64,000 nucleotides of DNA. It comes from Gilvimarinus algae (GTDB taxonomy: Bacteria > Pseudomonadota > Gammaproteobacteria > Pseudomonadales > Cellvibrionaceae). The stretch covers positions 1 to 64,000 of the forward strand of contig NZ_JAULRT010000035.1 of assembly GCF_030518215.1 (NCBI RefSeq), given 5' to 3'. Numbering within the stretch: the stretch's first letter is position 1; each line of letters opens with the position of its first letter. The notes below the pieces were generated by a model that saw only the letters and a program-made list of their open reading frames with translations, did not search any database and was not told the origin of the DNA. Made by a program: the position numbers and the translations under genes. Below are positions 1 through 64,000 of the stretch, piece after piece.

Positions 1-59
1 TCGGCAATAAATGTAAGTTTCTGGTTCATAGGCGTTGTCTCTTTCCAAGGCATAGGCAC

Positions 60-400
60 CTCCACATGGCAGTGCCTATCAGTTTAAAAACTGTTACCTA
101 TGTATGTAGACAAAGGTGTAACCTATGAATGGGTACGTACACCCCGGTTCACGGCCCGTCGGGCTCCCTCCTTCCGGCCAATTTTTGAGGGCCGTATCGA
201 CGCGCCTCGGCCCAGGCCGCCCTCTCTTGCTGTGCAATTCACCTTGTCCCTTGCGCGGCGATACTTGCGTGAGCGTCCTGCTCACTTACCCACAAAAATA
301 GGCCTCCATTCGGCTCGTTCTCAGGGGAAATGGGTGCCGGACTCTAGCTTCTTTTTCTTTCTCGAGAAAATTGGGGCACGATGATTTTTCCATTTATTTT
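60..400. mobile_element. possible insertion-sequence remnant, no intact gene
   Basis: I see no convincing gene here. Two near-identical 14-mers lie at 93-106 and 118-131 (gttacctatgtatg and gtaacctatgaatg). Repeated gttacctatg-type words followed by a GC-rich stretch resemble the outer ends of some IS21/IS481-like insertion sequences, but that is from memory of the pattern and not a match I can prove. Short open frames on both strands lack ribosome sites. The block abuts a broken integron cassette, which fits an insertion or deletion at the edge of the array. Confidence 0.3.
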
Positions 401-449
401 CATCTCCCCCACTTATGCGTATGAATTGTAAGGCCTGCCCCTCATCTAC

Positions 450-456
450 GTTAGAT
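450..456 (-). repeat. half attC site (R''-type core) after the flavin reductase gene
   Basis: On the minus strand the heptamer ATCTAAC fits the RYYYAAC consensus of an attC R'' core. It lies directly after the flavin reductase stop codon, where the attC of a cassette should begin. No matching GTTRRRY core follows, so the rest of the site appears lost. Confidence 0.35.
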
Positions 457-458
457 GA

Positions 459-1061
459 TCACGGCCTGGGCATTTCCAACAAGCTCGTGGTCAAACTATA
501 AAAATCAGCACCCATCTTGCCCACACTATCAAGCTTCCCTTGATTGATTTTCATGCCCTCCAGGATAGAGTCATCTATATAGATGTGAGATACGTTCATA
601 AGCACAACACTACCACCCGAAGGAAGACTGCTAATTCTAAGCACTTCACGAAGGTTGCATTCGTATCTAACAGGAGCTTCTTTCACAGACAACGGCTTTA
701 CAGAATGGCTCATACAATACTCAATATCTGCGAATTCAAATTCACTCTGGCTTGCCGGAAGCGACGCGCAAGATAGATTCATTTTCTCGAGTAACTTTTC
801 ATTAACCACATGAATCACACACTCCTTCGTTTCTAATATATTCGCCAATGTATTCTTATCTCCACCTTCCATAGGGTTTACCTGAGAAAACCACAGTACA
901 GGTGGGCTACAGCTTGCAACATTGAAAAATGAATACGGGGCAATGTTAGCGACTCCATTCTTACTTAATGTGCTAATCCACGCTATTGGTCTCGGTGTGA
1001 CTCCTCCAACAAGAAAGCGATATATTTCCTGGGAGCTAAGTGATTCGACATCAAAAAACAT
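459..1061 (-). CDS. flavin reductase-like FMN-binding protein (DIM6/NTAB family)
   Basis: This 200-residue protein matches the flavin reductase-like split-barrel family (PF01613, COG1853). The N-terminal pattern 'GGVTPRPIAWISTLSKNG' followed by 'NIAPYSFFNVAS' and 'PPVLWFS' is the usual FMN-binding region of that family. Length is typical. Such proteins bind FMN and may supply reduced flavin or carry out small reductions; the substrate is unknown. The gene sits alone on the minus strand between attC-like sequences, so it is probably an integron cassette gene. Base composition is more AT-rich than the backbone, which fits recent acquisition. Confidence 0.8.
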   Translation of the reverse strand: MFFDVESLSSQEIYRFLVGGVTPRPIAWISTLSKNGVANIAPYSFFNVASCSPPVLWFSQVNPMEGGDKNTLANILETKECVIHVVNEKLLEKMNLSCASLPASQSEFEFADIEYCMSHSVKPLSVKEAPVRYECNLREVLRISSLPSGGSVVLMNVSHIYIDDSILEGMKINQGKLDSVGKMGADFYSLTTSLLEMPRP

Positions 1062-1222
1062 ATTTTAAGTACCAAATTCAAAGAATTACTACGATCTCAC
1101 TTCGAAAATAATATTCCCCACTAAAACCGGACACTGGTTGAAGCGCACATATGCGAATATTGATCTTCATAGGCTCTTGGAGTCTTGTAGCCCTGCGAGC
1201 TTTATCTTCAGTGGCTGTGTTT

Positions 1223-1229
1223 GTTAGCC
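1223..1229 (-). repeat. half attC-like core overlapping the HIT stop codon
   Basis: The minus strand reads GGCTAAC, then AAACACAGCC, at the end of the HIT gene. This is how an attC R'' end commonly looks. The next 160 bases up to the flavin reductase start contain no GTTRRRY partner, so the site seems interrupted or decayed. The rest of this gap holds no gene. Confidence 0.3.
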
Positions 1230-1574
1230 ATTTTGGACTTCAGCCAGAATCTTTTTCTGGGTCAAATCAAGATCCTTAAGACTAGCTGGCTTGGCTCTCT
1301 CCGGATTTAGCTCGTTCCCGGAGTATACAGGGACCAAGTGAACATGGGCATGATCGACACCGAAGCCCTCAACAGCTATGCCAACTTTCGGCGCGCCAAA
1401 CGCGTTCTTCAACCCACGGCGAAGATGTTTTACAGCTTGCCATAACTCGTGATAGCGCTCATCAGTTAGCTCATCAATATCCGGCACCTGCTCGTAGGGA
1501 ATGACAAGTAGGTGGCCGGGGTTAATCGGGCAAATATCAAGAATGGCTATGATGCGATTCGAGTTCCAAACCAC
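1224..1574 (-). CDS. HIT family hydrolase, short N-terminus
   Basis: This is a histidine-triad nucleotide hydrolase/transferase-like protein. The signature 'HAHVHLVP' is intact near residue 76, and 'DICPINPGHLLVIP' is the usual preceding block. At 116 residues it lacks the first 20-25 residues common in the family (the FC..I..GE region). Translation probably starts at GTG 1574, because an in-frame TAG lies four codons upstream and the nearby ATG is out of frame. HIT proteins cleave nucleoside phosphoramidates or dinucleoside polyphosphates; the substrate here is unknown. The gene follows an attC site on the same strand and is probably a cassette gene. The short start could mean an alternative form or a decayed gene. 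Confidence 0.75.
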   Translation of the reverse strand: MVWNSNRIIAILDICPINPGHLLVIPYEQVPDIDELTDERYHELWQAVKHLRRGLKNAFGAPKVGIAVEGFGVDHAHVHLVPVYSGNELNPERAKPASLKDLDLTQKKILAEVQNG

Positions 1575-1628
1575 ATGAGCCTATTCTTCCATCCGAATAA
1601 TTTTAGTGAAAATGGAATCCATAATATT

Positions 1629-1724
1629 GGCTAACGCTTAAGCTCATCCGCACTTCACGCAGACCGCCTGAAGCGGCAGCCTAAGGTGGACTGGGTCAAC
1701 TGCGGGCGCGGCGCATTGTTAGGC
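1629..1724 (-). repeat. attC recombination site (integron cassette boundary)
   Basis: On the minus strand the site opens with GCCTAAC (1718-1724) followed by AATGCGCCGCG, and closes with GATGAGCTTAAGCGTTAGCC (1629-1648). These match the R''/L'' and L'/R' parts of integron attC sites. The interior is an imperfect palindrome with matching GC-rich arms. It sits four bases past the stop of the gene at 1729-2205, as the attC of that cassette should. Length of about 96 bases is within the known range. Confidence 0.75.
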
Positions 1725-1728
1725 GGCA

Positions 1729-2205
1729 TTACCTGACTGATCTCAGACAACGATTATCTTCTTTGTAATCTGGACGCCTAAACTGCCGAATTGCTTTTGC
1801 GTTATAAGCCTCAACCTTTGACAGCGGAATCCCGCGCCCTTCTCGGCTAGAGACAAGTTCGACGATTCTTTCGAAAACCTCACTGGAGAGCGAGAACATA
1901 CCGTCACTTGATTGTATCCAGTGATCCCCTATATAAACTGTGCTTTCTCCAGATCGACTCAGCATCCTCAACTCATACATCGGGCTGGACAAACCAACCT
2001 CATCTTCCTTCGCCCCGCTAAGGCCATCCGCAATCAGCGCGCGCAGCTCGTAGAACGCACAAAAATGTGCGTAGACAATTCCCTCCGATTCGTTGAGCAC
2101 GACTATCCTTTGGGCAGTTGAGGCCTCGTCAATGCTGTTCGACCTTGCCGTGCCCACAGCCAAATAGAGAAGTATCGAGATCATTATCAGGGATAGATGC
2201 TTCAT
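1729..2205 (-). CDS. secreted protein of unknown function (cassette gene)
   Basis: I do not recognise this 158-residue protein. It begins with a clear signal peptide: 'MKHLSLIMISILLYLAVG' is hydrophobic after a Lys-His pair, with probable cleavage near residue 22. The mature part is mixed polar, with no low complexity. It has one Cys in the middle (AHFC) and one near the C-terminus (NRCLRSV), so a disulfide is possible. The gene is followed within a few bases by an attC site and preceded by another attC-like stretch, so it is very likely an integron cassette. Genes of unknown function are the rule in environmental cassettes. Periplasmic location is inferred from the signal. Confidence 0.7.
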   Translation of the reverse strand: MKHLSLIMISILLYLAVGTARSNSIDEASTAQRIVVLNESEGIVYAHFCAFYELRALIADGLSGAKEDEVGLSSPMYELRMLSRSGESTVYIGDHWIQSSDGMFSLSSEVFERIVELVSSREGRGIPLSKVEAYNAKAIRQFRRPDYKEDNRCLRSVR

Positions 2206-2331
2206 TCATCACCTCTTCAGTACCAATACGCATCCGTAGAGTCTAAACGTACAGCCTCGCTAAGTCGGGTTGCCGTGATATGTGTCTATCGCATATTCGT
2301 ACTTTTCTTAAGTCAATTTGGTAACTTGGCC

Positions 2332-2413
2332 GTCTAACGCCCGCATTTTAGGCTGGGTTAGAGCGCAGCAGCCACAACGTAAAGCCGTCGCCCTGATGGC
2401 GTTTTTTTAGGCA
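2332..2413 (-). repeat. degenerate attC-like site after the beta-lactamase
   Basis: The minus strand has GCGTTAGAC (R'-type core, 2332-2340), with GCTCTAACCC at 2355-2364 and GCCTAAA at 2406-2412 as candidate partners. The inner pair forms an imperfect 13-bp hairpin, which would be shorter than typical attC sites. The outer pair gives a normal length but a poorer core. Its position between two minus-strand cassette-type genes supports an attC; the exact boundaries are uncertain. Confidence 0.5.
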
Positions 2414-2453
2414 TTTTTTCGAGTTTAGAATCACCGAAAAGTTAATTTGTTCA

Positions 2454-3356
2454 CTAACTTACAGCCCATTCGGCAGCAATCTTCCCCACTTCAGCAAGCA
2501 CAGCTTCATGCCTCGCCTCTACCTTTTCTGTGTATTCACCGCTGTCAAAATACGCTGCAATGATAATTGGGTTCTTGCCGGGCGGAAAAGTGATAGCGAC
2601 GTCATTGCACTTGTTGGTCGTCCCCTCGTCGCGCCCAGTACCAGTCTTGTTCCCAGTACGCCATTCAATGGGGAGGCCGGCTCGTAGCCGCCTCGCACCG
2701 GTGGTTGTATTTCGCGTCCACCCCAGAAGTCGTTCGCGCGAATTGTTTCTTAAAATATCGCCCGTCAGAATTCCGCTGACAAGTTGTGCATAAGCGAGAG
2801 GTGAGGTGGTGTCGCGTGTATCGGCGGAGAGAACCAAACCAAGATCCGGCTCATAGCGATCAAGGCGGGTCACCGTATCGCCCATTTCCCGGAACTTCAC
2901 GGTGACCGCTTTCGGGCCACCTAGGCGCTTAACCAAAAGATTGGCGGCAACACCATCACTCATTTCTTGAGCCGCCTGCGCCAGAGTGGCGATACTCAGA
3001 CCGCCCTTGCCGAGATTTTTACGGGTAACTGGCGCCCAAGGAAGAAGATCTGTTTCTGAATACTGCAATATCTCCTCTAGGTTCAAGCGCCCGTTGTCTG
3101 ATTCGCGCAGACATACGGCAACCATTGCTAGTTTGAATGTTGAGCACATAGCAAAGCGTTCCTCGATGCGGTTGCCGCTGATTTCGCCTGTGACTGTGTC
3201 AAGAAAACAAACGCCGAGGCGCGCGTGACCCACTTCTAAAGCCCGAAGCCGCTCGGCAGCATCGAAGCGACGCTTAGCGGGTTTTGCCGCAGCAGGCACG
3301 GACAGCAGTGAGCTAACCGCTATAGATGTAATCAAAAAGTCACGTCTTTTTAGCAT
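2454..3356 (-). CDS. class A beta-lactamase with Tat-type signal
   Basis: This is a serine beta-lactamase (class A) of 300 residues. The catalytic S-T-F-K is at residues 72-75 in 'MCSTFK', the general-base Glu is in 'RYEPDLG' near 169, and the K-T-G is at 237-239. Departures from the common pattern are SDG (133-135) instead of SDN, Gly instead of Asn just after the Glu motif (the Ambler-170 position, as in GES-1), and a Cys directly before the active Ser. The N-terminus 'KRRDFLI' followed by a hydrophobic stretch is a twin-arginine-like export signal. The gene lies between attC-like sites on the same strand, so it is probably an integron cassette. The hydrolytic spectrum cannot be told from sequence; Cys before Ser occurs in several carbapenemases but is not proof. 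Confidence 0.9.
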   Translation of the reverse strand: MLKRRDFLITSIAVSSLLSVPAAAKPAKRRFDAAERLRALEVGHARLGVCFLDTVTGEISGNRIEERFAMCSTFKLAMVAVCLRESDNGRLNLEEILQYSETDLLPWAPVTRKNLGKGGLSIATLAQAAQEMSDGVAANLLVKRLGGPKAVTVKFREMGDTVTRLDRYEPDLGLVLSADTRDTTSPLAYAQLVSGILTGDILRNNSRERLLGWTRNTTTGARRLRAGLPIEWRTGNKTGTGRDEGTTNKCNDVAITFPPGKNPIIIAAYFDSGEYTEKVEARHEAVLAEVGKIAAEWAVS

Positions 3357-3409
3357 CGCTTGATCCTATTTTGGCTAATTATTTTCCATGCTATCTGGGG
3401 AACTTGGAG

Positions 3410-3495
3410 CGCTAACGTCGCCAACATTCGCGACTTTTTTGTGAAGGCAAAGCCGTAGCGAAAAAGTTGTCGCAATGCTTGGCCTTGTTATTTGC
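3410..3495 (-). repeat. attC recombination site upstream of the beta-lactamase
   Basis: On the minus strand the site opens with AATAACAAGGCC and closes with GGCGACGTTAGCGC. Between them lie two long imperfect inverted arms: TGCGACAACTTTTTCGC pairs with the reverse of the ACAAAAAAGTCGCGA stretch around a short loop. This folded-arm design with a GTTAG end is typical of attC sites, especially the larger ones of marine integrons. It implies that another cassette, now lost or unrecognised, once preceded the beta-lactamase. Confidence 0.7.
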
Positions 3496-3601
3496 GGGCA
3501 CGGAATATAAAGCACTTCTGAGAATACGAAGAAGCTGCATTAACCCGTGAACGGAACTGGAGGAAACGCGGAACGAAGAGAGTATTGATGACTCTTTCTT
3601 T

Positions 3602-3674
3602 ACCTTAAGACTAAGTGCCTGTCCCCTGATGCAAACCACGGACTTGCACAGTGGCAGGCACTTAGTCTTAAGGT
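3602..3674. repeat. perfect 20-bp inverted repeat around a 33-base loop
   Basis: Positions 3602-3621 and 3655-3674 are exact reverse complements (arms contain ctaagtgcctg and caggcacttag). The loop holds a further ccac...gtgg pair. The word aagtgcctgtccc is reminiscent of palindromic repeats linked to REP-associated transposases in gammaproteobacteria, which is recollection only. An open frame across it also overlaps the attC and is not credible. Confidence 0.7.
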
Positions 3675-3742
3675 CTAAAACAGAGTAATAGGCTGTCAAT
3701 TCCATTTCCAATATTTTTTCCGAATGTCGATTAGCACACTTA

Positions 3743-3760
3743 TACTGTTTTTATATACAG
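3743..3760. promoter_or_regulatory. LexA-like (SOS) operator
   Basis: The sequence tactgtttttatatacag has the CTGT-N8-ACAG core of the gammaproteobacterial LexA box, with an AT-rich centre and a flanking TA. It lies just beyond the promoter-proximal end of the cassette array. Integron integrase genes are often LexA-controlled, but no integrase follows here. It could control leftward transcription toward the beta-lactamase; a TTGACA hexamer on the minus strand lies at 3694-3699. Confidence 0.55.
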
Positions 3761-4280
3761 CATTATTAAATTCTTGTGCTAAGCTTACTTTACCCACCGC
3801 GTTTCATCTGGCAAATAACCTTTGTATATCGCGCATGCGCAATATCAATCCTTGAAAATGCCTCAGGAATATAGCGCAAGCTTTTGACTTTTCAGCTATT
3901 TAATCGGTATTTAAGTTCTGGGAAGGGGAAGCAAAGCGTGCGTGCGCATTATCTCGCGCACGGCGGTCTTGTTATCTAACCTTCCGATCTGGTTAAGCGT
4001 TTGACTATAAACGTTTTTTTGTATATTGAAAACTGTAAAGCGTGCGCGCCCATCGGGCAAAGCGCGCGCCTTGAGCCACGCCATCTTAATATACCTGTAC
4101 AAACACTCAGTTCAAAAATGATATCTTATGCGCCAGAAGGGCCATTTATTAAGCGAAGTAAAAGACGTCCGTGATGGTGCACAGCGCTTAGCCATTGGAC
4201 AAAAGAATGATCGATAGCGTTAAATTCAAAGCAGCGAACATTTTCTTTCGCTGAAAACCCAACAATACAGGATTCAGTGT
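3761..4280. other. intergenic stretch without a recognisable gene
   Basis: The region is AT-rich, with two local GC-rich segments repeating aaagcgtgcg (near 3941 and 4037) that can form hairpins. A gttagataacaag-like word on the minus strand near 3972-3984 resembles an attC core but lacks a partner. Short open frames on both strands have no ribosome site or family resemblance. I see no integrase fragment. Confidence 0.4.
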
Positions 4281-4586
4281 ATGACGACATTATCGGGCGG
4301 CCTTGTACACCAAGTACCCGCAGACTTGGCCGACGCCCTAACCGAGTCAGAACACACCAGAGACCTTTGGGAAAGCCTGACACCTATTGGCCGGAATGAG
4401 TTTATCTGCTGGATAGAAGACGCCAAGCAGGAGAAGACTCGGGTAAAGCGTATTCACCGCGCCATGGAAGAGCTGCTTGAAGGAAAGAAAAGGCCGTGCT
4501 GCTGGCCTGGCTGCATTCACCGCACCGACAAAAAGCCTGGCAAATGGCAACAGGATGTATTGATCGACAAAAAGCCCAGAAAATAA
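4281..4586 (+). CDS. small YdeI/OmpD-associated family protein
   Basis: This 101-residue protein fits the short form of the YdeI/OmpD-associated family (OmdA-type domain, PF13376). The core runs from 'LTPIGRNEFICWIEDAKQ' to 'ETRVKRIHRAMEELLEGK', followed by a Cys-rich 'CCWPGCIHR' tail common in the short members. The N-terminal 'VHQVPADLADAL' is also typical, so the gene seems complete. A weak ribosome site (cagga) precedes the ATG. Its molecular role is not established; larger relatives are linked to resistance to cationic peptides. Orientation is opposite to the adjacent cassette genes, so it probably lies outside the array. Confidence 0.75.
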   Translation: MTTLSGGLVHQVPADLADALTESEHTRDLWESLTPIGRNEFICWIEDAKQEKTRVKRIHRAMEELLEGKKRPCCWPGCIHRTDKKPGKWQQDVLIDKKPRK

Positions 4587-4668
4587 AAGATGACTCATAT
4601 GGAAGATGAGACTGGCGGATGACCATCAGCTCAAGCCTTGGCAAGCGAGCAATCGCAACCTCCCCTAG

Positions 4669-4827
4669 GCGGAATTTAACATCGATGAACTATGGCGCAT
4701 TAAAGGCAACTGTCCCGCTCAGGAGGCGTATAAGAAACTCGGTGTTGTCGCATCAAACCTGGAAAGAATGTTTACCCAACTGACAGGCAATCGATTGTAC
4801 GAATGTCTCTACGCCAAAACTCCCTAG
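4669..4827 (+). pseudogene. open frame without a start, likely gene fragment
   Basis: A 52-codon open frame lacks any ATG, GTG or TTG in its first 30 codons. It encodes a protein-like sequence with a sensible composition ('IDELWRIKGNCPAQEAYK', ending 'NRLYECLYAKTP'). I do not recognise the family. It may be the 3' end of a lost gene. The rest of 4587-5038 shows no gene; the part nearest 5038 is presumably the promoter of the next gene. Confidence 0.25.
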
Positions 4828-5038
4828 CCAATTACAAAGGCAGAAGGTAATTTCTGCCGGCGCATTCATTGTGAAAAGCGGCTCTTAATTGGAAGCATCC
4901 ACCACAACCCCCACCATCAAGAAACGTTAATTCACCTTTTCGCGTTTATGAAAACGTATTCAATGCCTCCGCATCCCTCGTCCGCTGTGGCAAACTGAGT
5001 CTATTATCAGAGCACACCAATAATAACCGGAGAGACTC

Positions 5039-8000
5039 ATGCAACCGACTTTTCGCCGCACGGCCCTGGCGGCCTTGCTGGCCGCAGGCCCACTGCTGAG
5101 CGCCTGCCAGCCAGAGCAACCCTCTGACCAAACTCAGGTGACCAGCCCCTCGATGACGGGTGAGATGATCGCCTTTCGCTCGGTGCTGGACGACAAGCCG
5201 CGCGTATTAACACTGCGCCTCGGCGATGACTTAAGTGCCGCTTACGATACCGCGGCCGGTACGCTGTACAAGGTATGGGACGGCCAGGTGGCGTTTTCCG
5301 GCGCGGTCTACGATCAAAAGCACGGGCCGCAACCGGCAACGCCGGGGCGCGATTACCTGCGCAGTGAAACCGCTAAATGGCAAGGCGGCATCCGCTATCT
5401 CGGCCACCGTTTAAATGGCGATACGCCGGTACTGCTCTACGGCAATGACACCCTCAGCATTGAAGAAACCCCGAGTTATGAGTGGCAGGGCGAGACGGCG
5501 GTATTCACCCGCCGCTTTCACGTGAAAGGCGGCAGCGCGGCGCTGAGCGCTCTTGAGCTGCCGGAGCAATACAACGTGAGCGGCAGCGGCGCGATCAGTG
5601 GCGATACCCTGACGCTGAACGAGGGCGAGACGACGCTGACGCTCCACTACCCGCCGCTGCCCGAGCAGCGCGACGCCGAGCCTGAGGCCGCCGCTCTGCA
5701 CCCCGGTGAAGCGCAAATCGCAGGCAGCGACTGCGCGGCCTGCCACAACGCTGAGGTGAAAACCGTCGGCCCGTCTTACCAGGCCATTGCCCAGCGCTAC
5801 GCCAATGAGGCCGATGCCGCCGCCATGCTCGCGCAAAAAATCATTGATGGCGGCGCGGGTAACTGGGGCCAGGTGCCCATGTCGCCGCACCCGAATCTGG
5901 CGCAGGAAGATGCTTCGGCCATGGCCGAGTATATTCTTTCACTAAAACCCGCCGCCCCGGCAGCGGCCACCGGTGAAGGCCCCATGGCGCAACCGGCGGT
6001 GGCGGTGAACCTGAAAGACGAAACGCCCCTGCTGGATGAGAACACCCCGGGCGCGCTGTTTTACCTGCATTACTTTTCCGGCGACCAGCCCAATGTTGAG
6101 GTGCTGCGCACCACACCGCCGGCGCTGGGCGCACTCAGTAGGCAAATTCATTTGCCCAGCATTGATGCCTTTGAGCCGATCAAAGAGCGCTTCGCCTATC
6201 AGGTGAAAACGAATTTAAAACTGGATAAACCCCTGACCACCACCTTGCGGCTGGTGAGCGACGACGGCTCCTATTTGTACCTGAACGGCGAGCTGGCCAT
6301 TAACCACTGGGGCTTTCACGGCCCCGACCCCAAGGATACCGAGATCTCCCTCGAAGCTGGGCTACACCCGCTGGAGATTATTTTCTTCCAGGGCACCTCG
6401 GGTGCGGCGCTGTCACTGCAATGGAAAAATCCGCAAACCGGCGAGTTTGAACTGGTGCCCGAGTCCATGCTGCTGGCCACCCCCAATGACGTGCGAACCG
6501 TAGAACCCGTAGTCACCGACCCGGACATTGTGAAAACCGTGCCGGGGGATCAGCGCGAAGTGGCCGGTGTTCATCCCTCGTTTGATGTGCACCAGGCGCG
6601 CCCCGAGGCCTTTGAGCCCATGGTGGGCGGGCTGGACTTTTTGCCCGACGGCCGGCTGGTGGTTTCCACCTGGGACCCGGAGGGCTCGGTGTACATTGTC
6701 TCCAACTGGGAGGCGCCCGCCGAACAGATTGAGGTCAAGCGCATTGCCCGCGGCCTGGCCGAACCGCTCGGTGTAAAAGTGGTGGACGGCGACATTTACG
6801 TGCTGCAAAAACAGGAGCTGACCCGGCTGGTGGATTTGAACGGCGATGAAATCATCGACGAGTACCGCCTGCTCGCCAACGACTGGTCGGCAACAGCCAA
6901 CTTTCACGAGTTTGCCTTTGGCCTGGAGTACCGGGACGGGTATTTTTACGGTGCCCTGGCCACCGCGATTTTACCGGGCGGCGCCAGCGCCGATCCGCAG
7001 GCACCGGATCGCGGCCACGCGTTTAAAGTGCACAAAGACACGGGCGAGGTCAGCATGGTGGCCTCGGGCCTGCGCACCCCCAACGGCATTGGCTTTGGCA
7101 TTGACGGCGAACTGTTTATCGCCGATAACCAGGGCGACTGGCTGCCCTCCAGCAAAATCATTGAGCTGACCGAGGGCGCCTGGTACGGCTCGCGCTCGGT
7201 GGATTTTGAGGGCACCGCCAACCTAACCGAAACCCTGCCGGTGGTCTGGCTACCGCAGGATGAAATTGGCAACTCACCGGCCGAGCCGGCGCCGCTGAAC
7301 ATCGGCCCTTATCAAAACCAGATGATTCACGGCGAGGTCACCCACGGTGGTATCAAGCGGGTGTTTGCCGAGCGCATTAACGGCCGCCTGCAGGGCGCGG
7401 TGTTTCGTTTTACCCAGGGGCTGGAAGCCGGTGTCAATCGCCTGGAATGGGCGCCGGATGGCTCGCTGATCGTGGGCGGTGTGGGCAACCCGGGTAACTG
7501 GGCCCACGCCGGCGGCAAGTGGTACGGCCTGCAGCGGCTGAGCTACAACGGCGAAACCACCTTTGAAATGCTCAGCGTCAGCGCCCGCAGCGACGGCTTT
7601 GAAATCACCTTTACGGAGCCTGTGAAAGCGGGGCAGAACATTACCGCCGAAGACTTTGAAATTGTTCAGTGGCGCTATGAACCCACCGGCGAATACGGCG
7701 GCCCCAAGCTCGATAAAGGTCCGCTTGAGGTGGAGACCTTTTCGCTCTCGCCCGATCGCACGCGCGCCCAGTTTAAGCTGGCCGGGCTCAAAGAAAATCA
7801 CATGGTGTATTTTCGTATCAAGCGTCCCTTTGTCAGCGCCAGCGACCAGGAGCTGTGGACCACCGAGGCCTGGTACACCCTCAATGCCCTGCCCACCGAT
7901 AAGCCGGTGAGCATTAATGAAGACTACTCGGTGAGCCACAATGCCCTGACGCCGGCGGAACAGGCAGACGGCTGGCAACTGTTGTTTGACGGCGAAAGCC

Positions 8001-8614
8001 TGGCGGGGCTTCGCAACTACAACTTTGACAATAATAGCCTGGGCGAGCGTTGGGTGGTGGATGAAGGCACCCTGCACCTGCAGGGCCGCAACCCCGATGA
8101 GGACGGCTGGACCACGCCCGGCGGTGGCGATGTGGTGATTACCCCCGAGGCGGTAGAGAATTTTGAGCTGCGCCTGGAGTGGAAAGTCGCCGACAAAGGC
8201 AACAGCGGGATTATCTACAACGTCAAAGAAAAGCCCGAACTTGAGCACGCCTATTTAAGCGGGCCCGAGTATCAGCTGCTGGATAACCCCGGCCACCCGG
8301 ACGGCAAGATTGAAAAGCACCGCGCCGGCGATTTGTACGACCTGATCAAAGCCAAGTTTGTCACCGTCTTGCCGGCGGGTGAGTGGAATCGCACGCGTCT
8401 GGTGGTGAACAACGGCCATGTCGAGCACTGGCTCAACGGCTACCGGCTGGTGAGCACTGAAATGTTCACCCCCGAGTGGGATGCGCTGGTCGCCGCCAGT
8501 AAATTCGGGGACTGGAACAGCTTTGCGAAAACACCGGGCGGGCAAATTGTATTGCAGGACCACGGCGACAAAGTCTGGTTTCGCAACATCAAACTCAAAA
8601 CCCTGCCACAGTAA
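5039..8614 (+). CDS. multidomain lipoprotein: c-type cytochrome, PA14-like, beta-propeller and DUF1080 domains
   Basis: This 1191-residue protein starts with a lipoprotein signal (LLSAC, Cys 23). Residues about 40-215 are unassigned. A class I cytochrome c domain has C-A-A-C-H at about 232 and a probable axial Met in 'VPMSPHPN'. A PA14-like beta-sandwich spans about 337-465 ('DGSYLYLNGELAINHWG'). A propeller-like dehydrogenase region spans about 520-830 ('GGLDFLPDGRLVVSTW', 'RTPNGIGFG'). The C-terminal 215 residues are a DUF1080 / 3-keto-disaccharide hydrolase fold (PF06439; 'DGWQLLFDGESL', 'GNSGIIYNVKE'). Such combinations are common in Planctomycetes and Bacteroidetes and are thought to act in sugar oxidation or hydrolysis; the substrate is unknown. 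Ribosome site ccggagaga precedes the ATG; a strong terminator follows. Confidence 0.85.
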   Translation: MQPTFRRTALAALLAAGPLLSACQPEQPSDQTQVTSPSMTGEMIAFRSVLDDKPRVLTLRLGDDLSAAYDTAAGTLYKVWDGQVAFSGAVYDQKHGPQPATPGRDYLRSETAKWQGGIRYLGHRLNGDTPVLLYGNDTLSIEETPSYEWQGETAVFTRRFHVKGGSAALSALELPEQYNVSGSGAISGDTLTLNEGETTLTLHYPPLPEQRDAEPEAAALHPGEAQIAGSDCAACHNAEVKTVGPSYQAIAQRYANEADAAAMLAQKIIDGGAGNWGQVPMSPHPNLAQEDASAMAEYILSLKPAAPAAATGEGPMAQPAVAVNLKDETPLLDENTPGALFYLHYFSGDQPNVEVLRTTPPALGALSRQIHLPSIDAFEPIKERFAYQVKTNLKLDKPLTTTLRLVSDDGSYLYLNGELAINHWGFHGPDPKDTEISLEAGLHPLEIIFFQGTSGAALSLQWKNPQTGEFELVPESMLLATPNDVRTVEPVVTDPDIVKTVPGDQREVAGVHPSFDVHQARPEAFEPMVGGLDFLPDGRLVVSTWDPEGSVYIVSNWEAPAEQIEVKRIARGLAEPLGVKVVDGDIYVLQKQELTRLVDLNGDEIIDEYRLLANDWSATANFHEFAFGLEYRDGYFYGALATAILPGGASADPQAPDRGHAFKVHKDTGEVSMVASGLRTPNGIGFGIDGELFIADNQGDWLPSSKIIELTEGAWYGSRSVDFEGTANLTETLPVVWLPQDEIGNSPAEPAPLNIGPYQNQMIHGEVTHGGIKRVFAERINGRLQGAVFRFTQGLEAGVNRLEWAPDGSLIVGGVGNPGNWAHAGGKWYGLQRLSYNGETTFEMLSVSARSDGFEITFTEPVKAGQNITAEDFEIVQWRYEPTGEYGGPKLDKGPLEVETFSLSPDRTRAQFKLAGLKENHMVYFRIKRPFVSASDQELWTTEAWYTLNALPTDKPVSINEDYSVSHNALTPAEQADGWQLLFDGESLAGLRNYNFDNNSLGERWVVDEGTLHLQGRNPDEDGWTTPGGGDVVITPEAVENFELRLEWKVADKGNSGIIYNVKEKPELEHAYLSGPEYQLLDNPGHPDGKIEKHRAGDLYDLIKAKFVTVLPAGEWNRTRLVVNNGHVEHWLNGYRLVSTEMFTPEWDALVAASKFGDWNSFAKTPGGQIVLQDHGDKVWFRNIKLKTLPQ

Positions 8615-8646
8615 GCCAAAAGCGTCTGGCTCACCCTCTACCCATG

Positions 8647-8681
8647 AAACGTCCCGGAAGGTGTCTTCCGGGACGTTTATT
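8647..8681 (+). terminator. rho-independent terminator
   Basis: A perfect 14-bp stem (8647-8660 with 8665-8678; aaacgtcccggaag) closes a gtgt loop and ends in a T-rich tract. It lies 33 bases past the stop of the large cytochrome lipoprotein gene. Confidence 0.85.
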
Positions 8682-8794
8682 CCGCCAAAATCGACAATTG
8701 CTCTCTTTACAGGTTCGGGCGCTAGACAAAGTGCTACCTGATTGGCGCACTATCCGCTAGGCTAATCTGACAGCGAACAGCATAGGGATTGAGC

Positions 8795-9991
8795 ATGCGG
8801 CTACCCACCTTTTATGGAATCGGCGCCCTGGCGCTGGCAACGGCCAGTTACTCGCCGGCCAGCTGGGCCATCAACGACCTGTTTATCGACCCGGAAGACG
8901 GCATGCTCGATGCGAGCGCCTACCTGAGCCAAAAAATGCTCGGGTTTCTGCCGGTGCCTATGGTCATTACCGAGCCGGCCGTGGGAAACGGGTTGGGTGT
9001 GTTCGGGGTGTTCTTTCACGAGTCAGAGGCGCAGAAAAGCGGCACCAAGACCGTTGGCGTTATCCCCGAAAACATCACCATTGCCGGCGGCTTTGGCACA
9101 GAAAACGGTAGTAAGTTTGGCGGCTTGGGCCATATGGGCTTCTGGCGCAACGACACCGTCCGTTACAAAGGCGGGCTGGGTTACCCGGATATGAATCTGG
9201 ATTTCTACCGAATTGGCAATCAACCGCTGAGCGAACCCGTGCAGTTAAACGTCAGCGGCCCGGCCGTGCTGCAGAAGCTCTCGTTCAGGCTCGGCCAGAG
9301 CGCCTGGTTTATCGGCGCCTACCAAACCTACCAGAAAATGAAAACGCGCCTCGCCAATGAGGTGGACATCACCCGCCTGCCGAGCGATGAATTAAACGAG
9401 CATTTGGAGCAGTTTATACAGAACCGCTTTAACATCAGCGAAACCACCTCGGGCCTGGGGCTGGTGCTGGAGTACGACTCGCGCGACAACCCCATGAATC
9501 CCGAAGCGGGCTTTAACTACCGCGCCCGCGCCGTCAGTTTTGACGATGCCATCGGCAGCGACCTGGAGTTTACCCAGTACCAGCTCACCGGCCTCAACTA
9601 CTGGATTCTCAGCGACACCTTTAACCTCGGGCTAAGGCTCGATTACCAGGGCGTTGAGCCGCGCGGCGGCAAGCCGCTGCCACCCTACGCCCTGCCCGGC
9701 GTCAATCTGCGGGGCATTGCCAAGGCCCGCTATCAGGACCAGCAGGTCGCCATCACCGAACTGGAGGCCACCTATAAAATTACGCCCCGGTGGCACGTTA
9801 AAGGCTTTACCGGCGCCGGTTTTACCGCGCCGTCGTGGAGCGAGCTGACCGACTCAGCCGAGCAAGTAGAGAGCTACGGCGCGGGTTTGCGCTACCTGCT
9901 GGCGCGGCGCTACGGCTTTACCATGGGGCTGGATGTCGCCCGCGGCCCGGAAGAAACCGCCTACTACATTCAGGCCGGCTCGAACTGGTAA
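8795..9991 (+). CDS. BamA/TamA-like (Omp85) outer-membrane barrel protein
   Basis: This is a 398-residue outer-membrane protein with a signal peptide ending near 'SYSPASWA'. Its C-terminal half resembles the Omp85 surface-antigen barrel (PF01103): 'GLGLVLEYDSRDNPMNPEAG', 'LPGVNLRGIAKARYQ' (the conserved L-R-G motif), and 'GAGLRYLLARRYGFTMGLDVA'. No POTRA repeats are visible, so it is a short family member rather than BamA itself. Role is probably outer-membrane transport or assembly; substrate unknown. The ATG at 8795 is preferred over an in-frame TTG at 8789 because agggat sits at proper spacing. The stop overlaps the start of the next gene (TAATG), which suggests translational coupling. Confidence 0.8.
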   Translation: MRLPTFYGIGALALATASYSPASWAINDLFIDPEDGMLDASAYLSQKMLGFLPVPMVITEPAVGNGLGVFGVFFHESEAQKSGTKTVGVIPENITIAGGFGTENGSKFGGLGHMGFWRNDTVRYKGGLGYPDMNLDFYRIGNQPLSEPVQLNVSGPAVLQKLSFRLGQSAWFIGAYQTYQKMKTRLANEVDITRLPSDELNEHLEQFIQNRFNISETTSGLGLVLEYDSRDNPMNPEAGFNYRARAVSFDDAIGSDLEFTQYQLTGLNYWILSDTFNLGLRLDYQGVEPRGGKPLPPYALPGVNLRGIAKARYQDQQVAITELEATYKITPRWHVKGFTGAGFTAPSWSELTDSAEQVESYGAGLRYLLARRYGFTMGLDVARGPEETAYYIQAGSNW

Positions 9992-10608
9992 TGGCCGTGG
10001 GTAAAACAGACCATTTGGGCACCTTGGTGCAGTGGAACGACGAGCGCGGTTTTGGCTTTCTCGACCCGGGCACCGGCCCGCGCGTCTTTGCGCATATTGG
10101 TGAGTTCAAGGCTGCCGGGCGTCCGCGCACGGGCCAGCGCTATCGCTACACCCGCGAGGTAACCGGCGAGGGCAAGATCCGCGCGGCCAACATTCGCGCC
10201 ACTGGCTTTCAGCTGCCCCGAGCCTGGTTCGCCGGCTTGATCTGCCTGAGCGCCATCGCGGCTGTGTTCAGCCTGGCCGAAGCCGCTCTTGCCAACGCCT
10301 ACAGCGGTTGGTGGTATCTGACGGTAAGCGGCCTGAGCTTTGCCATCTTTGCTCTGGATAAGTACAAAGCCACCCGCGACTACTCGCGTATCAGCGAAGC
10401 GCAGCTACTGCTGTTGACCTTGGCGGGCGGCTGGCCCGGCGCGCTCTTGGCGCGTCATCTGTTTCGCCATAAAACCCGCAAACAACCCTTCCGCACCCTT
10501 TTCTGGTTGTGCGTTATTGCCAACACGGCACTCTTTTCGCTGTTGTTTACCCTCCCCGGCGAACAGCTGCTTAACGATCTGCTGGCCCACCTGGCAAACA
10601 GCACCTAA
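9991..10608 (+). CDS. cold-shock-like domain plus DUF1294 membrane protein
   Basis: This 205-residue protein begins with a cold-shock-type OB fold: 'GTLVQWNDERGFGFLDP' followed by 'RVFAHIGEF' is the RNP1/RNP2-like signature. After it come two to three membrane segments and a DUF1294 domain (PF06961; 'FAIFALDKYKAT', 'LLTLAGGWPGALLARHLFRHKTRK'). This domain pair is widespread in proteobacteria, with unknown function. The start is ATG 9991, sharing its A with the stop of the Omp85-like gene; longer upstream extension in this frame is antisense-like and lacks a ribosome site. Inner-membrane location is inferred from the hydrophobic segments. Confidence 0.85.
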   Translation: MAVGKTDHLGTLVQWNDERGFGFLDPGTGPRVFAHIGEFKAAGRPRTGQRYRYTREVTGEGKIRAANIRATGFQLPRAWFAGLICLSAIAAVFSLAEAALANAYSGWWYLTVSGLSFAIFALDKYKATRDYSRISEAQLLLLTLAGGWPGALLARHLFRHKTRKQPFRTLFWLCVIANTALFSLLFTLPGEQLLNDLLAHLANST

Positions 10609-10671
10609 ATAATCCCCAACACTGGCCGATACCGCCTTATACCCAAGAAGATTTCAATAAGGATCGCCAGA

Positions 10672-11235
10672 ATGACAACAAACCTTTTCAGGAGCCTGGC
10701 CGCGCTCGCCCTGGGCGCCATGCTCGCGGGCTGCGAAATCATAGAGTGCCGTATCTGCGGCGCCGGTGAGCGCGTGGTTTACACCGAGGTAGAGCCGGTC
10801 ACCATCACTGTCACTGGCTACGGCGCCCTGGACCCGGCGCTGGCGGCCAACCTGGCACAGCAGAAACTCATGGCCCTGCGCGCCTCGGAAGTGGAGGCCT
10901 ACCGGAGCCTCGCCGAGCGCGTCAAAGGCGTAGAGATTTCGGCCAACTCGCAAGTGAGCGACTTCTTGACCGACGCCGACCGCATGAGCGCTTTGGTGGA
11001 TGCCTACGTACTCAGGCGCTCGCGCATCAGCTCCCAGGGCTATAACGCCGAGGGCTACTACGAGACCACCCTGTCGCTGACCCTCAACGAGCACTTTTTG
11101 CGCGAGCCGGTACAGACCATGGAAGCCTATGTCTACAAACCGGCGCGGGACAAATACCACACGGACCACCGCGAGGTCGTCCGCACGCATTCCACCACCG
11201 AAGTCCACTACGACACCGGCGTTCATACACACTGA
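10672..11235 (+). CDS. flgP: LPP20-type lipoprotein, probable FlgP
   Basis: A lipoprotein signal ends at 'LAGCEII'. The 187-residue protein contains an LPP20-type domain ('ITVTGYGALDPALAANLAQQ', 'MALRASEVEAYRSLAERVKG', 'TTLSLTL'), as in FlgP, the outer-membrane lipoprotein around the polar flagellar basal body of vibrios. The next gene is a clear FlgT relative, which supports the assignment. The C-terminal His-rich tail (TEVHYDTGVHTH) is unusual. The gene overlaps nothing and lies 17 bases before the flgT start, so the two are probably co-transcribed. A different LPP20 lipoprotein role remains possible. Confidence 0.7.
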   Translation: MTTNLFRSLAALALGAMLAGCEIIECRICGAGERVVYTEVEPVTITVTGYGALDPALAANLAQQKLMALRASEVEAYRSLAERVKGVEISANSQVSDFLTDADRMSALVDAYVLRRSRISSQGYNAEGYYETTLSLTLNEHFLREPVQTMEAYVYKPARDKYHTDHREVVRTHSTTEVHYDTGVHTH

Positions 11236-11252
11236 GCCCAGAGGTGAGCCCT

Positions 11253-12506
11253 ATGAACTGGTCAAAGATCGCAACACTACTCGCCACCGCCGCACTGATG
11301 AGTGCGGCCGGGCTGGCCAGCGCCGCCACCGTGATTGCCGAGGGTAAAAGCGCCCTGGGCGACGACCTGTCCGGCGCGCGCCAGCAAGCCATTGCCGATG
11401 CTGCGCGCACCGCGCTCCTGCAAGCCGGGGTAAAGGTAAACAGCTCAACGCTGGTGGTGAACGCCACCGAGGTGGACGATCAGATTCATGTCAGTACCAA
11501 TGGCCATATCGATGCCATAGAAGTGATTGATGAGCGCAAGCGCGAGGGCATCTACAGCGTGACCATTCGGGCGCAGATCAACCCCGAGAGCGCGGCCCAG
11601 TGCCCCGCCCACCGCTATCAAAAATCCATGCTGGTCACTGCCTTTCATATGCAGCGCCCGGCCAGCACCCGGGTGGGTGAGCTCAACAACGCAGAGGGCG
11701 CCCTGGCGCTCACCATGGCCGAGCGCCTCTACCCGGAGTACAACCTGCAGGTCCAGAGTCAACCCGAGCTGGTGCTTGCCAGCGACACGCGCCTGTTGAG
11801 CAACCACTACGAGCTGTTTAACGCCGTGCAGCAGGTGGCCAGCCAGTACCAGACCCAGTACGTGATGACCGGCTACATCGAAGACATGTCCATGGTCGAT
11901 GCCCACGGCTACTACCGCAGCAATTCCCTGGGCCGCGCCTCCAACCGTGTGGCCAGTGCGGTGAAGGGCTGGGTGGGCGCCGAGGGCGGTGACATACGCG
12001 AGCGGCACTTTCGCTTTCGCCTGATGCTGCACGACGGGGTCACCGGCTCGCGAATCTTCGACAAATCCTATGCCACCCAGGGACTGTGGACGGCCGATTA
12101 CACGGCGCGTACCGGCTTTGCCACGCCCGAGTTCTGGCAGACCGACTACGGCCATAAAGCCAGCAAGCTGATCGACGAGGCGGTGGCCGACATCGGCCAG
12201 AAGGCTCTGTGCCAGCCCTTTATGGCCCCTTTGAAAATTTCCGCCCGCGATCGCAGCGTCTATGTGCTGGCCGGGGCCAATAACGGGGTCAATGTGGGTG
12301 ACAGCTTCAGCGTCTACGCCGAGGGCGAAGCGCCCTTTGCCAATATACCCGCCTACGGCACCATGGCCCTGGCACCCACCGCTTACAAAAAGCTCGACGC
12401 CACCCAGGTGACCCTGAACATCACCCAGACTTATCCGGGCTACAGCATCGGCACCTTTGACGCCCCCCTGCAGCCGCACTTGCGGTATCTGGCCGTCGCC
12501 GATTGA
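11253..12506 (+). CDS. flgT: flagellar assembly protein T (FlgT)
   Basis: This 417-residue exported protein matches FlgT of the H-ring, which surrounds the LP ring of sodium-driven polar flagella and helps hold the stator ring. A signal peptide ends near 'GLASAATV'. The N-terminal domain ('ALGDDLSGARQQAIADAART', 'QAGVKVNSSTLV'), the middle domain with 'QYVMTGYIEDMSM', and a C-terminal SH3-like part ('GVNVGDSFSVYAEG') follow the family order. ATG 11253 is chosen because gaggtg lies 7 bases upstream; a GTG three codons earlier is part of that ribosome site. The partner FlgP-like gene is directly upstream. The rest of the flagellar genes are not in the window. Confidence 0.85.
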   Translation: MNWSKIATLLATAALMSAAGLASAATVIAEGKSALGDDLSGARQQAIADAARTALLQAGVKVNSSTLVVNATEVDDQIHVSTNGHIDAIEVIDERKREGIYSVTIRAQINPESAAQCPAHRYQKSMLVTAFHMQRPASTRVGELNNAEGALALTMAERLYPEYNLQVQSQPELVLASDTRLLSNHYELFNAVQQVASQYQTQYVMTGYIEDMSMVDAHGYYRSNSLGRASNRVASAVKGWVGAEGGDIRERHFRFRLMLHDGVTGSRIFDKSYATQGLWTADYTARTGFATPEFWQTDYGHKASKLIDEAVADIGQKALCQPFMAPLKISARDRSVYVLAGANNGVNVGDSFSVYAEGEAPFANIPAYGTMALAPTAYKKLDATQVTLNITQTYPGYSIGTFDAPLQPHLRYLAVAD

Positions 12507-12522
12507 CCCCTGCCAGCAATCA

Positions 12523-12552
12523 TTCACCCGGCAAGGAAGATTGTCGGGTGAA
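12523..12552. terminator. hairpin after flgT, terminator-like
   Basis: Arms ttcacccggcaa and ttgtcgggtgaa pair over 12 positions with one G-T pair and a 6-base loop. It lies 17 bases past the flgT stop. There is no T-run, so it may act weakly or only protect the transcript end. Confidence 0.4.
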
Positions 12553-12571
12553 GCGACGCTCTGACATACAG

Positions 12572-12593
12572 CGAACTTCTCGGACTGGACACT
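12572..12593. repeat. solitary copy of a miniature-element terminus
   Basis: These 22 bases match the inverted terminal repeat of the element at 40938-41251 with a single mismatch (cggactggacact instead of cggacaggacact). No partner terminus or internal sequence is visible nearby, so this may be a relic end or a target-like sequence. Confidence 0.5.
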
Positions 12594-12656
12594 AGTGCAG
12601 TATCATGCGCGCTTTTGCGGGCAAGACGCGCCGCCCACTGAGGTTTCCCTGCCGGT

Positions 12657-13853
12657 ATGCAAAACTACGACTGTGTGATTATCGGCGCCGGCGCCGCCGG
12701 TTTGATGTGCGCCGCCACCGCCGGGCAGCGCGGCCGCAAAGTGGTGGTGCTTGATCACGCTAACAAAGTCGGCAAAAAAATTCTAATGTCCGGCGGCGGG
12801 CGCTGCAACTTCACCAACTATGAAATAGAACCCGGCAACTACCTGTCGGCCAACCCGCACTTTTGCAAATCGGCACTGTCGCGCTACACCCAGTGGGATT
12901 TTATTGCTCTGGTGGAAAAGCACGGTCTGGCCTATCACGAAAAAACCCTCGGCCAGCTGTTTTGCGATCACAAAGCCAAAGACCTGCTGAATATTTTACT
13001 GGCCGAATGCGAGAGCGCCGGCGCCGAGATTCGCACCCACTGCGACATACTGAGTATTGAACGCCATCCGGACACCGGCCTCTACACACTGACCACCGGC
13101 CTCGGTGTTTATCAATGCCAATCCCTGGTGGTGGCCACCGGCGGGCTGTCCATTCCCACCATGGGCGCCACGGGCTTTGGCTACGACATCGCCAAACAAT
13201 TCGGCCTGAAAGTCACCCGGCGCGACGCCGCGCTGGTGCCTTTTACGTTTAAGGGCCCGTGGCTGGCACTGGCACAATCGCTCGCCGGTGTTGCCCTGGC
13301 CGCGCGCGTTACCTGTAACGGCCAGAGCTTTGCCGAGGCCTTGCTGTTTACCCACAAGGGCATCAGCGGGCCCGCCGCACTGCAAATATCCAATTACTGG
13401 TACCCCGGCGACAGCATCAGCGTGGATTGGCTACCACAGCTTAAGATCGACGAGCAGCTGGCGCGCTGGCGATCCGCCGCCAGCAAAGCGCAGCCGGTCA
13501 CACTGTTAGCGGAGCATTTGCCCAAACGCTTTATCACCGCCTGGCTCGATCACTTTGGGTTGGCGCACCTGAAAGAAAAGCCCCTGGCAGACTGGCGCAA
13601 TGAGGACATCGGCCAAGTGGCCGATACGCTGCACCGCTGGCCTATGCAACCGACCGGCACAGAGGGCTACCGCACCGCTGAGGTCACCCGCGGCGGTATC
13701 GACACCGATGGTGTCTCCTCAAAAACCTTTGAAGCGAAAAACACACCGGGGCTGTATTTTATCGGCGAGGTACTGGACGTGACTGGCTGGCTTGGGGGGT
13801 ACAACTTTCAGTGGGCCTGGGCCAGTGGGTATTGCGCCGGAGAATATGTATAG
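12657..13853 (+). CDS. yhiN: NAD(P)/FAD-dependent oxidoreductase, HI0933/YhiN family
   Basis: This 398-residue flavoprotein belongs to the HI0933-like family (PF03486). The FAD-binding 'VIIGAGAAGLMCA' is at residues 7-19; 'GKKILMSGGGRCNFTN' near 40-55 is the family hallmark; 'ATGGLSIPTMGATG' and the C-terminal 'VTRGGIDTDGVSSKTFEAKN' and 'GWLGGYNFQWAWASG' are also diagnostic. Length is complete. The reaction of YhiN proteins is not settled; related BaiN enzymes reduce bile-acid intermediates, but that substrate is not expected here. Cytosolic. It is transcribed in the same direction as the next gene 40 bases downstream. Confidence 0.9.
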   Translation: MQNYDCVIIGAGAAGLMCAATAGQRGRKVVVLDHANKVGKKILMSGGGRCNFTNYEIEPGNYLSANPHFCKSALSRYTQWDFIALVEKHGLAYHEKTLGQLFCDHKAKDLLNILLAECESAGAEIRTHCDILSIERHPDTGLYTLTTGLGVYQCQSLVVATGGLSIPTMGATGFGYDIAKQFGLKVTRRDAALVPFTFKGPWLALAQSLAGVALAARVTCNGQSFAEALLFTHKGISGPAALQISNYWYPGDSISVDWLPQLKIDEQLARWRSAASKAQPVTLLAEHLPKRFITAWLDHFGLAHLKEKPLADWRNEDIGQVADTLHRWPMQPTGTEGYRTAEVTRGGIDTDGVSSKTFEAKNTPGLYFIGEVLDVTGWLGGYNFQWAWASGYCAGEYV

Positions 13854-13893
13854 TAGCCTCCGATAAATAACGGGTAACTCTAAGAGGTAGGCC

Positions 13894-15642
13894 TTGGCCA
13901 ACGACACTTCCAACCTGCGCTGGCTTGCACAGCTCGCCAAGCGTTTGATTCAGGCCACACCGGTGCGCTCGGCCCTTGCCACCGGCGCCACCTTGGTCAG
14001 CCAGGGCGCCCTGATGGTGGGCATGCTCCTGCCCATCAAGGTGATTATGCTGCTGGGCATGGATGCTGTGCCGAGCTATATGCCAGCGCCGCTGGAGCAG
14101 ATGGCTTTGAACACGCTTATATTGTTGCTCAGTGGCCTCGCGGTGGTGTTCTACGGCATCTACAGCCTGGGAGAACGAGTGGCCAATATCGCCGTTGACT
14201 CATCGGCTGCGGATATGGTCCGTCAGGCGGGCAAGGTGGTGCTCTTTGAAAATCAAAATCACATGGCCGCCAACGGCTACAAAAAAGTGGTTAACTCCCT
14301 GGCAGGCATTTTATTTGCCTTGGCGGTTCTGGCGCTGCTCGGTCTCATTTACCCCGAGCTGAGCTTGGCGCTGATCGTCTTTACCCTGCTCTGTATTCCT
14401 TTTGCCCATGGAAAATACCGGCAGAGCATCAAGCAGGCCAACCCGCAACTGTTTAACCAGACGCTGAACCATCTGGGCAATATCAGCTTTTTGCTGACTT
14501 TTGCAGTGGCGATTGTCGATCACCTCTACTCGGTGGCGCCCTCGGTGCTGTTTATTATCGTCGCCCTGATTCTCTCACGGCAGGCCTCATCAAAAATCGC
14601 CACCAGCATGATGGATTTGGCCGAAGTGCTGCGCCTTAGAGACAAACTCTCCGCCCTGTTTTTTCAGGAACATTTGCTGAGCATACCGCCGGCCACCGAC
14701 AGCTCCGGTATCTGGGCCGAACTTTCGCCGCAAGAGCTGCCCCACTGGGTGAGTGAAGTGATTCAGCAGGCCGGCCACACAAACCTGAACGCCGATAACC
14801 TGCGCATCGACTGGCTGCAGTCAACCATTCCCAATGTGTTTGTGTTCAGAGCCAGCGACCTGGCCAGTGAGGATGCCTGGATCATTAAAATCTACGACAC
14901 CAGCCGCACCTCCCTGGCGCTGCATGAGACCAGCTTGCTGAGCTCGCCCAATGCCGCCGCCCTGCCGGCACCGAGATTGGTGCACAGCACGGTGCTCAAT
15001 GGCTACCAGGTGCATCTTTTGGCGCTGCCCAAGGCGGCCACCGCGATGGAGGACCGGCTGAAGCTCGGCTATGGCATCAACCAGATTGGTATCGCTTTGT
15101 GTTTCTGGACACCGCCACAAGAGCTCGTCACCGCCTACTGCCGCTCCCGCCCGCTGCTCTGGCAAAAACTGCAAAACGACTTTCTGGACACACTCACGAT
15201 TACCGCCAACACCGAGCAGCGCCAGTTGATTGCAAAGCTCAACCGCGCTCTGCCGGAGATACGCACGTTGCTGTCCAAGCTGCCTTTGGTGATCACCAAC
15301 CCGTCGCTCAACTACCACACGATCGTGCAGATGAGTGAGCACACGTTTCTCGCGCTCCAGTGGGGGCAGTGGGGGCTGGATGTGCTGGGGTCAAACTTCC
15401 CGCCCAACGACGGCGGCATCAAAAACGTGTGTCGGGCCGTAGAGAAGCTTCACGAGGATAAGCCCGAGGTTAATCTCAGTGCAGCCAAGCTCGCCTGCTG
15501 GCTGGCCGGTATCGAGGGCTGCCAAAGCGGGCAGCGCTTTCTCGACGCCCTGGATATGCTGCCGGGCATCGAGACCTGCCTGGAGGAGTTAGGGCTGATC
15601 GACTCCTCTAGGCCCGAATCAAATCCACCGGCACAGACTTAA
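13894..15642 (+). CDS. membrane protein with ABC-exporter-like TM region and degenerate kinase-like C-terminus
   Basis: I do not recognise this 582-residue protein as a named family. Residues about 20-260 contain five to six membrane segments whose spacing and intervening text ('LVSQGALMVGMLLPIKVIML', 'VRQAGKVVLFENQNHMAANG') resemble the transmembrane domain of type I ABC exporters. No ATPase domain follows. Residues about 310-560 look like an aminoglycoside-phosphotransferase-type fold: 'AWIIKIYDTS' resembles the ATP-Lys strand and 'LQWGQWGLDVLGSNFP' resembles the DFG-side strand. The catalytic H-x-D is replaced by N-P-S ('LVITNPSLNYHTIV'), so it is probably a pseudokinase. TTG 13894 follows an agaggt ribosome site. 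The 3' end overlaps the convergent ydeP gene by 35 bases. Confidence 0.55.
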   Translation: MANDTSNLRWLAQLAKRLIQATPVRSALATGATLVSQGALMVGMLLPIKVIMLLGMDAVPSYMPAPLEQMALNTLILLLSGLAVVFYGIYSLGERVANIAVDSSAADMVRQAGKVVLFENQNHMAANGYKKVVNSLAGILFALAVLALLGLIYPELSLALIVFTLLCIPFAHGKYRQSIKQANPQLFNQTLNHLGNISFLLTFAVAIVDHLYSVAPSVLFIIVALILSRQASSKIATSMMDLAEVLRLRDKLSALFFQEHLLSIPPATDSSGIWAELSPQELPHWVSEVIQQAGHTNLNADNLRIDWLQSTIPNVFVFRASDLASEDAWIIKIYDTSRTSLALHETSLLSSPNAAALPAPRLVHSTVLNGYQVHLLALPKAATAMEDRLKLGYGINQIGIALCFWTPPQELVTAYCRSRPLLWQKLQNDFLDTLTITANTEQRQLIAKLNRALPEIRTLLSKLPLVITNPSLNYHTIVQMSEHTFLALQWGQWGLDVLGSNFPPNDGGIKNVCRAVEKLHEDKPEVNLSAAKLACWLAGIEGCQSGQRFLDALDMLPGIETCLEELGLIDSSRPESNPPAQT

Positions 15643-17845
15643 AGGCGGGGGTTTTACTGCGTGGATCATGATCGGTGCCAATCAGGACATTGGCCTCGGG
15701 GTAATAGGCCATCAGACTGCCGGCGGGCAGGTCAAACGGATAGACCTTTAAACCCTCCATGATCCCGTGGGCCGAGCGCAGCGTCGCCTTGTCACCTTTC
15801 GCCAGATTCAAGCGCTGGCAGTCCGCATAGGGCACCAGCACGCACCAGCGCTCTTCGGTGCCGCGATAGCTGTCCGACTCTTCATAGATGATCGAGTTAA
15901 ACTGACCCTCGCTGCGGATACTCGCCAGGGTGTAGGGGTAGCGGGCGTCGGAGGCTTGGCGTCTTGCCGCGTAAGCCTGAAACCTTGCCTTGCCGCTCGC
16001 GCGGGCAAATTCGGGGCGATGCAGGAGCCGCCTGGCAACGGTAAATTCCCCGCCCTCAGCATCGATGGCCGCCAGCTCCGCCATGCCCGGCACGCTCTCG
16101 GCAATGGCTTGGCGCACGGCCTTGTGGGACTTAAAACGGGCAAAATCCACAGGGGCATCGGTCAACAGGCGACTGCCCAGCTCGGCCAGAATGGCCACTT
16201 CGGAGCGCACATTCCCCAGGCGATAGACGCCGCCATCGCTCAGGCGCACATAGTTGAACATGGACTCCTGAGTGGTTGGCTGCGGCTCCTCGTCACGGGC
16301 AGCCAACGGCAGTATCAGAGCCTCGCTGTTTTCCATGCCCATCACATGACCGCGGTTGAGCGTGGTGGTCAGGTAGAGCTTGAAGCCCACGGCATCCAGC
16401 GCGCGGCGGGCAAAGTCAGAGTCGGGTGTGGCCGAAAAGAGGTTGCCGCCCATCAGCAAGGCCGCATCCATCTCGCCGCGCTCGGCGGCGTTCAGGCAGG
16501 CGAGGGTATCCATGCCCTTGGCGCGGGGCAACGACCTGCCCATTTGCGTTTCCAGCGCCTGGAGAACATCATCGGCCAATACGGGTTTTACCCCGATGGT
16601 GCCAATGCCTTGCACATTGCTGTGACCGCGCAGTGGCAAAAGGCCGGCGCCCGGCTTGCCCACCATGCCGCGCAGCAGAGCCAGGTTGGCAATGGCCTCC
16701 ACATTCTCCACCCCGTTTAAGTGGTGGGTGATGCCCATGCCCCAGGCAAACACCGTATTCTCGGAACGGGCGTAGTCGGCAGCCAGCGCCTCAATGTCGC
16801 CCTGCGAAATCAAGCAAGCGGCGGTGATTTCTTCCCAACCAAGACTCCCAATATCGGCGATGTAGGCTTCAAAACCCTCGGTGTGCTCGGCGATAAACGC
16901 ATCATCAATAGCGCCGCTGGCCAGCAGCGCCTTGCCGATCCCCTTGAGCAGCGCCAGATCCGAGCCTATGGCCGGCTGCAGATAGCGCGAGGCAATCCAG
17001 GTGCCGCCCTTGAGCATGGAGCTGGCGCTTTTGGGCACGGCAAAGCGCACCAGGCCGGGCTCTTTTGCCGGGTTAATCACAATCACCTGGCCGCCGCGGT
17101 CGCGGCAGTTTTTCAGCTGATGGACAAAGCGCGGGTGGTTCGAGGCCGGATTGGCGCCTATCACAAAAATGGTGTCCGCCAGCGCCAGATCGTCCAGGCC
17201 AATAGTGGCTGTGCCTGTGCCGATGACGTTGGTCAGCCCGACGCCGGTGGCCTGGTGGCAGTAGTAAGAGCAGTTATTGACGTTATTGGTGCCGAACAGG
17301 CGCGCCAGCAATTGCAGAACAAAACCCGCCTCGTTGGAGGAGCGGCCGGAGGAGTAAAAAAAACTGCGCTCGGGCGCGGTGGCGGCGAAGCGTTTAACCG
17401 CCAGATGGATCGCCTCATCCCAGCCCATCACTTGGTAGCGATCACTGCCGGCGGGTTTGTACAGGGGCGTATTCAGACGGCCCAGGTGTTCAAGCTCGTG
17501 GGCGCTCAGCTCGTTAAACTCGGCCAGGGTATGGTCAAACAGCGCCTCGGGTATAGGCGGCTGGATGTCGGTAGATTGCGCCTGGATGCTTTTGTTGCAC
17601 ACCGAGGGGAATTCATCCAACTCATTGGTCATGCCGCCGCGCTGTCCGCCCATACCCAGCCCACAGGCTTTGCAGGCGTTGCGGCTTTTCAGGGCTTTGG
17701 CAGAATTGAGCAAGCCGATGCGGTGCAGGGTTTTGAGGGTATAGAGCACTTTTTTCGGACCGCCGCCAACAATGTTAACGGTGCCATGCTCGGCGTCGGT
17801 GTTGGTGTTGGTGTTGGTGTTGGTGTCGGCTTTTGAATCGATCAT
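15608..17845 (-). CDS. ydeP: FdhF/YdeP-family molybdopterin oxidoreductase
   Basis: This 745-residue protein belongs to the YdeP subgroup of molybdopterin oxidoreductases (PF00384 and PF01568; TIGR01701). 'NACKACGLGMGGQRGGM' near residues 56-72 is the N-terminal Cys pair typical of this group, 'FIVIGANPASNHPRF'-type and 'RGHSNVQGIGTIGVKP' blocks follow, and the C-terminal molybdopterin-binding beta-barrel ends the protein. YdeP in E. coli is connected to acid resistance; the substrate is unknown. There is no Tat signal, so it is cytoplasmic. Start ATG 17845 is followed by a repetitive Asn-Thr tract that comes from a hexanucleotide repeat. The 3' end overlaps the convergent gene by 35 bases. 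Confidence 0.9.
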   Translation of the reverse strand: MIDSKADTNTNTNTNTDAEHGTVNIVGGGPKKVLYTLKTLHRIGLLNSAKALKSRNACKACGLGMGGQRGGMTNELDEFPSVCNKSIQAQSTDIQPPIPEALFDHTLAEFNELSAHELEHLGRLNTPLYKPAGSDRYQVMGWDEAIHLAVKRFAATAPERSFFYSSGRSSNEAGFVLQLLARLFGTNNVNNCSYYCHQATGVGLTNVIGTGTATIGLDDLALADTIFVIGANPASNHPRFVHQLKNCRDRGGQVIVINPAKEPGLVRFAVPKSASSMLKGGTWIASRYLQPAIGSDLALLKGIGKALLASGAIDDAFIAEHTEGFEAYIADIGSLGWEEITAACLISQGDIEALAADYARSENTVFAWGMGITHHLNGVENVEAIANLALLRGMVGKPGAGLLPLRGHSNVQGIGTIGVKPVLADDVLQALETQMGRSLPRAKGMDTLACLNAAERGEMDAALLMGGNLFSATPDSDFARRALDAVGFKLYLTTTLNRGHVMGMENSEALILPLAARDEEPQPTTQESMFNYVRLSDGGVYRLGNVRSEVAILAELGSRLLTDAPVDFARFKSHKAVRQAIAESVPGMAELAAIDAEGGEFTVARRLLHRPEFARASGKARFQAYAARRQASDARYPYTLASIRSEGQFNSIIYEESDSYRGTEERWCVLVPYADCQRLNLAKGDKATLRSAHGIMEGLKVYPFDLPAGSLMAYYPEANVLIGTDHDPRSKTPAFKSVPVDLIRA
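17798..17827. repeat. hexanucleotide tandem repeat in the 5' end of ydeP
   Basis: Five direct copies of ggtgtt (last one ggtgtc) encode the N-terminal Asn-Thr tract of the YdeP-family protein. The unit is a multiple of three, so slippage would change the length of this tail but not the reading frame. Confidence 0.85.
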
Positions 17846-17875
17846 CGTCTATACCTGCAAACAATTGCCCCAGCT

Positions 17876-18224
17876 AGGGCCTGCTAACACTCATTGAATC
17901 CGCCTGCTGGAAGCCAGTTTTGCTTTTAGCCAAGCGCCGTGAGCGAAGTTTGGTCATTCCAAAAAAGCGAAAGCGCGCCCCATGAGGGCAGCGAGTGTTT
18001 TAGGTCTCGGCAACAACGCTGGGGGTAAACTGGCTCCAGCCCTTCGGGTTGCGCCTAAAAATTCGCCACTGGGCGTCGCCTGCATGGATGCAGGTGAGGC
18101 GCGAGAGCAGGAGGCGTTAAGCTTTGCTCGTCGTTCATTTGGAATCACCAAACTACTCTCCTCGCGCCTTGTTTGGCAATTTTTTAGGCGCAACAGGCTG
18201 TATTCAATGAATGCAACAGACCCT
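17876..18224. mobile_element. palindromic miniature element A (non-autonomous repeat)
   Basis: This 349-base element has imperfect inverted ends (17876-17899 with 18202-18224; agggYctg...tcattgaat). Inside, a second pair of long inverted arms (near 17930-17970 and 18135-18175, sharing agtttggt and attccaaa) makes it one large imperfect palindrome. It contains the 49-base core at 18079-18127 that recurs at 41104-41152 with 44 of 49 positions identical. The core starts with cctgcatggatgcagg, a small hairpin. No gene lies inside; an antisense frame and a sense frame across it are not credible. It fills the gap between ydeP and the binding-protein gene. Confidence 0.65.
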
Positions 18225-18281
18225 AAAACGAGCACCCGGCACTTGCAATACGTCAGTTAACCTACAAGGGTTGCAGCCTGC

Positions 18282-19103
18282 TTAGTGCGGCATGGGACTG
18301 GGCTGCCAATCGGTCAGGTTGTAGTGGGCGAGGATATCGTGCAGCTCGCCGCTTTGACGCAGGCGGCGCGTCTGTTCGGACAGGATGCGGGCGTATTTGT
18401 CAGAGTTCTCCCGCGCACTGGAAAAGGCGATATAAATTTTGCTGAATTCGTCGGTGTTTTCCACCAGGCCGGCGAGCACCAGGGCATTTTCTTCACCGCT
18501 TTGTCTGAGCGCGTAACGCATGACCTGCTCATCTTCAAGCAGGGCATCCAGACGGCCGCGTTTGAGCATACTGATACCGCGGCTGAGCGGTTCATCGCCA
18601 AACAGCAAGGTGACGCCCGCAGCGTTGTCTGGGTGGTTCAGATAGCGCTCAACAGCAGGGCCGTAGCTGTAGCCGCCCGTGGCGCCAAGGCGCACTTGCT
18701 TGAGAGAATCGACCCCCGCGTACTGCCAGGCGCGGCCTTGCAAGGCCCAAATGCCGTTGCGCATTCTCGCCTGCTCGATATCCGGGAAGACAAAACCGCG
18801 CGCTTCAATCACCGAGGCGCCGATCACGGCATCGTAGCTGCCATGAGCCGTGGCCTGCAGGGCGCGCAGCCAGGGCAGGGTGAGATAGACTACTTCAATG
18901 CCCTCGGCGGCAAAGGCGCGCTGGGCAATCTCCACCATAAATCCGGGGCGCTCCGCAGCCGGATCGCAGTTATAGGGGCACCACTGATCCGCCACCAGGG
19001 TGATGGTCTCGGCGCGAACACAAGCGGTCAACAGCAAAACGCCAAGAACGGCTGACCCATTGGTTCGAATCCATCCCAAGATCGCGAGAAACACGTTGCT
19101 CAA
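18282..19103 (-). CDS. periplasmic solute-binding protein (SBP_bac_3-like)
   Basis: This is a 273-residue extracellular solute-binding protein of the amino-acid-binding type (family 3, PF00497-like). A long signal region with 'VLLLTACVRAETITLVADQW' precedes the mature part; 'NCDPAAERPGFMVEIAQRAF' and 'VEVVYLTLPWLRALQATAHG'-type text (residues about 50-90) is the usual first lobe. Proteins like this near no permease often serve as sensor or orphan binding proteins. TTG 19103 is the likely start because aggagg is correctly spaced upstream. A lipobox-like TAC is present in the signal, so lipid anchoring is possible. Ligand unknown. No permease gene is adjacent. Confidence 0.75.
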   Translation of the reverse strand: MSNVFLAILGWIRTNGSAVLGVLLLTACVRAETITLVADQWCPYNCDPAAERPGFMVEIAQRAFAAEGIEVVYLTLPWLRALQATAHGSYDAVIGASVIEARGFVFPDIEQARMRNGIWALQGRAWQYAGVDSLKQVRLGATGGYSYGPAVERYLNHPDNAAGVTLLFGDEPLSRGISMLKRGRLDALLEDEQVMRYALRQSGEENALVLAGLVENTDEFSKIYIAFSSARENSDKYARILSEQTRRLRQSGELHDILAHYNLTDWQPSPMPH

Positions 19104-19263
19104 GCTGGCCCTCCTTGTGCGAAATTGTTAATCCAGCGCCGCTCGTTATAGCACAATGCTATTGTAGAGTTCACTATTTGCTCGGCTTTGAGTGCGGGAA
19201 CTAATCCCGCTACTCGCCGTCTCGATGGTATCCGATGTTCAACGATTCAGAGGTATGAACCCT

Positions 19264-19995
19264 ATGAAGAAAATTCTGTTCGCGCTTTCTGCACTGGCGC
19301 TGTTTAGCTGCCACCAACTGGCCTTTGGCGCTGCCATGCCGGAGTTTCCCTACATCACAGTGACCGGCGAGGCCGAGATGGAGGTTGCGCCCAATACGGT
19401 CACTGTCGACTTTCAGGTGATGGAGTTTCACAAGGACGCCGCCCAGGCCATGGATACCGTGGCCGAGCGCGGCAAGGCGGTGATCGAGCTGGCCAAGGCG
19501 CAGGGGCTTACCCACGAGGATATTGAATCCTACGCGGTGGACAAACAGGTACGGCGCGACCGCCAGCACATGGGCGGCACCATGGAGATCATCGGCTACG
19601 AGGTCACGCAGCGCTTTCGCTTTGAAATAGACGGGCTCGACAGCTATCAGGCGATCATTACCGAGCTGCTGCGCATGCCCAACACCTCAGGCATAAACGC
19701 CAGCTTTGATGTGCTCGAGCGCGAATCATTGATGCGCGAGCTGACCGCGCAGGCCGGCCGCGATGCCCGCAGCCGCGCCGAGAATCTGGCCTCCGGCTTG
19801 GACGTGAAGATCAAGTCAGTGTACGCCATTTCCGAAGATCAGGGCTTTGAAAACCCCATGGCCAAGTTTGGTGTGCAGGAGCAGGCGTTTGGACGGGTCA
19901 GTGCAGCCGATGCGGGCCCCGCCTTTGACCTCTTTGCCCCTCAGACCATTACCCTGAATAAACGCATCAGCGTGATCTTTAAAATCACGCCTTAA
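19264..19995 (+). CDS. SIMPL domain (DUF541) periplasmic protein
   Basis: This 243-residue exported protein fits the SIMPL/DUF541 family (PF04402): 'ITVTGEAEMEVAPNTVTVDF' at the start of the mature part, 'GLTHEDIESYAVDKQ', then 'YEVTQRFRFEID' and the C-terminal 'RISVIFKI' strand. The signal peptide ends near 'QLAFGA'. ATG 19264 is preferred: agaggt lies 9 bases upstream, while the ATG at 19255 is directly against that ribosome site. Members form ring-like periplasmic or outer-membrane assemblies of unknown role and are linked with oxidative stress in E. coli (YggE). A hairpin follows the gene. Confidence 0.85.
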   Translation: MKKILFALSALALFSCHQLAFGAAMPEFPYITVTGEAEMEVAPNTVTVDFQVMEFHKDAAQAMDTVAERGKAVIELAKAQGLTHEDIESYAVDKQVRRDRQHMGGTMEIIGYEVTQRFRFEIDGLDSYQAIITELLRMPNTSGINASFDVLERESLMRELTAQAGRDARSRAENLASGLDVKIKSVYAISEDQGFENPMAKFGVQEQAFGRVSAADAGPAFDLFAPQTITLNKRISVIFKITP

Positions 19996-20004
19996 ACCAT
20001 ATCT

Positions 20005-20033
20005 GCTGCGTACGGCGCAAAGCCGTGCGCAGC
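20005..20033 (+). terminator. hairpin after the SIMPL gene
   Basis: Arms gctgcgtacggc and gccgtgcgcagc pair over 12 positions with one G-T pair around a gcaaa loop, 9 bases after the stop codon. Only a weak T-rich tail follows. Confidence 0.5.
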
Positions 20034-20129
20034 GTCTGCTTCATTAGCCTCTTCCGCTAGCCGCTCACCGAATTGACTGCTATGTTCTCATTAGGTGCAC
20101 ACGCACCGACCCACCGGGAACGACGGTTT

Positions 20130-21101
20130 ATGATTAAAACACTGCGTGAGGATTTCCGGCTGGCGATGGCCATCTTGCTGTCGAGCTGCGCGATTCTCGC
20201 CATTGCGCCGCTGGCCATTGTCCGCGCACTTACCGGCGAGTGGCTGCTAGCCGCACTGGATACGGCCATTGTGCTGGGCATGGGGCTGATTCTCTACACC
20301 ACCTTGCGCCGCGGGCGCTCGACGGCGGCCAACCTTGCCAGCGCCGGCTTTTACACCCTGGCGGCCCTGGGCATGACCTACCTCAACCCCCAGCCGATGA
20401 TCTACTGGGTGTACCCGGTTGCGGTGGCCAATTTTTTTGTTCTGTCTCTGCGTCAGGCCATCGCCATCAATGTGCTGATTATGCTGGCGCTCACCCCGCT
20501 TGCCGGCCACTTTGCCCAGCAGCTGGAGTTTGTGGATATGCTGGTTTCATTGGCCCTGGTCTGTGCCTTTGCCGGGGTTTTTTCCTGGAAAACCGAAGAC
20601 CAACGCCAGCAACTGGAAAACCTTGCCCACATCGATCCGCTCACCGGCATCGGTAACCGGCGCAAACTGTTTTCCAGTCTCGATTCGCAAAAAGGCAAGT
20701 TGCAGCAAAGCTCAAACGCGGCGGTGTTGCTGATGGACATCGACCACTTTAAAGCGATTAACGACCAGCTCGGTCACGAGGCTGGAGACAACACACTGCA
20801 AACACTCACGGTATTACTACAGGGGCGGCTGCGCGCTGGCAGTGACGAGGTGTTTCGCTACGGTGGCGAAGAGTTTCTGATCCTGCTGAACAACACTGAC
20901 CTCCAAGGCGCCTGCAACGTGGCGGAGCACTTGCGGCTGACCATCGAAGAACAGCTGGAGGTAACCGCATCCTTTGGCTGCGCTGCCTACCAGCACGGCG
21001 AAAGTTGGGATGAGTGGATTGCCAGGGCCGACCAAGCGCTCTATGAGGCCAAGCGTGCAGGCCGCAACTGTGTGCGGCCAGCGTTCAACACCACTGGGTA
21101 A
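20130..21101 (+). CDS. membrane-anchored diguanylate cyclase (GGDEF)
   Basis: An N-terminal region with five to six hydrophobic segments (residues about 15-170) is followed by a GGDEF domain. Its active loop is 'YGGEEF', the metal-binding 'MDIDHFKAINDQLGHEAGD' is intact, and 'DPLTGIGNRR' starts the domain, so c-di-GMP synthesis is expected. No RxxD inhibitory site is clear. No separate sensor domain is seen, so the membrane part probably senses the signal. The start is uncertain: ATG 20130 (MIKTLRED) gives a clean amphipathic start, while ATG 20082 and TTG 20073 are in frame upstream. The 3' end lies one base from the convergent fghA. Confidence 0.85.
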   Translation: MIKTLREDFRLAMAILLSSCAILAIAPLAIVRALTGEWLLAALDTAIVLGMGLILYTTLRRGRSTAANLASAGFYTLAALGMTYLNPQPMIYWVYPVAVANFFVLSLRQAIAINVLIMLALTPLAGHFAQQLEFVDMLVSLALVCAFAGVFSWKTEDQRQQLENLAHIDPLTGIGNRRKLFSSLDSQKGKLQQSSNAAVLLMDIDHFKAINDQLGHEAGDNTLQTLTVLLQGRLRAGSDEVFRYGGEEFLILLNNTDLQGACNVAEHLRLTIEEQLEVTASFGCAAYQHGESWDEWIARADQALYEAKRAGRNCVRPAFNTTG

Positions 21102-21102
21102 A

Positions 21103-23081
<1,979 letters not shown>

Positions 23082-23166
23082 TCATTCGACAGCGGCCATT
23101 GTAATTATCACCCCAGGGTTAATAATATGGCTCCAAGGTAAAACATTTTTTCATACAGGTAACAAT

Positions 23167-24051
23167 ATGGTGGACTGGGAGGGCATTAACGAGTTTGTCG
23201 CCGTGAGCGAGACCGGCAGCTTTACCGCCGCCGCCCACCGGCTGGGCTTGTCTATTGCGCACGTCAGCCGCCGTATCAAGGCCCGCGAAAGCCGCATGAA
23301 TACGCGCCTGCTGCACCGCACCACCCGCAAGGTCACGCTAACCGAAGAGGGGCAGATGTTTTACCAGCACTGCCGCCAGATTCTCGATGCCCTGGCGAGC
23401 GCTGAAAACACCCTGGCCGATTTGCAGGCCAGCCCCTCGGGTATCTTGCGCATTACCGCTCCGGTGTCCTTTGGGGAAAAATACATCGCGCCTTTGATCA
23501 ATGACTTTGCCCTGCAGCATCCGAGACTGACGCTCGACCTGCGCCTCAATAACCGCCGCCTGGATTTGATGGACGAGGGCCTTGATCTGGCGATTCGCCT
23601 TGGGCCACTGGAGGACAGCCGACTGATTGCCCGGCAGCTGGCCGAGAGAATCCCCATCGTCTGCGCCGCCCCGAGCTACCTCGCCCATTTCGGCCAACCC
23701 CACACCCTGGGCGAGCTGAGCCACCACAATTGCCTGCTCGGCACCTTGGACTACTGGCGTTTCCGCGAGGGCGAGAAATCGCGCACCATTCGCGTCCACG
23801 GCAGTTTGCGCTGTAACAATGGCCCCAGCTTGCTCGACGCCGCCCGCAAGGGTCTGGGCTTGGTTCAGCTGCCCGATTACTATGTGCGCGACGACATCGC
23901 CGAGCGCCGCCTGATTCCGGTACTGGAAGCCTACACACCCGAGCGCGAAGGTATCTGGGCGCTCTACCCGCCGACCCGCCGACTCTCCCCCAAGGTTCGC
24001 CTGCTGGTGCATCATCTGGAAGAGCAGCTGCCCCGCGCCTGCACGCAGTGA
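23167..24051 (+). CDS. LysR family transcriptional regulator
   Basis: This 294-residue regulator has an N-terminal winged helix-turn-helix: 'FVAVSETGSFTAAAHRLGLS' then 'HVSRRIKARESRMNTRLLHR' and 'RKVTLTEEG'. The C-terminal substrate-binding fold begins near 90 ('GILRITAPVSFGEKYIAP'). The start ATG 23167 gives the canonical length; the open frame extends far upstream antisense to frmA, but that extension is not used. It faces frmA-fghA, and a role in responding to formaldehyde or related aldehydes is inferred from that position. Confidence 0.9.
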   Translation: MVDWEGINEFVAVSETGSFTAAAHRLGLSIAHVSRRIKARESRMNTRLLHRTTRKVTLTEEGQMFYQHCRQILDALASAENTLADLQASPSGILRITAPVSFGEKYIAPLINDFALQHPRLTLDLRLNNRRLDLMDEGLDLAIRLGPLEDSRLIARQLAERIPIVCAAPSYLAHFGQPHTLGELSHHNCLLGTLDYWRFREGEKSRTIRVHGSLRCNNGPSLLDAARKGLGLVQLPDYYVRDDIAERRLIPVLEAYTPEREGIWALYPPTRRLSPKVRLLVHHLEEQLPRACTQ

Positions 24052-24122
24052 CGTCTCGGGGCCGAAGGCTGACCACCTATTGCAGCGATATTGCACCGAA
24101 ATGTTGCAAAATGAATGAATCC

Positions 24123-24149
24123 TAAAAGAAATGCCGCTTTTCCCGATAA
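24123..24149 (+). promoter_or_regulatory. FliA (sigma-28) type promoter of the chemoreceptor gene
   Basis: TAAAAGAA (24123-24130), an 11-base spacer, then CCCGATAA (24142-24149) agrees closely with the flagellar consensus TAAAGTTT-N11-GCCGATAA. It lies 80 bases before the start of a methyl-accepting chemotaxis protein, a common target of FliA. Confidence 0.75.
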
Positions 24150-24229
24150 CTCTTTGGCATCGTAATAAACCTGGCGAAAAACTCACCTATACTCAGGGGT
24201 GATGAACGCCTGCAGACGGGAAACCCGCC

Positions 24230-26356
24230 ATGTTCCGAACCCTCAAAGCCAAACTCCTCGGCGTTATTGCCGCCGCTTTTATCCTCTTGCTGGCGGTACT
24301 GGTCACCCAGCTGACCCTCAAGCTCGGCGACATGAAAGATCAACTGGTGGGGCAAACCCAATCCACCATGGAATCGGAAGTCCTGGGCCGGCTCGAGAGC
24401 GAGGCGGCCAGCCTTGGCCATGAAGTATCCGGCTACCTCAACAGTCTTTTCAGGGTCTCCAATGGCCTGGCGCAATCGCTGGCCTGGAGCGCGGGCAGCG
24501 AAGCGGCGCGTCTGAGCCGCACACAAGTCAATGAACTGATCCGCACTACACTCGCCAGCCACAAAGACATCAGCGCCCTCTACGCCCAGTTTGAAGCGGG
24601 CGCCTACGACGGCGCCGACCAGAGCCTGTTGGGGACCGAAGCCATTCACACCGTGGCCAACTCCGGCGCTCTGGAAATCTACTGGGTGCGCAACAGCAGC
24701 GGGCAGCTCGAGCAGGAGCGGGTGGAGGACTCCACCGAAAAGTATCTGGACGAGCGCGGCGAGTTCGGTCAGCGTGAGGCCGAGTGGTTTCTCTGCTCAA
24801 AGGACAAAAAAGCCCCCTGTATTCTCGAGCCCTACTTTTATGAAATCCGCGAGGGTTACAGCGAGCTGATGACCAGCCTCACCAGCCCCATTGTCACCAA
24901 TGGCGAGTTTCGCGGAGTGGTGGGCATTGACGTCAACTTGCCGGTGATTCAAAAGCTGATCGACAACTTGCAAAGCGAGCTCTACCACGGCCGCAGCCGC
25001 GTCACCTTGCTCAGCGACATCGGCCTGATTGTCGGCTCCAGCGAATACACCGGCGAACTGACCCGCCCGCTGAAAGAGGCCCGCGACACCTACGGCGGAC
25101 AACTGACCTCTTTGCACGAGCGCAGCGACCGCACCTGGCTCAACGGTGGTGTTTATTTCGTGGCCTACCCCATGACCATTGAAGCGTCCAACACCACCTG
25201 GTCGCTACTGCTGGAGCTGCCGGAAGAAGTGGTGCTGGCATCGACCAGTGCGCTGACGCAAACCGTGGACGACAACATCGCCACCATGCTGCGTACCGAG
25301 ATCATCACCGCACTGGTGGCGACGATTGCGGTGATGTTTGTTTTGCTGCTGCTGGTGCAATCCATCGTCCGCCCGATTCGCCAGTTGGACGAGCGGGTTC
25401 ACAATCTCGCCAGCCGCGATGGAGATTTGAGCAAGGGAATTGAAATACACACCCACGCGGAGTTGATGTCGCTGAGCGAGGGCTTTAATGACTTTATCGC
25501 CAAGTTGCGTCATATGGTGATCGAGCTCAAGCACATAGGCACCAATGCGCGCGAGTCCGCCGCCACTATCAAATCCGTCAACGCCCGCGCCGCCCAGGCG
25601 ACCTCCGAACAACAGCGGGAAATTGACAGTGTGGTGACCGCCACCAACGAGATGTCGCAAACCGCCGCCAGCGTCTCGCAGCTGGCCGCGCAGGTATCAG
25701 ACAATGCCACCAGCTCTCTCGATACCGTGATTCAATCGCGCGAGGCACTGTCCGGCTCAGTGCAACAAGTCGGCAAGCTCACCGAGGAAATGCTGGAGGC
25801 GAGCAATAGCATTCGCGAGGTGGCAACGCGTACCGAAGACATTAACCGGATTCTAGATGTCATTCGCGCCATTGCCGAGCAAACCAACCTGCTCGCGCTC
25901 AATGCCGCCATCGAAGCGGCCCGCGCCGGAGAACAGGGTCGGGGGTTTGCCGTGGTGGCGGACGAAGTGCGCAATCTTGCCAGCAAAACCCAAAACAGCA
26001 CCGATGAGATCAACGAATTGATCTCAAGCCTGAAAGCGGGTGTCGATCGCTCGGTGGCGGTGATTGCCAGCAGCACCGAAAAAGCCGAAGACACCAAACT
26101 CAATACTCAATCCTCTTTTGAGTCTCTGTCGACGGTGGTGTCCGATGTCAATGCGATTGCCGATAACATCACCCAGGTCGCCACTGCCGCCGAAGAGCAA
26201 AGTGCCGTGAGCGAAGAGATTAGCCGCAACCTGACCATCATCGGCGATGCCGCCAGCCGCCTGGCGGATATGGCCCACGAGTCGGATGCCGCCGGTCTGG
26301 AGCTGGAAAATATTATGCTGCGGCTGGACGAGCAACTCGCCTCGCTGAAGACCTGA
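24230..26356 (+). CDS. methyl-accepting chemotaxis protein with Cache-type sensor
   Basis: This 708-residue chemoreceptor has TM1 at about 10-30, a large periplasmic Cache domain (about 45-350; '[21 protein letters not shown]' is typical), TM2 at about 365-385, a HAMP linker, then a cytoplasmic signalling coiled coil. The hairpin tip is intact near residues 545-585 ('[20 protein letters not shown]', '[12 protein letters not shown]'). There is no CheR/CheB-binding pentapeptide at the end. The ligand is unknown; Cache sensors often bind amino acids or organic acids. A FliA-type promoter precedes it, tying expression to flagellar assembly. Confidence 0.95.
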
Positions 26357-26400
26357 CGCACAAACCGATGGTCCTGAATCGAAGAATGAATTAGCCGTTA

Positions 26401-27615
26401 CTACGGATTGAGCGGCTGCAACTGCTGGTGGCGCCTGTGCGAGTGCGTTTTCAGCGCATGGCGATGCTCACGCAGCGCCCTGGCGAGCGAGGTAGAGGTG
26501 GCGGCCGACAGATAGATACGGCTTTCAGCCTGGATCACCAGAGCGTGATACTGCCGGCTCAAGGCGTCGTTAACGCTATAGACGTGCCGCCAGTGATCCT
26601 GCCAAGTCGCCAGAGCACGCAAAAATTGCCGGCTGGGTCTATGCGCCTGCCAGCGCAGGCGACGGTACTGCATGGGCTCTGTCTGCCAAAACCGGTGAAA
26701 AAGCGTTACCAGATACCGGCCCAGTGCATAGCAGAGCGCCAAGAGCACGAGCGCCGCCACCACTAACGCCGCCCATTGCCAGCGGCTCAAAGGCGGACGC
26801 GCAACATTGAGCGTTTTTCCCGGCACACTGACCTCGACTATTTGCTCAGTGCTGTTTTGATAATAGCGCAAGGTAAGCTCAGGCAGTTGCCACTGACCCG
26901 GCGCCAGCACGCGAATGCTTTGTTGCTCGCTGCGCCGCCCGCCGAGTGCTAAATCGCTACCGACCATATCATCTTTGACGACCGGACTTTGCAGATAGGT
27001 TTTCAGTGCGTCATTATCGATGTCCGTGAGAAGCGGCGGGATAAACAGTGCCGACGTACCCGACACAGTCACGGTGATAGTCCGCGCAATATGGTCACCC
27101 ACCTGCACGGTTTCAGGCATATCAAAGGTCTGCTCAATGTCGATGTTATCGGCAATAATCAGCGGGTCGAGCGCTCTCGCGGCGGCCGGCACCTGCGCCC
27201 TTAGCGTGACGGGCTCAGAGGTTACGCGTTCGGTTGCAGGCTTTCCGTTTTCATCCGGGTAGTGAACCGTCAGCCCGGGAATCTCTACTTGGTAGAGGCC
27301 CTCAACCATTGGCACCAGCGTGTATTCCTTGCCCACCCCCGTCCAGGTTTCGCCATTAATGGAACGCGATGTCGGATAAGTGCTCTTTTCGGTTTGCACA
27401 TTGATCAAGTTGAGCCCTTCGATCGGGTCAAAGTACACCGGCTTGGTAAACCAGCTAGGTACCAGCACCGTCACATCAATCACGACCGCCCGCCCCACCT
27501 CGACCGGCTCTTGCGGCGCCACCACTTCAACCTTGGGGGCGGCGCTTAGCGCCACCGGGCAGACAAGCAGCCAGGCCAGACAGCCGAGCGCGCGAACAGG
27601 CAGCCAGCGGGTCAT
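26401..27615 (-). CDS. batD: BatD-like protein of the MoxR/Bat operon
   Basis: This 404-residue protein has an N-terminal signal (after MTRWLPVRALG), Ig-like beta domains ('VGRAVVIDVTVLVPSWFTKP', 'VQVGDHIARTITVTVSG'), one membrane helix near 280-300, and a cytoplasmic tail. This is the BatD layout. The start at 27615 overlaps the stop of the upstream gene by four bases (ATGA). It is the last gene of a six-gene run that starts with moxR. Bat proteins are thought to work with MoxR AAA+ ATPases in envelope stress tolerance or protein assembly. Confidence 0.75.
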   Translation of the reverse strand: MTRWLPVRALGCLAWLLVCPVALSAAPKVEVVAPQEPVEVGRAVVIDVTVLVPSWFTKPVYFDPIEGLNLINVQTEKSTYPTSRSINGETWTGVGKEYTLVPMVEGLYQVEIPGLTVHYPDENGKPATERVTSEPVTLRAQVPAAARALDPLIIADNIDIEQTFDMPETVQVGDHIARTITVTVSGTSALFIPPLLTDIDNDALKTYLQSPVVKDDMVGSDLALGGRRSEQQSIRVLAPGQWQLPELTLRYYQNSTEQIVEVSVPGKTLNVARPPLSRWQWAALVVAALVLLALCYALGRYLVTLFHRFWQTEPMQYRRLRWQAHRPSRQFLRALATWQDHWRHVYSVNDALSRQYHALVIQAESRIYLSAATSTSLARALREHRHALKTHSHRRHQQLQPLNP

Positions 27616-29216
27616 GGGCTTTGCTCCTGATGGGCGGCCTCGTTGGAAAATTTGGCGGAGAGAAAGTCGCTCATATCCGAATTCACACTCCGCATCCACT
27701 GCTCTTTCGCATCCACCGACAAATTGTCACCTACCTGATAGTCCAGCGTCTTGGTATTGTCGTCGACGTGTTTTACGGTGCGGTCATCGACTTCGAGCGA
27801 GACGCTTTGCTCGGCATCAATGTTTCCACCTTCGGCAATCAGTAGCTTCATGATCTGCTCGGCAATGGCTTGGTTGCGGGCAGCCTTTTCATACCCCGGC
27901 TCTTGCGCCAGCACCTGCTCATAGGCGGCAATGGCCTGAGGATACTGATGCGCCTTTAACAGGGCATTGGCGCGGTTGTACATGGCATCCAGAGTACCAA
28001 CCGTGGCAAACACCTGTGCCGCCAGCTCGTACTTGCCGTTCTCGTACAGTGCCGTACCGCGCCACATGGGGTCGACAAACAGCTCTGCAGAGCGATCAAG
28101 CTGATTGTTTTTAAAGGCCATCCAGCCCTGTTGATCCGCGGTAAAAAACCAGTCCACCGCATCGGCCCGGGCAGAGGGGGTGGGCGCAAGCAGCGCGGCT
28201 GCGCACACCAGCAGGCACACACCCGAAACGGACGCCCGTTGCTTTTTACCTTCGGCGGTGGTGAAACCTTTTCTGAACCATAGCGCCACCAAAACAAGCG
28301 CTGGCCAGCAAAAGTACCACCCCATATCCCGGTAGGGTGCATCGGTGTTGCCCTGCAAAGCCTGGCGCCGCTGCTGACTGGCAGCGCGATCGATGGCGAC
28401 GATATCCTGATTGCCGAGGGCGACTTTTTGCGTCTGCATCTGCGCGAGCTCGCCGGCGATGGTTTCGTTGAGTTTGAGTGACAAAGCCTGACCTGCACTG
28501 TCTGTGACAAAGTCGCCTGCCCCAGATACGATCATACCGCCCTCCGGCGTAGCGAACTGCCACCAGATAAAAGGCAAACTTTGCGATTTAAGCTTAATCA
28601 CCTCTGAGGCTCGAATATCGTCGGCCAGCACCACCACACTGCCACCACCGGCGCGCTCAAGCTCCTGCTGCGCCAGCGCGAGCGCATCGGCCGCATCGTC
28701 GGCCAAGACACTATTACCCGGCATAACGCCCGGCACAAGCGCTTCAATAAAAGGGAGAAAAACGCGATGGTCTTCGGTCATGGGCAAGACTTTATGACTC
28801 GTGCTGGCATAGGCAATCAACGCCGTTTTGGCGCCGGCGCGAAAGCTCAGCAAATCGCGAATTTTTTGCTTCGCCAGCTCCAGACGACTCGGCTGAAAAT
28901 CGTTGGCGAGCATACTCTCGCTGACCTTTAGCACCAGCACGATCGGTGCTTTCGCGCCCCGGTCGCTCATCTCGCGCTCCCACGCCGGGCCCGCCGCCGC
29001 CAGCGCCAGCAAGCAACCGACTGCCAGCACCAGATCGACAGGCTTGAACTTGTCCGCCAGACGCTGGCGCGGTGTCAGCGCTGCCACCAAATGCGGCGCG
29101 ATGGCGCTTTGCAGATGTTGGCGCTTACCCAGTCGGCGGCGCACACACCAATAGCTCAGTACCAGTACCGGCAGAGACAGTAACCACTCGGGCCGCAGAA
29201 AGTGAAGTTCAAACAT
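27612..29216 (-). CDS. BatB/BatC-type VWA and TPR membrane protein, MIDAS Asp missing
   Basis: This 534-residue protein joins a BatB-like half (two membrane helices around a von Willebrand A domain, residues about 85-300) to a BatC-like half (TPR repeats, about 370-460; 'ALYENGKYELAAQVFATVG', 'AIAAYEQVLAQEPGYEKAAR'). The first MIDAS motif, normally D-x-S-x-S, reads K-V-S-E-S ('VLVLKVSESML'), so the metal-coordinating Asp is replaced by Lys and metal binding is doubtful. The neighbouring BatA keeps the motif. It overlaps the upstream gene by 8 bases and the downstream gene by 4. Confidence 0.8.
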   Translation of the reverse strand: MFELHFLRPEWLLSLPVLVLSYWCVRRRLGKRQHLQSAIAPHLVAALTPRQRLADKFKPVDLVLAVGCLLALAAAGPAWEREMSDRGAKAPIVLVLKVSESMLANDFQPSRLELAKQKIRDLLSFRAGAKTALIAYASTSHKVLPMTEDHRVFLPFIEALVPGVMPGNSVLADDAADALALAQQELERAGGGSVVVLADDIRASEVIKLKSQSLPFIWWQFATPEGGMIVSGAGDFVTDSAGQALSLKLNETIAGELAQMQTQKVALGNQDIVAIDRAASQQRRQALQGNTDAPYRDMGWYFCWPALVLVALWFRKGFTTAEGKKQRASVSGVCLLVCAAALLAPTPSARADAVDWFFTADQQGWMAFKNNQLDRSAELFVDPMWRGTALYENGKYELAAQVFATVGTLDAMYNRANALLKAHQYPQAIAAYEQVLAQEPGYEKAARNQAIAEQIMKLLIAEGGNIDAEQSVSLEVDDRTVKHVDDNTKTLDYQVGDNLSVDAKEQWMRSVNSDMSDFLSAKFSNEAAHQEQSP

Positions 29217-30195
29217 AGCGCCTCCCGAGCAGAGAGCGAGCGGCGCGCAGCGCCATGGCTAACACCACCAAGACAAGCGCCACAACCAAAAGCCCCGGCA
29301 CCAGCGAGGTTTCGGCGCGCACCACGGGCTTTTGCAGTTGGCTCGCGGCAACCTGATCAATTTGCGCGTAGACTTTTTCCAACGTTTGACTGTCTTCGGC
29401 CGAATAGAACTCGCCGCCGGTGATCTCGGCAATATCACGCAGTGTTTTAAAATCGACGCGGTACTGGCCTTCGCCGTTTTCATCACCTATACCGATGGTG
29501 AAAATTCTCAACGCTTCATCGGCGGCGATGTGGGCCGCATTTTTGGGTGACATACGCGAGCCGGTATCCGCGCCATCGGTCAGTAAAATCAGCAGGCGGC
29601 TTTCCACCTTGGACGACTCAAAGTGCTGTATCGCCAGGCCAATCGCATCGCCAATCGCGGTATGGGGCCCGGCCATGGACACTGACATATCATCCAGGAT
29701 TTGCTCGGCGCTGGCCAAATCCTGAGTAAAGGGCACCTGCAGATAGGCGCGCGTGCCAAAGACAATCAGGCCGATGCGATCCTGCTGGCGCTCACGAATG
29801 TATTGCGAGACCACCTGCTTAACCGCTTCCAAGCGGGCAATTTTGTTGCCGCTGCTGTCGGGAAAATCAGGCTCTTCCATGGAGCCCGACAGATCAATCG
29901 CCAGCATAATGTCGCGGCTGACAATATCCTCGATGACCGGCTCGCCCAGCTTCACAGGCTTAGCCACAGCGACCACCAGTGCCAGCCAGACCAACGCAGC
30001 CAAGAGCACATCCATAAGTGGCTTAGCATAGATCTGACTGCCCGACCCCACACGGGCACCCGAGGCCTGCGCCGCCAGGGAAAAGAACGGAATCCTGATG
30101 GCCAGGGTGCGCTGGCGCAACGCCGGCAGCGCCCAAAAAATCAAAAGCGGTAGGGGTAGCAGGGCGAGCAACCAGAGGTGTTTAAAGACGATCAT
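29209..30195 (-). CDS. batA: BatA-like VWA domain membrane protein
   Basis: This 328-residue protein has N-terminal membrane segments, a VWA domain with an intact MIDAS ('AIDLSGSMEEPDF', Thr in 'TDGADTGSRM'), and a C-terminal membrane helix. That is the BatA arrangement (PF13519-like). It overlaps both neighbours by a few bases, which suggests coupled translation. VWA proteins of this operon are thought to be partners of the MoxR ATPase. Topology places the VWA domain in the periplasm by family knowledge. Confidence 0.85.
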   Translation of the reverse strand: MIVFKHLWLLALLPLPLLIFWALPALRQRTLAIRIPFFSLAAQASGARVGSGSQIYAKPLMDVLLAALVWLALVVAVAKPVKLGEPVIEDIVSRDIMLAIDLSGSMEEPDFPDSSGNKIARLEAVKQVVSQYIRERQQDRIGLIVFGTRAYLQVPFTQDLASAEQILDDMSVSMAGPHTAIGDAIGLAIQHFESSKVESRLLILLTDGADTGSRMSPKNAAHIAADEALRIFTIGIGDENGEGQYRVDFKTLRDIAEITGGEFYSAEDSQTLEKVYAQIDQVAASQLQKPVVRAETSLVPGLLVVALVLVVLAMALRAARSLLGRRYV

Positions 30196-30650
30196 GCCGC
30201 CACCTTGTAATGCGTCAACCAGTACTTGGCATCGCGGCGCAATTGCTCGCGATCAAACGCGTCCGTCAAAAAGTAGAAGTCGTGGAACTGCACTTTGTTC
30301 GCGACGCAATTATTCAGATAATCACACCATTGCTGCCCGGTCAGTGAGGCCACTTGCTGCCTTGGCACCTGGGTCATAAGACAGCGTTTGAGAATGGCGC
30401 TCACCTGCAACGGGTTGTAGTCGGGCGGCAGAGCGTCAATTTCAAGTATCGCGTAGTGACGAAAGCGGTTTTTGTGCCGCCGGTAAAGCCAGAACGTCAA
30501 CGCCGCCAGCACGGGGACCAGCACCGCCGCCACCACTAGCCACCAGCCGGGGCCCTGGGGCATCATGGACACAGGCTCGGGGTCCGCCAGCGGCTCCATT
30601 AACTCGTACAGCTGATAGACCTCCAGGCCCTGCAAGTCGTTATTGTCCAT
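30192..30650 (-). CDS. DUF4381 membrane protein
   Basis: This 152-residue protein has one hydrophobic helix near 32-52 ('GWWLVVAAVLVPVLAALTFW') followed by a basic 'YRRHKNRFRHYAILEID' segment and the 'LKRCLMTQVPRQQVASLTGQ' region, which matches the DUF4381 family found in MoxR/Bat operons. Both ends overlap neighbours (ATGA type upstream of batA). It probably anchors a partner of the VWA proteins; no enzymatic motif is visible. Confidence 0.8.
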   Translation of the reverse strand: MDNNDLQGLEVYQLYELMEPLADPEPVSMMPQGPGWWLVVAAVLVPVLAALTFWLYRRHKNRFRHYAILEIDALPPDYNPLQVSAILKRCLMTQVPRQQVASLTGQQWCDYLNNCVANKVQFHDFYFLTDAFDREQLRRDAKYWLTHYKVAA

Positions 30651-31600
30651 CAGCGCCTCCGCACCGCCAGGGCCTCGGCAATTTGATCAAAGGTATCGCG
30701 TTCAGTGGTGAGCCGCATCACCGTTAGCGGCAATCGCTGCTGCCACTCATCCAAAGTGGCAAGGCGCTGGGAAAACGCCTGCTGCAAACGCGCATGGGTT
30801 TTATCGCTGCGGGTATCGATGGTCATTTGCGACTGGCCATCGCTGACCACCATTTGTAAGTCTTTGGGTAGGGTCTGGGCCAGCGGATCCTGAACCGCGA
30901 CCAGAATGACATCATTGTGAGCGCACAGCTGACCCAGGTGCTGCTCGGTGGCGTCGTCAACGGCGTCGAAATCGCTGATCACCACCACCAGGTGATCGTG
31001 GCCCACTTGCTCGGTGGCCGCCTTTAGCGGCCGGTTCAGATGCATGGATGTGGCCGGGCTCTCAAGATCACAGTGCAACGCTAAGTTGTACTGTGAGATG
31101 CAGCGCACCACCTGCTCCAACAGTTGTGGGCGTTTGCTCGGCCGGAAGGCTTTTACCTCGGTATCGTTAAAGACCACCGCACCGACACGGTCGCCGCGGG
31201 CAAAAATCCCATAGGCACACAAAGCGGCTGCTTCGCTGGCGGTGACCGATTTCATGTTTCTGCGCGAGCCGAAAAACATGCTCATACGCTGATCGACAAT
31301 CAGCAGTGCCGAGCGGTCCTTTTCCTCGGCGTACACCCGCACATGGGGGCGCCCCATGCGCGCCGTCACCCGCCAGTCGATAGCGCGAATGTCATCGCCA
31401 ACGCGGTAGTCCCGCAGCTCTTCAAAGTTTAAACCGCGCCCGCGCATCCGCGAACCGTGGCGCCCGGCCAGCAAACTTTTACTGCGCTGACGCGGCAAAA
31501 AGCTCAGCTGCCGCGCTTTTCTCTGTAGACTTTTTAAATAGGAAAAGTCGGTATGAATGCGCGGATCGAGGGGCGAATCAAGCGCCGTGGGCTTGGCCAT
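30650..31600 (-). CDS. DUF58 domain protein
   Basis: This 316-residue protein carries the DUF58 signature 'GRGLNFEELRDYRVGDDIRA' followed by 'IDWRVTARMGRPHVRVYAEE' (residues about 55-95) and a degenerate VWA-like fold ('ALLIVDQRMSMFFGS'). ATG 31600 is preferred over TTG 31606 because aggag lies six bases upstream. It sits between moxR and DUF4381, as is standard for these operons. Function is inferred as a MoxR partner. Confidence 0.9.
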   Translation of the reverse strand: MAKPTALDSPLDPRIHTDFSYLKSLQRKARQLSFLPRQRSKSLLAGRHGSRMRGRGLNFEELRDYRVGDDIRAIDWRVTARMGRPHVRVYAEEKDRSALLIVDQRMSMFFGSRRNMKSVTASEAAALCAYGIFARGDRVGAVVFNDTEVKAFRPSKRPQLLEQVVRCISQYNLALHCDLESPATSMHLNRPLKAATEQVGHDHLVVVISDFDAVDDATEQHLGQLCAHNDVILVAVQDPLAQTLPKDLQMVVSDGQSQMTIDTRSDKTHARLQQAFSQRLATLDEWQQRLPLTVMRLTTERDTFDQIAEALAVRRR

Positions 31601-31609
31601 GATCAACTC

Positions 31610-32587
31610 CTATGGCAGCGCCACCAGCTGGATGATTTTTTCAATCACCCCATCGGCATCGAGCCCCGCTCCTTGCGCCTGATAGCTCAGTGCCAGACGG
31701 TGACGCATCACATCTTTGGCAATCGCGCGGATGTCTTCGGGCAGGACTTGATCGCGGCCGTTGAGCCAAGCATAGGTGCGCGAGCATTTATCCAGCGCAA
31801 TAGACGCCCGAGGGGAAACGCCTATTTCAATCCACTGCGCCAAATCACTGCTGTAGTTAGCCGGCGTTCGGGTGGCATAGACCAAGTCCGCCATATAGCG
31901 AGCCATGGCAGGGTCAACACCGATCTGCGCAATTTCGGTGCGCGCCTGAAAGATCACACTCTGCTCGGTGAGGCTGTGCTCGCCGGAAGGCTTATCGGTA
32001 TGGGCCGCCTGCTCTTCAGCGCGCACCAATTCGATAACGCTGACCTCGTCTTCGACGCTTGGGTAATCGATGGTGACCTTCATCAAAAAGCGATCGAGCT
32101 GCGCCTCGGGCAGTGGGTAGGTACCCTCTTGCTCAACCGGATTTTGCGTGGCGAGCACCATAAACAAGGGCTCCATTTTGTGGCTTTTACCTGCCACTGT
32201 GATCTGCCGCTCTTCCATGGCCTCCAGCAAGGCCGATTGAACCTTGGCCGGCGCCCGGTTGATTTCATCCGCCAGGACAATGTTGGCAAAGATAGGGCCG
32301 GGATCGAAGTGAAACTCGCCGCCACTTGGCGTCTGGTGAAAAACCTCTGAGCCGGTAATGTCAGAGGGCAAAAGATCGGGGGTAAACTGCACGCGACTGA
32401 AACGGCTCACGAGATTGCCGGCCAGGGCTTTTATGGCGCGGGTTTTTGCAAGCCCCGGCAAGCCCTCAATCAGCAGGTTGCCGTTGGCCAGCAGGCCAAT
32501 CAGCAATCGATCAACCACCGCCTCCTGACCGATAATACTGGCGGCCACACGAGCCTTAAGCGCCATCACCTCTTCCAATGTGTTCAT
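31610..32587 (-). CDS. moxR: MoxR family AAA+ ATPase
   Basis: This 325-residue AAA_3 ATPase (PF07726) has a Walker A at about 41-48 ('EGLPGLAKT'), Walker B 'VLADEINRAP', a sensor 'VLATQNPVEQEGTYPLPEAQ' block and the arginine finger region 'LDRFLMKV'. MoxR proteins work as chaperone-like ATPases with the VWA proteins encoded next to them. It is the first gene of the operon moxR-DUF58-DUF4381-batA-batB/C-batD, all overlapping or within 10 bases. Confidence 0.95.
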   Translation of the reverse strand: MNTLEEVMALKARVAASIIGQEAVVDRLLIGLLANGNLLIEGLPGLAKTRAIKALAGNLVSRFSRVQFTPDLLPSDITGSEVFHQTPSGGEFHFDPGPIFANIVLADEINRAPAKVQSALLEAMEERQITVAGKSHKMEPLFMVLATQNPVEQEGTYPLPEAQLDRFLMKVTIDYPSVEDEVSVIELVRAEEQAAHTDKPSGEHSLTEQSVIFQARTEIAQIGVDPAMARYMADLVYATRTPANYSSDLAQWIEIGVSPRASIALDKCSRTYAWLNGRDQVLPEDIRAIAKDVMRHRLALSYQAQGAGLDADGVIEKIIQLVALP

Positions 32588-32634
32588 ACGGGGCTCCGTT
32601 AATGTGCTTCCCCACCAGCACTGTCAATTAGGAC

Positions 32635-34917
32635 TCAGTCGGCAGCGGTCTGGCGTTCGAGTTGTTTGATCATCTGTTCAATCTGGGCGTTGCCCGGGAC
32701 CAGCTCGCCAAGTCGTTTGGCGTAAAACAATGCGCGCTCGTCGTCACCGCTGGCCTGATAGCTCTGCGATAAACTGTAGCTTATATCCGGGTCATTAGGC
32801 GAGAGTGCGTAGGCCTTTTGCAACTGCGACAGCGCCTGATCCATTTTCCCTAGATCCTGCAGCAGCAGCGCATAGGTGTAAATAAAGCGGCTGTTCGGCG
32901 GCGCTCCCTGTGCGGCTTTTTGCAGGTGCACAAGCGCCGCCTCCTTGTCGCCGCTACGAACAAAGCTCATGGCCTTGGCGTAATGCGCACTGTCGGCATT
33001 GGGGTTAATCGCCAGAGCCTTATCCAGCACGCCGCGCGCCTTGGCTTCATCGCCGCGCAGCCGGTACAAATCCGCCAGATTCACATAGGCGGGAATAAAC
33101 ACCGGCTCGATGTCTATGGCTTTCTGGTAGTGCTTCTCGGCGTTTTTTAAACGCCCCAGTTGCTGCTCGAGGTTACCGAGGTTGGTGTGGGAAAAACCTC
33201 GGTCCGCCTGATACCGCTGCCCATCGCGGTACTCCTGCAGCGCATTTTTTAATCTTGCCTTGTCGCTATCGGCGAGGCTGGTCTCCGGTGGCTGTACCAA
33301 CATGCGCGCCAGGGCGCGGCCGGCCTCTGCGCGTATCGGCTTGTGCGGATCATCCAACAAGCTCTCCAATAAACGCCACTGATCCGGCACTGGATAAACA
33401 GACGCGGCAGTGATTGCCCCCTGGCGCTTGAGCGGATCGTCATCGCGCAGGGCGCGGGCAATGGCAACCACCGCATTGCGCCCCGGCGTCCGATCCATTC
33501 GGTAGAGCGCTGAGGCGCGAATAATATCCGGGTAATTCATGTCCTGCGCAATTTTGGTCAGCTCCTGGCCCACAGTGCCAAGGTCTTGCCCGGTGTCCGC
33601 GCCGTGAAAAGCACTGGCAAAATGCTCTCGGCCAAGGTACTGACTGTCAGGGTGCCACTGCCGCATTTGCTGCTCGGCCCAAGCCGGGGTTTTATCGGTA
33701 TGGCAGCCATTACAGGCGTTGGGTACACCGAGGCTCTGCGTCAAGTCAGGGCGCGGGACTTTAAAGGCGTGATCGCGCCGATCGTCAACCTGCATGTAGG
33801 TGGTCGCTGGCATATGACAATCGACACAAAAGCTGCCGGCACCCGAGAGTTTGTGGCCGTGATGCGCTGGCGCATCATAGCGCTCGCTCTGGTGGCATTG
33901 CGTGCACACCTGATTACCCGGCAACTTGAGCTGGCCGGAGTGGGGGTTGTGACAGTTAGTACAGGTCACCCCCGCCTCGTGCATTTTGCTCTGCAGGAAA
34001 GACCCCCAGACATAGTCTTCATCCCAGATCTGGCCATCGGCGTGATACAGCTCGGCCGTAATCAGTGCCGGCTGAAAGGTGTGCTGGAAATCGTCCGGCG
34101 CGCCGCGATCTTCCAGCTGAGTACGTCTGGCATGACAGCCGGCGCAGACTTCAATTTGCCGGCTGGGCTTAAGCTCAGCAATGCTGCGCATCAACCCCTG
34201 GTCATCCTGAAGAAACAGCGGGGTCTTTGCGCCGATAAACGTCTTGTAGCCCTTGTTCGGCACGCTTTTGTCACCCCCCGCCCATTGCAGATGCGCACCG
34301 CTGTCACCGTGACAGGCCGCGCAGCTGACGTTAATCGCCGAATACTGCGACTGGTAACTATGACTCTCGCTGTCAAAGCCCTTGCGGAAATCGGTAGAGT
34401 GACAGTCGGCGCACATATGGTTCCAGTTCTGCCCCATTTGCGACCAGTGAAACTCATCCGTAGGGCCCTGCTCTGGGTGCAACACAAACCAACGCTGACC
34501 ACCAGCGGCTTTCTCTCGTGAGTCCCAAGCGAAGGGGAAAAACTGAAACTTTCCTGGCGACATCTCAAACATGTATTGCTGCAGAGGGTGATAACCGAAA
34601 CTGTGGGTCACCCGGTACTCGGTCGGCTTTCCATCTAGATCAGGCATAGTAATAAAGAGCGCCTGGTCACGGCGAGCAAAGGTTGCTTCAGCGTCCTGAT
34701 ACGGCAGAGCTTGCTGGTTGAAATTGCCCAATACGGAATCGGCTGTCGCAACGCCCATTGCATGAAAATGGTGCGACTGCTGCCAATCGTTTACCTGAAC
34801 TTGATGGCAACTGGCGCATTGTTCAGCTTCAGCCCAGGCTCCAGGCCCTGTGCCCATTAATAACAGCAGACTCACCACCGCCAGTGAACACAGCCTGCCA
34901 ACTCCATTTTTCTTCAC
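32635..34917 (-). CDS. octaheme c-type cytochrome with HEAT-like and TPR C-terminal half
   Basis: This 760-residue exported protein carries eight C-x-x-C-H motifs, all in the N-terminal 390 residues or so: CASCH, CADCH, CAACH, CAGCH, CTNCH, CTQCH, CVDCH and CNGCH. A signal peptide ends near 'GAWAEAEQC'. The middle part has a HEAT-like stretch, and residues about 590-745 are TPR repeats ('AEKHYQKAIDIEPVFIPAYV', 'ALSQLQKAYALSPNDPDISY'). GTG 34917 is chosen because gggag lies just upstream. The family is a cytochrome c554-like multiheme group; electron transfer in the periplasm is expected. Partners are unknown; the moxR operon lies 48 bases downstream on the same strand. Confidence 0.85.
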   Translation of the reverse strand: MKKNGVGRLCSLAVVSLLLLMGTGPGAWAEAEQCASCHQVQVNDWQQSHHFHAMGVATADSVLGNFNQQALPYQDAEATFARRDQALFITMPDLDGKPTEYRVTHSFGYHPLQQYMFEMSPGKFQFFPFAWDSREKAAGGQRWFVLHPEQGPTDEFHWSQMGQNWNHMCADCHSTDFRKGFDSESHSYQSQYSAINVSCAACHGDSGAHLQWAGGDKSVPNKGYKTFIGAKTPLFLQDDQGLMRSIAELKPSRQIEVCAGCHARRTQLEDRGAPDDFQHTFQPALITAELYHADGQIWDEDYVWGSFLQSKMHEAGVTCTNCHNPHSGQLKLPGNQVCTQCHQSERYDAPAHHGHKLSGAGSFCVDCHMPATTYMQVDDRRDHAFKVPRPDLTQSLGVPNACNGCHTDKTPAWAEQQMRQWHPDSQYLGREHFASAFHGADTGQDLGTVGQELTKIAQDMNYPDIIRASALYRMDRTPGRNAVVAIARALRDDDPLKRQGAITAASVYPVPDQWRLLESLLDDPHKPIRAEAGRALARMLVQPPETSLADSDKARLKNALQEYRDGQRYQADRGFSHTNLGNLEQQLGRLKNAEKHYQKAIDIEPVFIPAYVNLADLYRLRGDEAKARGVLDKALAINPNADSAHYAKAMSFVRSGDKEAALVHLQKAAQGAPPNSRFIYTYALLLQDLGKMDQALSQLQKAYALSPNDPDISYSLSQSYQASGDDERALFYAKRLGELVPGNAQIEQMIKQLERQTAAD

Positions 34918-35376
34918 AGCCACTCCCACACAACACCGCTGCCGACAATATTCCAACTAAAACTACACGAGGAGGAAACAAGGATAGATGCGTCATGGTA
35001 TACCGCTTTGAACGCATTTCCTAGCAATCGAGATCACTGCTCTTTGGGAAAATACGGGGCTTTTCTCGTCTCAATAAAGAGACCAAACGACATTAAGCCT
35101 CTCCCAAATATGACAATATCGTCATCTTCACTTTCATTTAGAAATAAAAATAAAATCTATAAGCCTAAAAAGAAACAAAAATGTCGCATTAATTTCCATT
35201 AAAAAAAATAGCTTCTTCCCGGTGGTCTTTTTTACCTTAATAAATAGATAAACCCCTCTCCTTTGATTAGTATTAATCAGGTTTGCGCAGCACTTCTGCC
35301 TGCAGACTATTCAAGACACCATCAGATCTCGGCAGCCACCGACATCCCCACTGATGTTACTAGAAGGAGTTAGACC
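34918..35376. other. AT-rich divergent intergenic region
   Basis: No gene is supported here. The region lies between the octaheme cytochrome (minus) and the sulfatase (plus) and presumably holds both promoters. A run of A- and T-rich text at 35130-35260 contrasts with the GC-rich backbone. I see no clear operator. The sulfatase start GTG 35377 is preceded by aaggagtta. Confidence 0.5.
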
Positions 35377-36948
35377 GTGTTCACTTTGAAATCCAGCTGG
35401 AAAAAACTCGTTGCGCTCTCGGCGTTGGCCGTCATTGCAACCAGCGTTCACGCCGCTGACAAACCCAATATTCTTGTTATCTGGGGCGACGACATTGGCG
35501 TGCACAATGTCAGTGCTTACAACCACGGCGTTATGGGTTATCAGACCCCCAACATTGATCGTATCGCCAAAGAGGGCGCGATGTTCACCGACGCCTATGC
35601 CCAGCAATCCTGTACCGCCGGTCGAGCGTCCTTTATTCTCGGGCAGCATCCGTTCCGCACAGGCCTGTTAACCATTGGTATGCCCGGCTCAGACCACGGC
35701 ATTCCCGACTGGACGCCAACCATCGGCGATATTCTTAAAGAACAGGGATACACCACCGGCCAGTTCGGTAAAAACCACCTGGGTGACCGCGACAAGCACC
35801 TGCCCACCAACCACGGTTTTGACGAGTTCTTCGGTAACCTCTACCACCTTAACGCGGAAGAAGAGCCTGAGGGCTACTACTACCCGAAAGATCCCGAGTT
35901 TCGTAAAAAATTCGGCCCTCGCGGCGTTCTGCATGCCACGGCGGACGGGAAAATTGAAGATACTGGCCCGCTGACTAAAAAGCGTATGGAAACCGCAGAC
36001 GAAGAATTCCTATCTGCCGCCATTGATTTTATTGAGCGAGCCGTCAAACAGGACAAGCCCTTCTTTGTCTGGATGAATACCACTCGTATGCATGTGTGGA
36101 CTCACCTGAAGAAAGAATCGGTTGGCACGACGGGTATTGGGCTCTACCCAGACGGGATGGTTGAGCACGACAAATCGGTTGGTGTACTTCTCGATAAACT
36201 CGACGAGCTGAATATCGCCGACAATACCATCGTTATGTACTCAACCGACAACGGCGCTGAAACCATTAGCTGGCCCGATGGCGGCACCACGCCCTTCCAC
36301 GGCGAGAAAGGCACCACCTGGGAGGGCGGACACCGGATTCCGTTGGTGGTTCGCTGGCCCGGCGTGATTGAACCCGGCCAAAAAATCAACGATATTATTT
36401 CCCACGAAGACTGGATGCCCACCTTTGCTGCCGCCGCTGGCGAACCAGACTTGGTAAGCAAACTGAAAAAAGGGTATCGCGCTAATGGTAAGAAGTGGAA
36501 AATCCATCCGGACGGCTACAACTTTATGCCTTACTTTAAAGGTGAAGCCGAAGCGCCACGCAAAGAGATTTTTTACTTTGGCGCTACCGGTGAGCTCAAC
36601 GCCGTTCGCTATCAGGACTGGAAGGTTCACTTTGCGACACTGAAAGGTGGTATCAACACGGCTACCCGGGAAACTCCCGCCTGGCCGCTGGTGATTAACC
36701 TGCGCGCTGATCCCTATCAAAAAGGTGCCCTGGAATCTGCCATGTATCTGAAGTGGTACGCCGAAAACACCATGTGGATTTTCGTTCCCATTCAGCAGCA
36801 AGTGAGCAAATTCCTGGCCACTATTCCAGAGTATCCTTTCCAGCCCGGGTCGAGCTTGTCCATGAGCGACATTAGCTATAAAACCTTCGCTCAAAAGGAC
36901 GCAATGCAACGGCTTAAGGATCTCGAAGCCTCGCTACCTCGCAACTAA
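35377..36948 (+). CDS. type I arylsulfatase
   Basis: This 523-residue exported sulfatase (PF00884) has a signal peptide ending near 'VHAAD'. The metal-binding 'NILVIWGDDIG' opens the mature protein, and the active-site Cys lies in 'SCTAGRAS', the C-x-A-x-R motif that is converted to formylglycine by a sulfatase-maturing enzyme (not in the window). 'STDNGAE' supplies further metal ligands. Its substrate cannot be told from sequence; in a polysaccharide degrader it may desulfate algal polymers, but members of this subgroup also act on small sulfates. Start GTG follows aaggagtta. A terminator follows. Confidence 0.9.
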   Translation: MFTLKSSWKKLVALSALAVIATSVHAADKPNILVIWGDDIGVHNVSAYNHGVMGYQTPNIDRIAKEGAMFTDAYAQQSCTAGRASFILGQHPFRTGLLTIGMPGSDHGIPDWTPTIGDILKEQGYTTGQFGKNHLGDRDKHLPTNHGFDEFFGNLYHLNAEEEPEGYYYPKDPEFRKKFGPRGVLHATADGKIEDTGPLTKKRMETADEEFLSAAIDFIERAVKQDKPFFVWMNTTRMHVWTHLKKESVGTTGIGLYPDGMVEHDKSVGVLLDKLDELNIADNTIVMYSTDNGAETISWPDGGTTPFHGEKGTTWEGGHRIPLVVRWPGVIEPGQKINDIISHEDWMPTFAAAAGEPDLVSKLKKGYRANGKKWKIHPDGYNFMPYFKGEAEAPRKEIFYFGATGELNAVRYQDWKVHFATLKGGINTATRETPAWPLVINLRADPYQKGALESAMYLKWYAENTMWIFVPIQQQVSKFLATIPEYPFQPGSSLSMSDISYKTFAQKDAMQRLKDLEASLPRN

Positions 36949-36987
36949 GATAAAAGCGTTCAAGCGTTAGAGCGCCTGCCCCTCTTA

Positions 36988-37017
36988 AATGCCCCGGAAC
37001 TACGCCGGGGCATTTTT
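36988..37017 (+). terminator. rho-independent terminator after the sulfatase
   Basis: A 7-bp GC stem (gccccgg / ccggggc) extended by aaat/attt, a 7-base loop and a run of Ts. It lies 40 bases after the sulfatase stop and separates it from the next gene. Confidence 0.9.
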
Positions 37018-37044
37018 TATCTCAACACCCGCGAAGGCCTCTCT

Positions 37045-37476
37045 ATGACAGCGTTTGAAATGTCTTACCTCACAAGCGAAGAGCTGGACCGAATGTGGGA
37101 TATTATTCAGTTCTGGGTCAGCATTACCTTTGGCTTGATCGCCATGTCTCACATTGCCCGGCGCCACCTGAATGTGCTATTGGTCGGAGCCGTAAGTATT
37201 CTTTATTTGTTGTTCTCCCTGTTTATTTTTCGCGTTATCTACTTCAACCTCAAAATTCTGCAGGGGCATCTACTTGACCTACAGCAAAGAGGGCCTGCTA
37301 CTCTCAACAATGCGCAGCGGCATTTTCTTGAGTACTTTCCCTCCAAGATTGAGATTGGCCTGGGGGTAGGTTTCGCGTTCTTCGGACTGCTGACCTGCGT
37401 GTTGTTGTTCCTCTGGCACAACACCTATGAGCAGAATAAACGTTTTCTGCACATGGAAGATCTCAAGCCGGAGTAA
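37045..37476 (+). CDS. small membrane protein of unknown function
   Basis: I do not recognise this 143-residue protein. It has three hydrophobic segments (about 22-38, 43-65 and 105-125) separated by a polar, helical stretch ('NLKILQGHLLDLQQRG'), with a C-terminal charged tail. That gives a small inner-membrane protein. It starts with ATG 37045, 28 bases after the sulfatase terminator. No partner is obvious. Confidence 0.6.
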   Translation: MTAFEMSYLTSEELDRMWDIIQFWVSITFGLIAMSHIARRHLNVLLVGAVSILYLLFSLFIFRVIYFNLKILQGHLLDLQQRGPATLNNAQRHFLEYFPSKIEIGLGVGFAFFGLLTCVLLFLWHNTYEQNKRFLHMEDLKPE

Positions 37477-37545
37477 TCTTTTGGTATTTCCCACAAAGGT
37501 GACCAACCATCCCTTGAAGGCGAAACCCAAAACCACAAGGCCATC

Positions 37546-37572
37546 TCGCACAGATGGCCTTGCGATTGGAAA
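37546..37572. terminator. perfect 11-bp hairpin between convergent genes
   Basis: Arms caaggccatct and agatggccttg with a 5-base loop lie between the small membrane gene (plus) and the barrel gene (minus). On the minus strand it is followed by tggttttgggttt, so it most likely terminates the minus-strand gene and may serve both. Confidence 0.6.
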
Positions 37573-37625
37573 AGCTAAGAAACGACACCCACTAACCGCA
37601 GTTCAGGCACGCCTGAGCGAGTGCG

Positions 37626-38438
37626 CTAACGCGGATACAACAAGACAAAATTCAGCCGAAAGCCAAATCCTTCGGGGCCGGATTCGGGGCTATCGGCCCA
37701 GTAGCGAATACCGCCACCGTACTGAATCATTTGCCCGCCAATTTTGCCGATTTTATTCACCATAAAATTAATCGGCATGGTTGTTTCATCCGTTTCCCAA
37801 TCGTAAGTAGTCTCGCTATTGACCGTATAGCTGACGCCTGTGCTGGTGCTGTAGCTTAAAAACGGCTGCAGGAAAGTCGAGCTTATATCGGCTCGGTCAG
37901 AATCGCCGGCAACACTTTCAATATGATTGGCCAGGGCACCGTAGGTCCAGTGACCGGTCTGCTTCAGCGCAACGGCCGTCGGGCCGATCCCCCACTTTTC
38001 TGCACTGAGTAAATCATCCGACCCTGTCGGTAGCAGCGCGACCGGGCCTGCCCCCCAAATCCAACCACTGGCCGTTGGGGCTTTAGGCGAGAAAAACACG
38101 CTCTGCACCACATCACCAATGCCCGACTGACTGCCGGCACCCGGGAAAATATCCTGTTGATCGACCACCGGCAGTATCGTGCGTGAGATGAGGTTCCAAT
38201 CGTCGTTTAGGTCAACGGGAATGACCGGCTGAATGTTCAGGGTAACGCGATCGCCAGCATCCTCAGGACCAATGTCGGTGTCATAATTCAGCTGAAAGGG
38301 CACACTGATTAAGGCCGCTACCGGGTTGCTGAGTTTTTTTGCCAGCTCGGCAGCGCTTGGCTCATCTTGCGCGTGCACCAGATTACCCGCGAGCAGAAGC
38401 GGCGAGCACACCGCTATCCATTGAGTTGTCTTACGCAT
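37626..38438 (-). CDS. outer-membrane beta-barrel transporter-like protein
   Basis: This 270-residue exported protein has a signal ending near 'NLVHAQ'. The mature part shows alternating strands with 'NLISRTILPVVDQQDIFPGA', 'GIGDVVQSVFFSPKAP' and 'PVALLPTGSDDLLSAEKWGI' blocks and a terminal aromatic strand, as in the transporter/meta-pathway phenol-degradation-like barrel family (PF13557-like). Function is unknown. ATG 38438 is chosen because ggagagg precedes it; an ATG five codons upstream lacks a ribosome site. Confidence 0.75.
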   Translation of the reverse strand: MRKTTQWIAVCSPLLLAGNLVHAQDEPSAAELAKKLSNPVAALISVPFQLNYDTDIGPEDAGDRVTLNIQPVIPVDLNDDWNLISRTILPVVDQQDIFPGAGSQSGIGDVVQSVFFSPKAPTASGWIWGAGPVALLPTGSDDLLSAEKWGIGPTAVALKQTGHWTYGALANHIESVAGDSDRADISSTFLQPFLSYSTSTGVSYTVNSETTYDWETDETTMPINFMVNKIGKIGGQMIQYGGGIRYWADSPESGPEGFGFRLNFVLLYPR

Positions 38439-38467
38439 AACCCTCTCCATCACACTTGTTGGTCCAA

Positions 38468-38995
38468 TCAGTTAGTAGGGCGACAGGCGGAGTAAATTAC
38501 ACGACCCGCCTGCTGTATCAGGGCTTCATCGCCTTTTGTCCAGTAAGTCAGCTCGCCATCGCTGTATTTCTCACCCGAGGCTGAGCGCACCCGGGATAGG
38601 CGATGCGCGGTGTGAGTTTGAGCATCGGACAACCAGAGCTCGTCTTGGGCAAGTTTGACCCGCATATCATCGGCGCGGTATTCGCCCGCAAACACCGTGA
38701 AAACTTCGCCGCCGGCACAGCGATATTGCTGCTTCGATACACCGTTCACCGACGCCGGCTCATCCAGGCATTCGGGCCGCTCGTAGCTTGCACGGGCTTT
38801 GCGGGTACAGGCGGCAAGGCTTGCGCCTTGTGCGCGAGTGCAGGTATTGCAACCATCAAAAAAGTGACGGCAGGAGGCGGGAATCATTGCCTGCCAGCTG
38901 TTGGCATCATAGCGCGATGAGTCAGGTGGGCTGGCGCAGGCGAGCAAACACAAAGAGGCAAGAAAAGCTGCTGTGGCTTTTAGCCGGCGGGGCAA
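38468..38995 (-). CDS. MliC-like lipoprotein (lysozyme-inhibitor domain)
   Basis: The C-terminal half matches the MliC domain (PF09864): 'QYRCAGGEVFTVFAG', 'GEKYSDGELTYWTKGDEALI' and a final Cys (YSAC) that pairs with the first. MliC proteins inhibit C-type lysozyme at the cell surface. A lipobox (LLAC) sits near residue 20. Before the MliC domain lies a Cys-rich 80-residue part (CRHFFDGCNTC). The start is uncertain: TTG 38995 gives a short basic signal, while the open frame extends upstream antisense to the next gene's start, which I reject. Confidence 0.65.
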   Translation of the reverse strand: MPRRLKATAAFLASLCLLACASPPDSSRYDANSWQAMIPASCRHFFDGCNTCTRAQGASLAACTRKARASYERPECLDEPASVNGVSKQQYRCAGGEVFTVFAGEYRADDMRVKLAQDELWLSDAQTHTAHRLSRVRSASGEKYSDGELTYWTKGDEALIQQAGRVIYSACRPTN

Positions 38996-39190
38996 AACAC
39001 GGTACAGCTCCTCACGATGTCGGACATTCAGCACGTCACAAATCCCTCTTGACTGCGAGCTTGTCACGCCATCATAGCCTATTGCTGAACGCCCCCCAAG
39101 CCACTCAGCAAAACATGGGATAATTGCGCCATTACCGGCGGATTTAACGTTATACTCAGAAAAAACACACTCTTTAGTCAGTATGCCCGA

Positions 39191-40924
39191 ATGACCATGG
39201 CCACCAAGATGCCCGCAAAATGGTGGGTGCTTTGCGCGTTCACTGTGCTGTTTGCCGCAATGGCGCACTCTGCAAGCGCCCAGCCGTTGTGGGCAAACGA
39301 TGCGCACATCTTCATCAGCGACAAGCCGCATTCGCTTAGCGAGATTATCGCGAGTGACGGCTGGCGCCCCTTTACCCGCGAGGACGTCAATCAGGGGATT
39401 AGCGACGCACACTACTGGCTCAAATTCACTTTGATCAATGACGAAGCCAAGCCAATTTTTCGTATTCTCAGTGCGGAAATCAGCTACCTGGATCAAATGA
39501 CTGTCTATTGGCGCGCGAGTGACTCGGATGCCTTAGAGGAGCACCACTTTAGCGACCGGCAAAACTTTGACTCCCGTGCGCTGTTCTATCGCACGCTCGC
39601 CACACCTCTGACGGTGCCGCCGATGGGCTCGCTTGACGTCTACCTGCACGCGCACCAGAGTAAACCCGACTCGGTAAGCTTGCGCTTTTTGCTGGAAGCC
39701 CCGCCGGATTTTGGCGCCCGCCAACAAATGGAGTATTTGTGGTTTGGGGTCTTCTACGGCGCCCTGGCCATTATGATCATCATGGCACTGGTGTTTGCCG
39801 TATCCCTCAGACAGCGCAACGCGCTCTACTACGCGCTCTTCTTGCTTTGTTCGCTGGTGTTCTGGCTGATGCTCAACGGGCTAGGCTACCAGTACCTCTG
39901 GCCGCACGCGGTCTGGTGGCACAACGAGGGGTTCCACCTGGTCTACCTGGCCTTTGTGGTGTCGGCGCTGCAATTCAGTAAGCACTTTTTGCAGCTTGTG
40001 AGGCTCGCACCGCGGCTCCATACGTTAATCAACGTTTTACAGCTGCTCGCACTGGCTGGGGTTGCCTTGCGAATCGCCGGGCTCTATCTGCCGGTACTGG
40101 TGCTCTCCTATACGCTGCTCGCGGCCCTGGCCTTGCTGATTCCCCTCGCCAGTGCCATCGCCTGGCGCCGCGGGCTGGACTACGCTCTGTGGAGCCTGCT
40201 CGCCTGGCTCATCTACGCCCTGGGACTGCTGGCAAGCCTGATCAGCGCCGCCACCAGCATCGCCAGCTGGGGCATGGCACCGCTGATTACTGTCCAGGCG
40301 GCCTGCCTGCTGGAAACACTATTCTTAATGATCGGCCTTTCCAAGTGGCTGGTTCAGCTGGAGCTGGATCACCAGCGCGCCATCACCCTCGCCCACGAGG
40401 ACCCGCTCACGGGGCTCGGTAACCGGCGGCGCCTGCAGAGCGCCTTTGAACAGATTTTGCTCACCATGCCCCAGGACAAGCGGCCCACCTACCTGATCAT
40501 GATCGATTTGGACTACTTCAAGGCCATCAACGACACCTACGGCCACGACGCCGGCGATCAGGTGCTGGAGGAGGTAGGCGCGCTGCTGCGCAAAGTCTGC
40601 CGCGATGAGGATGTAACCACACGCTTTGGCGGCGAAGAATTTGCGGTGCTTGTACGCGCCCCCGACCAGGACACCGCCGCACACATTGCCGAGCGAATCC
40701 GCGCCGAATTTGCCGACACCCCCACGCAATACCGCAACCAGAGCATTCCCCACACCTTGAGCTGCGGCATTGCCGAGGTGCTCAACGAGCACTGGCAGCC
40801 GAGTGTGCAGGAAATGATGCGGCGGGCCGACGAGGCCCTGTATCAGGCTAAGGCTGCCGGTCGCAATCAGGTTCATTTGTACAGTGACCAGACAGCTGAT
40901 AGTCCTACGGACATTAACCACTGA
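39191..40924 (+). CDS. 7TMR-DISM diguanylate cyclase
   Basis: This 577-residue protein has a signal peptide, a periplasmic 7TMR-DISM extracellular domain (about 35-175; 'DAHYWLKFTLIND'), seven membrane segments (about 185-385), and a GGDEF domain with 'DPLTGLGNRRRL' and 'FGGEEF' intact, so c-di-GMP synthesis is expected. DISM sensors often bind carbohydrates or other small ligands, which would fit a polysaccharide degrader. Start ATG 39191. A miniature element follows 14 bases after the stop. Confidence 0.9.
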   Translation: MTMATKMPAKWWVLCAFTVLFAAMAHSASAQPLWANDAHIFISDKPHSLSEIIASDGWRPFTREDVNQGISDAHYWLKFTLINDEAKPIFRILSAEISYLDQMTVYWRASDSDALEEHHFSDRQNFDSRALFYRTLATPLTVPPMGSLDVYLHAHQSKPDSVSLRFLLEAPPDFGARQQMEYLWFGVFYGALAIMIIMALVFAVSLRQRNALYYALFLLCSLVFWLMLNGLGYQYLWPHAVWWHNEGFHLVYLAFVVSALQFSKHFLQLVRLAPRLHTLINVLQLLALAGVALRIAGLYLPVLVLSYTLLAALALLIPLASAIAWRRGLDYALWSLLAWLIYALGLLASLISAATSIASWGMAPLITVQAACLLETLFLMIGLSKWLVQLELDHQRAITLAHEDPLTGLGNRRRLQSAFEQILLTMPQDKRPTYLIMIDLDYFKAINDTYGHDAGDQVLEEVGALLRKVCRDEDVTTRFGGEEFAVLVRAPDQDTAAHIAERIRAEFADTPTQYRNQSIPHTLSCGIAEVLNEHWQPSVQEMMRRADEALYQAKAAGRNQVHLYSDQTADSPTDINH

Positions 40925-40937
40925 GTTTGCTAAGGCT

Positions 40938-41251
40938 AGTGTCCTGTCCGAGAAGTTCACTTAATTTCAGAGCGCCGTTGTGGTGCTAGGACAAGGCGCG
41001 TGCCGCCGCCAATAGTGGTTCTATTGGCAAGGTGCGCAACACCGTACTAGTGCCACACCGGCGCTCCCGCAGGGCGCGCCCTACAAGGGCTCTGACTGTG
41101 TTGCCTACAGGGATGCAGGTAAGGCGCGAGTGCAGGAGGCGGTAAGCTTTGCGTTTCTTGCAAAGGGCTACGGCCATTCGCTGCGAACCGCGCCTTGCCA
41201 GAGCCCTTGTAGGGCACGCTGAAAATATGCGAACTTCTCGGACAGGACACT
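40938..41251. mobile_element. palindromic miniature element B with 21-bp terminal inverted repeats
   Basis: Positions 40938-40958 and 41231-41251 are perfect 21-base inverted repeats (agtgtcctgtccgag... and reverse). An inner perfect 17-bp pair lies at 41078-41094 and 41199-41215 (gccctacaagggctctg). The core at 41104-41152 matches the core of element A in 44 of 49 positions. There is no transposase inside. No clear target duplication is visible. It fills the gap between the cyclase and the regulator. Confidence 0.75.
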
Positions 41252-41331
41252 CGATTCGCACATACTGGCTGCTATTTCGCTATAATAACCGCCAAAGCCC
41301 TCACAATAACGACAAGCCATAAGCCGTTCCT

Positions 41332-42480
41332 ATGGAAGCCTATATCTTTAATTTCCACGATGTCGTGCTGTTTATGACGATCATCGAATGCATCATGCTC
41401 GCGCTTTTCCAGTGGGCACTGCCAACGGGTCGTCACCTGTCCAGTACCATGCTGATCGGCTTTTTGCTGACCACCAGCGTGCAGAGTATCTGTGTGCTGC
41501 TACTGTGGAACGATATGGTCCACACGGCGGATTTCTTCGACCTCAAGGTGGTGCCCTATCTGCTGCTGGCGGCCACCCTGGGCAAGGGGCCACTGCTGTA
41601 TTTTTACGTCGCCTCGCTGACCGAGCAGGAGTTCAGCCTCAAGCGCCTGCACGCACTGCATTTGTTGCCGATACTGATCAGTTGGGTGCTGCTACTTTTG
41701 ATGGGCATCGACAGTGACGCCATGCGTTGGCGCGGCGAGGGGCAAACCGAGCTGTCATTGTCCACGGTGAACTTTCTCTGGCATTGCTCGAAAATCGTGC
41801 CCTTTCTTTACGGTATTGCCTCGGTGATTCTGGTGTACCGCTACTACACCTCGCTGAAAGATCAGTATTCATCCTTCTCTACCAGCGAGCCCGGCTGGCT
41901 CACCGCCCTGGCTTTGGGTTTCGCCTTCTACTGGGTGCTCTCACTGTTTGTCCACATCAGCGCGCAGTTTATCTCGGAGGAAATGTCCAACTATCTGGGC
42001 ATCGCGGAAAACTATGTGGTGTTCGTGCTCATCAACGCCCTCTTTGCATACAGCGCCGCCTACGCTCATCGCGTACTGACCACCAAGCCGGTGGCCACCA
42101 AAGAGGTGATGGCTGAGCAGCCCGACGAAACAGCCATCGACAAAGTGCGCAACGGCATGGAAGAACAAAAGCTGTACCTGGAGCACAACCTCAATATCGA
42201 AGAGTTTTCCAACCGAATCGATCTGCCGGTACGGGATGTGTCCGGCGTGATCAACAAACACTTCGGCACCAACTTTTTCGAGTTTATGAATTCCTACCGG
42301 GTGGAGGAAGCCAAGCGCCTGCTCGCCGATCCGGGCAGCAACGACTTGACGATTTTGGACATTCTTTTGCAGGCGGGCTTTAACAGCAAATCGGCGTTTC
42401 ACCGCTTCTTCAAGCGACTGGTGGGTATCTCACCGTCGGAGTTTCGCAAGCAGGCGGCCCAGCAAAGCAAGACCGCCTGA
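41332..42480 (+). CDS. membrane-bound AraC family regulator
   Basis: This 382-residue protein has six to seven hydrophobic segments (about 10-245) and a C-terminal AraC-type DNA-binding domain (about 265-378): 'NIEEFSNRIDLPVRDVSGVI', 'NSYRVEEAKRLLADP', 'TILDILLQAGFNSKSAFHRF'. It thus resembles the membrane-anchored AraC regulators that accompany polysaccharide-degradation genes in marine gammaproteobacteria. A paralogue lies at 50718-51851 with the same layout. The GH16 gene is convergent 4 bases downstream. Its ligand is unknown. Confidence 0.85.
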   Translation: MEAYIFNFHDVVLFMTIIECIMLALFQWALPTGRHLSSTMLIGFLLTTSVQSICVLLLWNDMVHTADFFDLKVVPYLLLAATLGKGPLLYFYVASLTEQEFSLKRLHALHLLPILISWVLLLLMGIDSDAMRWRGEGQTELSLSTVNFLWHCSKIVPFLYGIASVILVYRYYTSLKDQYSSFSTSEPGWLTALALGFAFYWVLSLFVHISAQFISEEMSNYLGIAENYVVFVLINALFAYSAAYAHRVLTTKPVATKEVMAEQPDETAIDKVRNGMEEQKLYLEHNLNIEEFSNRIDLPVRDVSGVINKHFGTNFFEFMNSYRVEEAKRLLADPGSNDLTILDILLQAGFNSKSAFHRFFKRLVGISPSEFRKQAAQQSKTA

Positions 42481-42484
42481 TCGC

Positions 42485-44620
42485 TCAGGGGCCCTGGTAG
42501 TGAACGTTGTCCACTTGCAAATGAACATTGGCCTGTGACTCCCAAGGCGGGAGGATCACGAAGGGGGTGTTCACACGGGACAGGTCCAGCCCCCCGGCAA
42601 CCAAATTATTCACCGGTACGCTGACACTCTCCCACTCGCCCACGCCCACCATACCGACGGGAATATTGCCGGAGGAGCAGGGATTGTTACAGTCGGCCTT
42701 GATGATCAGCTCGGAGGCACTGGCGTAGTCCAGCACTTTGACATCAAAGTTCAGGGTGCCGCCGGCAAAAGCTGACATATCCTTGGTGCTGGTGGCCTGA
42801 ATAAACGCCAGGCCGCTGCCGCCGGTATCACCAAACTGTACATCCAGTACCTGGCCCCTTTCGGCTTCGTCGCTGTCGATAATGCTGGCAGTCACCTGGC
42901 CCGCGGCGGTCTCGTAGATCCCGAGGCCAAAATCCCAGTTCACATCAATGGCATCGTCAAACACGGTATGGGGCGGTTCTATCACCGGCGACTGACCCGC
43001 GAGAATGGCCTGCGGGCCGCAATCGCCCGCGCATTCCAGGGCAATATTGTTCAGCAGAATATCCGCAGCGCCACCGGAGACTTCCAGCACAAAGGCGTTG
43101 GTGACTTTGGCAAAATCCACTTGGCCGGCTTCAATATTATTCGGCTGCAGGCTGCGCAGCGGCACGGCGATGCGGGTCCACTCACCAACCGGCGGATCAA
43201 TTTCCGCGTAGCTGACATTGGGCCAGCCACTGTCGAGCTTCACAAGCAGCTCGGCGCTCTCGGCTTTACTCTGCACGAAGATATCAAAGGCCAATTGGCC
43301 GGTATTGACCATGGAGGACAGGTTCAAGCCGCCGTCCACCCCGCTGACACCAGCCATGCTATCGGTCGTCAAGAAGATGTTGGCCACACCAAAAAACTGG
43401 GCGTGCCAAAGCGTATTGCCATCTTGCATAAAGGCCGGGTCCGCCACCAGGTTGCCGGGGGTGGCCTGATAAAAAGCCGGGGTCAGTGTGTGCTGCAGCT
43501 CGCCCTCTGGGCCCTGCAGCGTCAGGCTGGCCGCTCCATCGCTGTACAGCGAATCGCTCTGCAAGGCAGGCGCAGGCACACCATCGAGCGGCTCGACGTC
43601 ATCGCTGAGGTTATCGGAGCAACCCTTGCCGGCCTCTACGTCGAGAGCGCACTGATACACGCGCACATACTCCACCTCCAGCGTTTGCGGAAACACGGTG
43701 CTAGTATCGGGGTTGCCCGGCCAGTTGCCGCCCACGGCGAGATTCATAATCAGGTGAAAAGCCCGATCAAAAGGCGCTGCGCCCTCACCGATTTTGTAAC
43801 CCTCGCCGTTACCGGCATCGTAGTAGTTGTACCAGCCATCGGAGGTCTGGGTGGCGTAGTGCACATCGTCCACAAACCAGTGAATAGCACCTTCACTCCA
43901 CTCCACCGCGTAGGTATGGAATGTCTCCCAAACGTTCTCAGTAGGTGTATAGGAGGTGCCGGTGAATTTGTTACCGGGCCATTCGGCGCCGTAGTGCAAA
44001 GTGCCATGCACCTGGTTTTCACCAGCGGCATTGTTATTAACGGCCTCGAGAATATCGATCTCGCCGCTGCGCGGCCAGCCACCGTAGACGCTCTCGGTGG
44101 GCAACATCCAGAAGGCGGGCCATATACCCTGGCCTTGAGGCAGCTTGGCCCGCATTTCCATACGGCCGTAGGTGAAGTCACCTTTGTTTTTACTGCGCAG
44201 CCGCGCCGAGGTGTAATCGCGCTGTGCGGAGGTGTCATTGGGGTCGTAGCTCGGGTCGTCGTCCCAAGTGTTGGGGCCGGCAAAGCTCTCTTCGCGGGCC
44301 ACTATGTGCAGGCGCCCGTCGGCCACATAGGCGTTGTCTTCGCGGTCGGTATAGCACTGCAGCTCGTTGTTGCCACCGCCGGTGCAATTGACCTCAAAGC
44401 TCCACTTTTCGCTATCAATGCTATCGCCGTCAAACTCATCGGACCAAATCAGCTCCCAGTTTTCATTAAGCGCTACTGAACTGCTGCTGGAGCTGACACT
44501 GGAGGAGGATGAGCTGGAACTGCTGGAAGAGGAGGAGGGAGAAGAATCGCTATCGCTGCCACCGCAACCGGACAGCGCGGCGACGGCCAGCACAAGCAGG
44601 CCTTGGGTATATCTGGTCAT
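42485..44620 (-). CDS. GH16 laminarinase-type lipoprotein
   Basis: This 711-residue surface lipoprotein has a lipobox (LSGC, Cys 19), a poly-Ser linker (about 26-50), then a GH16 catalytic domain (about 55-325). The catalytic motif is 'SGEIDILEAV' (E-x-D-x-x-E, near 187), with 'GIWPAFWMLP' and 'PFDRAFHLIMNLAVGGNWPG' as usual. Two beta-sandwich domains follow (about 360-530 and 545-711) that resemble the module after the GH16 domain of the neighbouring gene. Likely hydrolyses beta-1,3-glucan such as laminarin; agarase or carrageenase activity cannot be excluded from sequence. ATG 44620 follows a gaggtaag ribosome site. Confidence 0.9.
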   Translation of the reverse strand: MTRYTQGLLVLAVAALSGCGGSDSDSSPSSSSSSSSSSSSSVSSSSSSVALNENWELIWSDEFDGDSIDSEKWSFEVNCTGGGNNELQCYTDREDNAYVADGRLHIVAREESFAGPNTWDDDPSYDPNDTSAQRDYTSARLRSKNKGDFTYGRMEMRAKLPQGQGIWPAFWMLPTESVYGGWPRSGEIDILEAVNNNAAGENQVHGTLHYGAEWPGNKFTGTSYTPTENVWETFHTYAVEWSEGAIHWFVDDVHYATQTSDGWYNYYDAGNGEGYKIGEGAAPFDRAFHLIMNLAVGGNWPGNPDTSTVFPQTLEVEYVRVYQCALDVEAGKGCSDNLSDDVEPLDGVPAPALQSDSLYSDGAASLTLQGPEGELQHTLTPAFYQATPGNLVADPAFMQDGNTLWHAQFFGVANIFLTTDSMAGVSGVDGGLNLSSMVNTGQLAFDIFVQSKAESAELLVKLDSGWPNVSYAEIDPPVGEWTRIAVPLRSLQPNNIEAGQVDFAKVTNAFVLEVSGGAADILLNNIALECAGDCGPQAILAGQSPVIEPPHTVFDDAIDVNWDFGLGIYETAAGQVTASIIDSDEAERGQVLDVQFGDTGGSGLAFIQATSTKDMSAFAGGTLNFDVKVLDYASASELIIKADCNNPCSSGNIPVGMVGVGEWESVSVPVNNLVAGGLDLSRVNTPFVILPPWESQANVHLQVDNVHYQGP

Positions 44621-45032
44621 GGTTCTTACCTCAATTATTATATGAACCCCGGAGAACATCAGGAATGGACTGTCGCTATTATTATCGCGGTGAAAAAATC
44701 CCCTCCCTTGCGGGAGGGGCCAATCACATAATTAAGGAGAGTCAGTTAAATATTTGCATATTCGCCAGACTCATACAGGCGGCCACCTGACCTGCCACCT
44801 GTAGCGTGGGAGTAACCCGGAGAACCGGTTGCCCTTACACCCACAGCATAGAGTGTGGCCTGCTGTTTTGCCGCTTTCGTCCCAGTTCTTGAAATCCCTT
44901 AAGATGGGAGCTTTGCCCGACCCACGCCAGCACTGGCCTGCAAACAACCCTGTCCGTTAAGGCCTTTTTGCAGAAGAACCACTTTCCCGTGCTCGCGAAG
45001 TGGGACTCACGCCGCGATTGGCTAGCGCACCA
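44621..45032. other. intergenic region between the two GH16 genes
   Basis: No gene is supported. It holds two terminators (at 44693 and 45033) and presumably the promoter of the lipoprotein GH16 gene. A folded-looking stretch at 44795-44860 (gggagtaacccggag, ggttgccctta, acccacagcatagagtgtgg) could be structured but I could not match it to any riboswitch class. Confidence 0.4.
44693..44719 (-). terminator. rho-independent terminator on the minus strand
   Basis: A perfect 8-bp stem of cccctccc and gggagggg with a ttgc loop is followed on the minus strand by ATTTTTT. It lies between the two GH16 genes and isolates their transcripts. Confidence 0.8.
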
Positions 45033-45059
45033 ACAAAAACGGCGCCCGCAGGCGCCGTT
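45033..45059 (-). terminator. rho-independent terminator after the GH16-oxidoreductase gene
   Basis: Stem aacggcgcc / ggcgccgtt (9 bp), loop cgca on the plus strand, and TTTTGTT on the minus strand. It sits 23 bases past the stop codon of the large gene. Confidence 0.85.
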
Positions 45060-45081
45060 GATTCAGTGGAACTATGAGCCG

Positions 45082-48000
45082 CTAGAGCGATTCGATAAAG
45101 CGCAGCAGGTTGTTGCGCGCCCCACTGGAGAGACCATCGTAAGCCTGCTTGGAGGCCAGGGCCTCGCCGCCGTGCCAGCGAATCGCCTCGTCGATGGTAC
45201 GCGCGCGCCCATCGTGCAGGAAGTTCGCATCTGGCGTGCAGTACTCGTAGCCATCCAGGCCAAAGGCATCCCAACCGCGGCCACCGGCCACACCACCGGT
45301 GACACAGGCAGACAGCCCTACGCCCCACAGAGGTGCGGTGCGCCACTCGCTGCCGCTGGCCTCGCCTTCACCGAGGTTGTCGGCCAGACCGGGACCCATA
45401 TCGTGCAATAGCATATCGGTATAGGGGCGAATGGTCTGATCGCGCAGCTCCGCCAGCGGGTGGTACTGACTGGTCTGATGCGTGGGCGTATGACAGTCGG
45501 CACAACCAATCTGGCTGAAGGTTTGCTCGCCCGCCAACACGGCCGGATCGTTGTAATCACGCTGCGGACGCACACCCAGCAGTGAGACGTATTTCACCAG
45601 ATGGTCCACTTCACTGTCCGCAATCTCGGCGCCCGAGGGGCCGCAATCGGTTTGCTGGGGACCGCAATCCGGGTTGGGCATGGCGTTGGTCATTACACCC
45701 ATATCGGTGTTAAACGCCTGCACCACCTGATGCTTCACACTGGCAGTCGCTGCTTTGTAGCCAAAGCGCCCCAGACGCGTTGCGCCGGTTTCCGGATCGG
45801 TCACACGGTTCGCACGACCGGAGATACCATCGCCATCGGCGTCGTTGGGATCTTCCAGCGCGAGAATGGCGGCCTCGGGAATGGCTTCAAGCAAGCCGAT
45901 ACCATTGAGGTTGGGCGCCAGACGCGCGGAGAAAGTCTCGGGCGTGCCGGTTGCAAAGGTGTAGTTGGGCGAGCGCAGACCGTTGGCTTCGCTCCAGAAG
46001 TCGATCGCAACGCTGCCTTCACCGATCACACCACCGGAGTTCGCCGGCTGCAGAACGCGACCGCGCAGCGGATCCGGGTTGCCATTGGCATCGCCAATTT
46101 TGAACACCCAGCGATCCAGATTCTCACCATTGGGGGCGACCGGGGCACGACCATTGCGCTCGTGACAGCCCGAGCAGCGCTCATTGATGTAGTGCGTACT
46201 CGACTTGCCCACCATGGGTCCGAAGATCCCGTTTTCGGGATTCTCGTCGTGAGAACCATCGACAAAGGAGGTGTGGTGCACCCGGCGACCAAGCACAAAC
46301 GGCTGGCCGTTCTCGTAACCGAGGTTGGTCGCCATTTGCTGGAAGTGACCATCGGGTTCGGCGGTCATCTGCACGTGCAGGGTGGTATCACCACCCATGC
46401 GGGCTTTTTCCGGTACCGGGATAGAATCGCGCTGCAGATAGTTGCCCGACTGGAAGGCCACCTTATCGGTCACATCCCAGGGCACCATGCCCTGCCCGAC
46501 GATGTACAGGTAGGTGGTGCCGTAGTAATTGGCACGACCACGCGGTACCGAGCCGTCGAGGAACTGGCTGATCTCAAACTCCAGCTTATCGCCCACCTGA
46601 ATCGGACGACCTTCACGGCAGTTCCAGCTCTCTTCTTTCCAGTAGTTCACATTGTCGTTGGTTTGCATCACACCGTTGCCGCAGTACTGCGCCAGGGTAT
46701 TCAGGCCCTCGTACCACCAGCGGTTTTCCGCCTCGGTGTCTGAGAGCTTGAACTCAGTGCGCACGTTCATGCGAATGGTGTCGCCGCCTTTGGCCACATA
46801 GTCGATGATCTCGATGGCCGCGGTACGGTCTTCCCAGTAAAAGGTCAGATAGTGATCGTAGGCCTGGAAGTGGTTTTCCTTGGCGTGACGATCGCGGGCA
46901 CGATCGGCAAAGCGCGTCACCAGCGCATCGCCGCGGTCGTACTGAATGACCGGCTCCAAAGCGGTGTTTTCATCGTACAAAGGCACCACATTGGCTCCGG
47001 GCGGAACACTGACCGGGCAGCCATTGCCGTCCACGTTCGTGCCTGGTGCAGTGCCCGGGCACTGATCCTGCGCATCGCTGACACCGTCGCCATCACTGTC
47101 GGTCGGGGTCGGATCAGGATCCGGGTTAGAGCCGCCACCCAAGGTATAGCTGGCCCAGGGAGAGTCCACGGCGCCGCCCAGATTAGCGTTCCAGTAAGTG
47201 AAGCTGTACTCCACCACATCGCCACTGCTCAGGCCGCTGACGCTATAGGTGTTGCGGCCGGCATTTTGCAGCATGGCCACATTCACCTGGCCGCCGCCAT
47301 TGACGGTGTAGTGGAGGTCCGCCCAGTCACTGGTGTTCAGGTAGAACTCAACACTACCGGCGCCGGTTTCGGTCACGCCATAGCTGCCGTCATTGTTGCT
47401 GATAAGCGCACAGCCGTTGGCGTCCACCTGGGCACCGGCGGCAGTGCCGGGGCACTGATCGAGATTATCGCTTACGCCATCGCCGTCACTGTCGCCAAAC
47501 ACCTGACAGCCATTGGCATCGACGTTCGCGCCTGCAGGCGTGTTGGGGCAGGCATCGGCACCGTCGCTGACACCGTCGTTATCGCCGTCCAGCACTACCG
47601 GGCAACCGTTGCCATCCACCTGGGTGCCACCTGCGGTACCGGGGCACTGATCCTGGCCATCGGCCACGCCATCCCCGTCGCTGTCGGACACACCGGTTGT
47701 GGGTGAGAGTGCCAACCAGTTGATGTTGAAGGGTACACTGTCGGCGTTCAGGCGGATGGTCGCGGTGCCGTTACCCACGGTAAGAGTACCCAGGTTCCGG
47801 GTCGTCCAGCTCTGCCAACCGCCAGTATCACCAACGGCTGCCGTGCCTGTACTGGCCCCGCCAGCGGTCACGCTGATGCTGCCGCCAGCGCCCTGTGAGG
47901 CCACTCGGGCGGTGACATCGTAGGTGCCGGCCGCCAGCTCAGCGCTGAACTCGAGCCACTCACCGGGCGCCGTCCAGCCGACGTTGTAGCCGCCACCGGT

Positions 48001-50307
48001 GTCGGTGGTCGCCTCGATGTCCACATCGTCACTGCGGTAGGCACTGCCGTCGTTGCCGGCGGTGGTGTCGTAGTAGTTGATGTAGTCCTCAGCCTGCAAC
48101 TGTACGCCACCGGTGGCGCAGCCAGCGCTATTGACACTGCTGCCAGCGGCGGTCGCGGGGCAGAGGTCACTGGCATCGCCAATACCGTCGCCGTCAGTGT
48201 CGACGACCACTCGCTCGAGGCCGATCCAGTTGAGATTGAAACCCGCGGCATCCACGTTGACACGCACAGCAGCATTGCCCGCTGCGACATCGAGGGTACC
48301 GAGGCTGACGCTGGTCCAGCTCTGCCAGCCGCCGGTGCTATTGACCGGTGCACTGGCGGTGTAAGCGCCGTTGATGCCAACACTTAAAGCGCCGCCACCG
48401 TCTTGCGAGGCCACCCGAGCGGTGATCTCGTAGGTTCCGGCCGCCAGATCCGCCGAATACTCCAGCCACTCGCCGGCGGCTGTCCAGCCGACGTTGTAAC
48501 CGCCATCGGTATCGGTGGTCGCCTCAATATCCACGTTATCAGAGCGGTAGGCGCCGCCACTGTTACCGGCGTCGGCGTCGGAGTAGCTCTCGTAGTCCTC
48601 AGCCTGCAGGCGCACACTGTTGGTGGCGCAGCCCAAGGCATTAACACTTGTACCTGCCGGGGTGTTGGGGCAGGCGTCGTTGGCATCGAGCACACCGTCG
48701 TTGTCGGAGTCGGTGGGTGTGCTGACCGCGCAGCCATTGCTATCCACGCTGGTGCCGGCAGGCGTGTTGGGGCAGGCGTCGTTCTGATTGGGCACGCCGT
48801 CGCCATCGTCGTCCGCCGCATCACCACCACCTTCGTAAACGATGTCATCAATGGCGAGGGAGAAGTTGGCAGAGGGTGTGCCATCGTCGCCGTTGAGGAT
48901 CACAAAGGGGTATGAGAGCGATTGCATGGCTACCAGCGAACCGCGAAGGTCGGCCACGGGAATGGTAACCGTGCCCCAATCGCCGTTGCGCACCAGACCA
49001 TACTTGCTCTCTCCGGCCGGGAAGTTAATGTAATGCTCGTTGGTGTAGGTATCGGTAATGCCCACTTTAAAGGAAACATTGGCCGGCACCTTGATGCGGA
49101 ACTTGAGCTGACCGTCTTCAAAGTTGCTTAGGTTTACCGCTTGGCGCGCCTGGATACCGCCGCCAAACCACTGGCCTGGCGCTGTGTAGTCCCAGCTGAT
49201 GACATTGCCGCCCTCTGCGGGCGCTTCATTGCCACCGACCAGAGAGCCAGTGCTCCAGATATAGACGTCTGAGCTGGAGCCAGCTTCCAGTTTGTTGCTG
49301 GTGGGCGTGTTGTCGGTAAAGACACCAAAGGTGCCCACTTCAGGCTGGGAGCTGTTGCCGAGGATCACCTCGCCCTGGCCGTCATACTCGTAGACGCGTA
49401 CATAGTCGATGTACATTTTTGCCGGTAAAGGCGCAGTCACCTGGCTGTTTTGCAGCGCATCGGTAAAGTTACCGCCCACGGCCAGGTTCATCAGCAGGTA
49501 GAAAGGCGCGCGGAACTCTTCGGACTCTTCAGTGATGCCGATAGGCGCGTCGTACATATCGTACTCAACACCGTTATCCACCGCGGTAAAGCGCAGGGAA
49601 TCTTCCGTCCAGTACAGGCGGTAAGTAATAAAGCGGTCGTTCATGGGGGTTGAGGAAACGTAGGCGTTATCCGTCTCCCAGGCCGACATGGCCGCACAGG
49701 TTGGGTTGCCCTCAACGCAGGCACCCTCAGCGTAAAAGATGGCATTACCACCGACAAAGTTATTGACGCTGGTGCCCGGGTAGAGCTTGTCAATCTCTTC
49801 CTGCCGGTGCCCCATCTCCATCATATCGATCTCGCCCTTGGCAGGCCAGCTGGCGGTGCTGGTGCCCAGCAGCCAGAAAGCCGGCCACAGGCCCGTATCG
49901 AGGTTGGGGACGCGTATGCGGGTTTCGATCATACCGTACTGCACGGCCACCGCGTTCTGGCTATCCAGCTTGCCCGAAGTAAAGGCGCTGCCGCCGACGT
50001 TTTCGGCGCGGGCCTCAAACACCAGAGCCGAGTTACCCGGCTCACCGGGTACCGCTTCGATGGAAACATTGTCGCCCTGGTAGTATTCCAGCTCCTGGTT
50101 ACCCCAACCGCACAGGTTCGGGCCCAACTGGCAACCATTGCCTTCAATGACGTTCCAATGCTCGGTATTGAGTGAATTAAAGTTGTCTTCCCACAGCAGT
50201 TGGCCGACTTGCTGGGCGTGGGAAGGTACGGCTGTTACGGCTGCACTGAATGCGGCAATACCTATCAGCGTGTGCCGACCAGTATGACGCGATTTGCGCG
50301 TTAACAT
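45082..50307 (-). CDS. secreted GH16 laminarinase fused to CBMs, TSP3 repeats and a di-heme oxidoreductase
   Basis: This 1741-residue exported protein has a GH16 domain first (about 28-310; 'KGEIDMMEMG'), then a beta-sandwich module (about 320-490), seven TSP3-type Ca-binding repeats ('DSDGDGVSDNLDQCPGTAAG' kind), two CBM6 domains (about 566-695 and 735-868; 'LQAEDY' start), a CBM56-like beta-glucan binding domain (about 970-1060; 'GSVEFYLNTSDWADLHYTVN'), and a C-terminal di-heme oxidoreductase region (about 1105-1741) of the DUF1111/COG3488 type with C-S-G-C-H near 1377 and C-A-D-C-H near 1602. 'HDMGPGLADN' and 'FLHDGRARTIDEAIRWHGGE' are usual for that family. ATG 50307 follows a ggag ribosome site. 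A hydrolase plus a redox domain in one chain is unusual. Confidence 0.9.
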   Translation of the reverse strand: MLTRKSRHTGRHTLIGIAAFSAAVTAVPSHAQQVGQLLWEDNFNSLNTEHWNVIEGNGCQLGPNLCGWGNQELEYYQGDNVSIEAVPGEPGNSALVFEARAENVGGSAFTSGKLDSQNAVAVQYGMIETRIRVPNLDTGLWPAFWLLGTSTASWPAKGEIDMMEMGHRQEEIDKLYPGTSVNNFVGGNAIFYAEGACVEGNPTCAAMSAWETDNAYVSSTPMNDRFITYRLYWTEDSLRFTAVDNGVEYDMYDAPIGITEESEEFRAPFYLLMNLAVGGNFTDALQNSQVTAPLPAKMYIDYVRVYEYDGQGEVILGNSSQPEVGTFGVFTDNTPTSNKLEAGSSSDVYIWSTGSLVGGNEAPAEGGNVISWDYTAPGQWFGGGIQARQAVNLSNFEDGQLKFRIKVPANVSFKVGITDTYTNEHYINFPAGESKYGLVRNGDWGTVTIPVADLRGSLVAMQSLSYPFVILNGDDGTPSANFSLAIDDIVYEGGGDAADDDGDGVPNQNDACPNTPAGTSVDSNGCAVSTPTDSDNDGVLDANDACPNTPAGTSVNALGCATNSVRLQAEDYESYSDADAGNSGGAYRSDNVDIEATTDTDGGYNVGWTAAGEWLEYSADLAAGTYEITARVASQDGGGALSVGINGAYTASAPVNSTGGWQSWTSVSLGTLDVAAGNAAVRVNVDAAGFNLNWIGLERVVVDTDGDGIGDASDLCPATAAGSSVNSAGCATGGVQLQAEDYINYYDTTAGNDGSAYRSDDVDIEATTDTGGGYNVGWTAPGEWLEFSAELAAGTYDVTARVASQGAGGSISVTAGGASTGTAAVGDTGGWQSWTTRNLGTLTVGNGTATIRLNADSVPFNINWLALSPTTGVSDSDGDGVADGQDQCPGTAGGTQVDGNGCPVVLDGDNDGVSDGADACPNTPAGANVDANGCQVFGDSDGDGVSDNLDQCPGTAAGAQVDANGCALISNNDGSYGVTETGAGSVEFYLNTSDWADLHYTVNGGGQVNVAMLQNAGRNTYSVSGLSSGDVVEYSFTYWNANLGGAVDSPWASYTLGGGSNPDPDPTPTDSDGDGVSDAQDQCPGTAPGTNVDGNGCPVSVPPGANVVPLYDENTALEPVIQYDRGDALVTRFADRARDRHAKENHFQAYDHYLTFYWEDRTAAIEIIDYVAKGGDTIRMNVRTEFKLSDTEAENRWWYEGLNTLAQYCGNGVMQTNDNVNYWKEESWNCREGRPIQVGDKLEFEISQFLDGSVPRGRANYYGTTYLYIVGQGMVPWDVTDKVAFQSGNYLQRDSIPVPEKARMGGDTTLHVQMTAEPDGHFQQMATNLGYENGQPFVLGRRVHHTSFVDGSHDENPENGIFGPMVGKSSTHYINERCSGCHERNGRAPVAPNGENLDRWVFKIGDANGNPDPLRGRVLQPANSGGVIGEGSVAIDFWSEANGLRSPNYTFATGTPETFSARLAPNLNGIGLLEAIPEAAILALEDPNDADGDGISGRANRVTDPETGATRLGRFGYKAATASVKHQVVQAFNTDMGVMTNAMPNPDCGPQQTDCGPSGAEIADSEVDHLVKYVSLLGVRPQRDYNDPAVLAGEQTFSQIGCADCHTPTHQTSQYHPLAELRDQTIRPYTDMLLHDMGPGLADNLGEGEASGSEWRTAPLWGVGLSACVTGGVAGGRGWDAFGLDGYEYCTPDANFLHDGRARTIDEAIRWHGGEALASKQAYDGLSSGARNNLLRFIESL

Positions 50308-50717
50308 AGCTCTACTCCAGGGTTGATTATTTTTAAAGTTCCCTTGGGATATCGGGTTGCGCCTCCACCATCGTGGGCGCGATTGCGTTTCCTTATGCAC
50401 AAACACAGGGCGTACTCTGGACTCACTTATGACGCTTTATGGGGAGCAAATCCGCCACCCGCACCTGCTTTGAGCATTACAAGCTAGCGCTTACGCCTTG
50501 AGAATTCGTCACCTTTTCGCGAAAGGCGCAATCTGTGACCGACATTTTTACCGTACTTGGCTGCAGGCCAGACAGCGCGTGGCCTGCGAAGCAGCAGAAA
50601 TAGATGCCAATTAGCGAAAGTCACACCTTCCCACCTTGCTATTTGAGTCAAAAAAACTGGGATAACAGAAGTGGAACACGCAAAAAATGGGTTGGCCGCC
50701 AAACCTTTGGCGGATGC
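50308..50717. other. intergenic region upstream of the GH16-oxidoreductase gene
   Basis: No gene is supported. A 72-codon minus-strand frame at 50484-50702 has no ribosome site or family resemblance. The region must contain the promoter of the large gene. No convincing operator or hairpin was seen. Confidence 0.4.
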
Positions 50718-51851
50718 TCAATCACTGTGCATATTCTCCCGGCGGTATTCAGTAGGGGACTGCCCGACCATACGGTTGAAAAAACGGTGGAAAGAGGACT
50801 TATTGTTAAAGCCCGAGGCAAGCAATATATCGAGGATGGTCATTCTTGCACTCTTGGGATCAGCCAAAAGCTGTTTGGCATGTTCCACTCGATGGTGATT
50901 GATGAACTCGAAAAAGCGGGTCCCCAATTCCCGATTGATAGCTTGCGAGACCAGGCGCGGTGGCACACCGACACGCTCGGAAAACTGGTCGATATTAATA
51001 CTCGGTTGCAAATGCAACTTATGCACATCTATGCCGGTTCTGATGGCCTGGAGCACATCCTCCGAAACCAGCGGCAAGTCGGGGGCGTCTTCCTCGGCAT
51101 TGTCGTCGTCGCCAAGACTCCAGGTGTAAGCCAAGTTGTAGAAAATCAGGCCGTTCATCAATAAAAACCGAATAAAATTGTGTGAAGTTCCTACACGATC
51201 GGCGACCGGCCCACCCACAGTATCGGCCACAAAAATCACCAAAAACGACCAGGCCCAACTCACCAAAAAGCAAATGCTCAGCACCGCCAACCATGTCATT
51301 TCCGAAGAAGGCAGAGATGACAAGCGCTGCTTTGCCCGGCGCATATGCTGATTGAGCGCAACCACAGACCAAAGCGCATAGCCCACCGAAACCAAACTCG
51401 ACAGATACCAGATGTTGCTGGCCAACCGGTCGGGGGCGGTTTCATCAAAGCGCGATTGTAAATCGGCAGAGCTCACACCGACCCACCAAGCCAAGACCAC
51501 TGCCACCACGGCAGGCAAGGCATGACACCAATGCCACCACCCTCTGGGAGATGAACCACGAAGCAAAGAGGAGACATACAGATAAAACAAAGGACCGCGG
51601 GCAAAATGGCTAAAAGTAAAGGTGAGGGCCAACAATCGCTCCCTTGGCCAGCCACTGACCGGGAACGCCGGATTCCACATAATCAGATTAGTAAGCATAT
51701 CAATGGCCACCACCAGCAGAAACAACGCCAACCAGCCATTAGCGCTTTTGTTCGCGCCGGTCAACACCGAGCGGTAGGCAGCCAAGAGTAAGACTTCGAA
51801 AATGGTGATGATCAAAAACAGATCATGCAGGTTAAAAATTCGATCTTCCAC
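50718..51851 (-). CDS. membrane-bound AraC family regulator (second copy)
   Basis: This 377-residue protein has the same design as the one at 41332: six to seven membrane segments and a C-terminal AraC domain ('NIDQFSERVGVPPRLVSQAI', 'INHHRVEHAKQLLADP', 'TILDILLASGFNNKSSFHRF'). Opening residues 'MEDRIFNLHDLFLIITIFE' match 'MEAYIFNFHDVVLFMTIIE' of the other copy, so the two are paralogues. It lies directly upstream of the GH16-oxidoreductase gene on the same strand and likely controls it or the adjacent locus. Ligand unknown. Confidence 0.85.
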   Translation of the reverse strand: MEDRIFNLHDLFLIITIFEVLLLAAYRSVLTGANKSANGWLALFLLVVAIDMLTNLIMWNPAFPVSGWPRERLLALTFTFSHFARGPLFYLYVSSLLRGSSPRGWWHWCHALPAVVAVVLAWWVGVSSADLQSRFDETAPDRLASNIWYLSSLVSVGYALWSVVALNQHMRRAKQRLSSLPSSEMTWLAVLSICFLVSWAWSFLVIFVADTVGGPVADRVGTSHNFIRFLLMNGLIFYNLAYTWSLGDDDNAEEDAPDLPLVSEDVLQAIRTGIDVHKLHLQPSINIDQFSERVGVPPRLVSQAINRELGTRFFEFINHHRVEHAKQLLADPKSARMTILDILLASGFNNKSSFHRFFNRMVGQSPTEYRRENMHSD

Positions 51852-52090
51852 CTATGCATCTCTTTATTATTAATAAGGCATATTGAAACCATCCGTGAGC
51901 ATCCAGCCAACCGGTGCCGGAGAAAAGCGCCCTGCCTTTTCTATTGTAATTAAACGGGTCGCAAGCAAATGCCTACAGGCTCACACGCTTTCGCGAAGGC
52001 AGCGTCCGGCTTGCAACACTGACGACCAGACCAGCTTTTTCCGCCGCAATACCCGGCATCGGATAAAAACTAATACCAAATCCATGGCGA

Positions 52091-52849
52091 TCAGTCTCGC
52101 CACCAAAAATTCACCAGTACGTTGACAGAGCCCAGCGCCTCAACGTTGTGCCACCAATTGGTTGGAATGTAAATTACATCGCCCGGCCGCAAGGTCGCGC
52201 ACTGGGCATTGCGTAAGGCCCGCTCGAAACGCGGAAAGGCTTTGAGATTCGGCGCCTGCAGATCCACAAGGCTCACTACGCGTCCAGCGGGTGTAAGATC
52301 TGGTGGCCCTAGATAAAGATTTTCCTCTTCATCCGGGGGAAACAGGACAAACTTTCTACTTCCTGCCGCCACACAGGCAAGATTCTCAGAATCGTCATTG
52401 TGAGTGGCCACCACGGAGGCATTGCCAAACCAGATACTGGGAGCGACGGAGGAAGGCAGCACCCGCATGGGCGTTTCTACTTCCAGGCCCGGCAAATACT
52501 CTTCTATTTTTTTTGAACCCACATAAAAAGTCGGCGGATTGGGCTTGTCACTCAGCGCCTCGAGTATTTTAAGGGCCTCGGCGAGATCGCCGTTTAACCG
52601 ATCAAAGTTAAAGCCGCTTAAGTCCGGCTTATAGAACAGTCTCCCGCCTTGGGACGAGGGGGCGATCATCGCCTGAAATGGGTGACCAACATCAAACGAG
52701 CGAAGATAGTCCGCCAGCGCTGGCAAGCCTGAAGCGGCCTTTTTAACCAACGTCCAGTCGGACACCATACCGCGGATAACCGCCGGCTGATTATCCCTTT
52801 GAAGACTTTTGACATCGTCCAGTGCGTCAAGCTCTGCAATGGGGTTCAT
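52091..52849 (-). CDS. cupin-like (JmjC-type) domain protein
   Basis: This 252-residue protein matches the cupin_8 / JmjC-like family (PF13621). The first metal-binding pair is 'ATHNDDSEN' (H-x-D), the distal His is in 'IPTNWWHNVEAL', and 'RKFVLFPPDEEENLYLGP' is the family core. These proteins are Fe(II)/2-oxoglutarate-type oxygenases by fold; the substrate is unknown. A second copy lies at 55833. It is the last gene of the run SapC-cupin-halogenase-DUF6445-SapC-cupin, 2 bases after SapC. Cytoplasmic; no signal. Confidence 0.85.
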   Translation of the reverse strand: MNPIAELDALDDVKSLQRDNQPAVIRGMVSDWTLVKKAASGLPALADYLRSFDVGHPFQAMIAPSSQGGRLFYKPDLSGFNFDRLNGDLAEALKILEALSDKPNPPTFYVGSKKIEEYLPGLEVETPMRVLPSSVAPSIWFGNASVVATHNDDSENLACVAAGSRKFVLFPPDEEENLYLGPPDLTPAGRVVSLVDLQAPNLKAFPRFERALRNAQCATLRPGDVIYIPTNWWHNVEALGSVNVLVNFWWRD

Positions 52850-52851
52850 GC

Positions 52852-53553
52852 TTAGCCTTTTGCGGTCACCATTCGTCTGGCCAGATTACTGACCGCACCA
52901 ATAGAGTGAAGATGAGCGTAGGTCCAGCCGAGCCACCCTTTGTGGTACCAATCGACGATTTCTTCCTCGGTCAGCGCACTATGAAACTCGTTAGTGTCGA
53001 CAACGAAAAAGTCGTCCAGCTTAAGGCTGGAACCTTTCATTTTTACTTCAACGTCGGATCTTACCAGCAGGCCTTTCACCTTTAGTGCAAAGGTATACTC
53101 GAGGGTCATACGGTGCATGGTTTCGAGCTGATTTAAATACTGCAGTATGCCCTGAAGAAATTCTGAAGGATTACCCGCATCATCGAACAGTCGATCACCT
53201 TCTGTCTCGGAAAAATGGGGCGCCGACTCATCGATCATCACCACACTTTTATCCTCTGCCAGCGCAAAAGGATAGCGTTTGACAAATTCCGGGACGTAAA
53301 ACCCCTGCCACGACTGTCCCAGCTGATGGCCACCCGAAGTCAGGGACAAGAGCGCAACTGGCAGGAAACTACTGCCCGACTCGGTGAACATCACAGGATA
53401 ATCACGGCTGGCTGGGAAAAATTCGTTGCCAGACAGTGGAACCGCGTTTACGCCTGAGGCATAGCCATACCCCTGCTGCGCATTAAACCGCAGCGCCTGA
53501 TGCTTATCCCGCGCCAGAGGCGCGGGTTTGTTATAAAAAAGTAACTCTGCCAT
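52852..53553 (-). CDS. SapC family protein
   Basis: This 233-residue protein belongs to the SapC family (PF07277): 'NEFFPASRDYPVMFTESGSS', 'LPVALLSLTSGGHQLGQSWQ' and 'FYVPEFVKRYPFALAED' are typical. The family is named for a Campylobacter surface-layer-associated gene, but members here are linked to TonB-receptor loci and have no known reaction. There is no signal peptide. A distant second SapC is encoded at 56857. The gap to the downstream cupin gene is 2 bases, so they are co-transcribed. Confidence 0.85.
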   Translation of the reverse strand: MAELLFYNKPAPLARDKHQALRFNAQQGYGYASGVNAVPLSGNEFFPASRDYPVMFTESGSSFLPVALLSLTSGGHQLGQSWQGFYVPEFVKRYPFALAEDKSVVMIDESAPHFSETEGDRLFDDAGNPSEFLQGILQYLNQLETMHRMTLEYTFALKVKGLLVRSDVEVKMKGSSLKLDDFFVVDTNEFHSALTEEEIVDWYHKGWLGWTYAHLHSIGAVSNLARRMVTAKG

Positions 53554-53595
53554 TATTCTTTATCCTAATCTGCGAGCGTTTATGCCCGGGTAAAC

Positions 53596-54303
53596 TCAAC
53601 TTGTTTCAAAATCAATAAATACATTGGCGGTCAGCCGGCCACGCGCCGGATCACTACAGACATCCCGTTGCTGCGACACCAAACCGCTGTGAAGTAAGCG
53701 GCCGGGATACATCACCAGCCGATTGCATCGGTAATCAACTTTTTCGTAGCACTGGAACTGACGCGACGACTCGCCCATATAACCGGGCTGCGGAAATCCC
53801 TTTACGGCCATAAAAGACAATACGGACTGTTGATACAATTCCCTTTTCTCTGTCGAAATCGCCTCGAATCCGGTAGGCAAATGTCGAAAAAATCCAGTTC
53901 CTCCGAATTCGCCCTCGTTCAGGTAGTGCAAAACGGCGTAGTAATGCCGCTTGGTGGTATCAAAATGAGGCAGCCTCTGCATCACCGACAGCTCACTCTC
54001 ATTGGTCGTCAGTAAGGAGAAGTAAGCCATGGAAACCTCCGGGCGACGCGCTTGCGGAATAGAAAACTCACTTCTCAACAACGGCTCGCAAAAGGCGAGC
54101 ACGTGATGGACATAATCATCCGGCAGGCAAGCCCGAAGACCTGGGTAGCTGGTCTTACCATCCGGTCTGTAATCGAGATTGCCGCATGCGACTTTCTGTA
54201 TGTCGGCAAGGCTGTCAGAAAAATCGTCAACAACCAGAATTTTGGCATCATCTGATCCGATACCATAGACTTTCACATTAGCCGAGGGCTTGCTTGCCAG
54301 CAC
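53596..54303 (-). CDS. DUF6445 protein, 2OG-oxygenase-like
   Basis: This 235-residue protein fits the DUF6445 family. It has the motifs of a 2-oxoglutarate/Fe(II) oxygenase: H-x-D in 'LPHFDTTKRHYYAVLHYLNE', 'GGTGFFRHLPTGFE', a distal His in 'PGRLLHSG', and an Arg in 'RGRLTANVF'. The enzyme class is an inference from these residues. It starts 3 bases after the halogenase stop and is part of the same transcript. Substrate unknown. Confidence 0.75.
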   Translation of the reverse strand: MLASKPSANVKVYGIGSDDAKILVVDDFSDSLADIQKVACGNLDYRPDGKTSYPGLRACLPDDYVHHVLAFCEPLLRSEFSIPQARRPEVSMAYFSLLTTNESELSVMQRLPHFDTTKRHYYAVLHYLNEGEFGGTGFFRHLPTGFEAISTEKRELYQQSVLSFMAVKGFPQPGYMGESSRQFQCYEKVDYRCNRLVMYPGRLLHSGLVSQQRDVCSDPARGRLTANVFIDFETS

Positions 54304-54306
54304 GTG

Positions 54307-55800
54307 TCACACCACAGTCGATTTACAGTAATACTCGATAAACTCATGATGCTCGGGTAAGCGCTCTACCTTTTGCTTTGTCGACATCAATGTGTCTTTT
54401 AAAAACTCACCCAGCGAATCGTCGGCCATAGTGTCGACCACGGGGTGATAGGCATCGGGCATTAGGCCCTGCCCCATCATCACCTGCACCCAGGACTCCT
54501 CGGCAAACAAATCTAGGTCCTTTTTAAAAATCTTTCCGGTTTCTTTGAACAGTTTAATGCGATGGCTTAGCGAATCCGGCACATCCATGGTGCGGCAATA
54601 GCGCCAAAAGTCACTGTCATCCCGATCCGTCACATGATAGTGCAAAATAATAAAGTCTCTGATGCTCTCAATCTCATCACGACACTGCTGGTTAAACTCA
54701 TCCACTTGGCTTTGCTTTATGCCATTGGAAGGGAAAAGCTGAACAAGGCGGGTGATTGAGCGCTGAATCAAGTGAATGCTGGTTGACTCCAAAGGCTCCA
54801 GGAAACCACTGGAAAGACCAATGGCGACACAGTTTTTCTTCCAGTGGACTTTGCGCGAGCCGGTGGTGAATTTTATCACCCTCGGGTCGGTTAACAGCTT
54901 TCCATCCACATTCTCGGCAAGAAACGTTTTGGCATCCTCGTCAGACAAATAATCACTGGAGAAAACTAGCCCGTTGCCTGCACGGTTCTGCAAAGGGATT
55001 CGCCACTGCCAGCCAAAGGGCCTGGCAATAGAGCGTGTGTAGGGTAAGGGAGGCGCCGTTAGTTCTGTTTGCGCGGCAACAGCGCTGTTGCATGGCAGCC
55101 AGTGTGACCAGTCGTCGTAGCCGGTACCGAGCGCCTCACCAATCAAGAGTGCGCGAAAACCGGTACAATCCACGAACAGATCGCCCTCTACCGTCTCCCC
55201 TGACTCCAGAAGAATAGACTTTATAGAGCCATCATCTTGATCGAGATTAACTTTGGCGATGGTGCCCTCTTTGCGTACAGCGCCGTACTTTTCACTCACT
55301 TCGCGAAGAAATTTCGCGTACAAGCCGGCGTCCAAATGGTACGCATAGTTAACGCCGTTTTTAGGCACTACGGCAAATTTCTTCATTCTGGCCGCGAGGT
55401 GCTCGGCGCAGTAGTCACCGTATTGGGACACGTCAATACCGCGCTTTTTAGCTCCCACCCAGAAGTGATGAAACTCGGCCGCCCAGTTGCTCTTTCCCGC
55501 AAAACCAAACGAGTGTACGTAGTCTTTGCCTAAATCGTGCCAGCCCTCAAACGAGATACCCAGCTTGAAGGTGCCGTTGACCCGGGACAAGAACTCTTTT
55601 TCTCCCAAATCAAGAACTTTGTGAAAGTTGATAATGGGCGGAATCGTCGCCTCGCCGACCCCAACGGTGGGGATAGCATCGGACTCAACCAAGGTCAGCT
55701 CAACCCCCCGGCCCAAAGATTTGGAGATCAGGGCGGCAGCCATCCACCCCGCCGTTCCGCCACCGGCGATGACTACTTTCTTTATTCTTGTATTGTTCAA
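54307..55800 (-). CDS. flavin-dependent tryptophan-halogenase-like protein
   Basis: This 497-residue protein is a full-length member of the tryptophan halogenase family (PF04820). It has the FAD-binding 'VIAGGGTAGWMAAAL', 'VGEATIPPI', the region of the catalytic Lys in 'GTFKLGISFEGW', the FAD-halogenase 'FGWQWRIPLQ' (W-x-W-x-I-P), and the active-site Glu in 'SGFLEPLESTSIHLI'. Halogenases linked to TonB-receptor loci are known to brominate or chlorinate aromatic compounds in vitro; the natural substrate is unknown. A separate flavin reductase would be needed; none is in the run. It is tightly packed with its neighbours. Confidence 0.9.
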   Translation of the reverse strand: MNNTRIKKVVIAGGGTAGWMAAALISKSLGRGVELTLVESDAIPTVGVGEATIPPIINFHKVLDLGEKEFLSRVNGTFKLGISFEGWHDLGKDYVHSFGFAGKSNWAAEFHHFWVGAKKRGIDVSQYGDYCAEHLAARMKKFAVVPKNGVNYAYHLDAGLYAKFLREVSEKYGAVRKEGTIAKVNLDQDDGSIKSILLESGETVEGDLFVDCTGFRALLIGEALGTGYDDWSHWLPCNSAVAAQTELTAPPLPYTRSIARPFGWQWRIPLQNRAGNGLVFSSDYLSDEDAKTFLAENVDGKLLTDPRVIKFTTGSRKVHWKKNCVAIGLSSGFLEPLESTSIHLIQRSITRLVQLFPSNGIKQSQVDEFNQQCRDEIESIRDFIILHYHVTDRDDSDFWRYCRTMDVPDSLSHRIKLFKETGKIFKKDLDLFAEESWVQVMMGQGLMPDAYHPVVDTMADDSLGEFLKDTLMSTKQKVERLPEHHEFIEYYCKSTVV

Positions 55801-55832
55801 AACTCTCTCCCAACAATCTGCTTTACAGGATA

Positions 55833-56840
55833 CTAGGGTCTGTTGAAAATGGACGCCAAATGGGCCCGGATTCTCTTTGCCAGACTGCGATGCGCCGGCG
55901 CCAGGACGCCGAGAACTTGAGGCGGAATATGCCGGTGATTGTCTTCCTGATAGTCAAAAATGTAGTGATTAAAAATATTTTTCCATATTTCGCGCTGCTC
56001 CTGCGGCAGGCCCCGTAAGCTCAACAGCGCATGGTGCAAAACATACTCTGGATTGCTCATATAATCGGGTTGACTCCGCCACCAGTAGTTCACCAACACA
56101 TTCAGGTTTTCAAGTGCCCTTACGTGATGCCACCACATACCTGGAATAAACAGCGCATCCCCCGCGCCGAGCTCCACTACTCGCTTTTGCTGCTCCGCTA
56201 TTTGGTATTTGGGAAATTTTTCCAAATCCGGATTGTCGATATCCACAAGGCTGATTGGCCGGCCTGAGGGCGTAACATCCAAGGGGCCAACGTATAGATT
56301 CTCCAGCTGATCGGGTGGAAACAAACTGAAGCGTCGCCGCCCCGCCACATTGCAGACAATATTGTTGGGGCAGTCATAGTGTGCAGACACCACGCTTTGA
56401 TTGCCCAGCCAAACACTGACCAAAGGTTCCGAGACTCCTTCTAGCGTGAGTCGGTTATCCTCCTGAAAACCCGGCAACCACTCATCTACAAGCGTCGAGC
56501 CTATATAGTAAACAGGTGCCTCAGCAGCACCCCGACCCTGCTCAAGCAAACGCAAAACTTGTGACAGGTTTGCCTCTGAGCGTTTGAAATTAAAACCACT
56601 GTAGTTATCGTTATAAAATATTTTTCCCTGCGCCGAAGGATCACACTGGTAGTAAGTAACTGGCCGCCCCTGATAAAACCTTTCAAGGTATGCGCTCACC
56701 TGTGCGTCCGACTGCAAGCCAGCCTCAACTACGGGCCAGTGACTTACCAGCCCCCGAAGCAATACCGGCTCGCGTGACGAGAGCACCCAGTCAGGAATAA
56801 CACCCGCGGTAGATGCGCTCACCGACTTTACTGTATTCAT
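55833..56840 (-). CDS. cupin-like (JmjC-type) domain protein (second copy)
   Basis: This 335-residue protein is a longer relative of the cupin at 52091. It has 'SAHYDCPNNIVC' (H-x-D), 'RRRFSLFPPDQLENLYVGP', and 'IPGMWWHHVRAL' (distal His), plus a 90-residue C-terminal extension beginning at 'PDYMSNPEYVLHHALLSLRG'. Fe(II)-dependent oxygenation is inferred from the family. It starts 16 bases after the stop of the SapC gene at 56857 and precedes the halogenase by 32 bases. Confidence 0.85.
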   Translation of the reverse strand: MNTVKSVSASTAGVIPDWVLSSREPVLLRGLVSHWPVVEAGLQSDAQVSAYLERFYQGRPVTYYQCDPSAQGKIFYNDNYSGFNFKRSEANLSQVLRLLEQGRGAAEAPVYYIGSTLVDEWLPGFQEDNRLTLEGVSEPLVSVWLGNQSVVSAHYDCPNNIVCNVAGRRRFSLFPPDQLENLYVGPLDVTPSGRPISLVDIDNPDLEKFPKYQIAEQQKRVVELGAGDALFIPGMWWHHVRALENLNVLVNYWWRSQPDYMSNPEYVLHHALLSLRGLPQEQREIWKNIFNHYIFDYQEDNHRHIPPQVLGVLAPAHRSLAKRIRAHLASIFNRP

Positions 56841-56856
56841 AACAAGCGCCTGAAGA

Positions 56857-57588
56857 TCAAGCCTCCTGATAGTCGATGGCTTCGCGCTGACTCTTGAGCT
56901 TAATGAGCTTTTTCACATTGGCCAGAGAGGCCACCGCCATGTAAATAGGCAGCAGGTAACCGAGCTTGTTAAGCTCATCCAGAGCCTCGCCGCTCAAACC
57001 GGCAAGGACCTCCTCGTTAATGGTGTGAAAGCCGAGGAGCTGGGCTTGACGACCTGTTTCAAGCGTGATGTCAAAGGTCACGGGTTCGAGCAAGTTGTAC
57101 TTGTTCAACACCTTATCAAAATTCTCGCCCTGCTCGCCCCACAAGTGAATGGTTTCGAGTGCCGAGGCCATATAATCCAGAAATTCGGTTTGTTCACCAA
57201 ACTCCGAGAACAGGCTGCTACCATCGGTCTTGCTCACGCGAGGGCTGCTCATGTCGATATGCAGCACGCGAACGACACCGTCCTGCCCTTTCTGAAAGCC
57301 TATCTGAAAGGGTTGTCTTTGCATCATCAAAGGGATGTAACCCGCGTTCCAGCCGGCCTCTTCGAGAAACAGGTTTTCACCGTCCTCCAGGCCAAAAAGG
57401 GCGACAACAATAAACCGGTCGGAATCTCGGACTTTTTGAAACACAATGGGGTAATGTGGCTGAATATAGCGCAGCTCCAGAGGGAAGGTCTGCACCAGCA
57501 TGACGTTGTCACCGAGCTCTTCGGCCCGGCGCGTAATGACTTTGACGTCCTTGTGATCAATCTTATTTACCAACTCTACACTGCTCAT
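56857..57588 (-). CDS. SapC family protein (second copy)
   Basis: This 243-residue SapC-family protein shows 'ELRYIQPHYPIVFQKVRDSD', 'VVALFGLEDGENLFLEEAGW' and 'PFQIGFQKG', typical of the PF07277 group. It differs strongly from the other SapC in the window, so it belongs to another subgroup. It is the first gene of the halogenase run, located after the terminator of the TonB receptor gene. Function is unknown; no signal peptide is present. Confidence 0.85.
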   Translation of the reverse strand: MSSVELVNKIDHKDVKVITRRAEELGDNVMLVQTFPLELRYIQPHYPIVFQKVRDSDRFIVVALFGLEDGENLFLEEAGWNAGYIPLMMQRQPFQIGFQKGQDGVVRVLHIDMSSPRVSKTDGSSLFSEFGEQTEFLDYMASALETIHLWGEQGENFDKVLNKYNLLEPVTFDITLETGRQAQLLGFHTINEEVLAGLSGEALDELNKLGYLLPIYMAVASLANVKKLIKLKSQREAIDYQEA

Positions 57589-57767
57589 AGCATTCTACGC
57601 CTTTTGACTTGTACTCTTATCGGGCATGCAACAATGAGTATGACGCCAGACTCCACCAATATCCAGCCCGAAGGGCAGTTCTTGGCACTGTTTCTCTCTT
57701 AGCTGGACAGAGCCCGTCAGCTGACACCTGCCCACTCACTCAGCCTAACCGATATACGGCCAAGGAC

Positions 57768-57797
57768 AAAAAAGCCGCTGATAAACAGCGGCTTTTT
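57768..57797 (-). terminator. bidirectional terminator between the TonB receptor and SapC genes
   Basis: Stem aaaaaagccgctg / cagcggctttttc with an ataaa loop; on the minus strand it ends in a T-run. It follows the TonB receptor stop by 37 bases, so part of the transcription should end before the SapC-halogenase genes. Confidence 0.9.
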
Positions 57798-57833
57798 CAT
57801 GCGCATAGCGCGCGTTACAAGACTACACTTTCG

Positions 57834-60800
57834 TTAGAAAGTGTAGCGAGCACCAATGTTGTAGCGTGGACCACTGGTGTACACGCCTTTGGTCAACAGG
57901 TCTGTACGCCCGAAGTTCCGACCATACTCATCCGTAACGTTGATGCCTTCCAGGAATATCGTGAAGTTCTCACTGATATCGTAGCTGGCATTCACGTCAA
58001 TCTGACTATAGTCTTCGACGTAAGTCGGGTTAGCACCGGTACCATCGGCTGTGCCGGCCAGGAACTGGTCGCGCCAGTTGTAGCTAACACGCAGCTGGAC
58101 ACCGTTTTTCTCGTAGAAAGCGATGAAGTTGGCGGTATCGCTCAAGCCAGTCAATGCAAACTGTGCGTTGGCAATATCGTTGTCGTCAAAGCTGGTGTCA
58201 GACTCGGCGATAGTGTAGTTCGCCACCACACCAAAACCGGTATCCCAGAAGGTGTGCTGTACCGCGAACTCCCAACCATCGAAAGACGCGTTATCCTGGT
58301 TGACGAACTCGGTCACATTGAAGATCACGTTCGGATCGCCCGGCAGGCCGAGAACCCAGCTGGGGAACTTGGTGAAGTCAACACCAGGCTCACCTTCTTC
58401 AGTGTTATTGACGATGTAGTCACGAACCGCGCCAGTGCTCCACTGGTTGTTAGGATCAGCGGCAACAGCGGCGTCGCGACGGCTACCCTGAGACGGGTCC
58501 GGAGCATCGAACAGCTCTTCCGGCGTTACGGTAGAGCCGATGAAGTTCTCTACGTCTTTCTTGTAGTAACCCACAGACACGTAGCTGGCGTCACCGTAGT
58601 ACCATTCCACCGACAGGTCGAAGTTATCCGACAGGATTGGCTTCAGGTCGATATTGCCGCGAGTCGCCGCACCACCGGCTGTGCCAGGGAACATAGACTG
58701 AGGCGCGATCGGACCACGACCTACAGACAGGGCGCTCATTTGGTTCCACAGCGGACGACCCAAGCTGCGGCCATAAGAAGCACGGACCACTACGTCGTCC
58801 AATACATCGACAGCGATATCCAGGCTCGGCAGGAAGTAGTCGTAGCCACCGACACCGTTCTCGACCGGATCTACCGAGTAATCATCGGCAGTCAGCAGGT
58901 ACATCTCGTTACCGCCGATCCAGGCAACTTCACCGGTGAACTGATCTTCGATCGGCGTGGCGTAGGAGCGGGTTTCAGTGTCTTCCCAGCGCACACCCAA
59001 GGCAGCTCTGGTGCGCATACCGGCGATGTCGGTATCCATGTTGAGCTGGACCCAGGCACTGTTTGAATCTTCCTCAATGATGCGCACATCATCGGGAGTC
59101 GGGTTCATACAGTAATAGGTGCTACCGTTGGCGCAGTCGGAGAAACCACCGCCATCGTCCAGGTTGTCAGCGGCGTACTGAACCACTTTGTCAAAGTCGG
59201 CTACATAGCGGAAGCCCAGGAGGTTTTCGCTGTCGTGACCGCTGACATTGTCAAAGTAGCTGCCAATATCGTCCAGCGTGTAACCATCCATCGGCACATC
59301 GCCCGGATTACCCAGACCGCCCCAGGTATCGCGCTGGTTGTTGGCAAAGGTAGAGCGGTTGCTCTGCTCGATGCGAGATACACCGAAGTCCATATCGAAC
59401 TGATCAGTGAACTCGAAATTACCTTTGAACTGGAACTGATCGATTTCGTGCACCATCCGCGCGTTGCGGAATGAGCTACCAGTGATCTGCAGGTCGCTCA
59501 GCTCAACGTCCTTGGAAACGCCCACGTTCAGTACGGGCAGATCTTGGCCCAGGTAAACGGCTGAAGAGTCACGCAGGAAAGCCGAAGTGGTAATAACGTT
59601 GCTGTTACCGTAAGGGCTGTCAGGCTTGGACTCTGCTTCCGAGGCGTGCGCATCGAACTCCAGGGTCAGGCGATCAGTGACAGTCCACTCGACGTTCAGG
59701 CCCAGAGAGTCATTTTCGTTAACGCTGGCATTGTAACCAGCACCAAAGGTGAGGTCAGCGCCGTTCAGGCCAAACTCTTCGTACATGAGCGGCGACTCAA
59801 CCACGCCCGCACCGGCATCGGTCCAAGAGGTGCGACGGTTGGCACCGAAGTTAAACCAAGCACCCACATCGGAGAACTTGGAAGACTCCTCTTTCTTGGA
59901 GTAGGTGTAGTCCATGGTGGCTACGATGTCGTCGGTAGGCGCGTATTGCAGCACCAATTGGCCGTTGATACGGGTACGCTCGTACTCGTTAAAGCTGTAG
60001 CCGGTCTGCTGTGGCACTGCGTAGAGATCACCATCTTCCGGGCTCGGCGGATTGGTGTGGAAATCGGTGTCCTGCAGGTTAGTGATTGCACCCCAACCCT
60101 CAGCGCCTGCCTCAAAGTAGCGCCAACCGGTGCCCACTTCTGAATTGGCGTTGCCGCCTTCACGATCCTGATAGCTGAAAGACAGACCCACACCGAACTT
60201 GTCATCGGCGAAAGTGTTGCTGTACAGGCCAGAGATTTCAGGTGTCAGGCTCGGATCCGCTGCTGAATCGTCATAAACGCCCTTAACACCCACAGACAGC
60301 TGCTGACCGGGGTTTTCAAGCGGACGTGCGGTTTTAATGTTGATGGTCGCACCAACACCACCGGCCGGATTCTCAGCGCGTACGGTTTTGTACACTTCAA
60401 CACCGCTGATACCTTCAGAGGCGATGTTTGAGAAGTCAAAAGAGCGAGAACCAGAGACGCTGGTGGCCTCAATGGTAGTGCCCGGCATTTGACGACCGTT
60501 CAGGGTAACCAGGTTGTAATCCGGACCAAAGCCACGCACGGTCACTTTGGAGCCTTCACCGTTGCTGCGGTTGATCGACACACCGGTGATACGCTGCAGA
60601 GATTCGGCGAGGTTGGAATCTGGGAATTTACCGATATCTTCAGCAGAGATCGCGTCTACAACACCCTGAGAGTCCCGCTTGATGTCCATCGAGCGCTCGA
60701 GACTGGCGCGGATACCAGTAACGACTACTTCTTCCAGCATATCCTCATCAGACTGGGCAAATGCCAGATTTCCCATTCCGGCCAGAGCTGTAGAGGCAAC

Positions 60801-60845
60801 TGCGGAAGCGATGAGCCTGCGCTTAAAGTTCTGTTTTTTCATCAT
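57834..60845 (-). CDS. TonB-dependent outer-membrane receptor
   Basis: This 1003-residue receptor has a signal peptide ending near 'GNLAFAQ', a TonB box-like 'LEEVVVTGIRASLERSMDIK', a plug domain (about 45-170; 'FPDSNLAESLQRITGVSINR', 'VRGFGPDYNLVTLNGRQMPG') and a 22-strand barrel ending 'GPRYNIGARYTF'. That is the TIGR01782-type group seen in Xanthomonas, Caulobacter and marine gammaproteobacteria, often for carbohydrate uptake. The start ATG 60845 follows gaggat. It leads the halogenase gene set and sits near two GH16 genes, so uptake of a beta-glucan oligosaccharide or an associated compound is likely but unproven. Confidence 0.95.
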   Translation of the reverse strand: MMKKQNFKRRLIASAVASTALAGMGNLAFAQSDEDMLEEVVVTGIRASLERSMDIKRDSQGVVDAISAEDIGKFPDSNLAESLQRITGVSINRSNGEGSKVTVRGFGPDYNLVTLNGRQMPGTTIEATSVSGSRSFDFSNIASEGISGVEVYKTVRAENPAGGVGATINIKTARPLENPGQQLSVGVKGVYDDSAADPSLTPEISGLYSNTFADDKFGVGLSFSYQDREGGNANSEVGTGWRYFEAGAEGWGAITNLQDTDFHTNPPSPEDGDLYAVPQQTGYSFNEYERTRINGQLVLQYAPTDDIVATMDYTYSKKEESSKFSDVGAWFNFGANRRTSWTDAGAGVVESPLMYEEFGLNGADLTFGAGYNASVNENDSLGLNVEWTVTDRLTLEFDAHASEAESKPDSPYGNSNVITTSAFLRDSSAVYLGQDLPVLNVGVSKDVELSDLQITGSSFRNARMVHEIDQFQFKGNFEFTDQFDMDFGVSRIEQSNRSTFANNQRDTWGGLGNPGDVPMDGYTLDDIGSYFDNVSGHDSENLLGFRYVADFDKVVQYAADNLDDGGGFSDCANGSTYYCMNPTPDDVRIIEEDSNSAWVQLNMDTDIAGMRTRAALGVRWEDTETRSYATPIEDQFTGEVAWIGGNEMYLLTADDYSVDPVENGVGGYDYFLPSLDIAVDVLDDVVVRASYGRSLGRPLWNQMSALSVGRGPIAPQSMFPGTAGGAATRGNIDLKPILSDNFDLSVEWYYGDASYVSVGYYKKDVENFIGSTVTPEELFDAPDPSQGSRRDAAVAADPNNQWSTGAVRDYIVNNTEEGEPGVDFTKFPSWVLGLPGDPNVIFNVTEFVNQDNASFDGWEFAVQHTFWDTGFGVVANYTIAESDTSFDDNDIANAQFALTGLSDTANFIAFYEKNGVQLRVSYNWRDQFLAGTADGTGANPTYVEDYSQIDVNASYDISENFTIFLEGINVTDEYGRNFGRTDLLTKGVYTSGPRYNIGARYTF

Positions 60846-61411
60846 GGAGCTGATCCTCGAACCATTATTGTTATGTCTTTGAGCCGGCCAAACATCTGCA
60901 CCGACCAAACCGACGCTAATATCTCGTCCGTGCCGTTAAACCGTCGTCCCACTTTGACGGTGATCGATAACATGGCGTGTCTCACTTTTCCCACCTGAAA
61001 GCGGGACTATTTTTTTTCTTTTAATTCAATGAGTTAAAGAAAAGCAGGCAGAAGCTGGCCCAGCAATTTTTTTCGTAAAAGCCAGCCAAAACACCCAACA
61101 AAATCATCATAATCGCGTCCAAAAAACGGGCAAACAGTTATGATAGCGCAACCAAATGCACCGCCAAGCGGCACAATTTTCCTCAAGGCTTGCGCCGCTT
61201 TCGCCGCGCAAAAGACCGGGTAAGATCCAAAAAAGGACACATGGATAAAATCTGATCAGACGCAGTCCAAGGCTCACGGGCCACTCAATGACCAAACCCG
61301 ACTGCCGACATTCAGCTCCGGTTAATGACGGTTGCCTAGACTGGCATAAGGGCCTGTTAATATCGTCAGGCTCTTATGCAATTTGGAGGGCCTTGCCCCC
61401 GGAGGTTTACC
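60846..61411. other. divergent intergenic region upstream of the TonB receptor
   Basis: No gene is supported. Short minus-strand frames at 61034-61295 have no ribosome site. The region should contain the receptor promoter. A T-run at 61010-61020 after a weak tcccac / gcggga stem could be a terminator but no plus-strand gene precedes it. Confidence 0.4.
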
Positions 61412-62701
61412 ATGGCGTCAATCAAACAATTTCTGTGCCTGACGGTGCTCTGCGCCCTGTCGCTCGGCTGCGCGGCCAATAGCACGCAGGCGCAAGGTGA
61501 GAGCGTCTCTCCCCAGCGCTTGCAGCAGCTGCTCGCCCCCATCGCACTCTACCCGGATACTGTGCTGACCCACATTCTTATTGCCGCCACCTACCCCCTC
61601 GAAGTGGTACAGGCCGACCGCTGGGCCCAACAAAACTCAGGACTTAAAGGCGAGAAAGCCGTTCAGGCCGCCGAGCACCAGCCTTGGGACCCCAGCGTCA
61701 AAGCACTAATCGCCTTCCCCGAACTGCTCTCGCGCATGAGTGAAGACTTACTTTGGACACAAGAGCTGGGCGAGGCTTTTCTCGCGGATGAGGGCGCAAC
61801 ACTGGACGCCGTTCAGACCTTGCGCCAACAGGCCTGGGATAACGGCGCCCTGAAAGATATGGAACATCAGGAAGTGGTCTACGAGGACCGCCAAATTGTC
61901 ATTCAACCGGTCAGGCGCGAAGTGGTTTATGTACCTTACTACGACACCCGAGTGGTCTACGGCAGTTGGGCCTGGTCGGCCTATCCTCCGGTCTACTGGC
62001 CTCGTCCGCCGCGCTACAGCGGCGGCTTTTACTGGGGCTATCATGCACCGGTGGGCAACTGGTTTTACTTTAGCGGGTTTCACTGGAGCCATCGCACCGT
62101 AGTGATCAGTCAACACCGCCCTTACTACCACTACCACCACCACAGCTATGGTTATCGCCAGAGGGAGGTGGAGCGCTGGCGCCACAACCCTCACCATCGG
62201 CGCAATGTCCGCTATCAGACAGTGAACAGCCGCCAGCACTGGGATCATAACCAACCGAGCTATCATCGCAGCGAGCGCCGGCACGAGCAGGTCACAGAAC
62301 AACTGCGGCATCACTCGAGCAGGCGCGACGCGGTATTTGGCCAGGATCAGCGGCGGGAAAACGTCAACCGCACGGTCAGGCCAGAGACGCAACCGCAACA
62401 AAGTGGGGCAGACCGGGCCACCTCCATCACTGAAAGACGCTCAAACATCAACACCACTCCGCGCAGCCGTGCCATCATGGAGCAGTCGCAAAACCAAAGA
62501 CGGGTGCCGGAGGCCCGTGCGCCCGCTACAGAGCGAGCCACGCCGAGCCCAACACTACGCCCGAGCCGGCCAGAAGCCTCGGATATGCGCCGGCAGATTC
62601 AGCAAAGCCCGCGGAATATCAACCGCTCTGCCGGCCCCAGCCGCCATAGTGGCAGCCCGAGCAGCCGGCGCACAGTAGAGATGCGAGGCGGGCGGCACTG
62701 A
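61412..62701 (+). CDS. DUF3300 lipoprotein with low-complexity C-terminus
   Basis: This 429-residue protein has a lipoprotein-type signal (LSLGC), a DUF3300 domain (about 30-215; 'LAPIALYPDTVLTHILIAAT', 'VQPVRREVVYVPYYDTRVVY'-type text) and a long His-, Arg- and Gln-rich tail. DUF3300 proteins are widespread in proteobacteria and have no known function. ATG 61412 is chosen because ggaggt lies six bases upstream; the upstream in-frame ATG 61376 has no ribosome site. The tail is probably disordered. Confidence 0.75.
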   Translation: MASIKQFLCLTVLCALSLGCAANSTQAQGESVSPQRLQQLLAPIALYPDTVLTHILIAATYPLEVVQADRWAQQNSGLKGEKAVQAAEHQPWDPSVKALIAFPELLSRMSEDLLWTQELGEAFLADEGATLDAVQTLRQQAWDNGALKDMEHQEVVYEDRQIVIQPVRREVVYVPYYDTRVVYGSWAWSAYPPVYWPRPPRYSGGFYWGYHAPVGNWFYFSGFHWSHRTVVISQHRPYYHYHHHSYGYRQREVERWRHNPHHRRNVRYQTVNSRQHWDHNQPSYHRSERRHEQVTEQLRHHSSRRDAVFGQDQRRENVNRTVRPETQPQQSGADRATSITERRSNINTTPRSRAIMEQSQNQRRVPEARAPATERATPSPTLRPSRPEASDMRRQIQQSPRNINRSAGPSRHSGSPSSRRTVEMRGGRH

Positions 62702-62832
62702 GCGCCCGCTTGCCCGGCGCTCGGGCATAGCACCCAGTTTGAACTGGCTCATAAAACTGAGCCATTAAACACTCCTGTCACCGAAAGCTCTCTATAATCG
62801 CGCGCTCTACAGCCCTTCAAGGACGTTCGATT

Positions 62833-64000
62833 ATGGCTAGCCGCACCCTCCGGTTTCTCTGCTTGCCCCTATTGTGCATGAGTACCGTCAGTCTCGCCGA
62901 AGACACTGAGCAATCCCCCATCGAGGAGACGGTAGTGCTCGGTGTTCGCAAGGCCAATTTTACCGAGATCACCGAGGACACCCAGAAGCTGGTGGACATG
63001 CCCGGCTCGCTGGGCGATCCGTTGGGCGCCATTACCGCTCTGCCTGGCGTAGTAACGCCGGCCGCCGGCGGGCCACCTGCGGTGCGCGGTTCCTCCCCGG
63101 ATGACAACCGCTATTACATCGACGGTATGCCTGCAGGCTATATTTTTCACCAGTTCAATACGTCGATTTTTGACGAGAACGTCATCCAGGACTTCCAACT
63201 CTTCGCCGCCGGCTTCGGTGCTCAGTACTCACAGGCGACCGGCGCTATATTCGATGTGCGATTGCGCGATCCAGCCAGGCAACCGCTGAGCACCACAGTC
63301 AACCTGTCGCTCCTGCGGGCGGGCGTCTTTGTCGAAAGCGCGCTGTCCGATTCAGCCGCTTTTTACCTCTCGGCTCGGGTTGGCCTGATTCAGTTTTTCC
63401 TGCCGGAGGATGACGAGCCGGATGAAGACGGCATCCGCATCATCAGCGCTCCCGAGGACAGTGACTACCAGTTCAAAACCCAGTGGGACCTCAATGACAA
63501 TCACAGTCTGAGCCTGACACTCGCCGGTGCGCAAGACTTCGCCGAAGCCGAATTTACGGATTTATCAGACTTTGTGCAGAAAAACCCCGATTATCAGGGC
63601 GATGCCATGATCAATCGCGAGTTTGACAGCCAGGGAATCAATTGGCTTTTTCAGGGCGACACCGGCCTTCAAGCCGGCATTACCCTCTCACACTACGCCG
63701 ATCTGGAAGAGGTGGAGTGGGGCGATAACTATTACCTGGACCTCGAGCTCGACAGTCTTCAGGGCCGCGCCTGGATCAGTGCGCTGGTGGGAGATCACAC
63801 ACTGACACTCGGTAGTGAGTACAGCGAAAACGACTACCACTACAGCACGCGCATGATCCTTTTTGTCTGCACTGAGTTTGATGTCGACTGCGACGAGGAC
63901 AGACGCGAATTGATCGAAGACGCGCGCGATATCGCTATTGCCGAAAGCAGTGTCTATTTGATAGACAACTGGCAGATAACGGAGAGTGTGAATCTCGAGC
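62833..64000 (+). CDS. TonB-dependent receptor-like protein, cut by the window end
   Basis: Translation from ATG 62833 gives a signal peptide ending near 'VSLAED', then 'SPIEETVVLGVRKANF', a plug with 'MPGSLGDPLGAITALPGVVT', 'PPAVRGSSPDDNRYYIDGMP' and 'FGAQYSQATGAIFDVRLRDP', and the start of a barrel. This is the pattern of a TonB-dependent receptor or a TonB-linked outer-membrane protein (with an 'SPDDNRYYIDG' plug like the vitamin or oligo-channel type). The reading frame stays open to the last base. Ligand unknown. No ribosome site of note precedes the start. Confidence 0.8.
   Translation, partial: MASRTLRFLCLPLLCMSTVSLAEDTEQSPIEETVVLGVRKANFTEITEDTQKLVDMPGSLGDPLGAITALPGVVTPAAGGPPAVRGSSPDDNRYYIDGMPAGYIFHQFNTSIFDENVIQDFQLFAAGFGAQYSQATGAIFDVRLRDPARQPLSTTVNLSLLRAGVFVESALSDSAAFYLSARVGLIQFFLPEDDEPDEDGIRIISAPEDSDYQFKTQWDLNDNHSLSLTLAGAQDFAEAEFTDLSDFVQKNPDYQGDAMINREFDSQGINWLFQGDTGLQAGITLSHYADLEEVEWGDNYYLDLELDSLQGRAWISALVGDHTLTLGSEYSENDYHYSTRMILFVCTEFDVDCDEDRRELIEDARDIAIAESSVYLIDNWQITESVNLE

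Follow-up and report, generated by a model that had tools for sequence, protein, structure and literature searches.

The window analysed here, a stretch of 64,000 nucleotides from the 4.2-Mb genome of Gilvimarinus algae, carries on its minus strand a single uninterrupted open reading frame of 1,741 amino acids that runs from a GH16 domain to a di-heme oxidoreductase (DHOR) domain, in the order GH16, beta-sandwich, TSP3, two CBM6/35 modules, TSP3, CBM56, TSP3, N-domain and DHOR (Table 1). We read the gene from its ATG, a mechanical ORF call giving a GTG at 50406 as an alternative start, and the leader peptide suggests that the product would be secreted. An earlier note on this DNA had placed a GH16 domain with an EIDMME motif at the N-terminus and a DUF1111-type domain with two CxxCH motifs at the C-terminus, and both assignments hold. 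The Glyco_hydro_16 profile matches at E=6e-8 (32.7 bits, cut-off 22), the E-x-D-x-x-E motif of laminarinases and endo-1,3-glucanases begins at residue 159 with two Glu that are presumably the catalytic residues, and the solved GH16s closest to this part are laminarinases and endo-1,3-glucanases; by sequence the domain is a putative laminarinase. For the middle of the protein the note had listed one CBM6, a CBM56-like module and seven TSP3 units, of which the CBM56 and the TSP3 repeats stand (seven TSP_3 stretches in Pfam at E up to 1, reaching about residue 1100), while the CBM6/35 modules number two and the beta-sandwich behind GH16, common to most GH16-DHOR fusions seen, had been missed.

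The downstream neighbour is a second GH16 gene, as is also seen at two other loci (L038 and L039). Upstream lie an AraC regulator gene (50718-51851) and, at 52091-60908 on the minus strand, genes for two cupin_8 proteins, SapC, DUF6445, a tryptophan halogenase and a TonB-dependent receptor, which together we take to resemble an oligosaccharide uptake cluster. Elsewhere in the window are a 1,191-aa protein (5039-8614, plus strand) that joins a cytochrome c domain to PA14 and a 3-keto-disaccharide hydrolase, a heme/sugar fusion 37 kb away, and a 773-aa protein (32635-34956, minus strand) with multiheme-type CXXCH motifs and TPR repeats.

Table 1. Features of the GH16-DHOR fusion and its downstream neighbour, in window coordinates.
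Feature	Residues	Position	Strand	Basis
GH16-DHOR fusion gene	1,741 aa	45082..50307	-	ATG 50307, stop 45082
Signal peptide, ends SHA-QQ	1-31	50215..50307	-	assigned by eye
GH16 beta-1,3-glucanase domain	31-312	49372..50217	-	Pfam, solved-structure relatives
GH16 catalytic motif EIDMME	159-164	49816..49833	-	motif scan
Second beta-sandwich, C-terminal to GH16	316-492	48832..49362	-	weak SGBP_B_XBD match
First TSP3 repeats	about 495-560	48628..48825	-	Pfam
CBM6/CBM35-type module	588-695	48223..48546	-	Pfam CBM_35_2/CBM_6, structure relatives
Second CBM6-type module	759-868	47704..48033	-	Pfam CBM_35_2/CBM_6, structure relatives
CBM56	976-1049	47161..47382	-	Pfam CBM_56, structure relatives
N-domain of core, conserved beta-sandwich, RxRxRH	about 1106-1290	46438..46992	-	predicted fold
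DHOR domain	about 1299-1741	45085..46413	-	Pfam and structure model
His1345 (core H240)	1345	46273..46275	-	alignment column
First heme motif CSGCH	1378-1382	46162..46176	-	motif scan
Second heme motif CADCH	1602-1606	45490..45504	-	motif scan
His1712 (core H607), distal-ligand position of second heme	1712	45172..45174	-	alignment
Downstream neighbour, GH16 with ExoP_C domain, 422 bp away		42485..44659	-	ORF list, domain search

The C-terminal 640 residues, which the note had proposed to compare with COG3488/DUF1111, do belong to the heme family PF06537 (E=1.3e-62, 212 bits, cut-off 22, best stretch residues 1461-1741, with CxxCH motifs at 1378 and 1602), which rules out a non-heme family, and they comprise two units, the N-domain and the di-heme domain. 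We refer to these two units, a 636-residue segment common to the close relatives, as the core. Its N-domain is the most conserved part of the protein within Gilvimarinus, a comparison given as identities because dS was saturated or not computable. The predicted fold of the N-domain comes closest to the beta-1,3-glucan module CBM56; as hhalign gives a weak match (Prob 0.8, E 0.069) and Pfam CBM_56 matches only residues 976-1049, outside the N-domain, a CBM56 assignment by sequence is unsupported and we retain a resemblance in fold only. A cluster of RxRxRH, His47, Tyr52 and Arg56 (core residues 30-56, window about 46905-46825, minus strand) is invariant or nearly so in the N-domain, and 9 of the 12 proteins of the GH26 type described below retain its RxRH part. 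The R.RH motif occurs in none of 27 ordinary DHOR ORFs, nor was the 636-residue core found among the ordinary DHORs examined. In its relatives the core is joined to varied N-terminal partners (CBM56, CBM6/35, F5/8-type modules, CBM10 and TSP3), with GH16 in a subset, and the RxRxRH of the N-domain, His1345 and the two heme motifs define a recognisable family in bacteria of several phyla.

The model of the DHOR domain shows the fold of the di-heme cytochrome c peroxidases (CCP) and MauG. In an alignment of 79 DHOR rows both CxxCH motifs are intact throughout, two motifs having been required for entry, Gln422 and Asp430 (core numbering) are each kept in 77, and the column of His1712 holds His in 78 and X in the remaining row. 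Together with a Trp or Tyr, the Gln and Asp form a set conserved in nearly all 79 DHORs and matched to CCP by spacing only, a spacing that we take to be like that of the CCP/MauG peroxide pocket; hhalign of the DHOR against CCP reached the second-heme half only. At core residue 412 (window 45759-45757, minus strand) other DHORs have Trp, and 25 of 59 core-type rows, the window's included, have Tyr. The column of His1345 is His in 57/59 core-type rows, 11/12 of the GH26/CBM31 type and 0/8 ordinary DHORs. At the second heme CCP has Met and MauG has Tyr as distal ligand, and here the aligned residue is neither of these but His1712, for which reason we have not adopted a MauG-like bis-Fe(IV) chemistry. 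The Y294H structure of MauG is among those listed for the DHOR model, and this change reportedly impairs MauG. Loading of the fusion's DHOR with heme, and the ligands of those hemes, are predictions. A sequence-profile search for a solved DHOR structure returned none, only weak matches to a hydrazine synthase subunit and to CCPs. The core family offers a place to look for DHOR function.

Of 58 related genomes, 39 have relatives of the C-terminal 558 residues; among 144 genomes of the same family 70 have them at E<=1e-60, and there all 14 frames longer than 1,500 aa (from 12 genomes) carry both GH16 and the core. Four of the seven other Gilvimarinus genomes searched have the GH16-DHOR fusion, two have a core protein lacking GH16 and next to it a GH16 gene, and one has no whole core. 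Carriers outside the family include Pseudoalteromonas sp. Bsw20308 (WP_007375536.1), P. caenipelagi and a Colwellia MAG; in the carrier Aliiglaciecola lipolytica the GH16 is not matched by that of the window in a one-sequence search, and in HTCC2148 it was found by a custom GH16 profile. With GH16-DHOR proteins recurring in many genomes, the earlier note's reading of one fused protein stands, and an assembly join or frameshift between the halves is ruled out. More widely, an even sample of the class has a DHOR at E<=1e-80 in 31 of 369 genomes and a whole core in at least three, the window's own genome included, and a sample of the phylum has a DHOR in 64 of 299 and a whole core in at least four, two of them Gilvimarinus; three to four first-look candidates were scored per genome, which makes the whole-core counts lower bounds. 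Most of the remaining DHORs in these samples are frames of some 450-630 aa with a start near core position 190-295, and a few longer ones contain part of the core. Among the best 80 of 569 relatives in a scan of genome contigs, whole cores are found in records of gammaproteobacteria, myxobacteria, planctomycetes, verrucomicrobia and fibrobacteres, many of them MAGs. One full-length relative sits on a 906-kb plasmid; one scan of viral contigs gave no relative, and a mobile or viral origin was not adopted. The core gene of Catenovulum sediminis (L102:6294-9963, plus strand) is split over two frames, with no GH16 in the DNA examined.

Whether the hydrolase is fused or separate varies among loci. 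Where the core match is strong (E<1e-140, 67 loci; two places were seen twice, L042/L066 and L046/L074, and some contigs are short) GH16 is fused in 13, a separate gene on the DNA examined in 10 and neither in 44, and none of 17 weaker or GH26-type loci has GH16 fused or nearby. At L041 and L071 the core gene is succeeded, on its own strand and after about 100 bp at most, by a GH16 gene; measured to the mechanical ORF starts the distance is 14-17 bp. Moreover, two genomes of one genus (G419 and G515) encode modules of the same kinds, one of them in a single 1,628-aa protein and the other in two neighbouring genes that lie some 145 bp from each other and both begin with a stretch like a signal peptide (starts placed by eye). 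A quick tree was built from 79 rows picked by hand, namely all 35 that the genome searches gave and 44 ORFs taken from the 80 loci scanned. On it the GH16 label changes five times, three of them forced by well-supported branches, the five being inexact in that L078 was scored without GH16 although it bears one.

These data bear on the explanation that the domain descends from ordinary DHORs as a redox enzyme for iron or small molecules and merely hitchhikes on a glucanase. Ordinary DHORs often lie near imelysin, and one adjoins an imelysin gene in two plasmid records; however, the core and GH26-type proteins, which have the extra domain, group away from ordinary DHORs on the quick tree (its root unsure, the chosen outgroup not falling on one side of a branch), and a GH16 gene is present at 0/27 ordinary DHOR loci, whose genomes may be without GH16 altogether. 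We regard this explanation as highly improbable.

The same genus and family also contain a distant DHOR branch whose members are fused to GH26, to CBM31 or to both, these being parts of 1,3-xylanases. Proteins of the GH26-CBM31-DHOR type, 1,672-1,673 aa long, occur in three genomes (G002, G004 and G007, the last with a CBM6 by Pfam), and the second DHOR protein of the window's own genome (L004:5436-8159, plus strand; G000:C26) has fn3 and CBM31 and no hydrolase by Pfam. The three resemble Xyn65 of Gilvimarinus xylanilyticus HB14 (WP_253968372.1, 176.6 kDa), a GH26-CBM31-CBM6-Big-DHOR protein published in 2022 that, in the accessible text, accounts for 82.3% of the spectra assigned to 1,3-xylanases in the secretome, and whose authors describe DHOR as previously unfound in glycoside hydrolases (PMC9638140). 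The fusion of a glycoside hydrolase to a DHOR as such is thus already known from this one xylanase. The note's statement that it knew of no described GH16-DHOR fusion stands, in that the literature searched, with subscription papers and preprints outside its range, gave no published laminarinase-DHOR fusion. Searches of it for laminarinase with di-heme, DUF1111 with carbohydrate binding, CBM6 with cytochrome and DHOR with imelysin gave no papers, and the accessible part of PMC12125979 holds nothing on heme. As far as that literature goes, what is new is the version with a laminarinase, together with the core as a recurring unit and the one-gene/two-gene pair.

For the DHOR of Xyn65 its authors put forward two alternatives, a redox activity directed at xylan and a role in binding or stabilisation (PMC9638140). 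The second proposal, carried over to the fusion, would have the DHOR fold kept as a glycan-binding or stabilising module with its redox activity incidental or lost, in keeping with recombinant Xyn65 being an active xylanase with no evident hydrolytic gain from the DHOR in the text available (PMC9638140) and with the modelled resemblance of the N-domain to a binding module. The heme motifs intact in every row (as required for entry) and the near-invariance of Gln422, Asp430 and His607 speak against it, and we think it quite unlikely.

The note had also suggested electron supply to an oxidase. A role as donor or relay to LPMOs or another secreted oxidase has been proposed for Cbp2D among the CBM-bearing cytochromes of Cellvibrio, where, in the accessible text, its X183 domain could start LPMO reduction (PMC8981238, PMC12542752), and the window's own genome has two AA10 proteins; at least one is present in 14 of 18 chosen core-bearing genomes, a figure given with no AA10 background rate. 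The idea is weakened by the other four, which give no AA10 match and include one with the full GH16-DHOR fusion (G004) and one with only a divergent core (G053), by the lack of AA10 among nine neighbour proteins of core loci and 20 window proteins, and by the X183 domains of Teredinibacter, which in the text available did not drive their LPMO (PMC10916295). Such a role seems to us very unlikely. We know of no AA10 that acts on beta-1,3-glucan.

A protective peroxidase would be a further explanation, in which the di-heme domain shields enzyme and cell by clearing H2O2 from the surface of the alga, where the algal oxidative burst would be a source of it, the CBMs serving only to position the domain. 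The peroxidase fold of the model and the Trp/Tyr-Gln-Asp set agree with this, but a general scavenger needs no polymer-specific anchor, and the core is set apart from ordinary DHORs by its glycan-type domain and His1345; we consider it unlikely. In a Halioglobus MAG a D-arabinono-1,4-lactone-oxidase-like gene (L094:10226-11656, plus strand), presumably for a possible H2O2 maker, lies downstream of the core gene, a single case.

Taken together, we tentatively favour, at a probability of roughly 0.4, a polymer-anchored, di-heme peroxidase-like oxidoreductase that works beside a laminarinase and carries out redox reactions either on the polymer itself or on material bound to it. GH16 and the glucan-binding modules, with TSP3-type joints between them, would hold the secreted protein on beta-1,3-glucan, and the C-terminal domain would act on that polymer or attached matter, the first heme with its Trp/Tyr-Gln-Asp pocket being the site that may react with H2O2 or O2 and the second, predicted to be bis-His, an electron-transfer heme. 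Chemistry on or at the polymer is suggested because the DHOR has hydrolases of two distinct beta-1,3-linked polymers as partners, because a glycan-type domain is built into the redox core, and because the marker histidine is common to both hydrolase-linked branches; likewise the peroxidase fold and the conserved Trp/Tyr-Gln-Asp set suggest peroxide or oxygen as co-substrate. The likeliest substrate, and the one that might be oxidised, would be beta-1,3-glucan at its chain ends or surface. The earlier note's interpretation is as a whole partly supported: its coupling of hydrolysis to a redox step is strengthened, at the level of sequence, by the recurrence, the one-gene/two-gene pair and a core specific to CBM-linked DHORs, and its electron-supply variant is weakened.

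Among marine carbon stores laminarin is a major one, and to our knowledge bacterial attack on it is hydrolytic. The recurring GH16-DHOR pairing suggests that heme chemistry takes part in algal sugar breakdown and, echoed as it is in 1,3-xylanases, opens the idea of a redox step in the degradation of beta-1,3-glycans to direct test. A bolder and rather doubtful proposal is that the core represents a new class of heme-based, polymer-anchored polysaccharide oxidoreductases, a heme counterpart of LPMOs that, with H2O2 or O2, would oxidise or cleave beta-1,3-linked glycans beside a hydrolase. If true, this class would act on laminarin or curdlan with GH16 and on 1,3-xylan with GH26, and would span the five bacterial groups found in the contig scan.

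Several known systems share parts of this design. Similar to the fusion, Cbp2D and Cbp2E of Cellvibrio and TERTU_2913 and TERTU_3803 of Teredinibacter are described in the accessible text as secreted proteins of polysaccharide breakdown with CBMs and/or c-type heme; however, their X183, X158 and X132 domains are not DHORs, and that text names no glycoside hydrolase domain in them. Compared with di-heme CCP and MauG, the core has His at the distal position of the second heme, long inserts, an N-terminal glycan-type domain and a polymer-anchored context. Ordinary DHORs (PF06537, COG3488) share with the core the Pfam family, both heme motifs and the pocket residues, but these shorter frames, mostly 450-630 aa and starting near core position 190-295, are without N-domain and His1345. 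Xyn65 differs in being a GH26 xylanase with CBM31 where the fusion has GH16, CBM6/35 and CBM56, and its DHOR probably belongs to the distinct, distant branch, as judged by the look-alikes of 1,672-1,673 aa (L060, L061 and L065) rather than by the Xyn65 sequence; nevertheless, both are secreted glycoside hydrolases of the same genus for a beta-1,3-linked algal polymer, with CBMs in the middle of the protein and a DHOR at the C-terminus.
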